Below are positions 1 through 61,120 of a stretch of DNA of 61,120 bases, in pieces. A model generated the notes under the pieces. That model made no database searches, was not told where the DNA came from, and saw only the letters and a program-made list of their open reading frames with translations. Numbering within the stretch: position 1 is the stretch's first letter; every line of letters begins with the position of its first letter. The DNA is from Alistipes sp. (GTDB lineage: Bacteria > Bacteroidota > Bacteroidia > Bacteroidales > Rikenellaceae): positions 1 to 61,120 of the forward strand of contig JAFVSV010000013.1 of NCBI GenBank assembly GCA_017503575.1, read 5' to 3'. Made by a program: the position numbers and the translations under genes.

Positions 1-77
1 CTACGTTGATAGGCTACAGATGTAAAGACAGTAATGTCAAAGTCGAGTAGTACTAATTACCCGAAAGGCTTTCTTTA
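1..77 (+). rRNA. 23S rRNA, 3' end (partial)
   Basis: The first ~77 bases match the conserved 3' end of bacterial 23S rRNA, with the GTTGATAGGC block and the GTACTAATTACCCG block near the terminus. The gene enters from the left edge, so only its end is present. The 5S gene follows about 80 bases later in the usual rrn order. The exact 3' end is approximate. Confidence 0.93.
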
Positions 78-157
78 ACTACTATCTCATCTTCGGTATA
101 TGTCAAGATTTAGTGGGTATTGGCGCCACTTGAAAAAAGCCAATTAAAACAACGTTC

Positions 158-260
<103 letters not shown>

Positions 261-270
<10 letters not shown>

Positions 271-346
271 TCAAGCCAAGTCTTATGACTTGGCTTTTTT
301 TTATGCATAAAAGCCAAGTCATAAGACTTGCCTTGAAGAGGCGGCT
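261..346. repeat. Inverted repeat copying the 5S 3' end and its terminator
   Basis: Bases 311-346 are the reverse complement of 261-296 with one mismatch in 36. The left arm holds the last bases of 5S rRNA plus the terminator hairpin, so the end of the rRNA gene is mirrored 14 bases downstream. The combined structure could fold as one very long hairpin. Confidence 0.85.
273..302 (+). terminator. Intrinsic terminator of the rRNA operon
   Basis: A perfect 10-bp stem, AAGCCAAGTC/GACTTGGCTT, with a TTAT loop is followed directly by a T-run. It lies just after the 5S gene and is a textbook rho-independent terminator. Confidence 0.9.
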
Positions 347-489
347 AAACAGCCGCCACCTATATTTACAATCCACCCCCGTTCCCCCTCCTTTGACTAA
401 GGAGGGGGCGAGAATTATAAATCGAGAAACAGCTGCCTACTTGAAGAGGTGGCTTGTGCCGCCACCTATATTTACCATCCACCCCTGTT
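332..489. repeat. Two direct copies of a ~50-bp intergenic unit
   Basis: Copy 332-383 and copy 440-489 share CTTGAAGAGG, then a GCCGCCACC block, then TATATTTAC, then ATCCACCCC. Each copy starts with the sequence mirrored from the 5S 3' end. Between them is a C/G-rich hairpin at 384-408 (CCCCCTCCTT/AAGGAGGGGG, 5-base loop). This looks like decay products of a repeated element rather than coding DNA. Confidence 0.7.
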
Positions 490-606
490 GAGGCTGACAT
501 CAAAGCCTTACAGACTTTTTAGTAAGCCTTGCGTTACTGGTGGCTTGGTATGGTTGGGGGTGGTGATTGTATTATCGCTCTTCTTCCCTCTTGTGGATAT
601 ACAAAA

Positions 607-744
607 GTATACCCGCGTTACTGGGGAGGATTGAAGTTTCTTGGGTGACAAAATTGATACCCGCATCACCTGGGGAGTGCATAGTTTTTTTTGGCGCTAC
701 TCTATTGCGTGGGTATACTTTTGTATACCCGCGTTACTGGGGAT
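607..744. repeat. Three copies of a ~21-bp GTATACCCGCGTTACTGGGGA-like repeat
   Basis: Near-identical units occur at 607-627 and 724-744. A diverged unit lies at 656-676 (GATACCCGCATCACC...). The last copy is part of a palindrome around GGGTATAC/GTATACCC at 711-731. The spacing of 49 and 68 bp is not CRISPR-like, and no cas gene is present. Confidence 0.6.
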
Positions 745-836
745 TCATTGATGTTGTTTGTTGGTAGAGCTGAGACACATATTAAATTAGGCGCAGCAAT
801 ATTGCCGCGCCTATTCTTCGCTTGTTCGTTGCACTG

Positions 837-1010
837 TTATTCAACGACGGGTGGGCAGGGTCTTAGTCTGATTGTAAGGTCGTAGATTGGCGCGTTACCA
901 TCGAAGCCCTCTGCATAATTATCATGGCCACCAAATGTGCTAAGGTAGACAACTATCTCGCTCTGCTTAAGGCGTATGTTTAACTACCCTTATACACCTC
1001 GTTCTTCTTA
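837..1010 (-). pseudogene. Remnant of a paralogous lipoprotein gene
   Basis: On the minus strand, bases 1008-950 repeat the mature N-terminus of the intact lipoprotein at 1008-1874. Both read NEVYK, then TYA, then KQSE-like codons. The copy has an in-frame TAA and a one-base deletion. After the frameshift an open frame continues (SEIVVYLSTFGGHD, then AEGFDGNAP) and ends in a stop at 837-839. The remnant abuts the stop codon of the intact gene, so the two genes appear to have recombined, leaving the start of one paralogue joined to the end of another. The parent function is unknown. Confidence 0.65.
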
Positions 1011-1874
1011 CTTGATTATTCGCTTAAGGATCTTGCGTGTATTGTCTCCATGATATACATAGTCGAGAACAATATATTCGCCATCAAACCCCGTAACCTT
1101 GTACTCGGCATTATACTCACCATTTAGGGTTAGCATACGGCTATCGGCATTGTAGCTCCACTCAAAGTCATGGGTCTCGGGTTCGATATCAGGCTCAGTA
1201 AACACATTATATTTATAGCCTGTGCCATCAGCGGCGAATGTGAAACTATGGTATCCTAAATCTTCAACATAGTCATTGCCCATAACCCTATGTGGCTCTT
1301 CAATCATTGACCACTCGGCATTGTACTCAAGCATTGAGTCAGGCTCCCACTCGCCCACGATTCCCTCAACAAACGCCGCAGCATCGAAATCCTTACAACC
1401 ATTTACAAACTCGGCAATTGATGTAGTCTCTTGGTACCACTGTGGGTATATGCGAAGTAGCATCTCACGGTGATGTTCTGCACCAACCTCGTTTCCGAAT
1501 CCAACGTATAGATAAACATTCACCTCAGATGTAATCTCCTCGGCGTTGATATACATATCGTAATATAGCGTACCATCCTCGGCTACCTCCCACTTTTGAT
1601 ATGTGGGTATTGCAACCATGGTCTCAATGTTCGGAGTAGACTTTTGAGCATCATAATTAAGAAGTATCCAACCATATCTATCCTCCGCAGGCGCATCTGT
1701 ATAGTATAACTCTAAACGTACTGATTCGACACCTGGTGTCAACTCAACAATCTGTTCGCTCTGCTTGAAGGCGTATGTTGAGTTGTCCTTATACACCTCG
1801 TTCTCCTTCTTCTCACATGATGTCATTGTCCCCAGTACAACCATCGCCATAAGGCTCAAAATCAATTTTCTCAT
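1008..1874 (-). CDS. Putative lipoprotein with C-terminal lipocalin-like domain
   Basis: The 288-residue protein begins with a lipoprotein signal peptide ending in the lipobox GTMTSC (Cys near residue 20), so it should be anchored to the envelope. No family is recognised for the N-terminal half. Residues ~175-285 (GEWEPDSM, a SFTFAADGTG strand, then LTLNGEYNAEYKV) look like a lipocalin-like beta barrel, which is inferred from pattern only. It is the last gene of a three-gene operon with 1917-2735 (42-bp gap) and 2751-3299. Its 3' end touches the remnant of a paralogue, which suggests an unstable lipoprotein locus. Confidence 0.75.
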   Translation of the reverse strand: MRKLILSLMAMVVLGTMTSCEKKENEVYKDNSTYAFKQSEQIVELTPGVESVRLELYYTDAPAEDRYGWILLNYDAQKSTPNIETMVAIPTYQKWEVAEDGTLYYDMYINAEEITSEVNVYLYVGFGNEVGAEHHREMLLRIYPQWYQETTSIAEFVNGCKDFDAAAFVEGIVGEWEPDSMLEYNAEWSMIEEPHRVMGNDYVEDLGYHSFTFAADGTGYKYNVFTEPDIEPETHDFEWSYNADSRMLTLNGEYNAEYKVTGFDGEYIVLDYVYHGDNTRKILKRIIK

Positions 1875-1916
1875 AGTCCTATCTTGTTATTAATAATCTT
1901 GTATCTGCGCACTCGG

Positions 1917-2735
1917 CTAATTTATAAGTTTGGTGACATCCACATTTAGGTCGATATTGTATAGTTGCTCCCACTTATCGACAAGCAACGCCTTTGTCCA
2001 CTGCTCGGGAGCATCCGTATCTCTTGTCACCACATGGATATTTAGCGCGTATTCCGTCTCAGATGTCTGCTGAAGGCTCTCAATAATTGTCTCATATACC
2101 CCTTGTGTCGTGTAGCCATAGGCGATAATCATCGTATACTTCGCGAAATCTATGGCTGGGTAGCTCGCCTCGGGTTCGCATGCGATATAGCGTGCGAGCT
2201 CCTCGTCGCTATCGACAACAACGACATTGTTATTTACTTCGGGCAGCCTCCACTCGCACAGTGTATCCCACAGCGAGTACTCCATATATGGTACATCTAT
2301 GGGTGTGGTGGTTGTGCTTTCGGGGTGCTTCGTAACAACAATCGTTGTCTGGCAGAGTAGGTCATTAACATCGGCATCGACGACCTCCAATGTGAAGTTG
2401 TTGTAGGGCTCGTCGAGGTATGCCCACTCGGGGGCAAAGGTAAACTCAAATGGCATCTTCGATTTTGCCACTGTTACTATATGTTTGTATAGTATATGGC
2501 TGTTGTGCAGCACCCGTATCTCGCACTCTCCACGAAATCCGCCAATATAACCCTTGCACAGGTAGGTGTGCTTGGTGAATGGTTCGTTATTCTCGGACGT
2601 ATTGTTGCTAATATAGTTCTCGGCGATGCACTCGATGGTCACCTCTGAAAGTACCACATCTTTACCGTTAACATCGATATCCAGTTCGCAGGCGGCAAAC
2701 ATCATTGCCACAAGACCAAATAGTAGTCGTTTCAT
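1917..2735 (-). CDS. Putative lipoprotein, function unknown
   Basis: The 272-residue protein starts with a short signal peptide ending in MFAAC (Cys at residue ~16), followed by an acidic ELDIDVNG stretch typical of exported Bacteroidetes lipoproteins. I recognise no family. The C-terminal part (residues ~170-270) has alternating strands and helices, including a PAIDFAKYTMIIAYG segment. It lies 15 bp downstream of the beta-barrel-like gene at 2751-3299, so the two are probably co-transcribed and may work together at the outer membrane. Confidence 0.72.
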   Translation of the reverse strand: MKRLLFGLVAMMFAACELDIDVNGKDVVLSEVTIECIAENYISNNTSENNEPFTKHTYLCKGYIGGFRGECEIRVLHNSHILYKHIVTVAKSKMPFEFTFAPEWAYLDEPYNNFTLEVVDADVNDLLCQTTIVVTKHPESTTTTPIDVPYMEYSLWDTLCEWRLPEVNNNVVVVDSDEELARYIACEPEASYPAIDFAKYTMIIAYGYTTQGVYETIIESLQQTSETEYALNIHVVTRDTDAPEQWTKALLVDKWEQLYNIDLNVDVTKLIN

Positions 2736-2750
2736 AGTTGGTTCCGCATG

Positions 2751-3299
2751 TTAGAAATTCACCGCCACACCTATTGACATAGAGTGTGCCTTGATGTTTG
2801 CCGTTGTGGTTATGTTTGTGTCTATATCGGGGAAGCTGATATCCACCGATGTTGGGAATAGGTTAAACCCGTAGCGTGCGAAGAGCGATAGACGTCCGAG
2901 GTCGACACCCACGGCGGGCGCGAGGTAGAATCCTGTGTCGAGACCATCCGTGACGCTAAGACCTGTACGCAGTGATACGAATGGCGACTTGCCACTCTTC
3001 AGTGGTGAGTACTTCGCCTCAAGGAATACGGGGACGTTAACAACATAGTAGAAGCTGTTGATATCCACATAGAAGCCTAAACCGATACCCATGGCTACAC
3101 CATGTCCCAGACGACCACCGTGTACGGTGCTGATGCCTATGTTGCTGCCGCCACCGCCGCCGCATAGAACGGCACCTCCCTCGGCCTGTACATTACCCCA
3201 GTATCCCGTCTTGTGGTAGTTGTACTTTGTCTGCTGCGCATCGGCATCTGTTGCAAATGATACCATTGCAACAATCAAAATAAGGATTACTCTTTTCAT
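2751..3299 (-). CDS. Small outer-membrane beta-barrel-like protein
   Basis: The 182-residue protein has a Sec signal peptide cut near DADAQ, then glycine-rich alternating strands (GGAVLCGGGGGSNIG, AMGIGLGFYVDI, LSLFARYGFNLF). It ends in an aromatic residue (GVAVNF), as outer-membrane barrels do. Length and pattern fit an 8-stranded OmpX/opacity-like barrel, and the exact family is not certain. It is the first gene of the operon. Its 126-base upstream region contains the poly-G promoter at 3425-3455. Confidence 0.72.
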   Translation of the reverse strand: MKRVILILIVAMVSFATDADAQQTKYNYHKTGYWGNVQAEGGAVLCGGGGGSNIGISTVHGGRLGHGVAMGIGLGFYVDINSFYYVVNVPVFLEAKYSPLKSGKSPFVSLRTGLSVTDGLDTGFYLAPAVGVDLGRLSLFARYGFNLFPTSVDISFPDIDTNITTTANIKAHSMSIGVAVNF

Positions 3300-3414
3300 A
3301 GTTGATATGTTTTAGTTTTTTTGCACAATCTCGCTCGTTGTATATATAACGCTCGAATTCTCATTTTGTGACATCATCTATCACATTTTTTTGCGAGGCT
3401 ATTATCTCGTTCTC

Positions 3415-3470
3415 TTTTCGCCTACAAATTTACCCCCCCCCATGAATTTTCCAAATTTTCGGGCAGAAAA
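3415..3470 (-). repeat. 56-bp promoter-bearing repeat, copy 1
   Basis: This 56-bp unit matches 6092-6147 at 55 of 56 positions. It encloses a nine-C run (nine G on the minus strand) and a complete Bacteroidetes promoter. The right flank (3466-3477) adds an inverted match to CATGAATTTT that copy 2 lacks. Confidence 0.85.
3425..3455 (-). promoter_or_regulatory. Promoter with a nine-G tract in its spacer, operon 3299-1008
   Basis: The minus strand reads TTTG (3455-3452), a 19-base spacer ending in nine consecutive G (3441-3433), then TAAATTTG (3432-3425). Both boxes and the spacing match the Bacteroidetes vegetative consensus. The G-tract fills half of the spacer, so gain or loss of one G would change box spacing. 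It drives the beta-barrel/lipoprotein operon that starts at 3299. Confidence 0.75.
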
Positions 3471-3576
3471 ATTCATGTTGGGTGACACTTATTTGTATTA
3501 CAATATTTTCAAGAATGAACTTTGCACAAATAGCTCTATGACTTTCCGAATGCTCGAGCAGGGATATGTGCTATCC

Positions 3577-4749
3577 TTACTCTTCTGCGGATGATGGGTT
3601 TACGTTAATCTCTACGATATCGGAGTAGTGGCCTACGCTACGGTCACTCCCTGCATATACCACTACGCACACCTCATATATGGTATCAGGCTCTGGGTTA
3701 TCGACTATAAATCTTGTCTCGAAGCTACCATCCTTGGTTTTAGCAATATCGTGGAGTCTCCACTCCTCGCTACCTTTTGGACGATAGCATAGCTTAATCT
3801 CTTCATTGTACCTTTTATATTCGGTGTTGTAATCCTTTGATGCCACGCCATCGTAGAAGATATCCACCTTGTCAACATGTGCCGTAATACGGCTGTCGCC
3901 CACATTCTCGATACCATCCAGCTCATCAAATATCTCGAGTGAGAGTTTAGGCGTAGTGATCTCTACCTCTATCTCGGCGTTGGATGTTGTAAAGTCACCC
4001 ATCATCACTACATCGCCATACACAGGCTCCTCAGGAATCAGACTCTGTTCGGGCAATACTCTTATGGAGTACTGGTACATTGTTGAATAGGCAAGGTAGT
4101 CATGACCCTCCGCTGGTAACTCCATAACAAGCTGTCCATCAACAATCTCTTCGGCATCATACTCTGCCTTTACCCACTCTTCATTTGTATAGCCGTGTCT
4201 ACGATACTTAAGCTCAATGCTTCGCAGTGGATGAGGCTCACCATCGGCAGTGTAGCTCATATTGTCAAGGGTTATCGTTGCGAACAGGCCACGCGACTCT
4301 ATATTTAGGTCGTAGTCAAATTCACACTTTGGGTCTTTTTTAGTTGTCCCGAATGTGAAATCATCGCTTGTAGCCGAGTAGTCGTAGCGCTCATCCTCGA
4401 TATAGATGCGTGCTGCATACTCGGTCATTGGGGCGAGCTTATAGAGCTTGAAAACCACCAAGCCGTCACGCATACCATACTCATCCTGGAACTGCTCCTC
4501 GCCTACAAAGTCGCCCATGCGTGCTTCGTAGCCAAGCTTTATTTTCGCCTTGGGGTTATCGTAGCCATCAACGGTCATACGAGGCATAGTGGCAAGAATA
4601 GTCACGTTGGTCTCATCGACCTCAATCTCTACCACCTCGCCAAAGTAGTGTTTAATCCCAGACTCCTTGCTATCGCTGTCGTCCCTCTCGCACGAGGTCA
4701 TCGCAATCGTTGCTACCACAGCCATAAGGCACATAATATACCTTCTCAT
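3577..4749 (-). CDS. Lipoprotein with about three Fn3-like domains
   Basis: The 390-residue protein has a signal peptide ending in the lipobox AMTSC (Cys ~20) and an acidic ERDDSDS tether. The rest resembles three consecutive fibronectin-III-like beta sandwiches at roughly 40-135, 140-255 and 258-385. Each ends with a TxYxxRIYI/VxV-type strand (TEYAARIYI, YQYSIRVLP, TIYEVCVVV). This suits a surface or periplasmic binding protein, with no known ligand. It lies 13 bp downstream of 4763-5770 and is the second gene of that operon. Confidence 0.72.
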   Translation of the reverse strand: MRRYIMCLMAVVATIAMTSCERDDSDSKESGIKHYFGEVVEIEVDETNVTILATMPRMTVDGYDNPKAKIKLGYEARMGDFVGEEQFQDEYGMRDGLVVFKLYKLAPMTEYAARIYIEDERYDYSATSDDFTFGTTKKDPKCEFDYDLNIESRGLFATITLDNMSYTADGEPHPLRSIELKYRRHGYTNEEWVKAEYDAEEIVDGQLVMELPAEGHDYLAYSTMYQYSIRVLPEQSLIPEEPVYGDVVMMGDFTTSNAEIEVEITTPKLSLEIFDELDGIENVGDSRITAHVDKVDIFYDGVASKDYNTEYKRYNEEIKLCYRPKGSEEWRLHDIAKTKDGSFETRFIVDNPEPDTIYEVCVVVYAGSDRSVGHYSDIVEINVNPSSAEE

Positions 4750-4762
4750 AACCTCTCCTTGC

Positions 4763-5770
4763 CTATATATTAAACCTCTTCATAAGCGCCTCTGGCGCGT
4801 ATGAGTCCGATATGAAAGCTCCACTTAGCGTTGCCTTAATGGCGTAACCCTCCTCGTCGCTGCAGTCGAGCGTCATCGCGCATGTGTCGCCCTCCTGGGT
4901 GAATGTCACCGAGCCACTCTGTATGGCGGCATACTCCAGGCCTAACTCGCCATCCACAGTGTCGAAGTACCACGAGCCCCACATGCCATGACTATCGTAT
5001 GTACCTATATTTAATGTGCCATCCTCGACGCTATATGTGCCAGATATTGAGGTGCTACCCTCGGCCAACGCTATCTCGAGCATAAACATTGCACCACTCT
5101 CAGCGCCCTCCTCGCCGTAGTTCTCCATAACGAGTATGTAGGCTCCCGTCTCGCCCGTCTCGGCTACGAACATCGCATTGCTACCTTCGACAGTCACATC
5201 GTTTGTAAGTGTCGTTGAGCGGATAACGTCGCCACCCTCATTTGTTGAGTCAATCTTCGCAAACTTCCCCGAGAAGGTGACATAGTGGGTCTTGCCCTCG
5301 ATAACGGCTGTTAGCTCAGCAGACTCACTCTTTACGACGAGCGTAGCATCGCTAAAGATGACGCCCTCCTCGTCGGTAATAAAGTTACCTTCAGCGTCAA
5401 CCATAATCAAGCCACCTACTGTGCCGTCGATAGTCCACTCTGCACAGCTCTCCGTCATATCGAGTGCGTATGTGCCTTCGGGCAGCTCGCCATCTTCGGT
5501 CACTGGGGCATATAGGTCGAGGCAGTAGTACGAGCCCTCGGTTAGTGACCCACCGCCAAGGTCCATCTTAAACTCGTTCTCGGCAATGATGACCGAGTAG
5601 TTATCCACGCCTGGTGTGAACTCATCGCCCCAGTACTCCACCAATAGGTACTTCGCCTCCATGCGTACATCGTACTCCTCTGGCTTTGGAGTATCACCCT
5701 CATTTTGCTTGTCACACGCTGCACAAAGTAGTGTTAGCGCAAGTAGTAGAAATAGATTTCTTGTTCTCAT
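4763..5770 (-). CDS. Lipoprotein with two tandem beta-sandwich repeats
   Basis: The 335-residue protein has a signal peptide ending in LLCAAC (Cys ~19), then a DKQNEGDTPKPEE tether. Two similar halves can be aligned: residues ~35-170 (YSVIIAENEF, then PEGTYALDM, then YVTFSGKF) and ~180-325 (YILVMENYG, then ISGTYSVED, then IKATLSGAF). This suggests an internal duplication. No family or ligand is recognised. It is the first gene of an operon with 3577-4749 and lies downstream of both a near promoter (5815-5846) and a distal poly-G promoter (6102-6132). Confidence 0.74.
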   Translation of the reverse strand: MRTRNLFLLLALTLLCAACDKQNEGDTPKPEEYDVRMEAKYLLVEYWGDEFTPGVDNYSVIIAENEFKMDLGGGSLTEGSYYCLDLYAPVTEDGELPEGTYALDMTESCAEWTIDGTVGGLIMVDAEGNFITDEEGVIFSDATLVVKSESAELTAVIEGKTHYVTFSGKFAKIDSTNEGGDVIRSTTLTNDVTVEGSNAMFVAETGETGAYILVMENYGEEGAESGAMFMLEIALAEGSTSISGTYSVEDGTLNIGTYDSHGMWGSWYFDTVDGELGLEYAAIQSGSVTFTQEGDTCAMTLDCSDEEGYAIKATLSGAFISDSYAPEALMKRFNI

Positions 5771-5814
5771 AGCTTTTATTTTTTTAGTTTGTAATTTCCA
5801 GAGTTTCGTTTATG

Positions 5815-5846
5815 CAAAGTTAGATTATCGCCACTCTATGCACAAA
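5815..5846 (-). promoter_or_regulatory. Proximal promoter of the 5770-3577 lipoprotein operon
   Basis: The minus strand has TTTG (5846-5843), a 20-base spacer and TAACTTTG (5822-5815), about 45 bases before the start codon at 5770. The operator array 5889-6003 begins 42 bases upstream of the -33 box, a position that suits an activator. Confidence 0.72.
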
Positions 5847-5888
5847 TTTTGAAGGCGAAAGTTTTTCCGTGACCACTGCAAATATGTG

Positions 5889-6003
5889 CTGATTATCAAT
5901 GTGTTATGCTGTGCAAAAATATTATTTTTTCATATTGCTGATTATCAACGAGTTACAGCGCTGCGCTTTTGCTTTGCTTTTAATGCGCTGATAATCAGTT
6001 GCG
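5889..6003 (-). promoter_or_regulatory. Operator-like array 1, three copies
   Basis: The plus strand shows CTGATTATCA at 5889 and 5938 and CTGATAATCA at 5988, with offsets of 49 and 50 bp. Copy 2 continues as ACGAGTTAC. The array sits directly upstream of the promoter at 5815-5846. Its geometry matches arrays at 8807-8934 and 15858-15976. The rest of 5771-6256 holds the two promoters and the second poly-G repeat; I see no gene in it. Confidence 0.68.
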
Positions 6004-6091
6004 TATACTTATATTACGTTTATTCTTTTGTTTTTTGACATACGCTATCTTGGTTATTATACACAAATTGCATCTATCTGTTCTTACCTTG

Positions 6092-6147
6092 TTTTCGCCT
6101 ACAAATTTACCCCCCCCCATGAATTTTCCAAATTTTCGAGCAGAAAA
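6092..6147 (-). repeat. 56-bp promoter-bearing repeat, copy 2
   Basis: Second copy of the element at 3415-3470, with one mismatch and the same orientation and the same nine-C run (6110-6118). It lies 320 bp upstream of the lipoprotein operon that begins at 5770. Confidence 0.85.
6102..6132 (-). promoter_or_regulatory. Distal poly-G promoter of the 5770-3577 operon
   Basis: The minus strand has TTTG (6132-6129), a 19-base spacer ending in nine G (6118-6110), then TAAATTTG (6109-6102). It is identical in all key positions to the promoter at 3425-3455. Transcripts from here would run through the operator array and the proximal promoter before reaching 5770. Confidence 0.7.
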
Positions 6148-6171
6148 GTGAGTGCCCATACCTTATTTATA

Positions 6172-6202
6172 TTTTATGAATATCCAATTATATATATATT
6201 TG
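6172..6202 (+). promoter_or_regulatory. Candidate promoter of the ECF sigma operon
   Basis: TATATTTG at 6195-6202 fits the -7 consensus. A weak TTTT replaces TTTG at 6172-6175, 19 bases upstream. The sigma-factor start is 55 bases downstream. The region is AT-rich, so a chance match is possible. Confidence 0.45.
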
Positions 6203-6256
6203 TTATGTGGATGTCAGGTATTCGAGATATTGGCGTAATAGGGGTAAAGAGTTTTA

Positions 6257-6736
6257 ATGATGGAGAGCCGAGAGTTTGAAATATTTGTGCAACGCACGCG
6301 TGACGAGATGCTTCGTACGGCTTGTCACTACTTGCCTCGTAGCGATGAGGCCGAGGATATCGTGCAGGATGCCCTCGTCAAGCTCTACGCCATACGCCAC
6401 CGTCTCGACGAAGGACGCAGTGTTGAGGCACTCGCAAAGGTCATTGTGCGAAATATGGCAATTGACACTCTCCGTCAGCGTTCACGTCATCCTGTTATAC
6501 CCATGCGCCCCGACCTCTCGGACGCTGGTACAATTGAGGTTGATGAGCGCCATGCCGAGCTACTGAGGGTTATCGAGACACTCCCCTCGAAGCAGCAACT
6601 TATACTTCGTATGAAGCATATCGACGGTATGGAGGTCGAGGAGATTGCCGAGACGCTTCAGATGAATATAGATGCTGTATACCAAAACCTTAGCCGCGCA
6701 CGACGTGCCGTACTTAACAAATTTAAGAAGAGTTAG
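6257..6736 (+). CDS. ECF-type RNA polymerase sigma factor
   Basis: The 159-residue protein has a sigma-70 region 2 (residues ~8-75, with DEAEDIVQDALVKLY and a helix ending RNMAIDTLRQRS) and a region 4 helix-turn-helix (residues ~110-155, LPSKQQLILRM, then MEVEEIAETLQMN, then VYQNLSRARRAV). The lack of other regions and the short length are typical of ECF sigma factors that redirect RNA polymerase to a small regulon. Two ATG codons are adjacent (6257, 6260). The next gene begins two bases after the stop, so it is probably the cognate regulatory partner. Confidence 0.93.
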   Translation: MMESREFEIFVQRTRDEMLRTACHYLPRSDEAEDIVQDALVKLYAIRHRLDEGRSVEALAKVIVRNMAIDTLRQRSRHPVIPMRPDLSDAGTIEVDERHAELLRVIETLPSKQQLILRMKHIDGMEVEEIAETLQMNIDAVYQNLSRARRAVLNKFKKS

Positions 6737-6738
6737 CA

Positions 6739-7218
6739 ATGAAGAGTAGAGAGCAGATAGCAGAGCTTGTTGAGAAGTTTCTCGATGGGCGTACAACAAA
6801 TAGTGAGGAGCGCGAGCTCTATGCGTGGTTCGGCTCAGCAGAGGTGCCCGAGGAGTGGAGTGACCTTAAGGCCATGTTCGCGTGGTACGAGGCGGGTATG
6901 CCCGAGCAGAAGCTGTCGAGGCAAGCCGAGACGCCTCGCAGCAGACGCTCGATGTGGCTTACCATAGGTTCTGTGGCAGGCATTGCAGCATCTGTGGCGC
7001 TCATCATAACACTTATACTACCAGACGTCGATGATTATGTCGATGCGACACACCTAAAGCATCAGCAGTCAGATATTTATAAGGGTAGTTACATTGTTGA
7101 GCATGGAGTGCGTAGTGATGACTTGTCCTATATTGAGGGGGATATTGAGGAGCTTCTGGAGCGTGCCGATAATCTCGAGCAGCGTGCCGACGAGCTTCTT
7201 GCGTGGGCAGACATATAG
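6739..7218 (+). CDS. Single-pass membrane protein, possible anti-sigma factor
   Basis: The 159-residue protein has a cytoplasmic helical N-terminus (residues 1-70), one transmembrane segment at ~72-94 (SMWLTIGSVAGIAASVALII) and a short extracytoplasmic acidic, leucine-rich C-terminus (ELLERADNLEQRADELL). The topology and the two-base gap after the sigma gene suit an anti-sigma factor. No anti-sigma family motif is recognised, so this is inference from context. Confidence 0.7.
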   Translation: MKSREQIAELVEKFLDGRTTNSEERELYAWFGSAEVPEEWSDLKAMFAWYEAGMPEQKLSRQAETPRSRRSMWLTIGSVAGIAASVALIITLILPDVDDYVDATHLKHQQSDIYKGSYIVEHGVRSDDLSYIEGDIEELLERADNLEQRADELLAWADI

Positions 7219-7261
7219 AATGGCAGTACTGTAAAGAGGTTAAACATAAACAAAAACAGTG

Positions 7262-7663
7262 ATGAAAAGATTATTATTAGTAATGGCTCTTCTTGTTGCG
7301 GGAGTCGTCGAGAGTAGCGCGCAGAAACATATTGACGCGTTGCTAAATAGAGATATTGGTGGTGTGCAGAGTGGCTATCAATGCACCAAGCGAATAGCTG
7401 TCAAGCGTGACCCTGTGTCTGGAGAGGTTGTCAAGCGTGTGATGGAGGTCGTCATAAACGACAATAAGGGGCTTGCCAAGCAGTTTATCGAGGCATTCAA
7501 GCTCGACCTGCCAACATCCGAAGTATGCGAGGAGCAGCAGAGGGGTAAGACGTATGTGGCTACTGCAGTGTGGCTAAACCCAAAGCGCGTATATAACATC
7601 TCCGTAACGGGAGCAGTAGTAGTCGTCAATATGCAGACGATATATCGCGAGGAGGAGAATTAA
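7262..7663 (+). CDS. Small secreted protein of unknown function
   Basis: The ~133-residue protein has a signal peptide cut near SSAQ (residue ~21). The mature part is a small alpha/beta protein (DALLNRDIGG, CTKRIAVKRDPVSGEVVKRVM, which splits into two strands). The ATG at 7262 is preferred over the GTG three bases earlier. It follows the sigma/membrane pair by 43 bp and is probably part of the same operon. I do not recognise the family with confidence. Confidence 0.68.
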   Translation: MKRLLLVMALLVAGVVESSAQKHIDALLNRDIGGVQSGYQCTKRIAVKRDPVSGEVVKRVMEVVINDNKGLAKQFIEAFKLDLPTSEVCEEQQRGKTYVATAVWLNPKRVYNISVTGAVVVVNMQTIYREEEN

Positions 7664-7684
7664 TTATTCTAAATTGTCAACATT

Positions 7685-8467
7685 ATGAAGAAGATGATAC
7701 TATTTGCCGTGATGTTCATGGCGACAGTTGCATCGGCAGATGCGCAGACAAGAGTCGAGAAACGTACAGTGGGTGAGGGTACTATCGACTATATGGTCAA
7801 GGAGCTAACATGTGATAACCTTAGTAAGATTGTCTCAAATCTCCCCGTTGTGCTCCGCCTTGTAGAGGGCGATGAGGGACATATCGAGGTGAGCTTCCCA
7901 ATGCAGGAGCACCGCTATATTAGATTTGGTATAGTTGACGGCAATACCTTTATTTTAGGTCGTGATGGCTTCCAAAAGAGTCCCAAGAAGAGTATCTTAA
8001 GCGAGGATACACCTATATATATTAATATATCGGCATCGAATATCGCAGCCATAACCAACACATCGGACATGGTTCTCTATGTCGAGCGTGATTGCTTCGC
8101 CGATGAGCTCTCTATTGGTAATGCCGGCTATGGCTTCTTTGTTATCGGTGAGAGCATTACGGCAGATAAGCGCATATCGCTCTTTAGCAATGGCACGATG
8201 ACATGCGAGGTGGAGTCGTGGAATACCGACACGCTCAGCCTAACGAATAACGGCTACCTCTATGTCAATGGCGTGACATCGGCAAGTAGCGTAAGGCAAA
8301 TTAGCACGGGTATAGATCGCACAACGCTTCAGGTCGATTGTGAAAAGGTGGAGGTACATACCAATGGTGAAGGTCTTATAACCTATCGTGGTTGGGCTGA
8401 TGATGTTGCGGTGTACTCCAATAATAAGGCGAGTGTTCGCACCTCGGAACTTAAGGTGAAACCATAA
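7685..8467 (+). CDS. Secreted GIN-domain-like (DUF2807-like) protein
   Basis: The 260-residue protein has a signal peptide cut near ADAQT, then a repetitive right-handed beta pattern in which short strands recur about every 20 residues (MVLYVERDCFADELSIGN, FVIGESITADKRISLFSNG, LSLTNNGYLYVNG). This resembles the head GIN domain found in many exported Bacteroidetes proteins. The enzymatic role, if any, is unknown. It ends the sigma-factor operon and is followed by a clear terminator. Confidence 0.65.
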   Translation: MKKMILFAVMFMATVASADAQTRVEKRTVGEGTIDYMVKELTCDNLSKIVSNLPVVLRLVEGDEGHIEVSFPMQEHRYIRFGIVDGNTFILGRDGFQKSPKKSILSEDTPIYINISASNIAAITNTSDMVLYVERDCFADELSIGNAGYGFFVIGESITADKRISLFSNGTMTCEVESWNTDTLSLTNNGYLYVNGVTSASSVRQISTGIDRTTLQVDCEKVEVHTNGEGLITYRGWADDVAVYSNNKASVRTSELKVKP

Positions 8468-8488
8468 GCAGAGCAACAAATATTGTCG

Positions 8489-8521
8489 ATATAGGGTGGC
8501 ATGCGTGCCGCCCTATATTTT
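8489..8521 (+). terminator. Terminator of the sigma-factor operon
   Basis: A 13-bp stem (ATATAGGGTGGCA with TGCCGCCCTATAT, one G-T pair) with loop TGCG is followed by a short T-run. It lies 21 bases after the stop of the GIN-like gene. Confidence 0.78.
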
Positions 8522-8522
8522 G

Positions 8523-8741
8523 CTATATACAAAAAAAAGAGCTGCGTGGGCAACATCGTTCATTTAGACGAGTGCAGCACGCAGCTACGGACACACACAT
8601 ATATACATTAACCAAATATATCTCTTTGTACCTTCCGATGTTGGTACATCTCAAAAAGACCATATTCTTAATATCGCTCATCGTCTCACTCTCCTCCTCT
8701 AATCTGCCTTGACGAGCGACATTTCCCACATCACAAAGATA
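8523..8741 (-). ncRNA. Candidate small transcript or small protein gene
   Basis: A promoter, a strong ribosome-binding site (GAGGAGGAGAG) and a terminator line up on the minus strand. An ATG at 8681 opens a 52-codon frame (MSDIKNMVFLRCTNIGRYKE..., with paired cysteines AACC and RCC near the end). Its stop at 8523 lies beyond the terminator T-run, so the full protein would not be made from a terminated RNA. A 10-codon frame also starts at ~8728. The product may be a ~200-base RNA or a short peptide. The rest of 8468-8928 holds the plus-strand terminator and the operator array. Confidence 0.5.
8531..8586 (-). terminator. Terminator of the minus-strand small transcript
   Basis: The minus strand has AGCTGCGTG pairing with CACGCAGCT across a 29-base folded loop, then C and eight T at 8538-8531. 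The stem is perfect and the T-run is long, so this is a good intrinsic terminator. Confidence 0.75.
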
Positions 8742-8765
8742 GATGGTTAATACGAAGCAACCAAA
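8734..8765 (-). promoter_or_regulatory. Promoter of the small transcript
   Basis: The minus strand has TTTG (8765-8762), a 20-base spacer and TATCTTTG (8741-8734), a full consensus match. An operator-like site (TTGAAAATCA at 8807) begins 41 bases upstream of the -33 box. Confidence 0.72.
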
Positions 8766-8806
8766 AAAACCGTGAAAAAAGATTTCCCCAAGCACTTTGT
8801 AACAGC

Positions 8807-8934
8807 TTGAAAATCAATAAGATGAAAAAATGAAATTTGAAAAATTTTCACCACGCTGATAATCAGTGAGTTACGAGCCTTCAAATCTGCGTGCTCGAAT
8901 ATCTGTGTAAATTACTGAAAATCAGCGATTATCT
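8807..8934 (-). promoter_or_regulatory. Operator-like array 2, three copies
   Basis: Plus-strand sites are TTGAAAATCA (8807), CTGATAATCA followed by GTGAGTTACGAG (8856) and CTGAAAATCA (8915), with offsets of 49 and 59 bp. The third site extends into the last codons of the TPR-HTH gene that ends at 8929. The layout matches arrays 1 and 3. Confidence 0.66.
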
Positions 8935-10713
8935 GTCTATGATTCCCGAAATAAGTATTTCGGCGTCTGGAGCGTTGCACTCCTTGATTTTTGATTTGAT
9001 ACGATATTTTATCTTTGACAGAGCCACGGGATTGCTCTCCATAAAGATGCAAATTGCACGCGAAGAAAAACCAGCATAGCTATATAACGCTACTCGTTGC
9101 TCACGGCTATTGAGCTTGGGGCACTGCTCGCGGAGCTTCGACATAAGCCCGTTACGGCAACTATCGACAAGACTCTCCAACTCGGCCAATCGCTGCTCGT
9201 CGCTCTTGATAGACTCGATGGTCTCGCGTACACGCTCAAAGACTTTTGTCGCCTGGCGCGAGGTGTCGCTATGCTCATAGTAGGTCTCACACAGGTGGTT
9301 GAGAACCTCCAATCTATCGTTATACAACCTATCGACAGCCTCGGTCAGCGGCTTCGACTCTCGATCGTTGGTTAGTCGCAGTTCGTTGATAGTCGCCATG
9401 TAGTTGGCTATATCGCGGCTCATCTTATTCCAGCGGTGTTTTATGTATATGGCTATGCCAACGATGATTATAGCTATGGTAATTATGATACTAATATTCA
9501 CTTTGCGCTCGTGCTCTTCTACCTCCTTGGCATGGCGTATCTCCTGCTCGCGGTTACGATTGAGGAGCTCGCGTTCGGTGCGCTCCGCCTCAAGGTGGCT
9601 CTGCAGCTTACCTATCTGGTAGTTGAGTACGGGGTTGTTGAGCACCATAAGTATAGTGCTATCTTGGCGTTGGTTGGAACGCTCTAACCAGTGAAGCGCC
9701 TCCTTGTCGTTACCCTCAAGTCTATATATGTAGTACTTGGCATAGTCGATAAGTGGCTCATGAGGTACCTTATGGTTCTCGGCGTCATCCAATAGCTGAT
9801 ATGCCCTTCTCATATTGCCCATCTCGGCAGCTACAACGGCCTCGATAGCGAGGTTGTGCGACTCGTCAATAACGGGGCAACTATGGGTTTCGTACATATC
9901 CAAGGACTCCATGCAGGCTTCGATGTCGCCCTGTTGCAGGTATAGCTCCGTGAGAGGATGAAGAATAACCGAAAGGAACGTCTTGTCGTCACTCTCAATA
10001 GCGTAGTCACGAGCCTTCGTCAGCCACATCAGGGCGGTGTCGAGGTCGCGTTTTGCCAATGCCAAACATCCAAGGTTAAAGTGGGCGTACGCCGCGAAGT
10101 CGGCACGCTCGGCACGCTCGAAGCATCGCATAGATACCTCGAACGAGTCGTAGGCATTCTGATATAGGCAGCCGATGCTATATATATCACCCTTTGCCTG
10201 GTGTACAAGACCCTCGAGCATGGGGTTAGGCTCTATGGCCAACGACGCCTCGGCCTCCATATACGCAAGCATCGCCTCGGGGTGGCGTGCTGCCGCATGC
10301 TCCACAAGGCCGTGCTGGAAGTAGGCTCTGGCGCGGCGTCCGTGCTCCTCGCTTGTGTGGTAGTACTCCTTAGCAGCATAGGTGAGCGAGTCGTTGTCCG
10401 AGGCTATGCCCGAAAAGTAGCTCGCCTCGCTGTACACCATATTGTAGTAGGCCTGGCTCTGCTCATCTACGATTGCCGAGCGGTCGATATCTCGAAGAAT
10501 TGCAAGTGCCTTGTCGGGGGAGACCATGGCCAATGTGTCGGCGTTATCTATCTGTTCGATAATATCTTGTGAGGTGCTTGCTGTTATAATACCATCATTA
10601 CCATCGCCACACCCGCTGAGTAGAGATAGGCATGCACACACACTCGCTATAAGCATAGTCCGAGTGACATTGCTTACACCATTTTGTGCATACTCTTTAG
10701 CTCTCCGTACCAT
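8929..10713 (-). CDS. Membrane-spanning TPR-HTH regulator with lipobox
   Basis: The ~594-residue protein has an N-terminal hydrophobic segment with lipobox LLSGC, tetratricopeptide-like helix pairs over residues ~50-370 (AYAHFNLGCLALAKRDLDTA, then LYLQQGDIEACME), a coiled-coil, and a transmembrane helix near 410-430 (IIITIAIIIVGIAIY). A C-terminal helix-turn-helix follows (LNSREQRVALYSYAGFSSRA, then IKYRIKSKIKE), LuxR-like in outline. The likely topology is periplasmic TPR sensor and cytoplasmic DNA-binding domain. ATG 10713 is chosen; a GTG at 10725 would add four residues. It is a paralogue of 15974-17650. Confidence 0.82.
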   Translation of the reverse strand: MVRRAKEYAQNGVSNVTRTMLIASVCACLSLLSGCGDGNDGIITASTSQDIIEQIDNADTLAMVSPDKALAILRDIDRSAIVDEQSQAYYNMVYSEASYFSGIASDNDSLTYAAKEYYHTSEEHGRRARAYFQHGLVEHAAARHPEAMLAYMEAEASLAIEPNPMLEGLVHQAKGDIYSIGCLYQNAYDSFEVSMRCFERAERADFAAYAHFNLGCLALAKRDLDTALMWLTKARDYAIESDDKTFLSVILHPLTELYLQQGDIEACMESLDMYETHSCPVIDESHNLAIEAVVAAEMGNMRRAYQLLDDAENHKVPHEPLIDYAKYYIYRLEGNDKEALHWLERSNQRQDSTILMVLNNPVLNYQIGKLQSHLEAERTERELLNRNREQEIRHAKEVEEHERKVNISIIITIAIIIVGIAIYIKHRWNKMSRDIANYMATINELRLTNDRESKPLTEAVDRLYNDRLEVLNHLCETYYEHSDTSRQATKVFERVRETIESIKSDEQRLAELESLVDSCRNGLMSKLREQCPKLNSREQRVALYSYAGFSSRAICIFMESNPVALSKIKYRIKSKIKECNAPDAEILISGIIDR

Positions 10714-10735
10714 ATCTGCCAACACAATTAAAGCA

Positions 10736-10768
10736 CAAATTTAAGTAAAAAATCTTAAACTCAGCAAT
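10736..10768 (-). promoter_or_regulatory. Candidate promoter of the TPR-HTH gene
   Basis: TAAATTTG on the minus strand (10743-10736) matches the -7 box and lies 23 bases before ATG 10713. The -33 match is only partial (ATTG at 10768-10765, spacer 21). Confidence 0.45.
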
Positions 10769-10847
10769 TTTCGGCACACTATTCTATGTGTTACCCCGAA
10801 GGTTTTTGATGTTTTCGAGATAATTAATAAAAAAATTTCAAAATTAC

Positions 10848-10878
10848 TTTACCATGCCCGATAATTTTTATATCTTTG
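10848..10878 (+). promoter_or_regulatory. Promoter of fba
   Basis: TTTA (10848-10851), a 19-base spacer and TATCTTTG (10871-10878) give a near-consensus Bacteroidetes promoter 62 bases before the fba start codon. Confidence 0.72.
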
Positions 10879-10940
10879 CGGTGTGGAACTTAGGACTATT
10901 TAGAGAATAATTTTTTACTAACAATATAAATTTCTGTAAT

Positions 10941-11939
10941 ATGATTAATTACAAGGATTTAGGTCTCGTGAATACTCGCGAGATGTTCAAGAAGGCAGTA
11001 GATGGTGGCTATGCTATTCCTGCGTTCAACTTCAACAATATGGAGCAGCTTCAGGCTATCATCATGGCTGCTGCTGAGACTAAGTCGCCCGTTATCCTTC
11101 AGGTGTCAAAGGGTGCTCGTCAGTATGCAAATCAGACCCTTCTCCGCTACATGGCAGAGGGCGCTGTTGAGTATGCAAAGGAGCTCGGCTGGGAGAATCC
11201 TCAGATTGTCCTCCACCTCGACCACGGTGACTCTTTCGAGACATGCAAGAGCTGTATCGACATGGGCTTCTCATCAGTGATGATTGACGGCTCACACCTC
11301 CCATACGAGGAGAACGTAGCCCTCACTAAGAGGGTTGTTGAGTACGCTCACCAGTTCGACGTAACCGTAGAGGGCGAGCTCGGTGTATTGGCAGGTGTCG
11401 AGGATGAGGTATCTGCAGCTGAGAGCCACTACACAAAGCCCGAGGAGGTTGTTGACTTCGTAACGAAGACTGGTTGCGACTCGTTGGCTATCTCTATCGG
11501 TACTTCACACGGTGCCTTTAAGTTCACCCCTGAGCAGTGTACCCTCGACCCAGAGACAGGTCGTCTTCTCCCTCCACCATTGGCATTCGACGTGTTGGCA
11601 GCTATCGAGCAGCAGCTCCCTGGCTTCCCTATCGTGCTCCACGGCTCATCATCAGTGCCACAGGATGAGGTTGATACCATCAACAAGTATGGCGGTGCTC
11701 TTAAGGCTGCCGTAGGCATCCCCGAGGAGCAGCTCCGTAAGGCTTCAAAGAGTGCTGTATGTAAGATCAATATCGACTCTGACTCTCGCCTTGCAATGAC
11801 CGCTGCCGTACGCGAGGTGTTCGCCAACAAGCCAGCAGAGTTCGACCCTCGTAAGTATCTCGGTCCTGCTCGCGACAACATGAAGAAGCTCTACATCCAC
11901 AAGATTAAGGAGGTATTGGGTTCGGACAACAAAGCATAA
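10941..11939 (+). CDS. fba: Class II fructose-bisphosphate aldolase
   Basis: This enzyme cleaves fructose-1,6-bisphosphate to dihydroxyacetone phosphate and glyceraldehyde-3-phosphate in glycolysis and runs in reverse in gluconeogenesis. The 332-residue protein has the zinc and substrate motifs of class II aldolases: AIPAFNFNN near residue 25, LDHGD at 93-97, GELGVLAGVEDE, then ISIGTSHGAFK and VLHGSSS. Length is normal for the family. It is monocistronic, with its own promoter and a structured 3' region. Codon use is strongly biased (GAG, CTC, CGT), as expected for a highly expressed gene. Confidence 0.97.
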   Translation: MINYKDLGLVNTREMFKKAVDGGYAIPAFNFNNMEQLQAIIMAAAETKSPVILQVSKGARQYANQTLLRYMAEGAVEYAKELGWENPQIVLHLDHGDSFETCKSCIDMGFSSVMIDGSHLPYEENVALTKRVVEYAHQFDVTVEGELGVLAGVEDEVSAAESHYTKPEEVVDFVTKTGCDSLAISIGTSHGAFKFTPEQCTLDPETGRLLPPPLAFDVLAAIEQQLPGFPIVLHGSSSVPQDEVDTINKYGGALKAAVGIPEEQLRKASKSAVCKINIDSDSRLAMTAAVREVFANKPAEFDPRKYLGPARDNMKKLYIHKIKEVLGSDNKA

Positions 11940-11941
11940 TA

Positions 11942-12067
11942 AATTTGTTGTGATAGCGGTGCATTAGCGACGCTTCAATCAAATCCCCGAATGGGAAATA
12001 CGCATAGTATGTCCCATCCGGGGATTTATCATGTCAGCGCCACTACTGCACCACTCTGACAACAAAT
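11942..12067 (+). terminator. Structured 3' element after fba
   Basis: Directly after the stop, AATTTGTTGT pairs with ACAACAAATT ~110 bases away. Inside is a GAT/CTG internal loop and a second helix (GGTGCA/TGCACC). The apex is a 16-bp hairpin (11981-11996 with 12012-12027, AAATCCCCGAATGGGA type). It probably acts in termination or RNA stability. The outer design matches that after the U32 gene at 45895. Confidence 0.65.
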
Positions 12068-12144
12068 TCTTTTGCTGTGATAAGAGCTCTTTTTTGACCC
12101 ATCTCCAAAGTACAGCCCATCGTTAACAAATTTTCTATCTACTT

Positions 12145-12175
12145 ATTGTCGTTTATGATTTGTTTCGTACCTTTG
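12145..12175 (+). promoter_or_regulatory. Promoter of obgE
   Basis: ATTG (12145-12148), a 19-base spacer and TACCTTTG (12168-12175) precede the obgE start by 27 bases. Confidence 0.65.
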
Positions 12176-12202
12176 CGGGCGTAACATTATATATAATAGT
12201 AT

Positions 12203-13219
12203 ATGGCAGGTTCGAATTTTGTCGATTATGTAAAGATATTTGCGCGCTCGGGACATGGCGGCGCGGGCTCGTGTCACTTCCGTCGCGAGAAGTTTGTGGC
12301 ATTCGGTGGCCCCGATGGTGGCGATGGCGGCAAGGGTGGTAGCATCATCCTTCAGGGTGATAGCCAATATTGGACTCTTATCCACCTAAAGTACAAGCGT
12401 CACCAGTTTGCCGAGGATGGCGAGAATGGCCATGGCGCACGCTCGACAGGTGCCGATGCCAAAGATATCATCATCCCCGTACCCCTTGGAACTGTAGCCA
12501 AGCTGGTGATAACCGACGAGGAGACAGGCGAAACATACACCGAGTTGGTTGGCGAGGTGACAGAGCATGGCGAGCAGCTTGTGCTACTCAAGGGTGGCCG
12601 TGGCGGCCTTGGTAACTGGCACTTCCGTACAGCGACAAACCAGACACCACGCTACGCACAGCCTGGCGAGGAGGGCATGGAGGGCGCTTTTATCCTCGAG
12701 CTTAAGGTGCTCGCTGATGTGGGTCTTGTTGGCTTCCCTAATGCGGGTAAGTCGACGCTGCTATCTGTCGTGTCGGCTGCGAAACCAAAGATTGCGAACT
12801 ACGCCTTCACAACGCTCGAGCCTAACTTGGGCATCGTCTCGGTGCGTGACGACCACTCGTTTGTCATGGCCGACATCCCTGGAATCATCGAGGGTGCACA
12901 CGAGGGTCGCGGCCTTGGAACCCGTTTCCTGCGACATATCGAGCGTAACTCGGTACTACTATTCATGGTACCTGCCGACAGTGACGATATCGCTGCTGAC
13001 TATGAGATATTGCTCGGCGAGCTTACGCAGTACAACCCCGAGCTACTCGATAAGGAGCGACTATTGGCGGTGACAAAGTGCGACATGCTCGACGATGAGC
13101 TTATGGAGCAGATGAAGGCACATTTGCCAGAGGGCATAGAGTCGATATTCATCTCGTCGGTGGCGAACATGAATATCACACAACTTAAGGATATGCTATG
13201 GGCGGCACTCCAGAGATAG
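12203..13219 (+). CDS. obgE: GTPase ObgE/CgtA
   Basis: Obg is an essential ribosome-associated GTPase that takes part in 50S subunit assembly and in stress control. The 338-residue protein has the glycine-rich Obg fold (residues ~1-158, [31 protein letters not shown]) and a G domain with G1 GFPNAGKS (167-174), G2 YAFTTLEP, G3 DIPG and G4 TKCD in place of NKxD. It lacks a long C-terminal extension, as is usual in this phylum. It has its own promoter and a terminator-like hairpin downstream. Confidence 0.97.
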
Positions 13220-13229
13220 CATACCTAAC

Positions 13230-13261
13230 ATGGGGGATGACTAAATTTAGCCATCCCCCAT
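13230..13261 (+). terminator. Terminator-like hairpin after obgE
   Basis: A 10-bp stem ATGGGGGATG/CATCCCCCAT lies 10 bases after the stop. The T-run is weak. It could also serve the convergent minus-strand gene that ends at 13313. Confidence 0.65.
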
Positions 13262-13312
13262 CTGTTTATGAAATTGATGCATGGCGAATCCTTAAAGAAC
13301 GCCACCTCTATA

Positions 13313-14281
13313 TCACAAGCTCTCTTCGTAGTCTACCCACTTGCTTATCTGCCTGCCGTTATAGTCGAAGATAGCGCACTTATCTTTGCAGACAACGATA
13401 CTCCTGCCACTATCTGTTGAGTACTGTACACGGTCGTAGATGGCCTCGATAATCTCGCGGCCACTACGGTCTATAAGTCCCATCTTATTCGCCTTTGAGA
13501 GTACTATGGCACGCCCCTCCATAAAGTCGCCGACAGCCAAGTACCTATCCTTGATGACCATACGGCCATACTCATCCTTGAAGCCTACGCCGTGCTCCGT
13601 GACACAGCGACAGCGCCCATCGTGAAGTCCATCTGTTGTCTGTGGCATATCGCACCACGGCTCCGTTGCCGATAGGTCTACTTTGGTTGTAGGCGTTGTG
13701 TGCTTGAGTATTAGTTCGCGAAGTAGCTCTATGGCGTTGCTGTCGCCACCATAGCCACGCTCGGTATAGTATTGGCGTATAGGTAACCAGCGATTGCTGC
13801 TATCGACGATGATATTGTTGATTGACAGGTTGTTATGGCTGATGTCATAGCTGCGTAACTCGGCATCCAACCTCTCAAGACCTTGCAGCAGCGTCTCGCG
13901 GCTAAGCCTATGGATGGCCGTCTCGAGTAGCTCACCCTCGGGTAATTGCTCCTTGATAAGTGTACATCGTGTGTTGTCACCCAGCTGCATGGTTGGAGTA
14001 TTTAGGTGCTGCATCTCCTCATTGAGTATCTCCATACGCACGAAGCCATGTTTGTATGCCATCATCAGGGCGATATTGGCACGATGCACCATGTGTAGTG
14101 ACTCTTGGTGAATGGGCGCATATAGTAGCGCGTTGGCACCATTATCGGTGATGCGACACTCGGCAAAATACTTCGAACGTGTGAGGGTCTCTATGTGCGG
14201 CTCTATGTTTTTGAGTGTTGTGAGCATCTTGTATGGCATGCTCACGCCGTTGCGAAATTCAAATATTGAGCAGTAGTCCAT
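13313..14281 (-). CDS. Pseudokinase-like protein with C-terminal WG repeats
   Basis: The 322-residue protein has no signal peptide. Residues ~120-195 resemble a protein-kinase catalytic loop: HNNLSINNIIVD (149-160) matches HRDLxxxNxxxx with the catalytic Asp replaced by Asn151. No DFG is visible, although a GYGGDSNAIELLREL segment follows where kinases have their activation region. Residues ~232-315 hold about three WG-type repeats (FKDEYGRMVI, MGLIDRSGREII, AIFDYNGRQI). It begins five bases after the vWA gene stop, so the two are co-transcribed. The kinase link is inferred from pattern; function is unknown. Confidence 0.66.
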   Translation of the reverse strand: MDYCSIFEFRNGVSMPYKMLTTLKNIEPHIETLTRSKYFAECRITDNGANALLYAPIHQESLHMVHRANIALMMAYKHGFVRMEILNEEMQHLNTPTMQLGDNTRCTLIKEQLPEGELLETAIHRLSRETLLQGLERLDAELRSYDISHNNLSINNIIVDSSNRWLPIRQYYTERGYGGDSNAIELLRELILKHTTPTTKVDLSATEPWCDMPQTTDGLHDGRCRCVTEHGVGFKDEYGRMVIKDRYLAVGDFMEGRAIVLSKANKMGLIDRSGREIIEAIYDRVQYSTDSGRSIVVCKDKCAIFDYNGRQISKWVDYEESL

Positions 14282-14286
14282 TATCC

Positions 14287-15144
14287 TTAACGTCTTATAC
14301 TGTCAGAACCTATGTTAACGATGTTGAAGAGTTCACATGGCGATATGTTGTATGCAACCAGTCGACGTACACCTGGCTCTTCGGGCTCGGCGATGGGTGG
14401 TAGCTGATGGTTGATACTCTCGGGAACCTCGCTCGACATGGTGTACAATGTGTACATGCGCTCCGACGAGTTGCGTCTGTCGAGAGTATACGGAAAGAGG
14501 ATGCTACGCTCGCAATAGTCGTCGCCCGAGCCGATGTGCACGTTTATGAAGAGCGTCTTGCCATCGTTGGTGCCAGTGCTCTTTATCTCCTGCGCTATGC
14601 TGATAAGCTCCTGCGGGCCACCATCCGTAGCATGGCCATCGGTGATATGGAATACCATTGGTGGAAAGCTGTCGTAGTGCTCATGTATTGAGCACCACTC
14701 ATCTACCAATCTGTATACCTCGGTGAGAGCCTCATACATGGGCGTGCGACCCTCGGCCTGCTGCTTTATCCACTCGTTGACAATGAAGTTGGCGTATGTG
14801 GTGCCCGACTCGAGGCGCTGCTCGAAGCAGTATTCGCGTACCGAGGGGTGACGCTTCTCGAGGTCACTGATGCTCGAGAACTCGATGTGCTCGCCACCAA
14901 GCATATTAACTATCTCTTCACCGCCATAGCCGATAACGGCGATATCGAAGTAGTCGCGTATACGGTTGTAGCGTGACGAGCGTATGTATAGCTCGTCTAT
15001 CATAATGTTTGTAATCATCGCCACAATCTCCGCCTTACTCATCTGTCTACCGTTGAACTCGACATACTCTTGCATCGACGTCGAGCAGTCCAAACAGAAT
15101 ATCACTGCCGAGCGATGTTGTTTGGTAATCGCCTTCTTATACAT
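14287..15144 (-). CDS. Cytoplasmic vWA-domain protein (TerY-like MIDAS)
   Basis: The 285-residue protein has a von Willebrand A domain with a complete MIDAS metal site: DCSTS (19-23), the TPMYEAL threonine (134) and ITDGHATD with Asp169. The order and the TPM motif resemble TerY-type vWA proteins, which sit with kinases and PP2C phosphatases in TerY-P stress modules. No signal peptide is present, so it acts in the cytoplasm. The partner gene downstream is the pseudokinase/WG protein, and no phosphatase is nearby. Residues 180-285 extend beyond the vWA fold. Confidence 0.78.
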   Translation of the reverse strand: MYKKAITKQHRSAVIFCLDCSTSMQEYVEFNGRQMSKAEIVAMITNIMIDELYIRSSRYNRIRDYFDIAVIGYGGEEIVNMLGGEHIEFSSISDLEKRHPSVREYCFEQRLESGTTYANFIVNEWIKQQAEGRTPMYEALTEVYRLVDEWCSIHEHYDSFPPMVFHITDGHATDGGPQELISIAQEIKSTGTNDGKTLFINVHIGSGDDYCERSILFPYTLDRRNSSERMYTLYTMSSEVPESINHQLPPIAEPEEPGVRRLVAYNISPCELFNIVNIGSDSIRR

Positions 15145-15216
15145 TTATATGGGTAGGGTAGTTTGCTTTTGTTATCGCCTTATTACTATCTCATGATGTC
15201 GCTACATATCCAAGTA

Positions 15217-15256
15217 GTGCCCTTATTATAGAGATCTTCATTATAATTAAGGGCAC
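15217..15256 (-). terminator. Hairpin between the DUF3244-like and vWA genes
   Basis: GTGCCCTTATTATA pairs with TATAATTAAGGGCAC, with one bulge and an 11-base loop. It lies downstream of the gene ending at 15356 and upstream of the vWA gene. No T-run follows, so termination is not certain. Confidence 0.5.
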
Positions 15257-15355
15257 ATTAGGATAAGTATAGATAACATCACCTTTCTCTGAAACACTAA
15301 TTGGTTAGTCAGTAATGACTGCGAAATGAATGTTATCGAGATAGACCATCACTTA

Positions 15356-15751
15356 CTATATGACAAACTCGCCAGCGTAGTCTCCGCTATCCGTTGTTAT
15401 ATATATAGTGTAGTATCCTTCGCTATCCGAGATGTAGAGTGTTGATACACCCATACCATTGGTATCATCCAACCACATCTCACCGGTCATATTATTCGTA
15501 ACGGTAATATCCGCATTGCCAAGATCACTATTGAACACAATAGATAGTGTTCCAGCATAGTAGGTCGCCTCAACATCCTGAACTAAAGATAGCGGAATAG
15601 GCTTGTTAATAGGGGGCTTTGGAGTTGGGATGGGTGGCAATGGGATGTAGATAGGTACATCATCATGATCACAACTATTCTTGGATGATACATCCTGCAC
15701 CATGAAACCTGTGCATGCTAACAATAAGATTGCAAGTAGAGTTTTTTTCAT
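15356..15751 (-). CDS. Small secreted DUF3244-like protein
   Basis: The 131-residue protein has a signal peptide (KTLLAILLLACTGF), a proline-rich linker (PLPPIPTPKPPINKPIP, residues ~37-53) and a compact beta-sandwich (residues ~60-131) with IVFNSDLGNADITV and YYTIYITTDSGDYAGEF. The layout fits the DUF3244 family of small exported Bacteroidetes proteins, whose function is unknown. It lies downstream of the TPR-HTH regulator 15974-17650, with operator array 3 between them, so it is a likely regulatory target. Confidence 0.72.
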   Translation of the reverse strand: MKKTLLAILLLACTGFMVQDVSSKNSCDHDDVPIYIPLPPIPTPKPPINKPIPLSLVQDVEATYYAGTLSIVFNSDLGNADITVTNNMTGEMWLDDTNGMGVSTLYISDSEGYYTIYITTDSGDYAGEFVI

Positions 15752-15782
15752 AATTGATAATATTTGATATGTTTTTATTCCA

Positions 15783-15816
15783 CAAAATTATAGTAAAATT
15801 TTATGATAATTGCAAA
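15783..15816 (-). promoter_or_regulatory. Promoter of the DUF3244-like gene
   Basis: The minus strand has TTTG (15816-15813), a 22-base spacer and TAATTTTG (15790-15783), 32 bases before the start codon. The spacer is longer than ideal, as can occur at activator-dependent promoters. Array 3 begins 41 bases upstream of the -33 box. Confidence 0.6.
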
Positions 15817-15857
15817 TTTTTAGCCCCAAAATCTTCACCCTCGCCCAATAGAATATG

Positions 15858-15976
15858 CTGTAAATCAGAGAGTTGTGGATTGTCAATTATAAAAATCTTC
15901 ACCCCTCTGAAAATCAGTGAGTTACGAGTGTTGATTTTCAGAAGGGGTGGTAGCCTGTGTATAATGCTGGATATCA
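15858..15976 (-). promoter_or_regulatory. Operator-like array 3, three copies
   Basis: Plus-strand sites are CTGTAAATCA (15858, then GAGAGTTGTG), CTGAAAATCA (15907, then GTGAGTTACGAG) and CTGGATATCA (15967), with offsets of 49 and 60 bp. The third overlaps the stop codon of the regulator gene. The middle site is inside a hairpin (15901-15916 with 15932-15948, ACCCCTCTGAAAATCA type) that may also terminate the regulator transcript. Confidence 0.68.
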
Positions 15977-17650
15977 GTGTTTTTTGTTGCTGAGATAGGA
16001 TGTCAGGAACTCAGCATCCTCGGAGTGACTTTGTTTAATCTTCTCTCGTATGCCATACTTAATTTTGGGCAGGGTTTCAGCCTTGCACTTAACGAGCATA
16101 CATATAGAGCGATTAGATAATCCTGCGAAGGAGTAGAGTGCGATACGTTGCTCTCGCTCGGTAAGAGGTAGATTGAGGGCGCGCAGCTTTGACATAGCCC
16201 CATTATTAAAGAGGTTGACTGCCTCCTCCAACTCCCTGAGCGTCTTACCATCTTGACGCAGGGCTTCAATTTGGTTGGTTACATCGGCAACGATGTTGGC
16301 GACGTAGCGTGGTGAATCATGGTGTTCATAATAGAGCTCACAAAGGCTATTGATATCATTAAAACGTTGGCGATACAATCTATCAACGACCTTAGACATC
16401 TCCTCACTGCGATTGTGTTCATGACACGCAACCTCCAACTCGGAGATGACATTTATGTATGCTTGCTCTTGGAGCTTATGTCTCTTGCGCTTGTGGTAGA
16501 AATATAACAATAGTATAATCACGAATAGTGCCGTAGCTATTGCGCAATATATGTAACGCAATCTAATCTGCTCGTTTAGTTTTTCGCGATATATGATATC
16601 TTTTTGCAGAAGCTCAATTTGAGTATTCAACACACTCTGCTCAATAGCATCCTGCACATGCCCATCACTCTCTATGATATTATCATTGTACTGTGACAGA
16701 GCCGCCTTATAGTCACCTTGCAAGATATGTAGTTTAAGACGGACATAATTGGCATAGTAAGGCAAGAGATCATTATTGGTCATGGAGATATCATACAACT
16801 CCTCTGCCTTGACGAAATTACCATTATATGCCTCATACACAGCTCCAATAGCATAGTAGTTACCTATCGAACCGTCGACGCAATCCGCTAAATCTATACG
16901 CAAATATGCCTGCATAAACTTATCCGTATCACCCAACTCTAAATAGGCGTAACATAGCCTAATCAGTGAGTCATATACGAGATACCTATCCCCCAACTCG
17001 GCGGCGACCCTCTCACAATGCTCCAGTAGCTCGATACCCTCCGTATAGCGACGCACTGATAGCATATTGCATGCTGCTAAGTAGGAGCTATAAAGTGCAT
17101 GATGTGATAATCCCGCGCTGTCAAAACACTTAATAGAGAGATTGTAGGCATCTAACGCATTGGTTAAAAGATACTCACTACCATATATGGTACCCATAGT
17201 GCGATACACCAGACCCTCAAGGCGCTTATTATCGCAGCACTTCAATGATTTCTCGGCCTCTAAGAGCGAGTACATAGCCTCGGCATTCTCACCTTGGTTG
17301 TACTTAACCAGCGCATGTTGGTACATTGCTCGTGCGCGCAGTGGGTGGTTCTCGGTGTTGTTGAGATAGTAGTTATAGAGTGGTGCTGTGAGGCTATCGT
17401 TGTCGACACCCATTCTGTTGTAGTAAGCGGCCTCGCTGTATACCAAGCGATAGCGTGCCCTATGCTCATCATCATGAAGGGTGGAGGGGTCGATGCTGCG
17501 TATAATGGTAAGTGCCGAGTCGGGACGCTCTTCGAGAAGTTGTTCGGCTCTATATATAAGCTCCGTGGTGTGATCATTGGAATTACAGCCAACGATAAGC
17601 ACAACGAGACATATAGGGATTATACAACGCATTAGTCTCATAGGTACCAT
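15974..17650 (-). CDS. Membrane-spanning TPR-HTH regulator with lipobox
   Basis: The 558-residue protein is a paralogue of 8929-10713. The N-terminus has lipobox LIVGC (Cys ~22), TPR-like helix pairs over ~30-350 (AYYNRMGVDNDSLT, then YRTMGTIYGSEYLLTNALDA), a transmembrane helix near 385-405 (YIYCAIATALFVIILLLYF) and a C-terminal helix-turn-helix (LTEREQRIALYSFAGLSNRS, then IKYGIREKIKQ). It probably senses a periplasmic state and binds DNA in the cytoplasm. A second start, three codons in (17641), is possible. The DUF3244-like gene downstream is a candidate target. Confidence 0.82.
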   Translation of the reverse strand: MVPMRLMRCIIPICLVVLIVGCNSNDHTTELIYRAEQLLEERPDSALTIIRSIDPSTLHDDEHRARYRLVYSEAAYYNRMGVDNDSLTAPLYNYYLNNTENHPLRARAMYQHALVKYNQGENAEAMYSLLEAEKSLKCCDNKRLEGLVYRTMGTIYGSEYLLTNALDAYNLSIKCFDSAGLSHHALYSSYLAACNMLSVRRYTEGIELLEHCERVAAELGDRYLVYDSLIRLCYAYLELGDTDKFMQAYLRIDLADCVDGSIGNYYAIGAVYEAYNGNFVKAEELYDISMTNNDLLPYYANYVRLKLHILQGDYKAALSQYNDNIIESDGHVQDAIEQSVLNTQIELLQKDIIYREKLNEQIRLRYIYCAIATALFVIILLLYFYHKRKRHKLQEQAYINVISELEVACHEHNRSEEMSKVVDRLYRQRFNDINSLCELYYEHHDSPRYVANIVADVTNQIEALRQDGKTLRELEEAVNLFNNGAMSKLRALNLPLTEREQRIALYSFAGLSNRSICMLVKCKAETLPKIKYGIREKIKQSHSEDAEFLTSYLSNKKH

Positions 17651-17757
17651 TACATATATAATATATAGCAGATGTCACACCTTTGAAGATTTCGGAAATT
17701 GGCATGAATATTCCACCCCCGTCTTATACATTTGTTTGGGCGATGACTCGCTTTTTG

Positions 17758-18885
17758 TTATCGTTTTATGGCTTTAGGTTTCAGCAGGTGGCTCCATGAT
17801 TGGGTAATAAACGAGTGTACCAATCCGTCGCGATACACCAATCGGTGTTTCCATCTATTTGCCCACCAGCGTTGTAGCTTGAACCAGATGATGCGTATTA
17901 ATCCTTTCTCGGGTCTCTTTTTTGAAAACTCCGGACGAAGGATGTCATTGAGAATACGCTCCTCGAGTTTTGGCCGGCGTGTGGTGCCGAGCATGAGTGC
18001 TATATCTATATCACATAGCTCTGCTGCAAGAGCATTCAACGCATCAAAGAGTTGTTCCATCCGTTGCTCGCGGCATGTATTGCGCAACCATACCCAGTCA
18101 ATATCACGATGGTAGTGCTTTATGAAGAGCCCCCAGTCAAGAATATGCCGTAACACAATCTCGGCAGCGGCAAAATGTGAGGCCGCATGTCGCAGAAGGA
18201 ATAGTGCGTGGCAATTCGCAGATGGCAGATAGATGGTGGCATCATTAGTTGTGATAACTTCAGATGTCTCGTTAGAGAGCTGTTTGAGTTGTCGTTCTAT
18301 GTCACGGCTTGAGTGGTGAGCGTGAATATTGAGAAAGTCATAGTGGTTCTCAACCATCACACCATTAATGTAGAATACGGTGTGATGATGCTCATCCTCA
18401 TCTATTTGGATGTTATGCTTTGTGCGTAGTATCGCATCAGCGCGCTTTTGCTCGCCAAAGAGCCAGATGTCGATATCACTGCATGAGCGGTGTTCGGGAA
18501 TCGGGTAGCAGAGGCTTAGGCCATAGCCCTTAAGTGGTGCTACGCGTATATCATATTCGGATAGAATATGACTAAGTTGTGTGAGTGCTGACACCTGTTT
18601 TTTGTAGCGCTTCTCTACCTTCTCAACATTGAATGCCCACCGTAGTCGTAGCTCGCGCGATGGTTGTATGCTCCCATCTATTACCCCTTGTTTCTGAAGC
18701 TCCACCAAACCATCCCATACAATGGCCATAACCCCTTGTGCGGCGGCGTAACGATACACATCGTCCCACTCGATAGGCGCACTATGGAGTACCGAGTGGT
18801 CAAGGTTAGGGTTGTTGCGCAGCGCCACGCGTATTAGGTGCATGACAATCTGGCTTCTACGCTCGTCTTTAGGTTTTGTACTCAT
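17758..18885 (-). CDS. Nucleotidyltransferase-fold protein of capsule locus (NTP_transf_5-like)
   Basis: The 375-residue protein carries the signature of the PF14907-type nucleotidyltransferase family: LKGYGLSLCYP near residue 118, then SCSDIDIWLF with paired acidic residues, and a later VENHYDFLN block. Such proteins are common in Bacteroidetes capsule and O-antigen loci, with no settled substrate. It is the last gene of the operon and is coupled to wbuC by a TAATG overlap. The TPR-HTH gene downstream is separated by 107 bases and is probably a distinct transcript. Confidence 0.78.
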   Translation of the reverse strand: MSTKPKDERRSQIVMHLIRVALRNNPNLDHSVLHSAPIEWDDVYRYAAAQGVMAIVWDGLVELQKQGVIDGSIQPSRELRLRWAFNVEKVEKRYKKQVSALTQLSHILSEYDIRVAPLKGYGLSLCYPIPEHRSCSDIDIWLFGEQKRADAILRTKHNIQIDEDEHHHTVFYINGVMVENHYDFLNIHAHHSSRDIERQLKQLSNETSEVITTNDATIYLPSANCHALFLLRHAASHFAAAEIVLRHILDWGLFIKHYHRDIDWVWLRNTCREQRMEQLFDALNALAAELCDIDIALMLGTTRRPKLEERILNDILRPEFSKKRPEKGLIRIIWFKLQRWWANRWKHRLVYRDGLVHSFITQSWSHLLKPKAIKR

Positions 18886-19277
18886 TATAGGGTTAGAATA
18901 TCACTGTTCTCAAGAGGGGTGTATGGACCATCCTTAACTTCGAATATTGTGGATGATGTATGTACTTCTACCGTGTGCCACTGTCCCGCAGGAATATGTA
19001 CGCCATAGTTGCCTTGCTCTGGGTCAAGTTCATGGCGAGATACGATAGTGGCATCATCCGAGTAGAAGATAACATCTATACGACCACGAAGAAGTATGTA
19101 TGTCTCGGCCGTATGGCGGTGACGATGTATGGGTAGTATGGTCCCAGGCTCTAATGCGTTCAATAGACGTTGCGCCTTGGCGTCTAACGAATCGTGTAGA
19201 TTGTAGTTCATCCTTAGGCGCTCGCTTTCGGTGGCGCGACGTGATATCTCATTTAGTAGTTCGTTATCTATGATCAT
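18885..19277 (-). CDS. wbuC: WbuC-family cupin
   Basis: The 130-residue single-domain cupin has the metal-site pattern HRHRHTAETYILLRG (residues ~51-65) and a second block with GVHIPAGQWHTVEV. Length and motif order match WbuC, a small cupin that sits beside wbuB in FucNAc-containing O-antigen clusters. Its reaction is not established. It overlaps wbuB upstream and the nucleotidyltransferase gene downstream by TAATG junctions, so translation is coupled. Confidence 0.83.
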   Translation of the reverse strand: MIIDNELLNEISRRATESERLRMNYNLHDSLDAKAQRLLNALEPGTILPIHRHRHTAETYILLRGRIDVIFYSDDATIVSRHELDPEQGNYGVHIPAGQWHTVEVHTSSTIFEVKDGPYTPLENSDILTL

Positions 19278-20500
19278 TACTTCGTATCATTAAGCGTTAT
19301 CTCCACTAAATTATCTATACATTTTGTTCGTGTATAGTGCTTCTCGTAGTAACGTCGTGCATTAGTACCCCACTCTTTAAGTTGTGCTGGATTCTTGGCA
19401 ATATTCAGTATCGTATCGGCACACTTATCAACTTCGCCAGCGTCAACACATATACCACAGCCGATATCTTCGACCAAGTGGCTGACACCATCGCCAATCA
19501 TGCCTATGACAGGCTTGCCTGCTGCGATGTAGGACTGCAGACGCGCTGGTATGGTTTGTCGTAGATGCTGGTATGTTGTGGGCTTAAGGCTGATAAACAT
19601 TACGTCAGCCTGCTGATAAAGACTCGGCATGCATTCAAAAGGAAATCTGCCTAACACCGAGCAACAATCTTCAAAACCCTCTTTGGCAATACTCTCTCTC
19701 AGCCACTCCTCGCGATTGCCACCACCAACAAACACCCACTTAATATTGGGGTTAACCGATGTTCGCTTTATCACCTCTACCACACCCTCTAATCCCGTGG
19801 CATCTGATAGGTTGCCGGCCATCATGATGCGAAAGCCCTCGGGTAGTTGTGGCACTTCACGACTGTCCATACTCAAAATATCCTCACACCAGTTGGGGAA
19901 GTAGACAATCTTACTATCGAAGTCGTTGTCGCGGTTTACCAACTCTCGGAAACCTGGAGAACTGATTAGAATGCGCTTTGAGCGACGATATACCCTATTA
20001 GTGAACCAGTTGAGGGGAGCGCTGACGACTTTGCGCGGCTTGCTCATAAATGCCAATACCGAGTCAGGCCATATATCTAATACCCATGTATAGATGGGAA
20101 TCCTGCGTAGGCGACCCAGCATGAGTGCAGGCCATGCTTGTGTTATTGGCGAGGTCTGGTGTACGATGATTGCATCGTAGCGTCGCTTGAAGAGAAAATA
20201 GAAGAGAATCCAGAATGTAGAACAGAAGGCAAACGACAGATAGTTCAGCGACAGTCGCAATGCCCCGGGCTTACGGCCACGAGGTATCTGATATACTCGG
20301 TATACTTTCGCCCCCTTATAGTTATCTACACGGCGACAAAAGATGCCATAGCCCTTGTAGAATACACCCTCTGGGTAGTTGGGAATACCAGCAAGCACGT
20401 CAACCTTATATCCGCGTTCAACAAGATCCTCTGCAATGTCGTTGCTCTTGAAGAACTCGGGGTGGAAGTTTTGCGCTACAAGAAGAACTCGCTTTGCCAT
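19277..20500 (-). CDS. wbuB: GT4 glycosyltransferase, WbuB-type (L-FucNAc transferase)
   Basis: The 407-residue protein is a GT4 enzyme with two Rossmann domains: VLLVAQNFHPEFFKS at the N-terminus, VLDIWPDSV at ~140, and C-terminal FVGGGNREEW and IPARLQSYIAAGKP. It matches WbuB enzymes that transfer N-acetyl-L-fucosamine to the lipid-linked GlcNAc, in keeping with the fnlABC genes just upstream. ATG 20500 is chosen since GGAGGAAG precedes it and it lies two bases after the fnlC stop. An earlier in-frame ATG lies inside fnlC. Confidence 0.86.
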   Translation of the reverse strand: MAKRVLLVAQNFHPEFFKSNDIAEDLVERGYKVDVLAGIPNYPEGVFYKGYGIFCRRVDNYKGAKVYRVYQIPRGRKPGALRLSLNYLSFAFCSTFWILFYFLFKRRYDAIIVHQTSPITQAWPALMLGRLRRIPIYTWVLDIWPDSVLAFMSKPRKVVSAPLNWFTNRVYRRSKRILISSPGFRELVNRDNDFDSKIVYFPNWCEDILSMDSREVPQLPEGFRIMMAGNLSDATGLEGVVEVIKRTSVNPNIKWVFVGGGNREEWLRESIAKEGFEDCCSVLGRFPFECMPSLYQQADVMFISLKPTTYQHLRQTIPARLQSYIAAGKPVIGMIGDGVSHLVEDIGCGICVDAGEVDKCADTILNIAKNPAQLKEWGTNARRYYEKHYTRTKCIDNLVEITLNDTK

Positions 20501-20502
20501 CG

Positions 20503-21684
20503 CTACTTCCTCCAAACCATCTTATTTACAACACCCGTGTATGACTGTATCAACTTGACAACCTTCGTTGATACATTCTCATCAGTGTAGTTGGGTACAG
20601 GGATGCCATTATCACCACTACGCACCATCTCGACGGCTGTATCTACGGCCTGCAACAGTGATGCTGTGTCAATGCCCGCAAGGATAAAACAACCCTTATC
20701 TAAGGCCTCGGGACGCTCGGTGGATGTGCGTATACATACCGCTGGGAAGCTCTTGCCTATGGATGTAAAGAAGGAACTCTCCTCGGGGAGGGTGCCACTG
20801 TCGCTAACAACGGCAAAGGCATTCATCTGCAGGCAGTTGTAGTCGTGGAACCCAAGTGGCTCATGTTGTATCACACGGCTGTCAAGCTTAAAGCCACTCG
20901 CTGCCAAACGGTTGCGTGAGCGTGGGTGACACGAGTATAGAATAGGCATATCGTACTTCTCGGCCATGCGGTTGATAGCCGTAAAGAGCGATGTAAAGTT
21001 CTTCTCGGTGTCGATATTCTCTTCTCGGTGTGCCGAGAGTAGGATATATCTACCGCGCTCCAAACCCAGGCGAGCATGGATGTCTGATGCCTCAATGTCC
21101 GTAAGGTTTTCGTGCAACACCTCCGCCATAGGCGACCCCGTAACGTAGGTGCGCTCCTTAGCAACGCCCGAGGCGTTGAGGTAGCGGCGTGCATGCTCCG
21201 AGTAGCATAGGTTGACATCAGAGATTATATCCACAATACGGCGGTTGGTCTCCTCGGGAAGGCACTCGTCGAAGCAACGGTTACCCGCCTCCATGTGGAA
21301 GATTGGGATGTGTAGTCGCTTGGCACCAATAACCGAGAGGCATGAGTTAGTATCGCCCAATACCAATACAGCATCGGGCTTGGTCGCAACCATTAGCTTA
21401 TACGAGGTGTTGATGATGTTACCCATCGTAGCACCAAGGTCATCACCCACGGCATTGAGATATACGTCTGGGTCCTCGAGCTTTAGGTCGCGGAAGAAGA
21501 TGCCGTTGAGGTTATAGTCATAGTTCTGTCCCGTATGTGCAAGGAGGGTGTCAAAGTAGCGGCGACACTTATTGATTACCGCGGCAAGGCGTATAATCTC
21601 GGGGCGTGTGCCCACTATGATGAGGAGCTTAAGACGGCCGTCATTCTTGAAGCCTACGCTCGAAAAATCTACGTTTAGTTCCAT
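20503..21684 (-). CDS. fnlC: UDP-sugar 2-epimerase of UDP-L-FucNAc synthesis
   Basis: The 393-residue protein is of the non-hydrolysing UDP-GlcNAc 2-epimerase (WecB) family: IVGTRPEIIRLA (~23-34), HTGQNYD, VLGDTNSCLS, HMEAGNRCFDECLPEETNR and SAHREENID. With fnlA and fnlB beside it, it is the FnlC/Cap5G type, which epimerises UDP-2-acetamido-2,6-dideoxy-L-talose at C2 to UDP-L-FucNAc. It lies six bases after fnlB. Length is normal. Confidence 0.9.
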   Translation of the reverse strand: MELNVDFSSVGFKNDGRLKLLIIVGTRPEIIRLAAVINKCRRYFDTLLAHTGQNYDYNLNGIFFRDLKLEDPDVYLNAVGDDLGATMGNIINTSYKLMVATKPDAVLVLGDTNSCLSVIGAKRLHIPIFHMEAGNRCFDECLPEETNRRIVDIISDVNLCYSEHARRYLNASGVAKERTYVTGSPMAEVLHENLTDIEASDIHARLGLERGRYILLSAHREENIDTEKNFTSLFTAINRMAEKYDMPILYSCHPRSRNRLAASGFKLDSRVIQHEPLGFHDYNCLQMNAFAVVSDSGTLPEESSFFTSIGKSFPAVCIRTSTERPEALDKGCFILAGIDTASLLQAVDTAVEMVRSGDNGIPVPNYTDENVSTKVVKLIQSYTGVVNKMVWRK

Positions 21685-21690
21685 AATACA

Positions 21691-22896
21691 TTATTTTACA
21701 ACTTTCTCAAAGAAGGTGTCAGGATGCGATGCGTCGAAGAGCTCGTTCGCCCACATCACAGTCACAAGATCCTCGCTATCCGAGAGATTAATAATATTGT
21801 GTGTATATCCTGGAGGCATGTGTACGGCCTCAATCTTATCGCCCGACACCTCGAACTCGACAACCTCCTCGGAGCCTATCTGACGCATCTGTATAAGGCC
21901 ATGTCCGCTCACCACTATGAAGAGCTCCCACTTGGTGTTGTGCCAGTGTTCACCCTTGGTGATGCCCGCCTTCGAGATGTTGACACTCACCTGTCCGCAG
22001 CGCTCGGTGCGCAGTAGCTCCGTAAAGCTGCCGCGAGCGTCGATGTTCATCTTCAGCGGATAGGCTATACGCTCCTTGGGAAGGTACGATAGGTATGTAG
22101 AGTATAGCTTCTTGGCAAAGGTGTTATCGCCAAGCTCGGGCATCAGTAGTGTCGTGCTCTGTGCCCTAAAACGCTCCAAGAGCACAGCTATCTCGCCTAA
22201 CGTTACCCTGTGTGTCGTGGGCACTGCGCAGTAGCGTCCATCGGCCGTGAAGATGGGCGTGAGCCCATCGTAGTTGGCACGATGCTCCTCACCCTTGAGT
22301 GCCGCCACCATCTCATCTACAAGGTCATCAATATATAGCAATTCGAGTTCTGTTGATGGGTCGTTGATGACGATAGGTAGGTCGTGGGCTATGTTGTGGC
22401 AGAAGGTGGCGACAACGGAGTTGTAGTTGGGGCGGCACCACTTACCAAAGAGATTTGGAAAGCGATAGACCAGAACCTTCGCACCGCTCTTCGTGCCATA
22501 GTCGAAGAAGAGCTCCTCGCCTGCACGCTTACTCTTGCCGTAGTCACCCTCGCCATAACGTCCTATAAGCGTTGCTTGTATTGACGAGGCGAGCATAACG
22601 CCACAGCGGTTATTATGCTTGCGTAGGGTATCCAAAAGGTGCGAGGCGAAGCCGAAGTTACCCTGCATAAACTCCTCGGGATTTTGTGGGCGGTTTACGC
22701 CCGCAAGGTTAAATACGAAGTCTGCATGCTGGCAGTAGTCGTCGAGGAGTGCTGGGTCGCTATCTACATCATACTCGTAGACCTCTTCGATTGCGATGTC
22801 GCCATAGCTTCGGTTCTTACCCTCGGCGATGGCGCGCAGCTGGGCGCATAGGTTCTTACCGACAAAACCTTTAGCTCCCGTAACCAAGATATTCAT
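21691..22896 (-). CDS. fnlB: Bifunctional epimerase/reductase of UDP-L-FucNAc synthesis
   Basis: The 401-residue protein has an N-terminal SDR domain (GAKGFVGKNL at ~7-16, FNLAGVNRPQ, then SSIQATL and YGKSKRAGEE) and a C-terminal cupin domain (~285-400, GEHWHNTKWELFIVVSGHG, HMPPGYTHNI). This fusion is diagnostic of CapF/FnlB, which does C3 epimerisation (cupin) and C4 reduction (SDR). It sits between fnlA and fnlC in the usual order. Confidence 0.93.
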   Translation of the reverse strand: MNILVTGAKGFVGKNLCAQLRAIAEGKNRSYGDIAIEEVYEYDVDSDPALLDDYCQHADFVFNLAGVNRPQNPEEFMQGNFGFASHLLDTLRKHNNRCGVMLASSIQATLIGRYGEGDYGKSKRAGEELFFDYGTKSGAKVLVYRFPNLFGKWCRPNYNSVVATFCHNIAHDLPIVINDPSTELELLYIDDLVDEMVAALKGEEHRANYDGLTPIFTADGRYCAVPTTHRVTLGEIAVLLERFRAQSTTLLMPELGDNTFAKKLYSTYLSYLPKERIAYPLKMNIDARGSFTELLRTERCGQVSVNISKAGITKGEHWHNTKWELFIVVSGHGLIQMRQIGSEEVVEFEVSGDKIEAVHMPPGYTHNIINLSDSEDLVTVMWANELFDASHPDTFFEKVVK

Positions 22897-22911
22897 ACTA
22901 TGATAATCGTT

Positions 22912-23985
22912 TTATTCGCTACGAATCTCTGTTGCCTTTGCGCGAGCCTCCATGCCGAGGTCCTCGCGTACGAAGCGTAGCTTAAGTAGAAGTTCCTTCA
23001 TACCCTCGACATCGAGACGACGCGTATTGTGCGAGTGGTAGTCCTCGATGCGTGATACCGTCTCGTTGCCCTCGGTGAAGAACTTGTCGTAGTTCAAGTC
23101 GCGAGTGTCGCATGGTATACGATAGTAGTCGCCCATGTCGATAGCCTTGGCCATCTCCTCGCGCGTTACCAGTGTCTCGTATAGCTTCTCGCCATGACGG
23201 GTGCCGATTACACGCACCTCCGTATCGCCATACTTGGGCTCCACCGTTGCATATAGCTCCTTGAGAGCCTCGGCGAGGGTTGTGAGCGTTGCTGCGGGTG
23301 CCTTCTGCACGAAGAGATCACCATTCTTACCATGTGTAAAGGCGTATATCACAAGGTCTACGGCGTCGTCGAGAGTCATCATGAAGCGTGTCATGTTGGG
23401 GTCGGTGATGGTAATGGGCTTGCCCGACATCATCTGCTCTACCCATAGCGGTATTACCGAGCCGCGCGATGCCATGACATTGCCGTAGCGTGTGCAGCAT
23501 ATCGTTGTTGTGGCATTCTCGCCAAGCTCACGACCCTTGGCTATGGCAACCTTCTCCATAAGTGCCTTCGATATGCCCATGGCGTTGATGGGGTATGCCG
23601 CCTTATCGGTAGAGAGGACAACGACATTCTTCACACCATGCTCTATGGCCGAAAGAAGTACATTGTTGGTACCTACGACATTGGTCATCGTGGCCTCCAT
23701 GGGGAAGAACTCGCATGAGGGCACCTGCTTAAGTGCCGCTGCGGCAAATACATAGTCGACGCCACGCATGGCGACATCTACCGATGCCTTGTCGCGCACG
23801 TTACCTATGTAGAACTTCACCTTGGGGTTCTGCAGACGATGACGCATGTCGTCCTGTTTCTTCTCGTCGCGCGAGAAGATGCGAATCTCCTTGATGTCTG
23901 AGTCGAGGAAGCGTCGAAGCACAGCGTTACCAAACGAACCTGTACCGCCTGTGATTAGTAGGACTTTGTCTTTGAAAATTGACAT
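22912..23985 (-). CDS. fnlA: UDP-GlcNAc 4,6-dehydratase/5-epimerase
   Basis: The 357-residue protein is of the CapE/WbjB/FnlA family, which starts UDP-L-FucNAc synthesis from UDP-GlcNAc. Visible are the NAD-binding GGTGSFGNAV (~13-22), RDEKKQDDMR, YVFAAAALKQVPSCEFFP, STDKAAYPINAMGISKA with the SMK-like MxxxK variant, and RYGNVMASRGSVIP. It comes first of the fnl genes. Confidence 0.94.
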   Translation of the reverse strand: MSIFKDKVLLITGGTGSFGNAVLRRFLDSDIKEIRIFSRDEKKQDDMRHRLQNPKVKFYIGNVRDKASVDVAMRGVDYVFAAAALKQVPSCEFFPMEATMTNVVGTNNVLLSAIEHGVKNVVVLSTDKAAYPINAMGISKALMEKVAIAKGRELGENATTTICCTRYGNVMASRGSVIPLWVEQMMSGKPITITDPNMTRFMMTLDDAVDLVIYAFTHGKNGDLFVQKAPAATLTTLAEALKELYATVEPKYGDTEVRVIGTRHGEKLYETLVTREEMAKAIDMGDYYRIPCDTRDLNYDKFFTEGNETVSRIEDYHSHNTRRLDVEGMKELLLKLRFVREDLGMEARAKATEIRSE

Positions 23986-23996
23986 TTCTGTATATT

Positions 23997-25202
23997 TTAT
24001 TTAGTTAATAATTCGTTGTATAGCTCAAGGTATTTCTCGAAACACATCTGCTTGTCGAAGTGCTCCTCGGCACGACGACGACATGCGTTGTGATAGTACT
24101 CCTTGCCCTTGCTGCATGTCGCCTTGATAGCCTCTACGAGTGCCTCGATGTTGCCTTGCTCGACGACGACGCCTGTTTCGGGCGTTAGAGCCTCGGGGCT
24201 ACCTCCGGTGCGATATGTAATTACGGGCGTTCCGCACGCTATAGCCTCGAGATTTGTGGTGGGGTAGTTGTCAGAATATGTGGGGTTTACGAATACCGAG
24301 GCATGGGTGTAGTAGGCGGCAAGCTCGCTTACGTTTTGCGTACGACGTATGCCTGTTATGCCTGCTGGCAGATTGGCTATCTGCTCGTCGTTAAGACCTA
24401 TGAGCGTTATGTCATAGGTGTTGGCATCGAGTTTTTCGCGTAGCTTGTAGAAGTCTACGAGGCCCTTACGCTCTCCCCACTGCGCAGCAACGCCAAGTAT
24501 GAGATGCTTGTTGGAAGTGCCAGGCAGGGAGTCTATGGTTGTAGGCTTGAAGTTGTCGATGTCGATGCCGTTGTGTATTGTGATGCAGCGATGCTCTTTG
24601 AGCATTGATTGTGCTACAAGCTCCTTAAGCCAGTTGGATACGGGCACAAGGACGATGTTATGCTTCGCGGTGAATAGTTTGCGTTTGAGCTCGAAGTTCT
24701 CGGCCGAGAAGTCAATCTTCGTTTTGGGATATAGTTTCAGTGCGGGACACTTTCCGCAGCCATGCTGCCATCGGGTGCAGTTTACGGAGTCGAAGTAGGC
24801 GCACCTGCCTGTGAATGTCCAGCAGTCGTGCATGGTCCACACTACGGGGGTGTCGATGCTGTTTAGGTAGTCGAAGAGAATAGGATAGTTTAGGTATATG
24901 CCGTGTATGTTGTGCAGATGTATAATGTCGGGTTTTATCTCTTTGATCTGCTCGACGAGTTTTTGGGTTGCACATTTAGAAGCTCTACCATCCCCTTTCC
25001 AGTACTTTGACATTTTGCGATGCCATCTCACGCTCCACTTGGAGCCTACCTGAATAAGTCTTGATTTACTTGGGTTTTCGTAGTATCCGTAAGCGATAAT
25101 GCTTTGCCAGCCATTGTTCATGACTTGCAGTCCTATCTGCTCGGCGATCTTACCTGTCGACCCCCAGTTGGCTGTTGTGTTTATCTGAAGTAGTGTTGGC
25201 AT
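23997..25202 (-). CDS. GT4-family glycosyltransferase
   Basis: The 401-residue protein has the GT4 layout: N-terminal INTTANWGSTGKIAEQIG, a HLHNIHGIYLNYP acceptor-side loop, a cysteine-rich insert near 140-160 (WTFTGRCAYF, then HGCGKCP), and a C-terminal donor site with LEAIACGTPVITYRTGG. The sugar and linkage cannot be told. It belongs to the capsule operon, 11 bases downstream of the acyltransferase gene. Confidence 0.88.
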   Translation of the reverse strand: MPTLLQINTTANWGSTGKIAEQIGLQVMNNGWQSIIAYGYYENPSKSRLIQVGSKWSVRWHRKMSKYWKGDGRASKCATQKLVEQIKEIKPDIIHLHNIHGIYLNYPILFDYLNSIDTPVVWTMHDCWTFTGRCAYFDSVNCTRWQHGCGKCPALKLYPKTKIDFSAENFELKRKLFTAKHNIVLVPVSNWLKELVAQSMLKEHRCITIHNGIDIDNFKPTTIDSLPGTSNKHLILGVAAQWGERKGLVDFYKLREKLDANTYDITLIGLNDEQIANLPAGITGIRRTQNVSELAAYYTHASVFVNPTYSDNYPTTNLEAIACGTPVITYRTGGSPEALTPETGVVVEQGNIEALVEAIKATCSKGKEYYHNACRRRAEEHFDKQMCFEKYLELYNELLTK

Positions 25203-25211
25203 GGGTAGTAG

Positions 25212-25829
25212 CTATTTTGTTGTTTCTTCCTTTCTCTGATAGCGCGCGAATATGGTAGCCAGTTCCTCGCGAGTGTATCTCTCATTCTCTGGATATAGCT
25301 GACTCTCATGGTAAATTATCTCATCTATCGACCACTTGAACTTAATAAACTTTGCGGGTACGCCTGCACATAAACTATATGGGGGCATAGACTTATTAAC
25401 AACGGCTCCAGCAGCAATAGTGCATCCTCGACCAATTGTTACACCTGCAAGAAGCGTCACATTACGACCAATCCACACGTCATTCTCTACCACGACATCG
25501 TGGTCATACCCTGTAGGTTTTTCCGCCTCGGTTATCGAGCGGTAGAAGCGGCCGAGAATCATTGCGTGATTGCCTGTTGATACCCTCAATCCCTCGGCAG
25601 CTCCCGAGTGTTCCTTCATGATAAAGCAGGCGTTGGTTGCAGATATCGAGGCGTTGTTGAGGCCATTGTCCCCATGCAGAAAGACATTCTTGGGATTGTC
25701 GATGTGTATGGGTGGAATGATTGTCACCCCCTTACCATAGTAGCCGTAACGACGCTTGCTATATCCGAAATATGACCTATAGATGTGGTATAAACCACGA
25801 ATGAAACGATTATTTTTTAGGCTGCTCAT
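25212..25829 (-). CDS. Hexapeptide-repeat acyltransferase
   Basis: The 205-residue protein has left-handed beta-helix hexapeptide repeats ([20 protein letters not shown], then [16 protein letters not shown]) and the terminal [12 protein letters not shown] block of the LbH/WcaF-type acetyltransferases. It probably O-acetylates a sugar of the repeat unit, using acetyl-CoA in the cytoplasm. It sits between two glycosyltransferases. Confidence 0.86.
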
Positions 25830-25841
25830 AACAGTGTGTCA

Positions 25842-26933
25842 TTATATATCCCATATTTGACATAGCTCGCACCATACACGTTCAATGCTATACTCCATTG
25901 CAACGCGCTGCTTCGCTCTCAATCCATACTCATGTGCTACTGCCGGCTCTGCTATAAATTCCTCTATTGCCTGGGTGAGCGCATCAATATCCCTCGTTGC
26001 AATACATCGACCGCATGCTCTCTCAGTGTTGAGTGCTAACATTTCTGGGATGGCTCCTACGGGCGTTGTTACTATGGGACAGCCGCATGCCATACTCTCT
26101 ATAATCACGTTTGGAAAGCCTTCCGTATATGTCGGTAACACGAAGACTCCGCACTCTAGCATCTCGTGGATGACCCTATTGAAGTCGCATTGTCCCATGA
26201 TATTTAGCCAGGAGGCGTTGCCAGTAATGCGTTTAAGGTCATCTTTTATATCGTTGTGTATTGGTCCAATAACTCTTAGCTCTATCCCCTTTACGCGCTT
26301 TGCGGCCTCCACCAACTCGTAGATACCCTTTGTGGGTATGCAATGGCCAACGAATAGTAGTCGGTTTATAACACGAGGAACGTTACCATGGCGATTTATA
26401 ATCTCCTCGACACGCGGGGAGAGTGGGTTGGCAAGCATTACCACATTACTAAAGCCCATATCGCGCAAGGTAGTGTACGACTTATTGTCAAGGACCACGC
26501 ACCTATCGGCTACTTTAATGGCCCTCTTTAGTAGCTTCCACTCCCATCCTCTGTGCTCGGCGAGTTCGGGAATACGACCAAAGTGGAGGTGTAATACGCT
26601 CTTAATGCCGCGTTGGCGTGCTATGCGCATCATCCATAGGTCTTTGAGGAGACTTATTGAGGCGCTCGAGGCAATATGTAGCACGTCGTAGTGGCGCTTA
26701 TTACACTTCTCCTTGAGGGCTTTGATAGCAGCCGTATATGTTCTCACTCCATACCTTAGGCGATTGAGTTTCGAATGGGGCTTTGATCTATCACTACCTT
26801 TTGGATCGTTCATAGGCAGTATGTCGATCTCTACATCGGATACTATGCTTTGATGGTAATCAATAATATGCTTTGCCCATTGATTGATACCTCCGGCATG
26901 GTTGTTATAAGGTGTTGCAAAGAGTACGGTCAT
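25842..26933 (-). CDS. GT4-family glycosyltransferase
   Basis: The 363-residue protein starts with ATPYNNHAGGINQWA, typical of the GT4 glycine-rich loop. It has LLFVGHCIPTKGIYELVEAA at the hinge and PTYTEGFPNVIIESMACGCP with the E-x7-E-like donor motif. It should add one sugar to the undecaprenyl-linked unit. Specificity is unknown. Confidence 0.88.
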   Translation of the reverse strand: MTVLFATPYNNHAGGINQWAKHIIDYHQSIVSDVEIDILPMNDPKGSDRSKPHSKLNRLRYGVRTYTAAIKALKEKCNKRHYDVLHIASSASISLLKDLWMMRIARQRGIKSVLHLHFGRIPELAEHRGWEWKLLKRAIKVADRCVVLDNKSYTTLRDMGFSNVVMLANPLSPRVEEIINRHGNVPRVINRLLFVGHCIPTKGIYELVEAAKRVKGIELRVIGPIHNDIKDDLKRITGNASWLNIMGQCDFNRVIHEMLECGVFVLPTYTEGFPNVIIESMACGCPIVTTPVGAIPEMLALNTERACGRCIATRDIDALTQAIEEFIAEPAVAHEYGLRAKQRVAMEYSIERVWCELCQIWDI

Positions 26934-26948
26934 CGTTATGTTCTCAAA

Positions 26949-28376
26949 TTATATATATCTGTTGTCATGAATTAATCTATTGATGTACAATAGAATAAAT
27001 GTGTAAAGCGGCAGCCTTATTGATGGTATAAATGCTGAGCGTGATAGGTAGAATGCCGAGGAACTGAGCATGATTATCATCGTCGTGGCAAATAAAGAGT
27101 AACGTAGTTTCACGTCAGAGTATAGTGAAAGGTCTACCTTCTTGAGCAACACACCCATAAGCATCATACATACTATCATGCCCACTATACCGAAGTCAAG
27201 GTAGAAGTCGCTCTGTAACGTTGTTCCTAAACCAATATTCGATTTGCGCCCTCGCTCAAGAGTTGTTATGTAGTATGCAGAGCCCTGCATCTCGGTCTCC
27301 ACGGGCCATATATTTTCTAAGAGACGGTTTGGGATAAAGAGCACAGCAAGATATCTACCCTGTATCGCACCATGTAGATGTTCGTTATCTTGCTTCTCGA
27401 ATTCGTTGATGGCAATCATGTCGCAGAACTGTGAGCTAGCCAACTCTTCAGTGCTTGGGCTAAAACTTTGGCGCGCCTCATAAACAGCAAGCCCCGTTTC
27501 ATATTTTTTTGATAGATCATTTGTTATGACACCTCGACCGATACTGATTATTGAGAGTATGAAGCTGGTAGCTATGATGCATATGACAAAGATAAAGTTC
27601 CTAAATGGCTGTTCTCTATTGGCATACACATACGAGAAGAGAAGTATGAGGCTTGTGCGTATCACTGGCTCACGAGCGCCACTTATTAGCCTTAGTACGA
27701 GGTATAGCACTAGTAGTATAATGAAGAGTTTGGGCATGCCGCCTATGAAACGGCGGAGACTCATTTTACGCCCCGTATTGTTTATTGCATATTGTATGAG
27801 CACAGCCGCGTTGCAGATGTTGAGTAGTATCTCACTATTATTCGTGTGGCTGCCCTCAAGACTTCCGCTTTCGACATACGATTGACCTGTAATAAAGGCG
27901 CTATCCACTGTCGAAAGAAACATCAGTGTGAATATCGTCGATAGTACGATAAGAGCATCTAGCGATATCTCTTGGTTATATGACTTACTATTGATGCTAT
28001 TAAATGGCATTGACGTATTTGTATAACCGAAGATGAACGCAACTATAGCCATCGAGGCGAAGGCTATACCCTTGGTTATTAGACTGTGGTGGAGAAATAC
28101 ATTAGTATTCATGTCATAGTTGCCCACAAGTAGGTCTATGCCATTCTGGTAAGCGATGATGCACATGCCAAGTAACAGCAACACGGAGGGACGTAGCAAT
28201 CTAAATCTTTGTGTGGCGGTTACATTCTTGTCCTTAAAGAAGACGACTATCGTAACGGCCGATAGTGTAAGAATTGTAATTATCTGTTCGTTACTATAGC
28301 CATCGGAGGTCTTGAATATGTATGCAAATAGCCCTATTATTAATATTAATAGGCTGTTGTTAATAAACTTACTCAT
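26949..28376 (-). CDS. wzy: Polysaccharide polymerase (Wzy-like)
   Basis: The 475-residue, strongly hydrophobic protein has about 11-13 membrane segments and a large hydrophilic loop near 290-390 (YEARQSFSPSTEELASSQF, then HLHGAIQGRYLAVLF). Topology and context, directly after wzx and before glycosyltransferases, identify the O-unit polymerase. Sequence identity between Wzy proteins is low, so the call rests on topology and place. It is more AT-rich than the housekeeping genes. Its start overlaps the wzx stop by eight bases. Confidence 0.8.
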   Translation of the reverse strand: MSKFINNSLLILIIGLFAYIFKTSDGYSNEQIITILTLSAVTIVVFFKDKNVTATQRFRLLRPSVLLLLGMCIIAYQNGIDLLVGNYDMNTNVFLHHSLITKGIAFASMAIVAFIFGYTNTSMPFNSINSKSYNQEISLDALIVLSTIFTLMFLSTVDSAFITGQSYVESGSLEGSHTNNSEILLNICNAAVLIQYAINNTGRKMSLRRFIGGMPKLFIILLVLYLVLRLISGAREPVIRTSLILLFSYVYANREQPFRNFIFVICIIATSFILSIISIGRGVITNDLSKKYETGLAVYEARQSFSPSTEELASSQFCDMIAINEFEKQDNEHLHGAIQGRYLAVLFIPNRLLENIWPVETEMQGSAYYITTLERGRKSNIGLGTTLQSDFYLDFGIVGMIVCMMLMGVLLKKVDLSLYSDVKLRYSLFATTMIIMLSSSAFYLSRSAFIPSIRLPLYTFILLYINRLIHDNRYI

Positions 28377-29655
28377 TTGTTCGTTGGTGTAGCTTATATA
28401 ATGTGCGCATTATAAATAGGTATACTATATGGGCGACTAATGCTATCAAAGCATAGACGAGGGCGTAGTCGCTATCTATTCGTAGCAGGATTATATAAGA
28501 GCAGCCGAGGGTTAGCATATCTCTGATTATACGTGAGGTGAAGACTACCCATGAGTGGCCAGTTGAGAGGAGTTCAAAGGCGTATACTTCGCCTAGGCTG
28601 ATTATGATTGCTGCTACACACATCACTACAATAATAGTGTTCAATCCATCGAACGATATCCCGTAGAATGCTGCGATATAGTTAGATAAGAGGGCGATTA
28701 CAAGTACAGGGATAGTTGTAGATCCAAAACTTACCAACAGAAACTTACGAACGAGTTGTTGATGGTCGTCGGCTGATGAGAGGTAGGAGAACATAACGTT
28801 TTTGAGCATTGCGGGGATAAATATCACGATGCTTTGCCATGTTGCTGCTGCGGTGATAAGACCTACCTCGTGGTAGTTTGATACGGTGATAATTATGTAT
28901 GTGGAGAGCCAGTGTGTCACGGCGTAGAGGCTATCTTGAAGAGCTATGGGTAGTGAGAAGCCTAGTATGGATTTTGTATCGCTTTTCGTAATGCTATACT
29001 TCTCCTCGCTATGGTACATTATCAAGGCCTTCTTTATCTCTCTGTGGCTAATGATCGTCTGAATGAGAAAGGCGACGAGAAGTGCACCAAAGGCGCCACT
29101 TAGGGCCCACATATATGTACCTATGCAACTGAATAGGAATATTGCTATGCCCCCAATACAATTAATCTTTGCTGTAGTCTTAAATCTCTTAAGACCTGAC
29201 AGGATAGCTATTTGCGTTGTTGTTAGAGCATTGAGGATGATAAGAGGTGAGTAGATACGAATGATATGTTCGAGGTGTGGCGCTACGATGAAAGCGGCCA
29301 ACTGTTTAGCAAATATTATTTGCAGAATGGCAAGAGAACAACTTGTAATAAGGGTTATCTGTACAAGACGCTTAATTAGAGCCTCGGTCTGCTTGGGATG
29401 TTTCGTAACATACTCTGCAACATATTTTGTTGCTGAGTAGCCAAGACCAAATGTAGATACTATGGCTATGTATGTCAGCGTGTTACGAATTAGGCCATAC
29501 TCGCCGAATGCCTCGCTACCCAGTAGTCGTGCTATGACAATACCTGATATTAGTGCTAATCCCTTACCAATTGAGCTACCAAGTAGAGCCCAAAATGAGT
29601 CCTTAAATAATTGACTCTTTTTTAATCTTGAATAAACTTGAGAGATGGGAAGCAT
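28369..29655 (-). CDS. wzx: Polysaccharide flippase (Wzx-like)
   Basis: The 428-residue membrane protein has about 12 helices. The N-terminus shows the flippase signature SFWALLGSSIGKGLALISGI followed by ARLLGSEAFGEYGLIRNTL. It would move undecaprenyl-PP-linked repeat units across the inner membrane. Base composition is AT-rich, like wzy, a common sign of exchange of O-antigen cassettes. Confidence 0.9.
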   Translation of the reverse strand: MLPISQVYSRLKKSQLFKDSFWALLGSSIGKGLALISGIVIARLLGSEAFGEYGLIRNTLTYIAIVSTFGLGYSATKYVAEYVTKHPKQTEALIKRLVQITLITSCSLAILQIIFAKQLAAFIVAPHLEHIIRIYSPLIILNALTTTQIAILSGLKRFKTTAKINCIGGIAIFLFSCIGTYMWALSGAFGALLVAFLIQTIISHREIKKALIMYHSEEKYSITKSDTKSILGFSLPIALQDSLYAVTHWLSTYIIITVSNYHEVGLITAAATWQSIVIFIPAMLKNVMFSYLSSADDHQQLVRKFLLVSFGSTTIPVLVIALLSNYIAAFYGISFDGLNTIIVVMCVAAIIISLGEVYAFELLSTGHSWVVFTSRIIRDMLTLGCSYIILLRIDSDYALVYALIALVAHIVYLFIMRTLYKLHQRTNE

Positions 29656-29660
29656 CTTTT

Positions 29661-30962
29661 TTAGTCTTTTCTAAACAAGTCTCTGGTGTATAGCTTGGCC
29701 TCGACATCGCAAAGGTCTGAATGGTAGCGGTTGGCGATGATGGCGTGGCTCGCGGTCTTGAAGCGCGAGAGGTCGTTGACGACCTCCGAGCCGAAGAACA
29801 TCGTGCCATCCTCCAGTGTGGGCTCGTAGATGATGACCTTAGCTCCCTTGGCCTTGATACGTTTCATCACGCCCTGTATCGACGACTGGCGGAAGTTATC
29901 CGACCCCGCCTTCATCGTGAGTCGATAGACGCCCACGACAACCTCCCGCTCCTTCGTAGCATCCCACAGGCTCGAGCCCGTATAGTAGCCCGCCTTGCGA
30001 AGCACCTGGTCGGCGATATAGTCCTTGCGCGTGCGGTTGCTCTCGACAATGGCGGTCATCATATTCTGGGGCACAGCCTCGTAGTTCGCCAGCAGCTGTT
30101 TCGTATCCTTGGGCAGGCAGTAGCCGCCGTAGCCAAACGAGGGGTTATTATAGTGGGTGCCGATGCGGGGGTCGAGGCCCACGCCCTCGATAATAGCGCG
30201 CGAGTCGAGGCCCTTCATCTCGGCGTAGGTGTCGAGCTCGTTGAAGTAGCTCACGCGGAGTGCCAAGTAGGTATTAGCGAAGAGCTTAACGGCCTCCGCC
30301 TCCTTGATGCCCATATACAGCACGGGGATATCCTCCTTGATAGCCCCCTGCTGCAGCAGCGTGGCGAAGCTCTTGGCCTCAGCGTCGAGGTGGGCGATAT
30401 CGGCGATGCGTTCTATCGCCGCGTTCTCCTCCATGAACTCATCGCCCTCGAGGTGGCGCGGTATGCCCACGATGATGCGCGAGGGGTAGAGGTTGTCCTC
30501 CAACGCGCGGCTCTCGCGCAGGAACTCGGGCGAGAAGAGCAGGTTGAGGCACTCGACGCCCTTTGCGGCGTACTTGACATAGAGGCTGCGGCAGTAGCCC
30601 ACGGGTATTGTCGACTTGATGATCATCGTTGCCGCTGGGTTTACGTCCAACACTATGTCGATGACATCCTCGATAAGGTGCGTGTCGAAGTGGTTACGCT
30701 GTGGGTCATAGTTTGTAGGCACGGCGATAACCACAAAGTCGGCATCGGCGTATGCCTCGCGGGCATCGAGCGTCGCGCGTAGCGACAGTGGCTTCTCGGC
30801 CAGGTAACGCTCTATATAGTCATCCTGTATGGGTGATATGCGGCGGTTGATAAGGTCGACCTTCTCGGCGATGACATCTACGGCCACCACATCGTTATGC
30901 TGGGCAAGTAGCGTGGCGATGCTCAAACCCACATATCCTGTTCCTGCAACAGCGATTTTCAT
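29661..30962 (-). CDS. ugd: UDP-glucose 6-dehydrogenase family enzyme
   Basis: The ~433-residue protein has the NAD-binding [13 protein letters not shown] near residue 7, [17 protein letters not shown], and the catalytic cysteine block [12 protein letters not shown] (Cys ~255). It oxidises UDP-glucose to UDP-glucuronate with two NAD. ATG 30962 is chosen because the extra 14 codons upstream overlap the preceding gene and are not conserved in type. Base composition is higher in GC than wzx/wzy next door. The epimerase gene upstream would use its product. Confidence 0.9.
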
Positions 30963-30979
30963 GGTATTCTGATTTTTTG

Positions 30980-32044
30980 TTATCCGTAAAACTCTTTGTG
31001 CCATTCCGCAAAGCGACGAAGACCCTCGCGTAGTGGCGTCTGTGGCTTAAAGCCGAAGTTCTGCTCTAATGCCGAGGTGTCGGCGTAGGTCACTGGCACG
31101 TCACCCGGCTGCATGGGTACTAACTCCTTATGCTCCTCGAAGTTGTAATCTGCGGGGAGCACTCCTGCGCGCACAAGCTCCTGTTGGAGTATCTCCACAA
31201 AGTTGAGCAGGTTCTCGGGTTGCGAGTTACCAATGTTGTATACGGCGTAGGGTGGCTTTGTCTGCCCATTGCTCTTGATGCCTGCTACGGGAGGTCGCTG
31301 CATTACGCGATATATGCCCTCGACAATATCGTCGACGTATGTGAAGTCGCGCATGCAGTTGCCGTAGTTGAATATTCTGATTTTCTCGCCGCGCAGTAGC
31401 TTATCCGTGAAGCTGAAGTATGCCATGTCGGGGCGTCCTGCGGGGCCATAAACCGTAAAGAAGCGCAGACCAGTGGATGGTATGTTGTACAGCTTCGAGT
31501 ATGCGTGTGCCATCAGCTCGTTCGACTTCTTGGTAGCGGCGTATAGCGATACGGGGTTATCTACCATGTCGTCTGTCGAATATGGTATCTTCTCGTTATC
31601 GCCATATACCGAGCTTGACGAGGCATATACGAGGTGCTGCACGCCACGCTCGCCATTGTCGTAGCTATGACGACATGCTTCGAGTATGTTGTAGAAGCCA
31701 ACGATGTTACTCTCGATGTAGGCGTCGGGGTTTGTTATCGAGTAGCGTACGCCAGCTTGTGCTGCAAGGTTGACAACGATGTCGAACTTATATGTTGCGA
31801 AGGCCCTCTCTATAAGCTCTCTATCAGCAATGCTACCCTCGATAAAGTGCCATTTATTCGTCGTATGTTCATCTGCGACAATGCTCTCTATGCGTTGTAG
31901 TCGGTGCTTTTTGAGCGATACGTCGTAGTATGCGTTCATGTTGTCGACACCAACGATGGTGGCATCGTCGCACTCCTCAAGAAGACGTGCTACGAGGTAC
32001 GACCCGATGAAGCCTGCAGCTCCTGTGACAAGTATACTCTTCAT
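30980..32044 (-). CDS. NAD-dependent epimerase, probably UDP-glucuronate 4-epimerase
   Basis: The 354-residue extended SDR protein has [15 protein letters not shown] (~8-22), the catalytic SSSSVYG and YAATKKSNE, and the uronate-type [16 protein letters not shown] and [16 protein letters not shown]. These are typical of UDP-GlcA 4-epimerases, giving UDP-galacturonate. Location beside ugd supports this, though UDP-glucose 4-epimerase cannot be fully excluded. Confidence 0.85.
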
Positions 32045-32052
32045 AACTATTG

Positions 32053-33207
32053 CTAAATTCTATCAACAAGTTTTTGTAGAAGGAGGAATGCTCCCTTGCG
32101 CTCGAAGTGTGTGGCGCGGCCAATCGCTTTGAACATTCGCTTGATGATATTATGTTCGCCTACATGACGAAGCAGATAGTATAGACCGCCATTGAGTGCT
32201 ATGCCGCTGGCAATGACGACATATAGTTGAACGTCTACCGAGCCGCCGAAGTACCATGTTAGGTAGTGGGCGATGATGATTAGTGCATTGAGGAAGACTA
32301 TCATAAACGTTGTGCCAGCATGCGAGAATCCTATCTCGATAAACATGTGGTGCAGATGCGTCTTGTCGGGGTGGAATGGAGAGGTGCCACGCATCATGCG
32401 CGACGACATCACGCGGATGGTGTCGAATACTGGTATTGACATCACTGCCAATGTGAATGGCACCAAGCCGAAGTTGGCATCAATGCTTGTAGGAGGGGTC
32501 TTGTGCGAGAGTATGTTAACTACGAATGTAGACATCACGATTCCCATCACCAGTGTGCCGCCATCGCCTATGAACATCCTCGATGTACTGCCGAAGACGT
32601 TGTGGAAAAAGAAGGGTATTAGTGAGCCCACGGCAACCGCCGCAAGGATAGTCATGGGGATGTTACCCTCGATGTAGAACAGTGTGCCGAATATAGAACA
32701 GGCCATGATGCAGTACCCCGACGATAGCCCATTGACGCCATCGATAAGGTTTATCGAGTTGATGATGCCAACGGCAGCAAATATGGTTAGTGGTATGGCT
32801 ATGTCTTGACCTATCTGATGATATCCCCATAACCCGTCAAAGTTGTCTATCATAATCTCGTTGGTGAACATTAGGAGCGCTACAACGCCTATCTCTACTA
32901 TGAAACGCAGCTTTGCTGATAGCCCCATTACGTCATCCATTGTGCCGACATATAGCATTATCATCATTGCTGCCACGATAGTCATCAACGACTGGCAGTT
33001 GGTGTACCCGCTTGTTAGGGCAATGCCGAGAACGATGCCAAAGAATACCGCCACGCCACCAAGTACGGGGATAGGCACACGCTGTAACTTGCGGGCGTCG
33101 GGGCAGTCCACGATATTTTTGAGGTTGGCAATCTTTACCAACTTGGGGTGAATCCATACTACGGCAAGCATTGCCGAGAGGAAGGCTATCAGAATATGTT
33201 GTACCAT
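32053..33207 (-). CDS. WecA-like undecaprenyl-phosphate glycosyl-1-phosphate transferase
   Basis: The 384-residue multi-span protein belongs to the WecA/MraY superfamily: DCPDARKLQRVPIPVLGGVA (~37-56), GTMDDVMGL, SINLIDGVNGLSSG, MFIGDGGTLVMG and HPDKTHLHHMFIEIG. It begins the repeat unit by adding a sugar-1-phosphate, probably GlcNAc-P, to undecaprenyl phosphate. It is the second gene of the capsule operon, three bases after the antiterminator gene. Confidence 0.92.
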   Translation of the reverse strand: MVQHILIAFLSAMLAVVWIHPKLVKIANLKNIVDCPDARKLQRVPIPVLGGVAVFFGIVLGIALTSGYTNCQSLMTIVAAMMIMLYVGTMDDVMGLSAKLRFIVEIGVVALLMFTNEIMIDNFDGLWGYHQIGQDIAIPLTIFAAVGIINSINLIDGVNGLSSGYCIMACSIFGTLFYIEGNIPMTILAAVAVGSLIPFFFHNVFGSTSRMFIGDGGTLVMGIVMSTFVVNILSHKTPPTSIDANFGLVPFTLAVMSIPVFDTIRVMSSRMMRGTSPFHPDKTHLHHMFIEIGFSHAGTTFMIVFLNALIIIAHYLTWYFGGSVDVQLYVVIASGIALNGGLYYLLRHVGEHNIIKRMFKAIGRATHFERKGAFLLLQKLVDRI

Positions 33208-33210
33208 AAT

Positions 33211-33729
33211 CTATGTGGTTATTCGTTCGATATACTCTCTGGGTATGTATGTCGTTGCTACGGCGGCGATGCCCTCGATGCTCACCACAAAGCGCTTGGT
33301 GCCGTGCACACGCTTTATGTGGCCCTCCATTCCGCGGAAGATGCCGCCTGTGATGCGCACTCGCTCGTCGGCGCATAGCGTTGTCGTGTCGACGCACTCT
33401 ATGGTGCGTGCCGCGGTGCGTGCCACAAAGCGGAAGCGCTCCATCTCGCTCTCGCTTATGGCGTATAGTTTCGAGGTGCCAGGCTCTGAATAGGGCATTA
33501 TGTTATCCTCGGTCACACGGCGCAGATGCTCTATGAAGGTGGGTGTCGTACGCAGGAAGAGTAGCGATGGCATCACTTCGATGTGGCGCACGCGCACCTC
33601 GCCATCCACAACCTCCTCCACCTCGCGCAGTGGTGTGTAGCACTCCACCTGCTCGCGTAGCGCTGTGGCGCGAACCACCGAGCCCTTGTTATGAAACGTG
33701 CGTATGGCGTACCAGGCTATACCATCCAT
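33211..33729 (-). CDS. upxY: UpxY-family transcription antiterminator (NusG-like)
   Basis: The 172-residue protein has an N-terminal NGN domain (WYAIRTFHNKG, then RHIEVMPSLLFLRTT) and a C-terminal KOW motif (DERVRITGGIFRGMEGHIKRV). It matches the UpxY/LoaP family of NusG paralogues that head Bacteroidetes polysaccharide operons and prevent early termination within their own 5' leader. It is the first gene of the operon, with a ~310-base leader. No UpxZ-type partner is seen. Confidence 0.9.
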   Translation of the reverse strand: MDGIAWYAIRTFHNKGSVVRATALREQVECYTPLREVEEVVDGEVRVRHIEVMPSLLFLRTTPTFIEHLRRVTEDNIMPYSEPGTSKLYAISESEMERFRFVARTAARTIECVDTTTLCADERVRITGGIFRGMEGHIKRVHGTKRFVVSIEGIAAVATTYIPREYIERITT

Positions 33730-34047
33730 ATCTTTATCCCCGCCCTATTACTATCTCTGTTGTCTTATGCACACACCCTCTCCTCACTCGCCTCCGAGGT
33801 AAACCTCCCCAGTGACGCAGCAATTGGTGACGGCACTTTTTTGAATGACACGCAATTTTCTGACGAGCAATAATTGTGAATTATTGCCCTCGGGCTCCTT
33901 CTTGCGAAAGGACTATATCTATTATTTACTGCCCTCTATTATTTGCTACCCTTCATGTTTGCCTATGCGATTGTAAATACGCACCCGTACTCACTTTTTC
34001 GCACCACCTCGGAACATCTACTTCTGATGTGTTCTCCAAATTTCGTG
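33730..34047 (-). promoter_or_regulatory. Long 5' leader of the capsule operon
   Basis: About 310 bases lie between the promoter and upxY. The leader contains a perfect hairpin (33867-33887, GCAATAATT/AATTATTGC, 3-base loop), a smaller GAGGT/ACCTC hairpin near 33796, a five-codon open frame (MKGSK) near 33957 and twin AAATAATAGA repeats. Such leaders are the known sites of UpxY antitermination. No flanking inverted repeats that would indicate an invertible promoter were seen. Confidence 0.6.
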
Positions 34048-34078
34048 CAAAGTTAACAATTTATCTCCATAAGGCAAA
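34048..34078 (-). promoter_or_regulatory. Promoter of the capsule operon
   Basis: The minus strand has TTTG (34078-34075), exactly 19 bases, then TAACTTTG (34055-34048), a full consensus match. The remaining 34079-34397 has no gene I can see; it holds a TTGTTGTGATA string at 34161-34171 like those in the 3' elements at 11942, 45895 and 49197. Confidence 0.75.
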
Positions 34079-34397
34079 ACAATTATATTGTTTTTGGCTC
34101 TTTTCTATGTGTGACAATTGGCTGTTGGTGCTAAAACTCCGCAATATGTCGCTGATGCCTTGTTGTGATAGTCGCTTTTCGCGGCGCTAATGACTACATG
34201 TTTAAGCGGGCTTTGCTATGGTGAAAAGGTGTATATTTTGCCTATATGTCTAATGGATTATTGGTGGTGCACTACTTTGATATCACCTCTAAATTCCGTA
34301 CAATTATTCGATTTTAGATGCGTGGCAGAGTAACCACTAAACGCTTGTCAGTGGTGTATATGTGCGGGTGTTATGGTCCAATATTGGCTAATATGTA

Positions 34398-35531
34398 TTA
34401 TAGTAGTCTGCGAGCGTGGCTCTCCTCCGTAAGGCGCATAGTGTGTAGGTCGGCGCCCTCGATGATGACCAATCCTGGACACTTGCCAACACTTATGCTA
34501 CCTATCGTATCCTCCATGCCTAATGCCTTGGCGCCACCTATTGTCGCCCAGCCGAGTAGCTCTTCGAGGGGTATGTCGTCTATTTGGCGGAGGTTGTCTA
34601 TTAGAGATAGCGTGCGTGCCGAACTTAGTGAGTCGCTGCCTATGGCTATCTGCGCCCCTGCCTTGCGTAGCACCTCTACGGGGGGCTTTATGCCTGATAT
34701 GTAACGGTTTGACTCGGGGCATAGCACCCATGATACGGCTGTCTTGAAATGGTTGTCGAGCCGTGCCACATCCTCGGCTGTTGCCTTGCAGCCGTGTACT
34801 ACTACCACGCGCCTATCGTTTACGATGCTCTCGACGATGCGTCGCGCGGGCGTGCCGTAGTGCAGGAAGTCGCACTCCCACCCCATGCGTGCGTACCACT
34901 CGGCAAGGGAGCCTCGCTTGTTGTATAGGTTGCCCTCGTCGTCCGACTCGAGAAGGTGTATCGAGATGACGGAGTCATTCGCTGCGCAGGCCTCCTTAAA
35001 CACCTGGTCTTGAAGCGAGTATGTCGAGTGTGGCGTGATGCTGCTGTGTGGGTGACGCTCTGCCATGGCGAGGTGCTTATTTATGGCTGTTGTGGTGAGG
35101 CCGAATATCTCGAATAGGCTCTTATAGCGTATGTGTGAGCGCTCCTTGACGCCCATCACCAGCTCGTCGTTGGCAATATCCAATACAGCCTCTACGCCCT
35201 CCTCCCACATCGTCGCGTCTGCCTTTGCGGCAGCCGTTATGCGCTCCTCGTCGCGGTAGTTGCCGCGCACGCTGCCTATGGCTCGTGCGAAGCCCGCGAA
35301 GCCTGTGCCCTCGGCTATTGCGCCCTTGAGGTATGATAGCTCGAGGTGGCAGTGGGCGTTGACCATGCCAGGGATAAGTATCCCTGGGTAGAACTCCACG
35401 CCGGCGCGATTGTCTATATCGGAGCATTGCTCGATGCGGACGATGCGGCGCTCGTCGTCGACCTCTACTATGGTATTGCGCTCTAACCTGCCATCTATAA
35501 GCGCATAGTGCGCTGCTATCTTTCTACTCAT
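34398..35531 (-). CDS. Amidohydrolase, candidate aminodeoxyfutalosine deaminase
   Basis: The 377-residue metal-dependent hydrolase has HCHLE (HxH, ~61-65), TPHSTYS, the IHLLESDDE histidine and GSDSLSS with the metal Asp. This is the pattern of the deaminase-type amidohydrolases (adenosine, guanine, SAH and aminodeoxyfutalosine deaminases). The futalosine-specific hydrolase mqnB at 49364 implies that the cell needs an aminodeoxyfutalosine deaminase, and this gene is a good candidate. That is inference; another purine substrate is possible. It follows mraY by 42 bases. Confidence 0.72.
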   Translation of the reverse strand: MSRKIAAHYALIDGRLERNTIVEVDDERRIVRIEQCSDIDNRAGVEFYPGILIPGMVNAHCHLELSYLKGAIAEGTGFAGFARAIGSVRGNYRDEERITAAAKADATMWEEGVEAVLDIANDELVMGVKERSHIRYKSLFEIFGLTTTAINKHLAMAERHPHSSITPHSTYSLQDQVFKEACAANDSVISIHLLESDDEGNLYNKRGSLAEWYARMGWECDFLHYGTPARRIVESIVNDRRVVVVHGCKATAEDVARLDNHFKTAVSWVLCPESNRYISGIKPPVEVLRKAGAQIAIGSDSLSSARTLSLIDNLRQIDDIPLEELLGWATIGGAKALGMEDTIGSISVGKCPGLVIIEGADLHTMRLTEESHARRLL

Positions 35532-35573
35532 ACACTGTGGTGGCTCTAATGCGTTGCGTGGTTGTACTGTCGA

Positions 35574-36818
35574 TTACTGAATCTTGAGCGTTACGAGTGT
35601 TAGTGCCGAGAGGAGTAGCGACACGATAAAGAAGCGCATCATAATCTTCGTCTCGAAGATGCCCTTCTTCTGGTAGTGGTGGTGTATGGGCGACATAAGG
35701 AGTATGCGTCGACCCTCACCATACTTACGCTTCGTATACTTGAAGTAGGCTACCTGCACCATTACCGAGAGCGCCTCGACAAGGAAGACGCCGCAGAGTA
35801 GTGGCAGTAGTAGCTCCTTGCGTATGCAGAGGGCGAAGACGGCGATGATGCCGCCAATGGTAAGAGAGCCCGTGTCGCCCATAAATATCTGCGCTGGGAA
35901 GGAGTTGTACCATAGGAAGCCGACAAGAGCACCGGCAAAAGCGGCGGCAAAGACTATCATCTCACCACTGCCCGGGATATACATTATATTAAGGTAGTCC
36001 GAGTAGATGATATGTCCCGAGAGGTATGCCAAGATACCGAGCACAAGGACAATGGGCACCGATACGGAGGTGAGCAGACCGTCGATGCCGTCCGTAAGGT
36101 TGGCGCCATTAGATACGGCGGTGATGACGAAGATGGCGACAAGGATATAAAAGAACCACGCCAAGGTCTCGTTACCACCCGTAATCTGGCTATAATCGAG
36201 TGTCGTATCCTTGAAGAAGGGGATAGATGTCTCGGTGCTCTTCTCGGGGGTAGTGCTTATAACGCGCTCCTCGGTATACTTAACAACATCGCCACTCCTC
36301 TCATCGGTGATGGTATAGGTATATTTATCGTAGTGCTTCTCATGTACTACAATTTGGTCGGATTGCCACATTGTGGTACCCACGATGATGCCCAAGCCTA
36401 CCTGTCCCACAATCTTAAAGCGACCGTTAAGACCCTCCTTCTTGTGGCGGAAGACCTTGATATAGTCATCAAGACCACCTATGAAGCCGAGCCAGATGGT
36501 CGAGATAAGGAGCAATTGTATGTAGATGTTCGATAGGTCACCGAAGAGAAGCACGGGGATAAGTACCGCCATGATGATGATGATGCCACCCATCGTTGGT
36601 GTGCCCTTCTTCTGGAGCTGTCCCTCGAGACCCAGGTCGCGTATATCCTCGCCAATCTGCTTGCGCTTGAGATAGCGTATAACGCGCTTACCTACCATGA
36701 TGGCGATAAGTAGCGATAGGATGATTGCGGCAGCTGCGCGGAACGATATGTAGTCGCCGACACGCATGCCAGGAAGGCTGGTGTTTTTGTCGAGATACTC
36801 GAATAGCCAATGTAACAT
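35574..36818 (-). CDS. mraY: Phospho-N-acetylmuramoyl-pentapeptide transferase
   Basis: MraY moves phospho-MurNAc-pentapeptide to undecaprenyl phosphate to make lipid I. The 414-residue membrane protein has KKGTPTMGGI (~71-80), FIGGLDDYIKV, NLTDGIDGL, MGDTGSLTIGG and SPIHHHYQKKG. It is longer than E. coli MraY owing to a hydrophilic insert near residues 160-215 (KYTEERVISTTPEKSTETS), usual in Bacteroidetes. It lies in the division/wall operon between murE and the amidohydrolase. Confidence 0.97.
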   Translation of the reverse strand: MLHWLFEYLDKNTSLPGMRVGDYISFRAAAAIILSLLIAIMVGKRVIRYLKRKQIGEDIRDLGLEGQLQKKGTPTMGGIIIIMAVLIPVLLFGDLSNIYIQLLLISTIWLGFIGGLDDYIKVFRHKKEGLNGRFKIVGQVGLGIIVGTTMWQSDQIVVHEKHYDKYTYTITDERSGDVVKYTEERVISTTPEKSTETSIPFFKDTTLDYSQITGGNETLAWFFYILVAIFVITAVSNGANLTDGIDGLLTSVSVPIVLVLGILAYLSGHIIYSDYLNIMYIPGSGEMIVFAAAFAGALVGFLWYNSFPAQIFMGDTGSLTIGGIIAVFALCIRKELLLPLLCGVFLVEALSVMVQVAYFKYTKRKYGEGRRILLMSPIHHHYQKKGIFETKIMMRFFIVSLLLSALTLVTLKIQ

Positions 36819-36859
36819 AGTCTCTTACTGTTGTTTGCGTCGTTAGTGTTGTATGTGTG

Positions 36860-38320
36860 TCATCTATTGTGTGTGTGCTCAAAGGCGAGGCGTGCCTGTT
36901 CGCGGTCGTCGAAGTGGTGCTTCTCGGTGCCTACAATCTGGTAGTCCTCATGTCCCTTACCAGCGATAAGTATTATGTCGCCCGCCTTGGCAAGCATCGC
37001 TGCGGTGCGTATGGCCTCGCTGCGGTCGGTGATGCGTAGGTAGTTATGTGCCCCCTCTACGCCTGCTACCATATCATCGAGGATAGCCTCGGGCGACTCG
37101 GTGCGTGGGTTGTCCGAGGTGAGGATGACGGTCGAAGCACCCTTGACGGCGATGCGTGCCATCTCGGGTCGCTTCGTGCGGTCGCGGTCACCACCGCAGC
37201 CACATACCACGATAAGCTGCTGCCCTGCGCGACGTATCTCGTTGATTGTCTGCATGACATTATCCAAGGCATCGGGCGTGTGGGCATAGTCCACGACAGC
37301 CATCGTGCCATCCTTGGCGGTGATGGTCTCGAAGCGGCCACTTACGGGCGTAAGCATCGATAGTGTCGTGAGCACCTCGTCTCTGTCGACGCCAAGCAGG
37401 CGTGCTGCGGCATATACCGTGGTGAGGTTATAGGCATTAAACCTGCCCGTAAACTTCACCCATAGCTCGCGGTCGTCGATATGTAGAAGCATGCCGTTAG
37501 GTAGCATCTCGATAATCTTGGTGCGATAGTCCGCCATGGAGCGAAGCGATAGACGATATACCTTTGCGCGGGTATTCTGCACCATCACCTCGCCATTTCT
37601 GTCGTCGATGTTGACCACCGCCCACGCCTCCTTGTCCAAGGCATCGAAAAAGCTCTTCTTGGCACGGATATACTCCTTGTATGTGCCGTGGTAGTCGAGG
37701 TGGTCGTGCGTGAGGTTACTGAATAGTGCGCCCTCGAAGTGTAGGTAGTCTATGCGGTGTTGCGCTGCGGCGTGCGACGACACCTCCATAAAGCAGTAGT
37801 CGCAACCCTCGTCCACCATGCGACGCATCATCTGGTTGAGGCGTATCGAGTCGGGTGTGGTGTGTGTCGAGGGTATTGTCTTGTCGGCAATGCGGTATAC
37901 TACCGTCGAGATAAGTCCCACGCGGTAGCCAAGCGTCGTGAACATGTCGTATAGAAGTGTCGCAGTGGTTGTCTTACCATTGGTGCCCGTGACGCCCACG
38001 AGGTGCATCTCGTGCGAGGGGTGGTCGTAGAAGGCTGCAGCCATGGCTGCCATAGCTATGTTGCTATCCTCGACAACGATATAGGTAACATCGTCGCTGA
38101 GGCTATCGGGAAGGCGCTGGCAGACGATAGCTCTTGCGCCGCGCTCTATGGCCGAGGGTATATAGTTGTGACCGTCGCTCGCCGTGCCGACAACGGCAAA
38201 GAAGCAGTGGCCTGCATCCACGCGGCGCGAGTCATACTCGAGGGCTATGACCTCGGTATTGGTGCTACCTACGATGTGGCGTGCTTGCACGTCGACGAGT
38301 AGATCTGTTATTGTCTTCAT
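36860..38320 (-). CDS. murE: UDP-MurNAc-tripeptide synthetase (mDAP-adding)
   Basis: MurE adds meso-diaminopimelate to UDP-MurNAc-L-Ala-D-Glu. The 486-residue Mur ligase has the ATP site GVTGTNGKTTTATLL (~108-122), EVSSHAAAQHRID, LTHDHLDYHG, and DNPRTESPE with the DNPR motif of the mDAP-specific enzymes. Length is normal. It lies 20 bases after ftsI and 41 bases before mraY. Confidence 0.97.
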   Translation of the reverse strand: MKTITDLLVDVQARHIVGSTNTEVIALEYDSRRVDAGHCFFAVVGTASDGHNYIPSAIERGARAIVCQRLPDSLSDDVTYIVVEDSNIAMAAMAAAFYDHPSHEMHLVGVTGTNGKTTTATLLYDMFTTLGYRVGLISTVVYRIADKTIPSTHTTPDSIRLNQMMRRMVDEGCDYCFMEVSSHAAAQHRIDYLHFEGALFSNLTHDHLDYHGTYKEYIRAKKSFFDALDKEAWAVVNIDDRNGEVMVQNTRAKVYRLSLRSMADYRTKIIEMLPNGMLLHIDDRELWVKFTGRFNAYNLTTVYAAARLLGVDRDEVLTTLSMLTPVSGRFETITAKDGTMAVVDYAHTPDALDNVMQTINEIRRAGQQLIVVCGCGGDRDRTKRPEMARIAVKGASTVILTSDNPRTESPEAILDDMVAGVEGAHNYLRITDRSEAIRTAAMLAKAGDIILIAGKGHEDYQIVGTEKHHFDDREQARLAFEHTHNR

Positions 38321-38340
38321 AGTAATTTATTGCGAAGTTG

Positions 38341-40668
38341 TTAAATATCAAGTGTTAAGTGTATCGTGCCGCCACTTCCGCGGATGGTGCTACCCGCCTC
38401 AAGGCTCTGCTCGACGATGCGGCCAGCACCCTCGTGTGTGACCTCCAAGCCGAGACCCTCGAGGATGTATAGCGCATCGCTTAGTCCCATGTTACGAACG
38501 TCGGGGACGATATCCTCCGTGATGTCAACCGCTGTGATGGCTACGCTACCACCATCGTCGGTCGTCGTGTTGCACCACGCCGCGTCGATGGCGCTATTGC
38601 TGACGTATGGGGCTAACGTGCTACTCACAGTGTTAACAGCCCTGCTGTCGCCACCCTTGATGTTTGTGGGGGCGTAGGGCGAAGGCGCTACGCTAACTGT
38701 TGGGTGTAGGTCGCGGTCGTTGTTGTAGATATATTGCATTATCTCGTTTGCCGCAGGCGCTGCCACGTCGATACCAAAGTGGGTGTCTTTATCGAACATG
38801 CTCTCCTTGGCCATGGCAACCATAACAGTATACTTGGGCTTCTCAAGTGGCATCATACATACTACCGAGCCGAGGTTGTAGTTGTAGTTTAAGATGTTAG
38901 CGAACTTCTGTTTGTCCTCCTGGGCATCGCTCTGGAACGGACCGTTAATCTCGGCCGTACCCGTCTTACAACCAATCTTGAATGGTAGCTCGGCAAAGCG
39001 GCGCTTTGTTCGTTCGGGTACTGCTGCGGCAGCGAGGCACTCGTGAAGTAGCTCGATGGTTCTGTCGGAACACATCCTATCCATTATCACCTCCGTGGGC
39101 ATCACCTCGATAACTTTGCCATCACGCTCTATATGGTCGACGATGCGTGGGGCTACCATGCGTCCGCCATTTGCCACACCGTTGAAGAAGGTGAGTGTGT
39201 GGATAGGGGGTACGGTGACGATATATCCGTAGCCGAGGTAGGGTAGCGACTTACTGAGCGAGCCATGAATGCTCTTCCACTCCTTATCCATAGGTACAGG
39301 GATGTGTCCTGCCACCTCGCCATAGGCGTCGAGACCTACCGTCTTGTTGAAGTGTAGCGAGTCAAGGTACTCCCAATAGAGCTTGGGGTTATCCTTGAAG
39401 TTCTCGTATATGGCCTCGGCGAAGTATATGTTCGACGAGTGGGCAAAGCCATCCTTGAGCGTGATGTTGACAATGGGCTTACCATTCTCGTACTTTATGG
39501 TGTGTGAGTCGGTCACTTTGCGTGTGCCGACCTTCTTCTCTTTCGTTGGTATGCTTATCGAGGTGTCTAACGTATAGCCGCACCTCTCGATGAGTACCAT
39601 TGTTGCTGCGAGCTTGAATGTAGAGCCTGGACTCTGGCTCGTCTTCATGGCGTGGTTGAATCCCTTCTCCGAGAAGTTCGTGCCACGCACGCGTCCTGTG
39701 CTGAGGTTCACCATGCAAAGCATGTCGCCTGTCTCCACCTCCATAACCATTGCGACGCCAAACGACCCCTTGTGTCCCTCCAACTCGCGGCGTAGAATCT
39801 CTGTTGCTGCACGTTGTAGGCCTCCGTCGATGGTTGTCACTATATCGCAGCCATCCTTGGGTGCTTTGTTGCTCGGGTCGTTGATGCGACTCCAGAAGCC
39901 GTGGGCTATATACTGCTCCTTGGCTTGGCCATCCTCTCCCGCGAGATAGTCGTCATATATACGCTCTATACCCGTACTATTGGTGCTCTCGCCATTGTCG
40001 ACGACACTCTTGTCAACGCCGATAAGCTGATGAGCCATCTCGCCCATAGGATGTATGCGCTTATCCACACGCTTCACGCCGTAGACCATTCCCATATTGC
40101 CGTTGAGGATGGGGAACTCGGAGGTCATCATCTCCCACTCGTCGAGCGTCACGGGGCGCGGAAATATCTTCTTGGCGCGCGCCGTGCCTCGGCTGAGCTC
40201 CGCATGGAATATATCTTTGTACTCTGTGGCGCTGATATAGTCGTAGCCCTCGTTGCGTGCATCCTCCATGTCGAAGTGCTGTGATAATAGCTTCGATAGC
40301 TCGTCGACATTATGCTCGAACTCCTGTGGTGGGGCATCGTTGAAGCCGTCCGACTTGAAGTCAAAGGTGGGCTCGTAGCGTAGGCTTGACATCGCCAATG
40401 GCTCGCCATCGCGCGTGAGTATGGCACCACGATGTGCGGGGATGGTCACCTCGCGCACTACGCCCTCCTTGAGCACTGCCGCGTTGTGTGCCACAGAGTC
40501 GCTAAACATCTGCACCCACACTAAACGCGCAGCAACGCCAAAGCCCACAAGAATGAATAACAAGTATAACACCCTCACGCGCAAAAGTATATCATTCTTG
40601 GCGCTTCCCGATTTGCTGCTACTGCCGCCCTTTGCGCCACTACGCTTTGTACTACTCTTCTTTGCCAT
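38341..40668 (-). CDS. ftsI: Division transpeptidase PBP3/FtsI with PASTA domain
   Basis: The ~775-residue protein has a basic, Ser/Lys-rich N-terminus, one transmembrane helix near 30-50 (RVLYLLFILVGFGVAARLVW), a dimerisation domain, a transpeptidase domain with SPGSTFK (SxxK), SSN (SxN) and CKTGTAE (KTG), and a C-terminal PASTA domain (VPDVRNMGLSDALYILEGLG). It crosslinks septal peptidoglycan. ATG 40668 is chosen; the longer reading starts at TTG 40704 inside ftsL. It is next to ftsL and murE as in other dcw clusters. Confidence 0.95.
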   Translation of the reverse strand: MAKKSSTKRSGAKGGSSSKSGSAKNDILLRVRVLYLLFILVGFGVAARLVWVQMFSDSVAHNAAVLKEGVVREVTIPAHRGAILTRDGEPLAMSSLRYEPTFDFKSDGFNDAPPQEFEHNVDELSKLLSQHFDMEDARNEGYDYISATEYKDIFHAELSRGTARAKKIFPRPVTLDEWEMMTSEFPILNGNMGMVYGVKRVDKRIHPMGEMAHQLIGVDKSVVDNGESTNSTGIERIYDDYLAGEDGQAKEQYIAHGFWSRINDPSNKAPKDGCDIVTTIDGGLQRAATEILRRELEGHKGSFGVAMVMEVETGDMLCMVNLSTGRVRGTNFSEKGFNHAMKTSQSPGSTFKLAATMVLIERCGYTLDTSISIPTKEKKVGTRKVTDSHTIKYENGKPIVNITLKDGFAHSSNIYFAEAIYENFKDNPKLYWEYLDSLHFNKTVGLDAYGEVAGHIPVPMDKEWKSIHGSLSKSLPYLGYGYIVTVPPIHTLTFFNGVANGGRMVAPRIVDHIERDGKVIEVMPTEVIMDRMCSDRTIELLHECLAAAAVPERTKRRFAELPFKIGCKTGTAEINGPFQSDAQEDKQKFANILNYNYNLGSVVCMMPLEKPKYTVMVAMAKESMFDKDTHFGIDVAAPAANEIMQYIYNNDRDLHPTVSVAPSPYAPTNIKGGDSRAVNTVSSTLAPYVSNSAIDAAWCNTTTDDGGSVAITAVDITEDIVPDVRNMGLSDALYILEGLGLEVTHEGAGRIVEQSLEAGSTIRGSGGTIHLTLDI

Positions 40669-40675
40669 GACGTTA

Positions 40676-41302
40676 CTACATTCGTTGGCTACTCTTTTGG
40701 TCAACCATCACTATGCCGTGCTCCTCCTTAAGTACGCGTACTACCTCGTCGCGTGACGATATGCGGTAGCGCTCCTCGCTCTTGAGTACCGAGCGCTCAC
40801 GAAGACGCGATACCTGCTGCTCTTTGTGGCGATACTCGCTGTCGGCATTCAGTGACATGAAGGTGAGAAATATGCTTATGAAGCACATGATGGCTATGGC
40901 TATTAGGTAACGATAGTATTGCAGGGCACCATCGCTGGTGATAAAGCCGCCTGTGACGATGTGGCGCCAGAGTGATTTCGACTGGGGTTTAGTTGTCTCA
41001 TCTGCCTCATCATTACTATCGCTCTCACTCTCCTTATCTGCATCTTCACCCTCTTCATCCTCTTCGCTCTCCTCTGTGTCGTCATCCACCTCATCATCCT
41101 CTATATCCTCGGTGTCATCCTCATCTTCCTCATCGCTCTCTTCGTCAATCTCCTCATCTTCGTCTAACTCCTCGTCCTCTTCCTCCTCGGCTTCGATGCG
41201 GACTATCTCGCGGCGGATGCGGCGCTTGCGCAACTCCTCATCCTCCTCGTTGTGGTGTTTAGATAGCTTTGTGCTCCTTCTATTTCGTGTTGTCTCAGAC
41301 AT
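40676..41302 (-). CDS. ftsL: FtsL-like division protein with long acidic N-terminus
   Basis: The 208-residue protein has one transmembrane segment (131-152, RYLIAIAIMCFISIFLTFMS), a short coiled-coil (156-182) and a small C-terminal tail, like FtsL, and lies between rsmH and ftsI where ftsL belongs. Residues ~36-103 are almost all Asp/Glu with Ser and Thr, after a basic start (RKRRIRR). FtsL scaffolds the FtsQLB/FtsWI complex. The acidic cytoplasmic stretch is unusually long and is a low-complexity GA(G/T)-rich DNA segment. Confidence 0.8.
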   Translation of the reverse strand: MSETTRNRRSTKLSKHHNEEDEELRKRRIRREIVRIEAEEEEDEELDEDEEIDEESDEEDEDDTEDIEDDEVDDDTEESEEDEEGEDADKESESDSNDEADETTKPQSKSLWRHIVTGGFITSDGALQYYRYLIAIAIMCFISIFLTFMSLNADSEYRHKEQQVSRLRERSVLKSEERYRISSRDEVVRVLKEEHGIVMVDQKSSQRM

Positions 41303-41346
41303 ATATTGGTTCGTTTGTTGGGCTGTATCTCTATTTCTAAAGGCCT

Positions 41347-42255
41347 CTAAAGGCGCTCTGCCACGCGTAGCTTAGCACTGCGAGAGCGGGGGTTGGTGTC
41401 TACCTCCTCGTCGGTGGGTACTATCGCCTTGCGCGTTATAACCTTTAGTGGGGTGTTGGTGCGGCCGTAGAAGTCGCGCTCTATGCGTCCCTCGGTGTTA
41501 CCGCTACGCATGAAGTTCTTTACAATGCGATCCTCGAGCGAGTGGTACGACATGATTACAAGCCTACCCCCGGGGTTGAGCACCTTGAGGCTCTGCTCCA
41601 AGGACATCTTGAGTGCCTCCATCTCGCCGTTAAGCTCTATGCGTAGCGCCTGGAAGAGCTTGGTGAGGAACTTTGCCTCATCCTTGGGTGGCGTGCATGG
41701 CTTTATGGCCTCTACTAACTCGGCAGTCGTTGTTATCGCCTTCTCGCTGCGGGTGCGCTCTATGCAGTTAGCAATCTTCCACGTTGTCTCCAACTCGCCA
41801 TACTCCGCGAAGATGCGGGCAAGGGCCTCCTTGTCGTAGCTGTTTATGATGTCGGCAGCTGTGCGACCGCCGCGCGTATTCATGCGCATGTCGAGTGGCG
41901 CATCGCCACGAAACGAGAAGCCGCGGTGCTTGGCATCGAAGTGGTGTGACGATACTCCCAAGTCGGCGAGTATGCCATCTACGCCCTCCACGCCGCGTAG
42001 GCGTAGCGCAGCACGCATAAAGCGGAAGTTCGATGCCACGAAGGTGTGACGCTCATCATCGGGGGCATTGCGCTCGGCATCTGGGTCTTGGTCGAAGGAG
42101 TATAGATGTCCCTCGGGGCCAAGTCTCTCGAGGATGGCGCGTGTATGTCCGCCACCACCCATGGTGAGGTCGACATAGATGCCATCTGGCTTGATGTCGA
42201 GGTTGTCGATGCACTCGTTGAGCATCACGGGGATATGGTATGTCTCGGTGGTCAT
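41347..42255 (-). CDS. rsmH: 16S rRNA (cytosine-1402 N4) methyltransferase
   Basis: RsmH methylates C1402 in the ribosomal P site. The 302-residue protein starts HIPVMLNECID, then has the SAM site DLTMGGGGHTRAILE (~27-41), DGILADLGVSSHHFD, RTAADIINSYD and SYHSLEDRIVKNFM. ATG 42255 gives the normal family length; a 32-codon extension upstream is not typical. It is the first gene of the division operon. No mraZ precedes it. Confidence 0.96.
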   Translation of the reverse strand: MTTETYHIPVMLNECIDNLDIKPDGIYVDLTMGGGGHTRAILERLGPEGHLYSFDQDPDAERNAPDDERHTFVASNFRFMRAALRLRGVEGVDGILADLGVSSHHFDAKHRGFSFRGDAPLDMRMNTRGGRTAADIINSYDKEALARIFAEYGELETTWKIANCIERTRSEKAITTTAELVEAIKPCTPPKDEAKFLTKLFQALRIELNGEMEALKMSLEQSLKVLNPGGRLVIMSYHSLEDRIVKNFMRSGNTEGRIERDFYGRTNTPLKVITRKAIVPTDEEVDTNPRSRSAKLRVAERL

Positions 42256-42387
42256 TTTTTGAGTGCTTTTACTACAAGTAAAAAATATCGGCGCTAAGTT
42301 ACAAAAATATTCACAATTTACACCCTTTGAGCGGGTAATTATTTTTGGCATGCACCACCACTATCGGATAGGTATAATATAAATGGC

Positions 42388-42429
42388 GAGGAGGGGTTGC
42401 GCAATCGGTCACTGCGCAAGCCCCTCCTC
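42388..42429. terminator. Strong hairpin between ROK kinase and rsmH
   Basis: A ~16-bp stem (GAGGAGGGGTTGCGCA with TGCGCAAGCCCCTCCTC, one bulge) lies 94 bases after the ROK gene stop in its reading direction. It lacks a T-run. It probably ends the ROK transcript. Confidence 0.6.
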
Positions 42430-42522
42430 GTAGGGTCGAAGTTGTCAATCTATATACGAGGTGACGAGTGGTTCATTTGCCTCTTATTCTCGCCCCTTAA
42501 TCGTCTCTCAATCGCCCCTCGA

Positions 42523-43551
42523 TTAGTAGTTCTCGATAACTGCCTCGAGGTGCTGCTTCCAGATAAGAGCTGCGCCACCTAAAATAGCCACATTCTTATC
42601 CTGGATACCACTCATCATAAGCTTCACCTTACCCTTGAATACTGTGAGCTGATTCTCCTCCATGTGGCGGTATGTAGGACGCATGATAAAGTCGCCAGCG
42701 TTGGCCAAACCGCCGAACAGTATGATAGCCTCGGGAGAGGTGATGGCGGTGAGGTCTGCGAGGGCGAGACCAAGCACCTTGCCTGTACGCTCAAATGCCT
42801 CGAGAGCAATAGGATCGTTGTTCTTTGCAGCATCCGATAGCATCTTCGCCTCGAACTTGTCGTAAGGCACCGAACGAAGCTCGCTGTCGCATGTCATCGT
42901 TGCCATAAGGTCGAATGCTGTACGCTTGATACCGGTAGCCGAAACGTATGCCTCAAGACAGCCCTTACGACCGCAACCACACTGGCGGCCGGTCTCGCGC
43001 GAGGCGACAGCAATATGACCAAATTCCCCTGCAAAGCCATCGTGGCCATAGACCATCTCGCCGTTGCAAACGATACCCGAGCCAAGGCCTGTGCCGAGGG
43101 TAATCATGGCGAAGTCCTTCATGCCACGAGCGTTGCCGAATACCATCTCGCCGATGGCTGCTGCGTTAGCGTCGTTGGTGATCATAACCTTTGCGCCACC
43201 GAAGTGCTTTGCCAAGTCCTCAACGAAGTTGAATACGCGGATAGAGTTGGGGCGTGGGTCGGCAGGATCCTCGAACTTCCAGAGGTTTGCTGGGGTCTCG
43301 ATGAGGCCGGTGTGGATGTTGGCATTAGGGGCACCAACGCCAATGCCGATAAGCTCACACTCGGGCTGCTGGGCCATAAGCTCCTTCATGGCTGCGGCAA
43401 GGGTCTCGACGTATGGCTTGTAGTCGTCGTAGTAGCGGAACTTCTCGGTAGATATCTTGCTCTCGGCAATCACGTTGCCATCCTCGTCGACAAGGCCAAA
43501 GGCGGTATTTGTACCACCAATGTCGATGCCCATTGCATATTTTTTCATCAT
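42523..43551 (-). CDS. ROK-family sugar kinase (glucokinase-like)
   Basis: The 342-residue protein has the ATP site GIDIGGTNTAFGLVDEDG (~8-25), GVGAPNAN, ITNDANAAAIGE, TLGTGLGSGIV, GEFGHI and the zinc motif CGCGRKGCLE (~185-194) of ROK kinases. It probably phosphorylates glucose, though ROK enzymes vary in substrate. It is divergent from the polyprenyl synthase gene with overlapping promoters. The second of two ATG codons (43548) is also possible. Confidence 0.92.
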   Translation of the reverse strand: MMKKYAMGIDIGGTNTAFGLVDEDGNVIAESKISTEKFRYYDDYKPYVETLAAAMKELMAQQPECELIGIGVGAPNANIHTGLIETPANLWKFEDPADPRPNSIRVFNFVEDLAKHFGGAKVMITNDANAAAIGEMVFGNARGMKDFAMITLGTGLGSGIVCNGEMVYGHDGFAGEFGHIAVASRETGRQCGCGRKGCLEAYVSATGIKRTAFDLMATMTCDSELRSVPYDKFEAKMLSDAAKNNDPIALEAFERTGKVLGLALADLTAITSPEAIILFGGLANAGDFIMRPTYRHMEENQLTVFKGKVKLMMSGIQDKNVAILGGAALIWKQHLEAVIENY

Positions 43552-43581
43552 AGCTTTTTAGTTTTTTATAATTTAGTTGGT

Positions 43582-43614
43582 CAAAGTTACCAAAATAATT
43601 TTAATCTATGCAAA
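43582..43614 (-). promoter_or_regulatory. Promoter of the ROK kinase gene
   Basis: The minus strand has TTTG (43614-43611), a 21-base spacer and TAACTTTG (43589-43582), 31 bases before the start. It overlaps the plus-strand promoter of the neighbouring gene. Confidence 0.62.
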
Positions 43615-43630
43615 AAAAATTGTAATTTTG
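43600..43630 (+). promoter_or_regulatory. Promoter of the polyprenyl synthase gene
   Basis: TAATTTTG (43623-43630) matches the -7 box, with a weak TTTA-like -33 around 43600. It faces the ROK promoter, so the two transcripts may compete. Confidence 0.52.
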
Positions 43631-43666
43631 AGGCATAATTTATATAACGTACCAAATGAGGCTATT

Positions 43667-44641
43667 ATGACACATAGTAACGATCAGATATTAGAGCTCT
43701 TCGAAGCGGCGCTCAACCAGATGCAGACTCCCGAGGAGCCCGAGTTGTTGTACGCTCCAATAATATACTCGATGTCGGGTGGCGGTAAGCGTCTGCGCCC
43801 CGTCTTGCTATTGCTCACTGCCGAGGCATTTGGCGGTAGTGTCGATGAGGCGATGCCTGCAGCTATGGCCGTAGAGGTCTTCCACAACTTCACGCTCCTG
43901 CACGACGACATTATGGACAATGCCGACGTGCGACGCGGCAAGCCATCGGTGTATGCCAAGTGGGGTGGTAATGTGGCAATACTCTCGGGTGACGCCATGC
44001 TTATCTCGGCATACAAGTATCTTACGCAGCTTAGCTCGGAGCAACTATACCGCGTATTGCCACTATTCAACAACCTTGCGTTGGAGGTGTGTGAAGGTCA
44101 GCAGTACGACATGGACTTCGAGTGTAAGGATAAAGTATCGGTGGTGGAGTATATCCGCATGATTGAGCTCAAGACCTCAGCACTACTATCGGGCTCGGCA
44201 GCCATAGGCGCTGCATTAGCGGGTGCCTCGGATGAGGATGCCAAGAAGATATATCGCTTTGCCACGGAACTCGGCCTCGCCTTCCAACTTCAAGACGATG
44301 TGCTCGATAGCTATGGCGACGAGAGCCTCGGTAAGAAGATTGGTGGCGACATCCTCGAGGGTAAGCAGACATACCTCATGGTGCAGGCTATGAGCCGCGC
44401 TACGGAGGAGCAGCGCGAGGTGTTGCGCCTGACACACCGTCGTGAGGATATCGACGACAATCAGAAGATTGCCATCGTCAAGGCGCTCTACGACGAACTC
44501 GATGTCAAGCATGCCGCAGAGCAACAGATAGAGTTGCGCTTCGAGCGTGCATTGACCGTGCTCGACTCGCTGTCAGTGGGCGAGGAGCGCACGCAACATC
44601 TTCGCGAGTTTGCGCGTAACCTCATGGGTAGAAAGAAGTAG
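43667..44641 (+). CDS. Polyprenyl diphosphate synthase (all-trans)
   Basis: The 324-residue prenyltransferase has the first aspartate-rich motif LLHDDIMDNADVRRGKPS, the second QLQDDVLDSYGD, and GGGKRLRPVLLLL. It condenses IPP units onto an allylic diphosphate for the menaquinone side chain or other polyprenols; chain length cannot be told with confidence. ATG 43667 is chosen over an earlier in-frame start that would run through the promoter. Confidence 0.93.
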   Translation: MTHSNDQILELFEAALNQMQTPEEPELLYAPIIYSMSGGGKRLRPVLLLLTAEAFGGSVDEAMPAAMAVEVFHNFTLLHDDIMDNADVRRGKPSVYAKWGGNVAILSGDAMLISAYKYLTQLSSEQLYRVLPLFNNLALEVCEGQQYDMDFECKDKVSVVEYIRMIELKTSALLSGSAAIGAALAGASDEDAKKIYRFATELGLAFQLQDDVLDSYGDESLGKKIGGDILEGKQTYLMVQAMSRATEEQREVLRLTHRREDIDDNQKIAIVKALYDELDVKHAAEQQIELRFERALTVLDSLSVGEERTQHLREFARNLMGRKK

Positions 44642-44652
44642 TCCAAGGAGTT

Positions 44653-45894
44653 ATGATTAGAAGAAAAGATATAGAGATAATGGCGCCTGTGGGCTCGTAT
44701 GAGTCGCTCAATGCCGCCATCGCTGCTGGTGCCGACTCGGTATATTTTGGTGTCGAGCAGCTAAATATGCGTGCCGCCTCGTCGGTGAACTTCACCCTCG
44801 ACGACCTCGCCGAGATTGTCCGTACGGCACATGCCGCAGGTGTCAAGACCTACCTCACGGTGAACATCGTAATCTACGATACCGAGATGGAGGTTATGCG
44901 CCGTATTATCGACCGAGCTAAGAGAGAGGGCATAGATGCCATCATCGCCACAGATCTTGCCGCCATTCTCTACGCCCGCGAGGTGGGCATGGAGGTGCAC
45001 ATCTCGACGCAGAGCAATATATCGAACATCGCTGCCGTTAAGTTCTTTGCGCAGTGGGCCGATGTGGTGGTCTTGGCGCGCGAGTTATCGTTGGAGCAGA
45101 TAGCCTATATATCGCAGCAGATTGGCGAGCAGCATATATGTGGTCCCGCGGGAGAGCTCGTTAAGATAGAGATGTTTGCCCATGGCGCGATGTGCATGTC
45201 GATGTCGGGTAAGTGCTACCTCTCTGAACACGAGTCGCACCACTCGGCAAATCGTGGCGCTTGCAGACAGATATGTCGTCGCAAGTACACCATAACAGAT
45301 AAGGAGTCTGGTCAGCAACTCGACATTGATGGTCAATATGTGCTATCGCCCAAGGACTTGTGCACTATCGACTTCCTCGATACGTTTATTGAGGCGGGTG
45401 TCAGGGTGCTTAAGATTGAGGGTCGAGCACGCGGTGGCGAGTATGTTAAGCGCGTTGTAGAGTGCTACAACGAGGCGCTGATGCTCATGGAGCGAGACGC
45501 GTATAATGCCGAGACGGTAGCGCCCCTCAAGGAGCGTCTACGCACCGTCTTTAACCGCGACTTCTGGGGTGGCTACTACGCCGCCAAGACGATGGTCGAG
45601 CATAGCCAACACTATGGCTCATCGGCGACCCTCAAGAAGGTCTACATGGGCAAGGTGACCAACTACTTCAAGCGTATAGGCGTTGCTGAGGTGTTGATTG
45701 AGGCGTGTGAGGTGCAGGAGGGTGATGCTCTGCTCTTTATGGGCGAGAAGACATGCGTTGTGGAGCAGAGTGCCGATGGCATCATGCTCAACGAGAAGCC
45801 TACATCATCAGCCAAGCAGGGTGATTACATATCACTCAAAACCGTATCCGAGGTGCGTAGAGGGGATAAGGTGTATAAGGAGGTCGCAAGATAG
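44653..45894 (+). CDS. U32-family protein (TrhP/RlhA-like hydroxylase)
   Basis: The 413-residue protein has the U32 layout: ELMAPVGSYESLNAAIAAGA-type start (EIMAPVGSYES), DSVYFGVEQLNMR, HISTQSNISN, and the cysteine block GKCYLSEHESHHSANRGAC, then RQICRRKY. Members once called peptidases are known as tRNA U34 or 23S C2501 hydroxylation factors (TrhP, RlhA) that use prephenate and iron-sulfur clusters. Which RNA is modified here is not clear. It lies 11 bases after the polyprenyl synthase gene. Confidence 0.88.
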   Translation: MIRRKDIEIMAPVGSYESLNAAIAAGADSVYFGVEQLNMRAASSVNFTLDDLAEIVRTAHAAGVKTYLTVNIVIYDTEMEVMRRIIDRAKREGIDAIIATDLAAILYAREVGMEVHISTQSNISNIAAVKFFAQWADVVVLARELSLEQIAYISQQIGEQHICGPAGELVKIEMFAHGAMCMSMSGKCYLSEHESHHSANRGACRQICRRKYTITDKESGQQLDIDGQYVLSPKDLCTIDFLDTFIEAGVRVLKIEGRARGGEYVKRVVECYNEALMLMERDAYNAETVAPLKERLRTVFNRDFWGGYYAAKTMVEHSQHYGSSATLKKVYMGKVTNYFKRIGVAEVLIEACEVQEGDALLFMGEKTCVVEQSADGIMLNEKPTSSAKQGDYISLKTVSEVRRGDKVYKEVAR

Positions 45895-46022
45895 CCTTTC
45901 TTGTGATAAGGACGGATCTTCGGAGCTTTGCTTGATAGCAAATTCCTCACATACAACAAGTATGCTGCGGATTTGCCCTCGGCGACAAAACTCCAAATCT
46001 CCACCCTTCTGACAAGAAAGGG
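45895..46022 (+). terminator. Structured 3' element after the U32 gene
   Basis: CCTTTCTTGT next to the stop pairs with ACAAGAAAGG at 46012-46021, followed by a GAT/CTG internal loop and AAGG/CCTT. The apical hairpin is CAAATTCCTCACATAC/GTATGCTGCGGATTTG. The opening TTGTGATAAGG and the apex CTCACATAC-CAAGTATGCT recur after fhs (49197). No protein gene lies in 45895-46087. Confidence 0.65.
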
Positions 46023-46087
46023 CGCATGAGAGGAGTATGAATAGAATTAATACAAGAATAAAACTATAAACTAAAACTACAATAACT

Positions 46088-47482
46088 ATGTTTACAAAGG
46101 AGACTTATATTGGCCGTCGTGCCGAGTTGTGCCGTCGTGTGGGCAAGGGACTTATCCTACTTCCAGCAAACCCCGAGGTACCCAACAACTACCCCAATAA
46201 CACCTATTACTACCGTCAGGACTCTACGTTCCGCTACTTCTTCGGTCTTGACGTGCCATCGCTCATAGGCCTTATCGACGCCGAGTCGGGCGAGGCGATG
46301 CTCTTTGGCGATGATTTCACTGTGGAGGACATCATCTGGACAGGCCCTATGCCTACCATCGCCGAGCAGGCAGCTACCGTAGGTGTAGAGCGCAGCTATG
46401 CACGTAAGGAGATCTACGACATCTTGCGCAAGGCGATAGAGCAGAACCGCCCCGTACACTATCTCCCTCCATATCGCGCAGAGCTTAAGATTGAGGTTGC
46501 CGACTGGTTGGGCATACGTCTTGGCATGCTTCATGAGCGTAAGTCTCTCGACTTGATGTTCGCCGTAGCAGAGATGCGCGAGAAGAAGTCGGCAGAGGAG
46601 ATCGAGGCGTTGGAGCGCGCATTTAAGATTGGCTACCAGATGCACATGACAGCTATGCGCATGTGTCGTCCAGGTGTCTGCGAGCGCGAGATTGCTGGTC
46701 GTGTTGAGGGTGTTGCCAAGTCGTATGGTCAGGGAGTGTCGTTCCCAACCATCGTGACGCAGCATGGTGAGATTCTACATAACCACAACCACGATGGCAT
46801 CCTTGAGGCTGGTCGTCTCTTGTTGGTCGATGGTGGTGGCGAGTCTGTTGAGGGCTACTGCTCGGATCACACCCGTACATACCCCGTAAATGGTAAGTTC
46901 AGCGACCGTCAGCGCGACATATATAATATAGTGCTACGCGCGCACAGCGAGGTGAAGGATATGATTAAGCCTGGCACCATGTACCCAGAGATTCACAAGG
47001 CTGCCTACATGTCGTTGGCCGAGGGCCTCAAGGGCGTAGGCCTCATCAAGTCAACACCCGAGGAGGCTGTGGAGGCTGGTGCTCTCTATATGTTCATGCC
47101 TCACGGCTTGGGTCACGGCATGGGTATGGATGTTCACGACTTGGAGAATATCGGTGAGCGCTCGTTCGACTTCTCGACCGTTGCGGAGCGTGCTGCAAAG
47201 TCGGCAACATGTATCCACCGCGGCACATGGCGCGTAGAGCCAGGCACTGTAATGTCTGACGAGCCAGGTATTTACTTCATCCCAGCGCTTATCGACAAGT
47301 TCAAGAGCGAGGGTAAGTTCCAGGGCATCGTAGACTATGCAGCCCTCGACTCGTACCGCGACTTTGGCGGCATCCGCATCGAGGATGATGTCCTTGTAAC
47401 GGAGACGGGTAGCCGCTTCATTGGCGACAAGCTATTGCCTCTCACCATTGACGAGCTTGAGGCTGTAGTGGGCAAGGAGTAA
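46088..47482 (+). CDS. pepP: Xaa-Pro aminopeptidase (aminopeptidase P family)
   Basis: The 464-residue M24B metallopeptidase has an N-terminal creatinase-like domain (residues ~1-170) and a pita-bread catalytic domain with VDGGGE, YCSDHTRTYP, HGLGHGMGMDVHD, MSDEPGIYF and GIRIEDDVLV carrying the metal ligands Asp, Asp, His, Glu, Glu. The first Asp is in VDGGGE rather than the usual VDxGAE, a minor change. It removes N-terminal residues next to proline in the cytoplasm. Confidence 0.95.
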   Translation: MFTKETYIGRRAELCRRVGKGLILLPANPEVPNNYPNNTYYYRQDSTFRYFFGLDVPSLIGLIDAESGEAMLFGDDFTVEDIIWTGPMPTIAEQAATVGVERSYARKEIYDILRKAIEQNRPVHYLPPYRAELKIEVADWLGIRLGMLHERKSLDLMFAVAEMREKKSAEEIEALERAFKIGYQMHMTAMRMCRPGVCEREIAGRVEGVAKSYGQGVSFPTIVTQHGEILHNHNHDGILEAGRLLLVDGGGESVEGYCSDHTRTYPVNGKFSDRQRDIYNIVLRAHSEVKDMIKPGTMYPEIHKAAYMSLAEGLKGVGLIKSTPEEAVEAGALYMFMPHGLGHGMGMDVHDLENIGERSFDFSTVAERAAKSATCIHRGTWRVEPGTVMSDEPGIYFIPALIDKFKSEGKFQGIVDYAALDSYRDFGGIRIEDDVLVTETGSRFIGDKLLPLTIDELEAVVGKE

Positions 47483-47525
47483 GAGTTTAACAACAGTAAA
47501 ACACATTTAACAGATAACACATCGT

Positions 47526-49196
47526 ATGAAGACAGATATCGAAATTGCTCGCGAGACGAAACTTAAGAACATTCGCGAGGTTGCCTCACAGGTGGGTTTC
47601 ACCGATGATGAGGTGTTTAACTATGGTAAGTATATTGCAAAGGTGCCCTATCGCCTTATCGACGATAAGAAGGTTGCAAAGAACCACCTTATCCTCGTTA
47701 CAGCCATCACCGCTACAAAGGCTGGTGTTGGTAAGACTACCGTGAGCATAGGCCTTGGCATGGGTCTTAATCACATCGGCAAGAAGGCTATCATAGCTCT
47801 GCGTGAGCCTTCACTCGGTCCATGCTTCGGTATGAAGGGTGGTGCTACGGGCGGTGGCTATGCACAGGTGTTGCCATCGGAGGATATCAACCTCCACTTC
47901 ACCGGTGACTTCCACGCCATCACCTCGGCAAATAACCTTATTGCCGCACTCTTGGATAACTACCTCTATCACAACCGCTCGAAGCAGGTGGGACTAAAGC
48001 GCGTAATGTGGCGCCGTGTGCTCGACATGAACGATCGCTCGTTGCGTAACATCGTATCGGGCTTGGGTGGCTCGACAAATGGCATCCCAACAGAGACAGG
48101 CTTCGACATCACCCCTGCATCGGAGATTATGGCTATCTTGTGTCTCGCGCGCAGCGTCGAGGACCTCTATGTCCGTATCGGCCGCATCGTCCTCGGTGTG
48201 CGCTATGACGACACCCCACTCACGGTCAACGACCTTGGTGTGACAGGCGCTGTGGTAGCACTCCTCAAGGATGCCATCAACCCCAACCTCGTGCAGACAA
48301 CGGAGCATAACCCCGTTATCATCCACGGTGGTCCATTTGCGAATATCGCGCACGGCTGTAACTCGGTGATTGCCACAAAGATGGCGATGACCTACGCTGA
48401 CTATACCGTTACCGAGGCGGGCTTCGGTGCCGACCTTGGTGCCGAGAAGTTCCTCGACATCAAGTGCCGCCAGGCAGACCTCAAGCCCGACCTTACGGTG
48501 CTTGTAGCCTCGACACTCGCCCTCAAGATGCACGGTGGTGTGCCCGAGACCGAGATTAAGCTGCCTAACGCCGAGGGTCTAAAGCAGGGCTTTGCGAACC
48601 TCGACCGCCATGTGGCTAACCTCAAGAAGTTCGGCCAGACTGTCCTCGTATGTTTCAACCGCTTTGCCAGCGATACCGACGAGGAGATAGCTATGGTCAT
48701 GGCACACTGCGAGGAGCTCGGCGTGCGCTGCGTCATCAACAATGCCTATGCTGAGGGTGGTGCTGGTGCTGCTGAGTTGGCACAGGCCGCTGTTGAGCTT
48801 ATCGAGAACAATCCATCGCAGCCTATCAACTACGCCTACGACCTTGAGGATAGCATCAAGGAGAAGATTACGAAGGTGGCAAAGAATATCTATGGCGCTG
48901 GCTCGGTGGTCTTTGGCCCCAAGGCGCAGAAGCAGATTGCACTATTGGAGAAGTGGGGTATGGACAACCTCCCCGTATGTATCGCCAAGACGCAGTTCTC
49001 ATTCAGCGCCGATGCCAAGCGCTACGGCTCTGTTGAGGGCTTCGAGATAAATATCAAGGATATAGAGCTCAACGCTGGTAGTGGCTTTATCGTAGCCTTG
49101 GCGGGCGACATCATGCGTATGCCAGGTTTGAGCAAGACACCACAGGCGGGTAACATTCACCTTGCGGAGGATGGTACCGTTGAGGGTATAGTATAA
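47526..49196 (+). CDS. fhs: Formate-tetrahydrofolate ligase
   Basis: This enzyme makes 10-formyl-THF from formate, THF and ATP. The 556-residue protein has the P-loop variant [17 protein letters not shown] (~63-79), [34 protein letters not shown], and [20 protein letters not shown] (~297-316). Length is normal. It lies 43 bases after pepP. Strong codon bias points to high expression. Confidence 0.97.
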
Positions 49197-49300
49197 TTTG
49201 TTGTGATAAGGCATCATCTGCGGTATCTGGCTTGTCATTCAAATGCTCACATACGTCAAGTATGCTCCGCTTTGAATGCCTACGACCAGCAACCACATGA
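49197..49300 (+). terminator. Structured 3' element after fhs
   Basis: ATTTGTTGTGATAAGGC begins right at the stop codon. A hairpin CATTCAAATGCTCACATAC/GTATGCTCCGCTTTGAATG with a short loop follows (49233-49280). Opening and apex match the U32 element at 45895, but the closing CTGACAA strand is not found. A second hairpin (49322-49350, AAGGGGTA/TACCCCTT) follows before mqnB. Confidence 0.58.
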
Positions 49301-49363
49301 CACCTAAACTGTCAGTTATAAAAGGGGTATCCATCCGCTGGCTACCCCTTAATACTATTAAGT

Positions 49364-49885
49364 ATGAACGTCTATCTATTCCCCACGGAGTTGGAGGCAA
49401 CGCCTTTTCGTGCATTGTGTCCCGATGCAACTATTGTGGTGTCAGGTGTAGGCACCGTGGCTACGTCTGCAACCATCGCCAAGCTATACCGCGCGGGTAG
49501 CATCGGCGAGGGTTGTGTCGTTGTGCTCGCAGGTCTTGCGGGCAGCTACGATGCGGAGCTCGGCTATGGTGAGGTTGTCGAGGTTGTCGAGGAGCGATGT
49601 GCAGAGCTACCCGAACGCTTCCAGCAGAGATATTCTAATATGCCGCATACCACGCTGCGTACTGTGAAGTCAAATACGGTGCACGCCACATCTGCGGCTT
49701 TGGGTGCGCAGATAGAGAATATGGAGGGGGCTACGTTCTTTGCCATGGCGGAGATGATGGGCTTTCGCGCGGTGGAGGTGCGTGCCATATCTAATCGTGT
49801 TGGTGAGAGCTTCGACAAATGGCACTTGGACGAGGCGTTGGAGGCACTCGCCAAAGAGTTAAAAGAGATTGAGTATGCAGAGTAG
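49364..49885 (+). CDS. mqnB: Futalosine hydrolase
   Basis: The 173-residue protein is of the nucleosidase/phosphorylase fold: VVSGVGTVATSATIAKL (~26-42), AGLAGSYDAELGYGEVVEV, KSNTVH, the catalytic ENMEGATFFAMAEM and RAISNRVGE. The pattern matches MqnB, which releases hypoxanthine from futalosine in the alternative menaquinone route. It is somewhat shorter than many members (about 200-230). It overlaps mqnD, which supports the call. Confidence 0.87.
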   Translation: MNVYLFPTELEATPFRALCPDATIVVSGVGTVATSATIAKLYRAGSIGEGCVVVLAGLAGSYDAELGYGEVVEVVEERCAELPERFQQRYSNMPHTTLRTVKSNTVHATSAALGAQIENMEGATFFAMAEMMGFRAVEVRAISNRVGESFDKWHLDEALEALAKELKEIEYAE

Positions 49886-50666
49886 GAGTATACGTTTGGC
49901 GATATCGCCATGCCCTAATGACACCTTTATGTTTGACGCCATCGTCAACCATCGCATCGACCTGCGTGGCTTCAACATTGCTGTCGAGTACCACGATATT
50001 GAGGAGCTTAACGCCATGGCACTACGTCGCGAGGCTGATATCACGAAGTGTAGCACAGCGCTTATGCCTGCTATCACCGCGAGCTATAAGATGCTCGATA
50101 GTGGTGCTGCGTTAGGACGCGGTAATGGCCCCCTTATGGTACGCCGTAGGGGCGAATGCTCGCCCATACGCCATGTCGCTGTGCCTGGGCTCCATACTAC
50201 GGCTAACGCCCTTGTCATGAGGCTGTTCCCTGATATCGAGAGGCGTACACCGATGCTCTTCTCCGATATCGCCAAGGCTGTCGAGAGGGGCGACTACGAT
50301 GCCGGTGTACTGATACACGAGGGACGCTTCGTCTTCGAGAGGGAGAACCTCGAGCTTGTCGCCGACCTCGGCTTGGAGTGGGAGCGTGTCATGGGTTTGC
50401 CGCTGCCCTTGGGCTCTATCGTCGCCGCAAGAGATATGGATGCGGAGAGTGTGGTTGCGTTCGAACAACTGCTCAGGGAGAGCATAGCCTACGCCTTTCA
50501 GCACCCTATGGCATCGCGCGACTATGTTAAGAGCCATGCTCGCGAACTTGATGACGATGTTATCGACAAACATATTGCTCTCTTTGTCAATGACTTCTCT
50601 CTATCTCTCGGCGACGAGGGACGTCGTGCTGTCGAGGCACTTACAGGTGTGCAGTCGCTGTTGTAG
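49875..50666 (+). CDS. mqnD: 1,4-dihydroxy-6-naphthoate synthase
   Basis: MqnD makes 1,4-dihydroxy-6-naphthoate from cyclic dehypoxanthinyl futalosine. The ~263-residue protein has a periplasmic-binding-like fold with SPCPNDTFMFDA (~12-23), TKCSTALMPAI, GLHTTANAL and GVLIHEGRF, whose histidine fits the proposed catalytic base. ATG 49875 lies inside the end of mqnB (11-base overlap); an upstream TTG would add two residues. Confidence 0.93.
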   Translation: MQSRSIRLAISPCPNDTFMFDAIVNHRIDLRGFNIAVEYHDIEELNAMALRREADITKCSTALMPAITASYKMLDSGAALGRGNGPLMVRRRGECSPIRHVAVPGLHTTANALVMRLFPDIERRTPMLFSDIAKAVERGDYDAGVLIHEGRFVFERENLELVADLGLEWERVMGLPLPLGSIVAARDMDAESVVAFEQLLRESIAYAFQHPMASRDYVKSHARELDDDVIDKHIALFVNDFSLSLGDEGRRAVEALTGVQSLL

Positions 50667-50797
50667 GGAGGGCTCTACCCGCAATTAGTAGTGGTATTAG
50701 TATTGAGAGGGAGCAAAGCTCTTTATTAGGGAGGAAGTAGAACTCCTTAATTTTAATCAAGCGTGGCGCCCTTTTTAATCCATTTTACCCTATTATC

Positions 50798-50828
50798 TTT
50801 TCTCTTTCATCTTTTATTACTATCTTTG
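50798..50828 (+). promoter_or_regulatory. Promoter of the Ca/Na antiporter gene
   Basis: TATCTTTG (50821-50828) matches the -7 box, with TTTT at 50798-50801 in the -33 place. The start codon at 50853 lies 24 bases after the -7 box. Confidence 0.6.
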
Positions 50829-50852
50829 TGCAATTATTTCATAATTGAACAA

Positions 50853-51776
50853 ATGGATTACATTTTGCTTATAGTATCGTTGGCTGTTATCATCGTGGGA
50901 GCTATGCTTCTAACTGATGGCTCGGTGGCCTTGGCACGCCGTTTCCGTGTGCCCGAATTTGTTGTGGGCCTTACAATTGTCGCCGTAGGTACCTCGATGC
51001 CCGAGCTTACCGTAAGTTTCATATCGGCTATTAACGGTCATGGTGATATGGCAATAGGAAATGTTGTTGGCTCGAACATCTTTAATGTCCTCGCCATCCT
51101 TGGTATCTGCGCCTTGTTTGCGCCTATTGTCTTCACGCGTACCAACGTTCGCCGCGATATCCCGATGTGTATCCTCGCCACAATGATGCTCACCTTGGTG
51201 ACGCTCCTTGGTGGTGATGTCACTCATGCGGAAGGTATCCTGCTCCTCGTAAGCTATATAGTCATGATATGGTACATGATACGCGCCGAGAAGAAGAGCG
51301 CTCAGAAGGTGGAGGATAGCGCACCTATGATGCCCACATGGCGCATCCCTGTATGGATTATCCTCGGTCTTGCGGGACTTATCTTCGGTGGCGACCTCTT
51401 CGTGGAGAGCGCCTCAAACATAGCACGTTCGTTGGGTGTCTCGGAGGCTACAATAGCCATTACGCTTGTAGCAGGTGGTACCTCAATGCCAGAGTTGGCA
51501 TCGATCCTTGTCTCTATCTTCAAGGGTAAGACCTCGTTGGCGTTAGGCAATGTTCTTGGCTCGAATATCGCCAACATACTACTTGTCCTCGGCGCATGTG
51601 GCTCGATAACACCACTTACGATGGGTGGCGTTGCCATGAGCGACGTATATGTTGCATTGGGCGCTGTGGCGATACTCATGCTCTCGGCACTCGTCATTGG
51701 CCGTGATAAGATTACGCGCTTCGAGGGTCTCTTGTTCATCGCCTGTTATGTAGGCTATGTATACACGTTGCTTTAG
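50853..51776 (+). CDS. Calcium/sodium antiporter (CaCA, YrbG-like)
   Basis: The 307-residue membrane protein has the two alpha repeats of the CaCA family: AVGTSMPELTVSF with GNVVGSNIFNV near residues 40-75, and GGTSMPELASILV with GNVLGSNIANI near 205-240. About ten helices are expected. It exports Ca by Na exchange across the inner membrane. ATG 50853 is chosen because the 30-codon extension would cover the promoter. Confidence 0.94.
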   Translation: MDYILLIVSLAVIIVGAMLLTDGSVALARRFRVPEFVVGLTIVAVGTSMPELTVSFISAINGHGDMAIGNVVGSNIFNVLAILGICALFAPIVFTRTNVRRDIPMCILATMMLTLVTLLGGDVTHAEGILLLVSYIVMIWYMIRAEKKSAQKVEDSAPMMPTWRIPVWIILGLAGLIFGGDLFVESASNIARSLGVSEATIAITLVAGGTSMPELASILVSIFKGKTSLALGNVLGSNIANILLVLGACGSITPLTMGGVAMSDVYVALGAVAILMLSALVIGRDKITRFEGLLFIACYVGYVYTLL

Positions 51777-51811
51777 GACGTTCGATTGATAATAACTAAA
51801 AAACGAAAAAT

Positions 51812-52501
51812 ATGGTAATTGCAATTTTATTGATGATTCTTATAGGTGTGGCTGGCTTTGCAGTTCAGGCACAGCTTAAGAGTGTGTTCGACAAGTATTC
51901 AAAGGTGTTGTCACCTGGTGGCATGACGGGCGCAGAGCTCGCCGAGAAGATGCTCCACGATAATGGTATCTACAACGTTAAGGTTACACATGTCAAGGGA
52001 CATCTTACCGACCACTTCAACCCTGTTACGATGACCGTAAACCTCAGCGATAGTGTCTATACATCGCGCTCGGTGGCAGCTGCTGCTGTGGCATGTCATG
52101 AGTGTGGCCACGCCGTGCAGCACGCTGTGGGCTATGGCCCTATCAAGATGCGTTCGCGCTTGGTGCCCATCGTGAGCGTAGCATCGCAGATGTCTACATG
52201 GGTTGTTATGCTGGGTCTCATATTGATGGTGTCTACGAATAACCCTATCGTGGCATATATCGGCGTGGGCATGGTTGCCCTCACAGCGCTCTTCTCTATT
52301 GTTACACTCCCTGTGGAGTATAACGCCTCGGAGCGCGCCTTGGCATGGTTGCAGAGTAGCGGCACGTTGCAGGGTAGCGAGGTGGATGGTGCTCGTGAGT
52401 CACTGCGCTGGGCAGCACGCACATACCTTGTGGCGGCGCTGAGTGCTATTGCTACACTGCTCTACTATGTGATGATGATTATGTCGGCACGCCGAGACTA
52501 A
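51812..52501 (+). CDS. Membrane zinc metallopeptidase (YugP-like)
   Basis: The 229-residue protein has an N-terminal membrane helix, the zinc motif ACHECGHAVQHAVGY (~94-108), two central helices (STWVVMLGLILMVS and a second) and the PVEYNASERALAWL block holding a likely third ligand. It matches the YugP/DUF-type neutral zinc peptidases of unknown substrate. It lies 35 bases after the antiporter gene. Confidence 0.9.
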   Translation: MVIAILLMILIGVAGFAVQAQLKSVFDKYSKVLSPGGMTGAELAEKMLHDNGIYNVKVTHVKGHLTDHFNPVTMTVNLSDSVYTSRSVAAAAVACHECGHAVQHAVGYGPIKMRSRLVPIVSVASQMSTWVVMLGLILMVSTNNPIVAYIGVGMVALTALFSIVTLPVEYNASERALAWLQSSGTLQGSEVDGARESLRWAARTYLVAALSAIATLLYYVMMIMSARRD

Positions 52502-52513
52502 CGCGCAAGAGAG

Positions 52514-54439
52514 ATGAAGAGGGGGGATAACAGAACAGGCGAGGATTACGGCCTGCGCGTATGGCTTCTTGTGGGCGCCATTGTTGCGGGTGCCACCGCC
52601 ACTGATGTCTTTGGCATTAAGCTCAACGGCGGTGTCGTTGCGGAGCTCTGCGACGAGCGATTCGATGCGTGGTACATGGCGACAGATACCTCGGAGGATG
52701 TCATCGAGGAGTATGTTGCCGACTTCGAGGTCCTCGAGGAGCAGCTTACGACGATGGATGTCGTCGTCGAGCAGCGCGATACGCTTCCCATACATCGTTG
52801 GGAGATAGCCAAGAGCGAGATGCCCAAGCCGCAGCGTATCGCAGAGCAGCGACTACACTTGGATAATCGCGAGAGCATTGTCCCCATCGAGACCTTTGCT
52901 ACCGATACGTTGGCATCGTTCGACCGCTTCATCGACAAACTTATATGGGGCGAGGAGGTGCGTATCGCCTTCCTCGGTGACTCCTTCATTGAGGGTGATA
53001 TCCTCACCTCGGACCTTCGTGAGAAGATGCAGGCGACGTTTGGTGGTCGTGGTGTGGGCTTCGTGCAGTGTGAGATACCCTTCGGCACGGCACGCCGCAC
53101 CGTAAAACGCACAACGAAGGGATGGACAGCATATAGTGTGCTGAAGCCCAAGAAGAACCCCGTGGACATGAACGAGGAGTTCTTCGTCTCGGGATATACG
53201 GCGCGTGGCGAGAGTGGCGCGAAGGTTACATGGCAGACAACCACAGCCTTCGAGCGCTTGGACTCATGTACACGTGGCCGCATCCTACTATCAACGCCCG
53301 ACAGCGCCAGCGTACGAGTGATGCTCAATGGCGATACCACCCTTGTGCGTGAGTTCGACCTTGTGAATGTCTTGTTGCCCTACCAGATACTTATCGACGG
53401 CAGTGTCGACAAGGTGGAGATGAGTGTCACGCAGGGTACGGTCGATTGCTATGGTGCAAGTATCGAGGGTGTTGGTGGCGTCATCGTCGATAACCTCTCT
53501 ATGCGTGCAAACAACGGCCATGCTATCTTCGGTACGAGCGCCATTGTCAATAGACAGATTGACGACTATGTGGGCTACGACCTTGTGGTGTTGCAATATG
53601 GTCTTAACATCATGGAGGCTACGCGCACAAACTATAAGGCCTACCGTGATAAGGTTGTCGAGATGGTGGCCTACGCCAAGAGTTGCTTCCCCGATGCCGC
53701 TATCCTCATTGTTGGTGTCAGCGACCGTTGGGTGAAGAATGCCGAGACGGAGATATTTGAGCCTATTGGCACGGTGGCGGATATGACCTCGTACCAGCGT
53801 GGCGCTGCCGAGTTGTCGGGTGCTGCCTTCTGGTCGGCGGCTGATGCTATGGCCGTATATGGTGGCATGCCTGGTTTCGTGGATAATAGCTGGGCAGCGG
53901 CAGACCATACGCATATCAACTTCGCGGGCGGTAAGCGTGTCGGTGAGCAACTATATAGGTCTATTGTCGACTACGCATATACACGTCTTACTGGTGGCCA
54001 CTCGGCGGAGCCTGCAAAGAGCATCGAGCAGTCGCAACCCGTAAATATAGAGATCAAGCCTATACCTAACGACATCAGCCTTAAGCCTATCGTCGAGGAG
54101 ACAGCGCCTGTGACTAATGCCGAGACGGTGGAGACAGAGGCTGTCGAGAGTGTGGTAGATGAGAGCGCCGATATGGGCGATGCTGTTGAGGAGATGGCCC
54201 TTGAGAGTGAGGTGGTTGACATTGTAGATACGACCGATACGGCAGATGCAACTGATACGGCAACCGTGGCGTGGGATAACTACCAGATGGATGCCGAGGT
54301 GGAGGAGAGTGCTACAACAAGTGTCGAGACGATAACAGAGGAGGCAACAGAGGAGGCAGCGGAGGAGACAACCAATACGGACGCAACATTAGAGGTTGAC
54401 ACCACCGATGCGGAGGAGGATTTCTTCGAGACAACGTGA
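52514..54439 (+). CDS. SGNH/GDSL hydrolase with acidic C-terminal tail
   Basis: The 641-residue protein has a membrane anchor near 17-35 (WLLVGAIVAGATATDVFGI) and an SGNH domain over ~145-495 with AFLGDSFIEGD (Ser), LQYGLNIMEA (block III Asn) and AADHTHINFAG (Asp/His). Residues ~500-641 are a Glu/Thr/Val-rich low-complexity tail. It precedes an MBOAT acyltransferase, as in AlgJ/AlgI-type and PatB/PatA-type exported-glycan acetylation pairs, so it may be the periplasmic acetyl transfer or esterase partner. Confidence 0.85.
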   Translation: MKRGDNRTGEDYGLRVWLLVGAIVAGATATDVFGIKLNGGVVAELCDERFDAWYMATDTSEDVIEEYVADFEVLEEQLTTMDVVVEQRDTLPIHRWEIAKSEMPKPQRIAEQRLHLDNRESIVPIETFATDTLASFDRFIDKLIWGEEVRIAFLGDSFIEGDILTSDLREKMQATFGGRGVGFVQCEIPFGTARRTVKRTTKGWTAYSVLKPKKNPVDMNEEFFVSGYTARGESGAKVTWQTTTAFERLDSCTRGRILLSTPDSASVRVMLNGDTTLVREFDLVNVLLPYQILIDGSVDKVEMSVTQGTVDCYGASIEGVGGVIVDNLSMRANNGHAIFGTSAIVNRQIDDYVGYDLVVLQYGLNIMEATRTNYKAYRDKVVEMVAYAKSCFPDAAILIVGVSDRWVKNAETEIFEPIGTVADMTSYQRGAAELSGAAFWSAADAMAVYGGMPGFVDNSWAAADHTHINFAGGKRVGEQLYRSIVDYAYTRLTGGHSAEPAKSIEQSQPVNIEIKPIPNDISLKPIVEETAPVTNAETVETEAVESVVDESADMGDAVEEMALESEVVDIVDTTDTADATDTATVAWDNYQMDAEVEESATTSVETITEEATEEAAEETTNTDATLEVDTTDAEEDFFETT

Positions 54440-54457
54440 TAGCATATAGAGCCCAAA

Positions 54458-56038
54458 ATGCAACTACTAACCGGTGATAATAGTGTGATGGATAGCATCG
54501 TCGAGGTATTTAGCTTCGATGCTACGCAGCCGTTGTCGCTGATGAGCAACTATTTTATGATGGCGTTGCTTATCTTCGGTGTTGGTTACTTGGCTCTTCG
54601 TAGGCGTGTCACGCTACGTACGATATATGTCGTTTGCTTCTCCTTGTTCATCTACTATAAGATGGCAGGGCTCTACCTGTTGCTACTCCTTGGCGTTGCT
54701 GCGAGTGACTTCCTCATAGCTTATCGCGTGGGAGAGTGTCGCGAGCGAGGGGTGAGTACACGCCCGTGGGTGGCGCTGAGCGCAACAATAAACATACTGC
54801 TACTCGTATACTTCACGGCGAGCAACTTTATTGCCGAGAGTATAAACTCGCTCTACGGCTCTGGGACACTCGACTGGACACCAGTCGTCAAGGTCGTGGG
54901 TGTATCGTTCTTCGTATTCCAGTCGTTGGCATACGTCATCGACGTGTCGCGAGGCACGATAGCCCCTCTGCGCCACTTCGAGAGCTACCTCTTCCTACTG
55001 TCGTTCTTCCCGAAGATTGTATGTGGACCCCTTGTCAAGGCCCGCGACTTCATCCCGCAGATAGAGAGCCCACAGCTCGCACTCTCGCGTGAGGATGTGG
55101 GGCGTGCGGTGACGCTCATTGTTACGGGTCTCTTCAAGTTTACGCTTATCTCGCAGGTCATAGGCACACTCTTCGTTGGCCCCGCCTTTGCCAGCACGAT
55201 GGGTGATGGAGGCCTCGTCGCGTTGCTTGCCATCTATGGCTTCACGATGCAGCTATACTGCGACTTCTCGGGCTTCTCGGAGTTCGCCATAGGTCTCGCT
55301 CTCATTATGGGCTTCCGCCTACCAGATAACTTCGATGCGCCCTATAAGTCGGCGACCATCACGGAGTTCTGGCGTAGGTGGCATATATCACTCTCGACAT
55401 GGCTTAGAGAGTACCTCTATATATCGCTTGGCGGTAACCGAAAGGGGAAGATGCGAACATACGTCAACCTCTTCTTGACAATGTTTCTTGGTGGCTTGTG
55501 GCATGGTGTGAGCCTTACGTTTATGGCGTGGGGAGCACTGCATGGCATAGCCTTAGCGCTGCATAAGGTGTGGCTCAGCGTGGTGCCTGGTGCCAAAAAG
55601 GTGGGCTCGGAGATGCGCCCCGTGTGGCGTGTGTTGGCAACCATCCTAACGCTACATATCGTAGCCTTTGGCTGGCTGCTCTTCAACGCTCCGGATATGG
55701 CTACTGTGGGCACTATGCTACACAATATTGCGCACAACTTCTCGTTTGCGGAGTTGGGGGCGATGGATACACTCTCGAAGATTGCCGTGGGCGTTATCGT
55801 CGTGGGGTATCTGCTACACTACATGCCCCGTTGCGCCACGGAGGCTCTGCGCGGTGTCATCACCCGCTCGGGCTTTGTGGTGCAGTGTGTCGTTGTGGTG
55901 GCCACTATATGGACCGTGGCGCAGTGTAATACGCTCCTTGGCGCGTATCGCGCAGCCGATAGGGCAGCAGTGGAGGAGTTTACGGGTACGACAGTAACAG
56001 CTACGAATGCTGGTCTTCCAGCGTACGGAGCATTCTAA
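54458..56038 (+). CDS. MBOAT-family O-acyltransferase (AlgI-like)
   Basis: The 526-residue polytopic protein has the MBOAT signature QLYCDFSGFSEFAIGLAL, then RLPDNFDAPYKS, TEFWRRWHISLSTWLREYLY (~305-324) and the catalytic histidine in GGLWHGVSLTF. It moves acetyl groups across the inner membrane for use on an extracytoplasmic polymer. It is co-transcribed with the SGNH gene (18-base gap) and PAP2 gene (18-base gap). The glycan target is unknown. Confidence 0.93.
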   Translation: MQLLTGDNSVMDSIVEVFSFDATQPLSLMSNYFMMALLIFGVGYLALRRRVTLRTIYVVCFSLFIYYKMAGLYLLLLLGVAASDFLIAYRVGECRERGVSTRPWVALSATINILLLVYFTASNFIAESINSLYGSGTLDWTPVVKVVGVSFFVFQSLAYVIDVSRGTIAPLRHFESYLFLLSFFPKIVCGPLVKARDFIPQIESPQLALSREDVGRAVTLIVTGLFKFTLISQVIGTLFVGPAFASTMGDGGLVALLAIYGFTMQLYCDFSGFSEFAIGLALIMGFRLPDNFDAPYKSATITEFWRRWHISLSTWLREYLYISLGGNRKGKMRTYVNLFLTMFLGGLWHGVSLTFMAWGALHGIALALHKVWLSVVPGAKKVGSEMRPVWRVLATILTLHIVAFGWLLFNAPDMATVGTMLHNIAHNFSFAELGAMDTLSKIAVGVIVVGYLLHYMPRCATEALRGVITRSGFVVQCVVVVATIWTVAQCNTLLGAYRAADRAAVEEFTGTTVTATNAGLPAYGAF

Positions 56039-56056
56039 TGGATAAAATTTACGATT

Positions 56057-56650
56057 ATGGGAAATACAACATGGGATATCGGCCTCTTCGAGGCGCTCAA
56101 CTTTAATGGTGGCTCTACGCTCGACTGGCTTATGACACACATATCGGGTATGGCAATGTGGGTGCCGCTGTACCTCCTTATTATATATATGGTATGGCGC
56201 CGCTACTCGTGGTTTGGTGTCGCCACACTCATCGTGGCCGTAGCCGTGGCTATGGGCATGGCAGATATCATCGCTGGCATCTTCAAACACTCGGGTCCTC
56301 TGAAGCACCTGTGGCCCGACTTCCCCGTGCGACTACGCCCCATGTTCACCGAGTCGTTGGGCGACATACATGTCGTCACAACGCAGGGACATGGCTTGTT
56401 CGGCACGGTGTCGGCACACGCTGCAACGATAGTCTCGTTGACTATCATCAGCTGCTTGGTTATACGTCGTCGCTGGTTTACCATTATGATGGTTGTGTGT
56501 GCCGTGCTCATCTGCTACTCGCGTATCTACCTCGCCTGCCACTTCCCACAGGACATCCTTATCGGCGCTCTGCTCGGCTTGGCATCGGGATATGCGGGAC
56601 TCAAACTCTTTAGGTGGATGATGCGACTTCGCGAAGGAGTAAGAAAATAG
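56057..56650 (+). CDS. PAP2-family membrane phosphatase
   Basis: The 197-residue protein has the PAP2 motifs in order: KHLWPDFPVRLRP (C1), VSAHAAT (C2, in place of PSGH) and SRIYLACHFPQD (C3), with about five helices. Such enzymes remove phosphate from undecaprenyl pyrophosphate, lipid A or phosphatidate at the periplasmic face. It is the last gene of the SGNH-MBOAT operon. The C2 variant is mildly unusual. Confidence 0.88.
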   Translation: MGNTTWDIGLFEALNFNGGSTLDWLMTHISGMAMWVPLYLLIIYMVWRRYSWFGVATLIVAVAVAMGMADIIAGIFKHSGPLKHLWPDFPVRLRPMFTESLGDIHVVTTQGHGLFGTVSAHAATIVSLTIISCLVIRRRWFTIMMVVCAVLICYSRIYLACHFPQDILIGALLGLASGYAGLKLFRWMMRLREGVRK

Positions 56651-56656
56651 CAAAAA

Positions 56657-56690
56657 GGCGTTGCAGATAGCTGTGACGCCTCTTTTTTTC
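56657..56690 (+). terminator. Terminator after the PAP2 gene
   Basis: AGGCGT pairs with ACGCCT across a 14-base loop, then C and a seven-T run. It lies six bases after the PAP2 stop. Confidence 0.8.
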
Positions 56691-56851
56691 TTTTGTCAAT
56701 AAAGTGTCGAAAAGTAATATGAAACAACCGCCTTTTTACGGCTAAAAATCACGAATTTTGTATGCCTGAGTTATACCCCGAACGTGAAAGAAGTGGGGTG
56801 TGAGGGTCGGATGATAGGAGGAAAATTGATATATATATAAAAGATACAAAC

Positions 56852-59401
56852 ATGACTAAGACGCCTAAAACTCAACAACTTAACACGGTGAAGTACGAAG
56901 ATGCTGTTGCCGCCTCGAAGGTCTACTTCGCGGGTGACGACCTTGCCGCACAGGTGTGGGTGAGCAAGTATGCTCTCAAGGACTCCTTTGGCAACATCTA
57001 CGAGACCACTCCCGTGGATATGCACAACCGTATTGCCGACGAGTTGGTGCGTATCGAGAACAACTACGAGAACCCACTATCTAAGGAGCAGATATTCGAG
57101 CTCCTCGACCACTTCCGCTATGTCATCCCACAGGGTGGCCCTATGACAGGTATCGGTAACAACTTGCAGGTAGCATCGCTATCGAACTGCTTTGTTATCG
57201 GCCATAAGAATCCTGCCGACTCATACGGTGGTATCTTCCGTATGGATGAGGAGCAGGTGCAGCTTATGAAGCGTCGTGGTGGCGTGGGTCACGACCTCTC
57301 GCACATCCGCCCTACGGGTAGCCCCGTGCTCAACTCGGCGCTCACCTCTACGGGTATCGTACCCTTCATGGAGCGATACTCGAACTCCACACGCGAGGTT
57401 GCGCAGGATGGTCGTCGTGGTGCGTTGATGCTATCGTTGATGATTAAGCACCCCGATGCCGAGCGCTTCATCGACGCTAAGGTTGACACAGGCAAGGTTA
57501 CTGGTGCCAACGTCTCTATAAAGATTGACGACGAGTTTATGCGTGCTGCTATGGAGGGTAAGAGCTACCGCCAGCAGTTCCCCATAGGCGCTGCCGAGCC
57601 TGCGTATGTTCAGGATATTGATGCTCGTAAGCTCTGGGATAAGATTATTCATAACGCTTGGAAGTCGGCAGAGCCTGGCGTATTGTTCTGGGATACTATC
57701 ATCCGCGAGAGTGTGCCCGACTGCTATGCCGATCAGGGCTTCCGTACGGTATCTACCAACCCTTGTGGCGAGATTCCACTGTGCCCCTACGATAGTTGCC
57801 GTCTCTTGGCGTTGAACCTCTTGAGCTATGTCGAAAACCCATTCACCAAGCAGGCTGAGTTCAACTTCGAGAAGTTCAAGAAGCATGTGGCCATGGCTAT
57901 GCACCTTATGGATGATATCATCGACCTCGAGTTGGAGAAGGTGGAGCTTATCATCAATAAGATTGCATCGGATCCCGAGGATGACGATGTTCGCCGCGTG
58001 GAGCTCGAGCTTTGGAAGAAGATTAAGGATATGGCACTCAAGGGTCGTCGTACGGGCTTGGGTATCACCGCCGAGGGCGATATGCTCGCAGCCTTGGGCA
58101 TGCGCTACGGCTCGGAGGAGGCTATCGAGTTTGCCGTGAGCGTACATAAGACCTTGGCAGTCGAGGCATACCGCGCCTCAATCATGATGGCTAAGGAGCG
58201 TGGTGCTTTCGGTGTCTTCAACTTCGAGAAGGAGCAGGGTAACCCAATGATAGAGCGTATCTGCGAGGCAGCTCCCGAGCTTCGTGAGCTTATGCAGAAG
58301 TATGGCCGTCGTAATATCGCGATGCTCACCATCGCACCTACGGGCACCACATCGCTCATGTCGCAGACAACATCGGGCATTGAGCCTGTCTTCCGCCCTG
58401 TATATAAGCGTCGTCGTAAGATTAACCCCTCGGACAAGGATCAGGTTGCTGCATACGTTGATGAGACTGGCGAGAAGTTCGTCGAGTACTATGTATACCA
58501 CCACCAGTTTGTTAAGTGGATGGAGATTAATGGCTACGACACCTCGTCATTGCAGAGTATCTCGGAGGCTGAGTTGGAGAAGTGCCTCAAGGCGTCGCCC
58601 TACTATAAGGCTACGGCAAACGATATCGACTGGGTTGCCAAGGTTAAGATGCAGGGTGCTATCCAGAAGTGGGTTGACCACTCAATCTCGGTTACCGTAA
58701 ACCTTCCAAATGAGGTTACCGAGGAGCTCGTGGCGAAGGTATACCGCACAGCGTGGGAGTCGGGCTGTAAGGGTATCACAGTATATCGTGATGGCTGCCG
58801 TGATGGCGTGTTGCTCGACCTCAAGTCGAAGGATGGCAAGAAGAAGTGCCAGGGCTCGGAGTCTATACGTCGTCCAGAGTCTATCCCTGCCGATATCGTT
58901 CGCTTCAAGAACGGCTCGGAGGATTGGATTGCCTTCGTAGGTAAGCAGGATGACCGTCCATACGAGATTTTCACAGGTAAGATTGAGGAGGATGCTATGT
59001 ATATTCCGAAGACCATCACCAAGGGTCACATCCTCAAGGTGTGCGAGGCTGATGGCACCAAGCGCTACGACTTCCAGTACCAGGACCGCTATGGCTATAT
59101 CAACACCATTGGTGGTATCTCACGCCTCTTTGACGAGGAGTTCTGGAACTATGCGAAGCTTATCTCGGGTGTATTGCGCTACGGCATGCCTATCGACAAG
59201 GTAGTTCAGCTTGTCGATGGTCTTCACCTCGACTCGGAGACTATCAACACATGGAAGAATGGTGTTGAGCGTGCCTTGAAGCAGTATATCAAGGATGGTA
59301 CACGCGGCAAGGGCCGATGCCCACAGTGTGGCCAGGAGCAGATGGCATACCAGAATGGCTGCCTTACATGTATGTCATGCGGCTACTCTAAGTGCGGTTA
59401 G
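56852..59401 (+). CDS. nrdJ: Adenosylcobalamin-dependent ribonucleotide reductase (class II)
   Basis: The 849-residue protein reduces ribonucleotides to deoxyribonucleotides by a B12-based radical. Visible are SNCFVIGHK, KRRGGVGHDLSHIRP, STNPCGEIPLCP with the active-site Asn-Cys-Glu, IAPTGTTSLMSQTTSGIEP and a C-terminal zinc-ribbon-like CPQCG, then CMSCGYSKCG. The length and tail fit the NrdJ type. The leader 56691-56851 shows no cobalamin riboswitch core; it has only a small ACCCC/GGGGT hairpin near 56775. It is monocistronic. Confidence 0.96.
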   Translation: MTKTPKTQQLNTVKYEDAVAASKVYFAGDDLAAQVWVSKYALKDSFGNIYETTPVDMHNRIADELVRIENNYENPLSKEQIFELLDHFRYVIPQGGPMTGIGNNLQVASLSNCFVIGHKNPADSYGGIFRMDEEQVQLMKRRGGVGHDLSHIRPTGSPVLNSALTSTGIVPFMERYSNSTREVAQDGRRGALMLSLMIKHPDAERFIDAKVDTGKVTGANVSIKIDDEFMRAAMEGKSYRQQFPIGAAEPAYVQDIDARKLWDKIIHNAWKSAEPGVLFWDTIIRESVPDCYADQGFRTVSTNPCGEIPLCPYDSCRLLALNLLSYVENPFTKQAEFNFEKFKKHVAMAMHLMDDIIDLELEKVELIINKIASDPEDDDVRRVELELWKKIKDMALKGRRTGLGITAEGDMLAALGMRYGSEEAIEFAVSVHKTLAVEAYRASIMMAKERGAFGVFNFEKEQGNPMIERICEAAPELRELMQKYGRRNIAMLTIAPTGTTSLMSQTTSGIEPVFRPVYKRRRKINPSDKDQVAAYVDETGEKFVEYYVYHHQFVKWMEINGYDTSSLQSISEAELEKCLKASPYYKATANDIDWVAKVKMQGAIQKWVDHSISVTVNLPNEVTEELVAKVYRTAWESGCKGITVYRDGCRDGVLLDLKSKDGKKKCQGSESIRRPESIPADIVRFKNGSEDWIAFVGKQDDRPYEIFTGKIEEDAMYIPKTITKGHILKVCEADGTKRYDFQYQDRYGYINTIGGISRLFDEEFWNYAKLISGVLRYGMPIDKVVQLVDGLHLDSETINTWKNGVERALKQYIKDGTRGKGRCPQCGQEQMAYQNGCLTCMSCGYSKCG

Positions 59402-59425
59402 TGGTCGCCACAAGTTAGTTGTCAA

Positions 59426-59510
59426 GGGGCTGTGGTATGTGTGCCATGGCCCCTCGGCTATTCTTAACCTCGGTTTTTTACCGATGTGTAGGCTGTGCCT
59501 ACGATTTTTT
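59426..59510 (+). terminator. Two hairpins ending the nrdJ transcript
   Basis: A first stem (59426-59435 with 59444-59453, GGGGCTGTGG/CCATGGCCCC with G-T pairs) is followed by GTAGGC/GCCTAC (59488-59502) and a T-run at 59505-59510. The second hairpin is a good intrinsic terminator and touches the promoter of the next gene. Confidence 0.75.
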
Positions 59511-59513
59511 GCA

Positions 59514-59521
59514 TATCTTTG
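59514..59521 (+). promoter_or_regulatory. -7 box just ahead of the membrane-protein gene
   Basis: TATCTTTG is a perfect -7 match and lies only eight bases before ATG 59530, so the mRNA would be almost leaderless. No clear TTTG is seen 19 bases upstream. Confidence 0.5.
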
Positions 59522-59529
59522 CATACGCT

Positions 59530-60504
59530 ATGATACTCGATGTTGCACGACATAAGCTCTTTGAGGCGCTTATCACCCTCGTCGCCTTCGCCCTTGCGAC
59601 GACGGTGTGCACCATCGCTATGCCCTCGAGTATAGATTATAGCGGTGGTGTAGCACCCCTTGGCGCTCTTATTGGCGACTTCCAGCAGTCGAATAATATC
59701 CTTGCCACGATAATCGGTTTCGTACTTGTGATACATCTCTCGATGATGGCTACGAGGGCAACCGTCCGCTCGCACCTCTATGTATCGAATAGCTTTGCCG
59801 TGATGTCCATTATGCCGCTGATGCTCATGATGCTCATGACGCCGCGTAGCGCTCTTGCGACCATCGTTGTTGCCCTCCTTACGGCTGAGGCCATGCGTCG
59901 CCTCTTCTATGCCTTTAGCTCGCAGCGCCGTAAGAATGCCGTATTCACAGCGATGCTTGCGTTAGGCACACTACCCCTTGTCGATTGCTCGTTACTCGTC
60001 GTCGTGGCTACTATGCCACTCATCGTCATCGCCTTACGATGCTCGCTTCGCGACCTTATAATTGCTGTTACAGGTATGCTCCTGCCCATCTTCATCTATG
60101 CCTATGTTGTATGGTGCTCGGGTGGTGCCTTTGGTGAGGCCATCATATCGCTCTACGATGCGATGCTTGCGCCTTCGACCTTGGCCGTGGATAGTTACCT
60201 TACCTTGCCTCGTATCGTGTCGTGCTCCCTGCTCCTTTTGATGGGCATTGGCTCTGTTGTCTTATATATGCGCCGACGCATGTCAATGACCCTCGCGGCA
60301 CGTCATATCTGGCGCTTTATGCTCTCTGCCGTGACGCTTCTTGCTGTGGCCTTCGCGTTGTTACCATCGACAACCGAGAGTTCATACGTTGTTGTCGCTA
60401 TGCTTGTGTGCGTCATGTCGCCAATGTTGCTACTGCAACTTAGTACACTCGTTGCGGTGCTTATTTATGTGACAATGATGGGCTTTGCGATAGCTGCATT
60501 ATAG
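59530..60504 (+). CDS. Multi-pass membrane protein (DUF6427-like)
   Basis: The 324-residue protein has about 8-10 hydrophobic helices, a basic loop at ~125-140 (SSQRRKNAVF) and a second basic loop near 245 (MRRRMSM). It resembles the DUF6427 type of Bacteroidetes membrane proteins; function is unknown. ATG 59530 is chosen since the longer frame upstream runs through the nrdJ terminator and the -7 box. No operon partner lies downstream within the window. Confidence 0.72.
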   Translation: MILDVARHKLFEALITLVAFALATTVCTIAMPSSIDYSGGVAPLGALIGDFQQSNNILATIIGFVLVIHLSMMATRATVRSHLYVSNSFAVMSIMPLMLMMLMTPRSALATIVVALLTAEAMRRLFYAFSSQRRKNAVFTAMLALGTLPLVDCSLLVVVATMPLIVIALRCSLRDLIIAVTGMLLPIFIYAYVVWCSGGAFGEAIISLYDAMLAPSTLAVDSYLTLPRIVSCSLLLLMGIGSVVLYMRRRMSMTLAARHIWRFMLSAVTLLAVAFALLPSTTESSYVVVAMLVCVMSPMLLLQLSTLVAVLIYVTMMGFAIAAL

Positions 60505-60577
60505 TAACATAAATATTCATACACATATCTGTATATTGCATTTTATTGCGTGATATTTGAAAAAATATCACAAAATA

Positions 60578-60609
60578 TTTGCATATACCAATTTTTAGTG
60601 GTATATTTG
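60578..60609 (+). promoter_or_regulatory. Promoter of a candidate small RNA
   Basis: TTTG (60578-60581), a 20-base spacer and TATATTTG (60602-60609) form a consensus promoter in an intergenic region with no credible protein gene downstream. Confidence 0.65.
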
Positions 60610-60615
60610 CACTGC

Positions 60616-60750
60616 AAACAGGAGGCGGTGAGTGCACATCTCGAATAATTCTCATGGACACACCAATTTTCTCACCGACTCTAAATTCTCATTAACCTAA
60701 CTAATTATGGAGGGGGCTATCTGTGAAGACGCTGCCCTCCAATCTTTTTA
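60616..60750 (+). ncRNA. Candidate small RNA
   Basis: A consensus promoter is followed ~135 bases later by a terminator-like hairpin (GGAGGG/CCCTCC, 60709-60740) and a T-run. In between, CGGTGAG (60626) can pair with CTCACCG (60671). It does not match 6S RNA, tmRNA, SRP RNA or RNase P by their known conserved blocks. A ribosome-binding site-like GGAGGCGG occurs, but the frame after it is short. Confidence 0.48.
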
Positions 60751-60981
60751 TTTGGCTGAGTGGAGCTCCATAAACCCTCGCGGCAACGGTGTTATGGTTG
60801 TCGGCTGGAGTTTGCGAGTTGTTCGTATGGTCGGAAACCCTATGTCATTTGAACGAACGAACGCTCTTTGCGAGCCATGGGTTATCAGTAAAGTATTGTA
60901 TGGGGGTATAGTGATACCCACACTTATCAAGACGGTTACATTTACCTACATTATCATTGATATATATATTATTGTCATTAT

Positions 60982-61024
60982 TTGTTTGTTTGTCGAAACC
61001 ATAGGGTTGTCGACAAACAAACAA
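60982..61024. repeat. Long near-perfect palindrome
   Basis: TTGTTTGTTTGTCGA (60982-60996) pairs exactly with TCGACAAACAAACAA (61010-61024). Inside, AACC pairs with GGTT around ATAG, with one bulged G. The 19-bp stem has no T-run and lies in AT-rich DNA. It may be a recombination or protein-binding site. The remaining 60751-61120 is AT-rich with TATATA runs and no gene I can support. Confidence 0.7.
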
Positions 61025-61120
61025 TCGACAATTAATTATATATGTTTATATATCAATATATATATGTTCTTTGATATATATATTAATATATGTTCACTGA
61101 TATATATTGTTTAAGCGTAC

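Follow-up and report, generated by a model that had tools for sequence, protein, structure and literature searches.

Triple in-phase operators upstream of predicted exported-protein genes often adjoin TPR-TM-HTH regulator genes in Alistipes

The window, a 61,120-nt stretch of Alistipes sp. DNA (assembly GCA_017503575.1, contig JAFVSV010000013.1; its genome is called the MAG here), carries three operator arrays, each upstream of a minus-strand promoter. The proximal, middle and distal operators are on the forward strand at 5889..5898, 5938..5947 and 5988..5997 in array A, at 8807..8816, 8856..8865 and 8915..8924 in array B, and at 15858..15867, 15907..15916 and 15967..15976 in array C. Their start positions give spacings of 49/50, 49/59 and 49/60 bp, and all nine sites of the original prediction were found where it placed them. 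Its motif, CTGA(t/a)AATCA, holds generally but not for the distal copy of array C, CTGGATATCA, which differs from CTGAWAATCA at two positions and is missed by a search allowing ≤1 mismatch. The GTAACTC flank of the middle operator of array A faces away from the target gene. Promoter A (5815..5846) has a -33 TTTG at 5843-5846 and a -7 box, TAACTTTG, at 5815-5822; promoter B (8734..8765) has TTTG at 8762-8765 and TATCTTTG at 8734-8741; and promoter C (15783..15816) has TTTG at 15813-15816 and TAATTTTG at 15783-15790. The proximal copies lie 42 (A), 41 (B) and 41 (C) bases from the -33 TTTG as recounted by hand, the same values as predicted.

Array A precedes a lipoprotein-like gene (4763..5770, minus strand) with no Pfam or NCBIfam match and a second lipoprotein-like gene (3577..4749, minus strand) presumed to be in the same operon. 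The same promoter stands before the ortholog of gene 4763..5770 in genome G063 and before a homologous gene in G064. An ECF sigma factor gene (6257-6736) lies beside array A. Array B precedes a predicted noncoding RNA (8531..8733, minus strand), whose ends were inferred from the -7 box and a T run. Array C precedes a gene for a DUF3244-like exported protein (15356..15751, minus strand) that matches DUF3244 (PF11589) with 22.3 bits (E = 1.3e-4), below the gathering cut-off of 25. Among eight proteins from relatives, each encoded downstream of a TPR-HTH gene, one reaches 25 bits against this family, three score 22-25 and four have no match; the next ORF after the G063 ortholog of array C is not DUF3244-like. 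Arrays B and C also adjoin genes for TPR-TM-HTH regulators of the B type (8929..10725, minus strand; the real start is possibly internal) and the C type (15974..17650, minus strand). The distal operator had been predicted to overlap the regulator stop codon in both. This is so in C, where the TGA stop forms the opening three bases of the core, and not in B, where the core begins 5 bp beyond the stop. An extra, inverted operator copy in array C (15932..15941, minus strand) can pair with the middle copy as a hairpin and is a possible terminator of the C-type regulator gene.

CTGAWAATCA with ≤1 mismatch matched 17 times on both strands, with palindromic sites counted on each, against 7.9 (sd 3.0) in shuffles, and 0/100 shuffles reached 17. 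Across the whole MAG, CTGAWWATCA occurs 26 times forward and 19 times reverse, which amounts to 38 places; the reversed pattern occurs 4 and 2 times. Solitary operator-like sites with poly-G or poly-C tracts also occur. The arrays are part of a composite promoter that consists of three TGAWWWTCA-like operators, a GGAAA-like element, and -33 TTTG and -7 TAnnTTTG boxes of the ordinary Bacteroidota kind; the operator core is palindromic, as would suit binding by a dimer. The MAG has nine such promoters. Each is 151-153 bp long when measured from six bases ahead of the GTAACT-like middle-operator flank up to 4 bp beyond the -7 box.

The genome-wide check of spacing gave a fixed geometry. Among the 77 promoters with a good proximal core, out of 88 analyzed, the middle-proximal distance is 49/50 bp in 74 and the distance from the proximal operator to the -7 box is 75-77 bp in 69. 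Two loci (L086 and L092) have an 11-bp insertion, one helical turn, between the middle and proximal operators. The distal-middle distance is 37-41, 48-52 or 58-61 bp in 67/68 cases, with clusters near 39, 50 and 60 bp that correspond to whole helical turns. Rayleigh analysis of this spacing gave nR2 = 43 at a period of 10.4-10.5 bp, compared with a mean of 1.0 and a maximum of 7.2 in 300 shuffles. Operator spacing is limited to whole helical turns, as with phased-operator activators. The three cores all score ≥8/9 in just 63/88 promoters; the distal core falls below that level in 20 and the proximal core in 11. The fixed promoter geometry and the helical phasing bear out the proposal that such spacing is hard to obtain by chance. 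A scattered REP- or MITE-like repeat, or chance itself, would fit the short palindromic core found at 38 MAG places, many within genes, and the solitary sites with homopolymer tracts. The probability of this reading is minimal: it is already contradicted by linkage to a promoter at one fixed spacing, by helical quantization and by targets that are exclusively of the exported class. An export-like N-terminus was assigned by a crude rule to 77/77 protein targets vs 287/494 other ORFs of the loci examined.

Composite promoters were detected in 15/61 genus genomes as full-length matches to sequence model R2 at E ≤ 1e-10; the 118 genomes examined from the order's other genera had none. A strong TPR-HTH match (E ≤ 1e-100) was present in 14/15 genomes with promoters vs 1/46 without, a genome co-occurrence confounded by shared ancestry; the ECF sigma factor of array A is also found in 10/15 promoter-bearing genomes. 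That sigma factor might itself read the composite promoters, and its position beside array A and its presence in these ten genomes are in line with this. The idea was rejected as very improbable: the gene was not found in the other five genomes, some of them incomplete, and the promoters have ordinary -33 TTTG/-7 TAnnTTTG boxes with no separate sigma-type element.

The regulators share a domain order of signal/lipobox, TPR, a hydrophobic stretch (judged by eye) and a C-terminal HTH-like region. A GerE/LuxR HTH (PF00196) was matched at E ≤ 0.01 by 4/26 aligned members (best 3.6e-4), and no match was listed at E ≤ 0.001 for the window proteins B and C, whose GerE and TPR matches score under the Pfam cut-offs. 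DUF6377 (PF19904) matches 8/26 members (best 2e-5), B not among them. Remote similarity to the BT3442 family (NF053779) extends over most of the length of 23/26 members (best 2.6e-25), with scores of 34-89 bits (B, 34.4; C, 37.8) that lie under the curated cut-off of 940 bits. Neither a kinase nor a receiver domain is among the listed family matches of the TPR-HTH proteins.

The enrichment anticipated by the original prediction was borne out. A composite promoter lies within ≤1 kb, always on the same strand, of 26/44 full-length TPR-HTH genes against 0.58 expected, an adjacency that is partly built in, as 19 of the 24 R2 training promoters lie ≤1 kb from TPR-HTH genes. Counting fragments too, the figure is 29/59 matches. 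Twelve of the 26 genes belong to the own genome or to the B type; the other 14 do not, and they include two orthologs of own loci. Array adjacency follows the HTH class defined by the recognition region, with 24/30 genes of the [KR]x[KR][YH] class vs 1/9 of the RK[SY]RL class. The operator cores lie at fixed distances past the regulator stop in B-type genes, C90-type genes and the G063 C-type gene; in B-type genes, which encode proteins 41-53% identical to B, these distances are ~+5/+64/+113.

The small transcript proposed at array B turned out to be a conserved RNA, predicted to be noncoding, with a variable 5' part, a conserved GAUAUAUUUGGUUAAUG...GUGUGUCC box and an intrinsic terminator. 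The box follows 20/21 B-type genes and is a variant in one of them. RNA model R1 identified a single copy per genome wherever it identified any; it failed to detect the divergent RNAs of G021, G079 and G004, which were recovered by eye and by the exact box. A seventh R1 match (G069, E = 4e-4) was dismissed as chance, as it sits after another gene and has no TPR-HTH protein match. A protein-coding reading was rejected: the box has indels of lengths not divisible by three, and a common ORF was not seen. Rfam searches gave no match for this RNA in window positions 5500-17000 at E ≤ 5, where only a chance-like MIR8670 match was found elsewhere, and at gathering scores eight loci from relatives gave a tRNA and nothing else. 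TTACATTAACCAAA with ≤2 mismatches was used to look for RNA targets in the MAG and matched 11 times, once at the RNA gene itself, against 5 for the reversed pattern. Of the ten other matches, three fall upstream of an ATG-started ORF by ≤55 bp; named from their first residues, these ORFs are acyl-CoA-ligase-like, ribosomal-protein-like and exported-protein-like. Two more matches lie inside the first 20 codons of such an ORF. This complementarity search of the MAG supports no RNA target.

These data confirm the observation behind the original prediction and reveal a larger set than it described. The arrays probably (about 0.72) serve a dispersed envelope regulon as its control regions and are bound by TPR-TM-HTH proteins that switch envelope genes. 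The most likely regulators would be the TPR-TM-HTH proteins encoded next to many of the arrays. Their N-terminal TPR domain would be exported to the periplasm, probably lipid-anchored, and a single membrane helix would join it to the cytoplasmic C-terminal GerE-like HTH. Dimers bound at the three in-phase operators would share one DNA face and could switch the transcription of genes for lipoproteins, for outer-membrane-type and DUF3244-like proteins and for one noncoding RNA, and some regulator genes (C29 type) may themselves be among the switched targets. The original prediction that these proteins or a shared regulator relay a periplasmic signal to nearby promoters is partly supported; we infer that the binding is direct, that it activates and does not repress, and that the signal is periplasmic.

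Another shared transcription factor or a nucleoid protein might instead bind the arrays, with TPR-HTH genes merely regulon members or neighbors. No array lies ≤1 kb from 18/44 full-length TPR-HTH genes, six of which are of the [KR]x[KR][YH] class, and three genes carry the promoter upstream only, as if the regulator were the target (G064:C12 and G075:C99, of the [KR]x[KR][YH] type, and G016:C25, of the RKSRL type). One core motif is also common to several TPR-HTH paralogs per genome, and the motif does not assign proteins to arrays. Such a binder is nevertheless unlikely, given the fixed placement of cores past the regulator stops and the association of composite promoters with HTH class. A repressive role, in which the same proteins keep the promoters closed and a signal from the periplasm frees them, overlaps with the preferred reading and differs only in the sign of control. 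In-phase geometry fits looping equally with activation. Sites upstream of a promoter are the usual position for activators, and here the operators are upstream with rigid spacing to the -7 box, which makes repression doubtful.

The literature search returned nothing on this promoter, the arrays, the regulon, the RNA or DUF6377, and for BT_3442 gave one paper, PMC2954219, whose consulted portion contains no test of function. DUF3244 and TPR genes appear only as entries in expression tables in the part of PMC10434189 available. Structure 3d33 is presumably that of a DUF3244 protein. BT_3442 of Bacteroides thetaiotaomicron is a TPR protein clustered with BT_3441, a 3d33 homolog, and with lipoprotein/MACPF genes, and the accessible sections describe no array, regulon or RNA for it (PMC2954219). 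The BT_3442-BT_3441 pair resembles the C pair of the window, a TPR-HTH gene plus a DUF3244-like gene. The present set provides a concrete regulon, an operator code and candidate regulators for TPR-TM-HTH (BT3442-like) sensors, for which the literature search gave no described function, and adds an RNA with no Rfam match. With so strong a quantized geometry, operators, targets and the outcome of operator shifts can be predicted, so the reach of a membrane-tethered protein to several distant promoters becomes testable.

ToxR/CadC-type regulators are single proteins in which one membrane helix joins a sensor in the periplasm to an HTH in the cytoplasm. The plan is alike here but the order is reversed: those proteins have an N-terminal winged HTH, one TM and a C-terminal periplasmic domain, whereas the TPR sensor here is N-terminal and the GerE-like HTH C-terminal. 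SusR and FimS-type proteins of Bacteroidota are also membrane sensors, and the FimS model weakly matches 10/26 TPR-HTH members and the SusR model 1/26. The HTH of the TPR-HTH proteins differs in being joined straight to the sensor, with no kinase or receiver among the listed matches. In B. thetaiotaomicron, the FopS/GibS sRNAs have ordinary promoters and an intrinsic terminator and repress outer-membrane transporter mRNAs, and FopS is reported as deposited in Rfam (PMC11697453, as far as consulted). On that account the array B RNA is similar as a Bacteroidota small RNA with an ordinary promoter and an intrinsic terminator, and differs in having no Rfam match, one copy per genome among the R1 matches, and a conserved box that lies close to the 3' end, not the 5' end. 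RybB and MicA of E. coli are sigma-E dependent sRNAs, and there an envelope sensor drives the expression of envelope genes along with that of a small RNA. The idea is the same here, with another type of regulator and no target demonstrated for the array B RNA. Tentatively, TPR-GerE proteins and triple phased operators could form an envelope surveillance system of sigma-E/RybB-like logic that has no kinase, anti-sigma factor or protease and switches an exported-protein regulon and a dedicated small RNA by direct membrane-to-DNA contact.

All nine operator sites of arrays A, B and C (5889-6003, 8807-8934 and 15858-15976; targets on the minus strand) and their spacings were re-read in the window and match the original prediction. 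Each array has three TGAWWWTCA-like cores, numbered operators 1, 2 and 3 from distal to proximal relative to the promoter. The core motif occurs 17 times in the window against 7.9 expected, a count reached in none of 100 shuffles. The host MAG (1.82 Mb, 78% complete) contains 26 forward and 19 reverse copies of CTGAWWATCA, at 38 places, and only 4 and 2 of the reversed pattern; elsewhere in the MAG, many bare cores are intragenic and lie outside any array. The extended form TGAWWATCANNGAGTTAC has just six occurrences in the MAG: three are the middle copies of arrays A, B and C, and the remaining three are the middle operators of further promoters with the same build.

Nine promoters in the MAG share, with variation, a composite order towards the gene of operator 1, operator 2, operator 3, a GGAAA-like element, a AAATTTGG-like -33 box and a -7 box of TAnnTTTG. 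The operator 2 consensus is GTAACTnnCTGATWATCAGCnnnnTGAAAAATT, and the length, counted from 6 bases ahead of its GTAACT-like flank up to 4 bases past -7, is 151-153 bp. A sequence model of this promoter (R2) was built from 24 examples, the nine above plus 15 found at B-type loci. The genome-wide search proposed with the original prediction tied the arrays to a promoter at fixed spacing. Of 61 genomes of the genus, 15 have full-length R2 matches (E ≤ 1e-10); another 17 have only weaker matches (3e-6 to 1e-3). Under stricter filters than the genus search, 5 of 120 genomes matched at the family level (E ≤ 1e-8), every one of the same genus, and the window's own genome was the sole match among 119 at the order level (118 from other genera). 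Of the 26 relatives' loci, 22 are from records labelled as Alistipes or Rikenellaceae MAGs, with ruminants the main source.

Operator geometry was measured in 88 promoters (79 from relatives and nine own), which are not independent because orthologs recur among them. Every one of the 88 has a middle core scoring at least 8/9; a proximal core at this level is present in 77, a distal one in 68, and all three together in 63. Middle and proximal cores are 49 or 50 bp apart in 74 of the 77 promoters with a good proximal core, and the proximal core lies 75-77 bp from -7 in 69 of 77. Shuffled upstream sequence yields a mean of 4.5 distal cores (maximum 12) compared with the 68 detected. Distal-middle distances, searched over 35-68 bp with ties resolved towards 55, fall at 37-41 bp (18), 48-52 bp (21), 58-61 bp (28) and 68 bp (1), giving a Rayleigh statistic of 43 at 10.4-10.5 bp. 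The statistic averaged 1.0 in 300 shuffles (maximum 7.2), each with far fewer distances than the real set. All three distance classes occur within the MAG itself (38, 41; 49, 50; 59, 60, 61), and in the B-type loci L086 and L092 an insertion of 11 bp, one helical turn, lies between operators 2 and 3 with the remainder kept. We read this whole-turn spacing as indicating that protein would be bound along a single face of the DNA.

For 77 of the 88 promoters, an ORF with an ATG start and 60 or more codons begins within the next 200 bp. By a crude rule, all 77 have an export-like N-terminus (45 lipoprotein-like, 32 otherwise hydrophobic), compared with 287 of 494 other ORFs in the loci examined (p = 5e-17). 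Among these targets are the array A lipoprotein operon, a protein weakly matching BACON, a lipoprotein of the radical-SAM-associated type (TIGR04134), a group of similar exported proteins, DUF3244-like proteins after TPR-HTH genes, and certain TPR-HTH genes themselves. At L051 (C45:14000-18300) an array precedes a row of small lipoproteins, one matching TIGR04134, and two radical-SAM-like genes were seen nearby by eye; a modified-peptide system under array control is possible. The 11 promoters lacking such an ORF comprise ten B-type loci and the C-type locus of G063. This G063 ortholog of array C (L073 after 5674; L253) keeps array and promoter, followed by a short ORF only, with no DUF3244-like ORF downstream.

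The promoter of array B leads into a predicted RNA of about 200 bp (8531-8733, minus strand). It carries the conserved box GAUAUAUUUGGUUAAUG..AAUAUUUGAGUGUGUCC together with an intrinsic terminator, in whose stem 4 of 7 pairs have changes on both sides. The RNA's counterparts in relatives are about 200-310 nt and start 195-206 bp past the regulator stop codon. A sequence model of the RNA (R1), which missed three divergent RNAs, detects it in 6 of the 61 genomes, in each as a single copy that follows a B-type gene. A seventh, weak match (L113, G069) is a box-like sequence and terminator after an unrelated gene and is probably chance. An exact search places GGTTAATG after 19 of the 21 B-type genes (the window and 18 of 20 in relatives); L090 has the variant CGGTAATG in its place, and G082 has neither. 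The exact RNA box is present in 9 of the ten ORF-less B-type loci, the exception being G082. No Rfam family matched the array B RNA in the window or in eight relatives' loci, and a complementary-leader search gave no convincing RNA targets. A weak MIR8670 match at 11929-12079, far below the gathering score, was taken as chance. The small RNA is undescribed in the literature searched.

Four paralogous TPR-HTH proteins, candidate regulators, are encoded in the MAG, including the B type (8929..10725, minus strand) beside array B and the C type (15974..17650, minus strand) beside array C. Read by eye, the proteins run from a lipobox-like signal through TPRs and a single hydrophobic segment, with positive residues after it, to an HTH-like domain at the C-terminus. 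Profile matches among 26 members were to TPR_12 (20), GerE (4), DUF6377 (8) and BT3442 (23). PDB sequence searches matched TPR or similar helical-repeat proteins alone, and no match reached the C-terminal part. Next to the C regulator, ORF translations indicate a surface polysaccharide cluster (17758-33729) with glycosyltransferases, a flippase and sugar nucleotide genes.

The cores keep set positions relative to these genes: about +5/+64/+113 after the stop codon for the B type (not all exact in every gene), -2/+18/+58 for the C type in G063, and +6/+58 in closer C90-type orthologs. In the MAG and in G063, promoters stand on both sides of the C29-type gene, upstream of it and some 430-440 bp downstream. 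The conserved C90-type pair (G000 C90:3163-3224 = L042; L093, L114, L117, L119) has a different promoter layout before an exported-protein gene and is possibly a sister operator code. Runs of at least 8 G or C also have operator-like sites beside them, both in the own genome and in related ones (L039:3522, L059:1510, L062:1452, L065:1510), including G014 and G027, which lack strong composite promoters; such sites may represent a phase-variable element related to this one.

Enrichment of arrays next to TPR-HTH genes, as the original prediction anticipated, was borne out: 26 of 44 full-length genes lie no more than 1 kb from an R2 match, all on the same strand, compared with 0.58 expected from random scatter in the 14 regulon genomes. 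This adjacency is inflated for the training families because 19 of the 24 R2 training promoters lie within 1 kb of TPR-HTH genes; 12 of the 26 genes belong to the own genome or B-type loci and 14 to neither. With fragments included, 29 of 59 TPR-HTH matches have a nearby R2 match. Conversely, 27 of 89 R2 places adjoin a TPR-HTH gene (counting 44 genes), or 30 of 89 (59 matches). Among 39 classed proteins, arrays accompany 24 of 30 whose presumed recognition region contains [KR]x[KR][YH] and 1 of 9 of the RK[SY]RL class (Fisher p = 4e-4).

Of the 15 genomes with promoters, 14 contain strong TPR-HTH matches (E ≤ 1e-100), versus 1 of the 46 without (p = 1e-11), a co-occurrence that may be a single clade effect; the fifteenth promoter genome, G024, has TPR-HTH fragments, one adjoining an R2 place. 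The window's ECF sigma factor follows a weaker version of this pattern (10 of 15 promoter genomes, 1 of 46 others). Its gene lies with those for a small membrane protein and a DUF2807 protein (6257-8467), transcribed away from array A, has a C run upstream (6110-6118) and also adjoins the orthologous array in G063. These analyses confirm the original observation and extend it to an envelope regulon that is specific to a clade and has three operators per promoter in helical phase. The membrane-spanning TPR-HTH proteins are most likely the binding partners that read them, with a probability of roughly 0.7.

General points of comparison are ToxR/CadC, SusR and sigma-E. The FopS sRNAs repress SusC-like transporters, and their transcription is described as perhaps being raised, during membrane stress, by a regulator not yet known (PMC11697453). 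They have no relationship to the array B RNA by Rfam but offer a useful parallel. The nearest described genes are B. thetaiotaomicron BT_3442 (TPR) and BT_3441 (3d33 homolog), whose cluster also contains lipoprotein and MACPF genes (PMC2954219).
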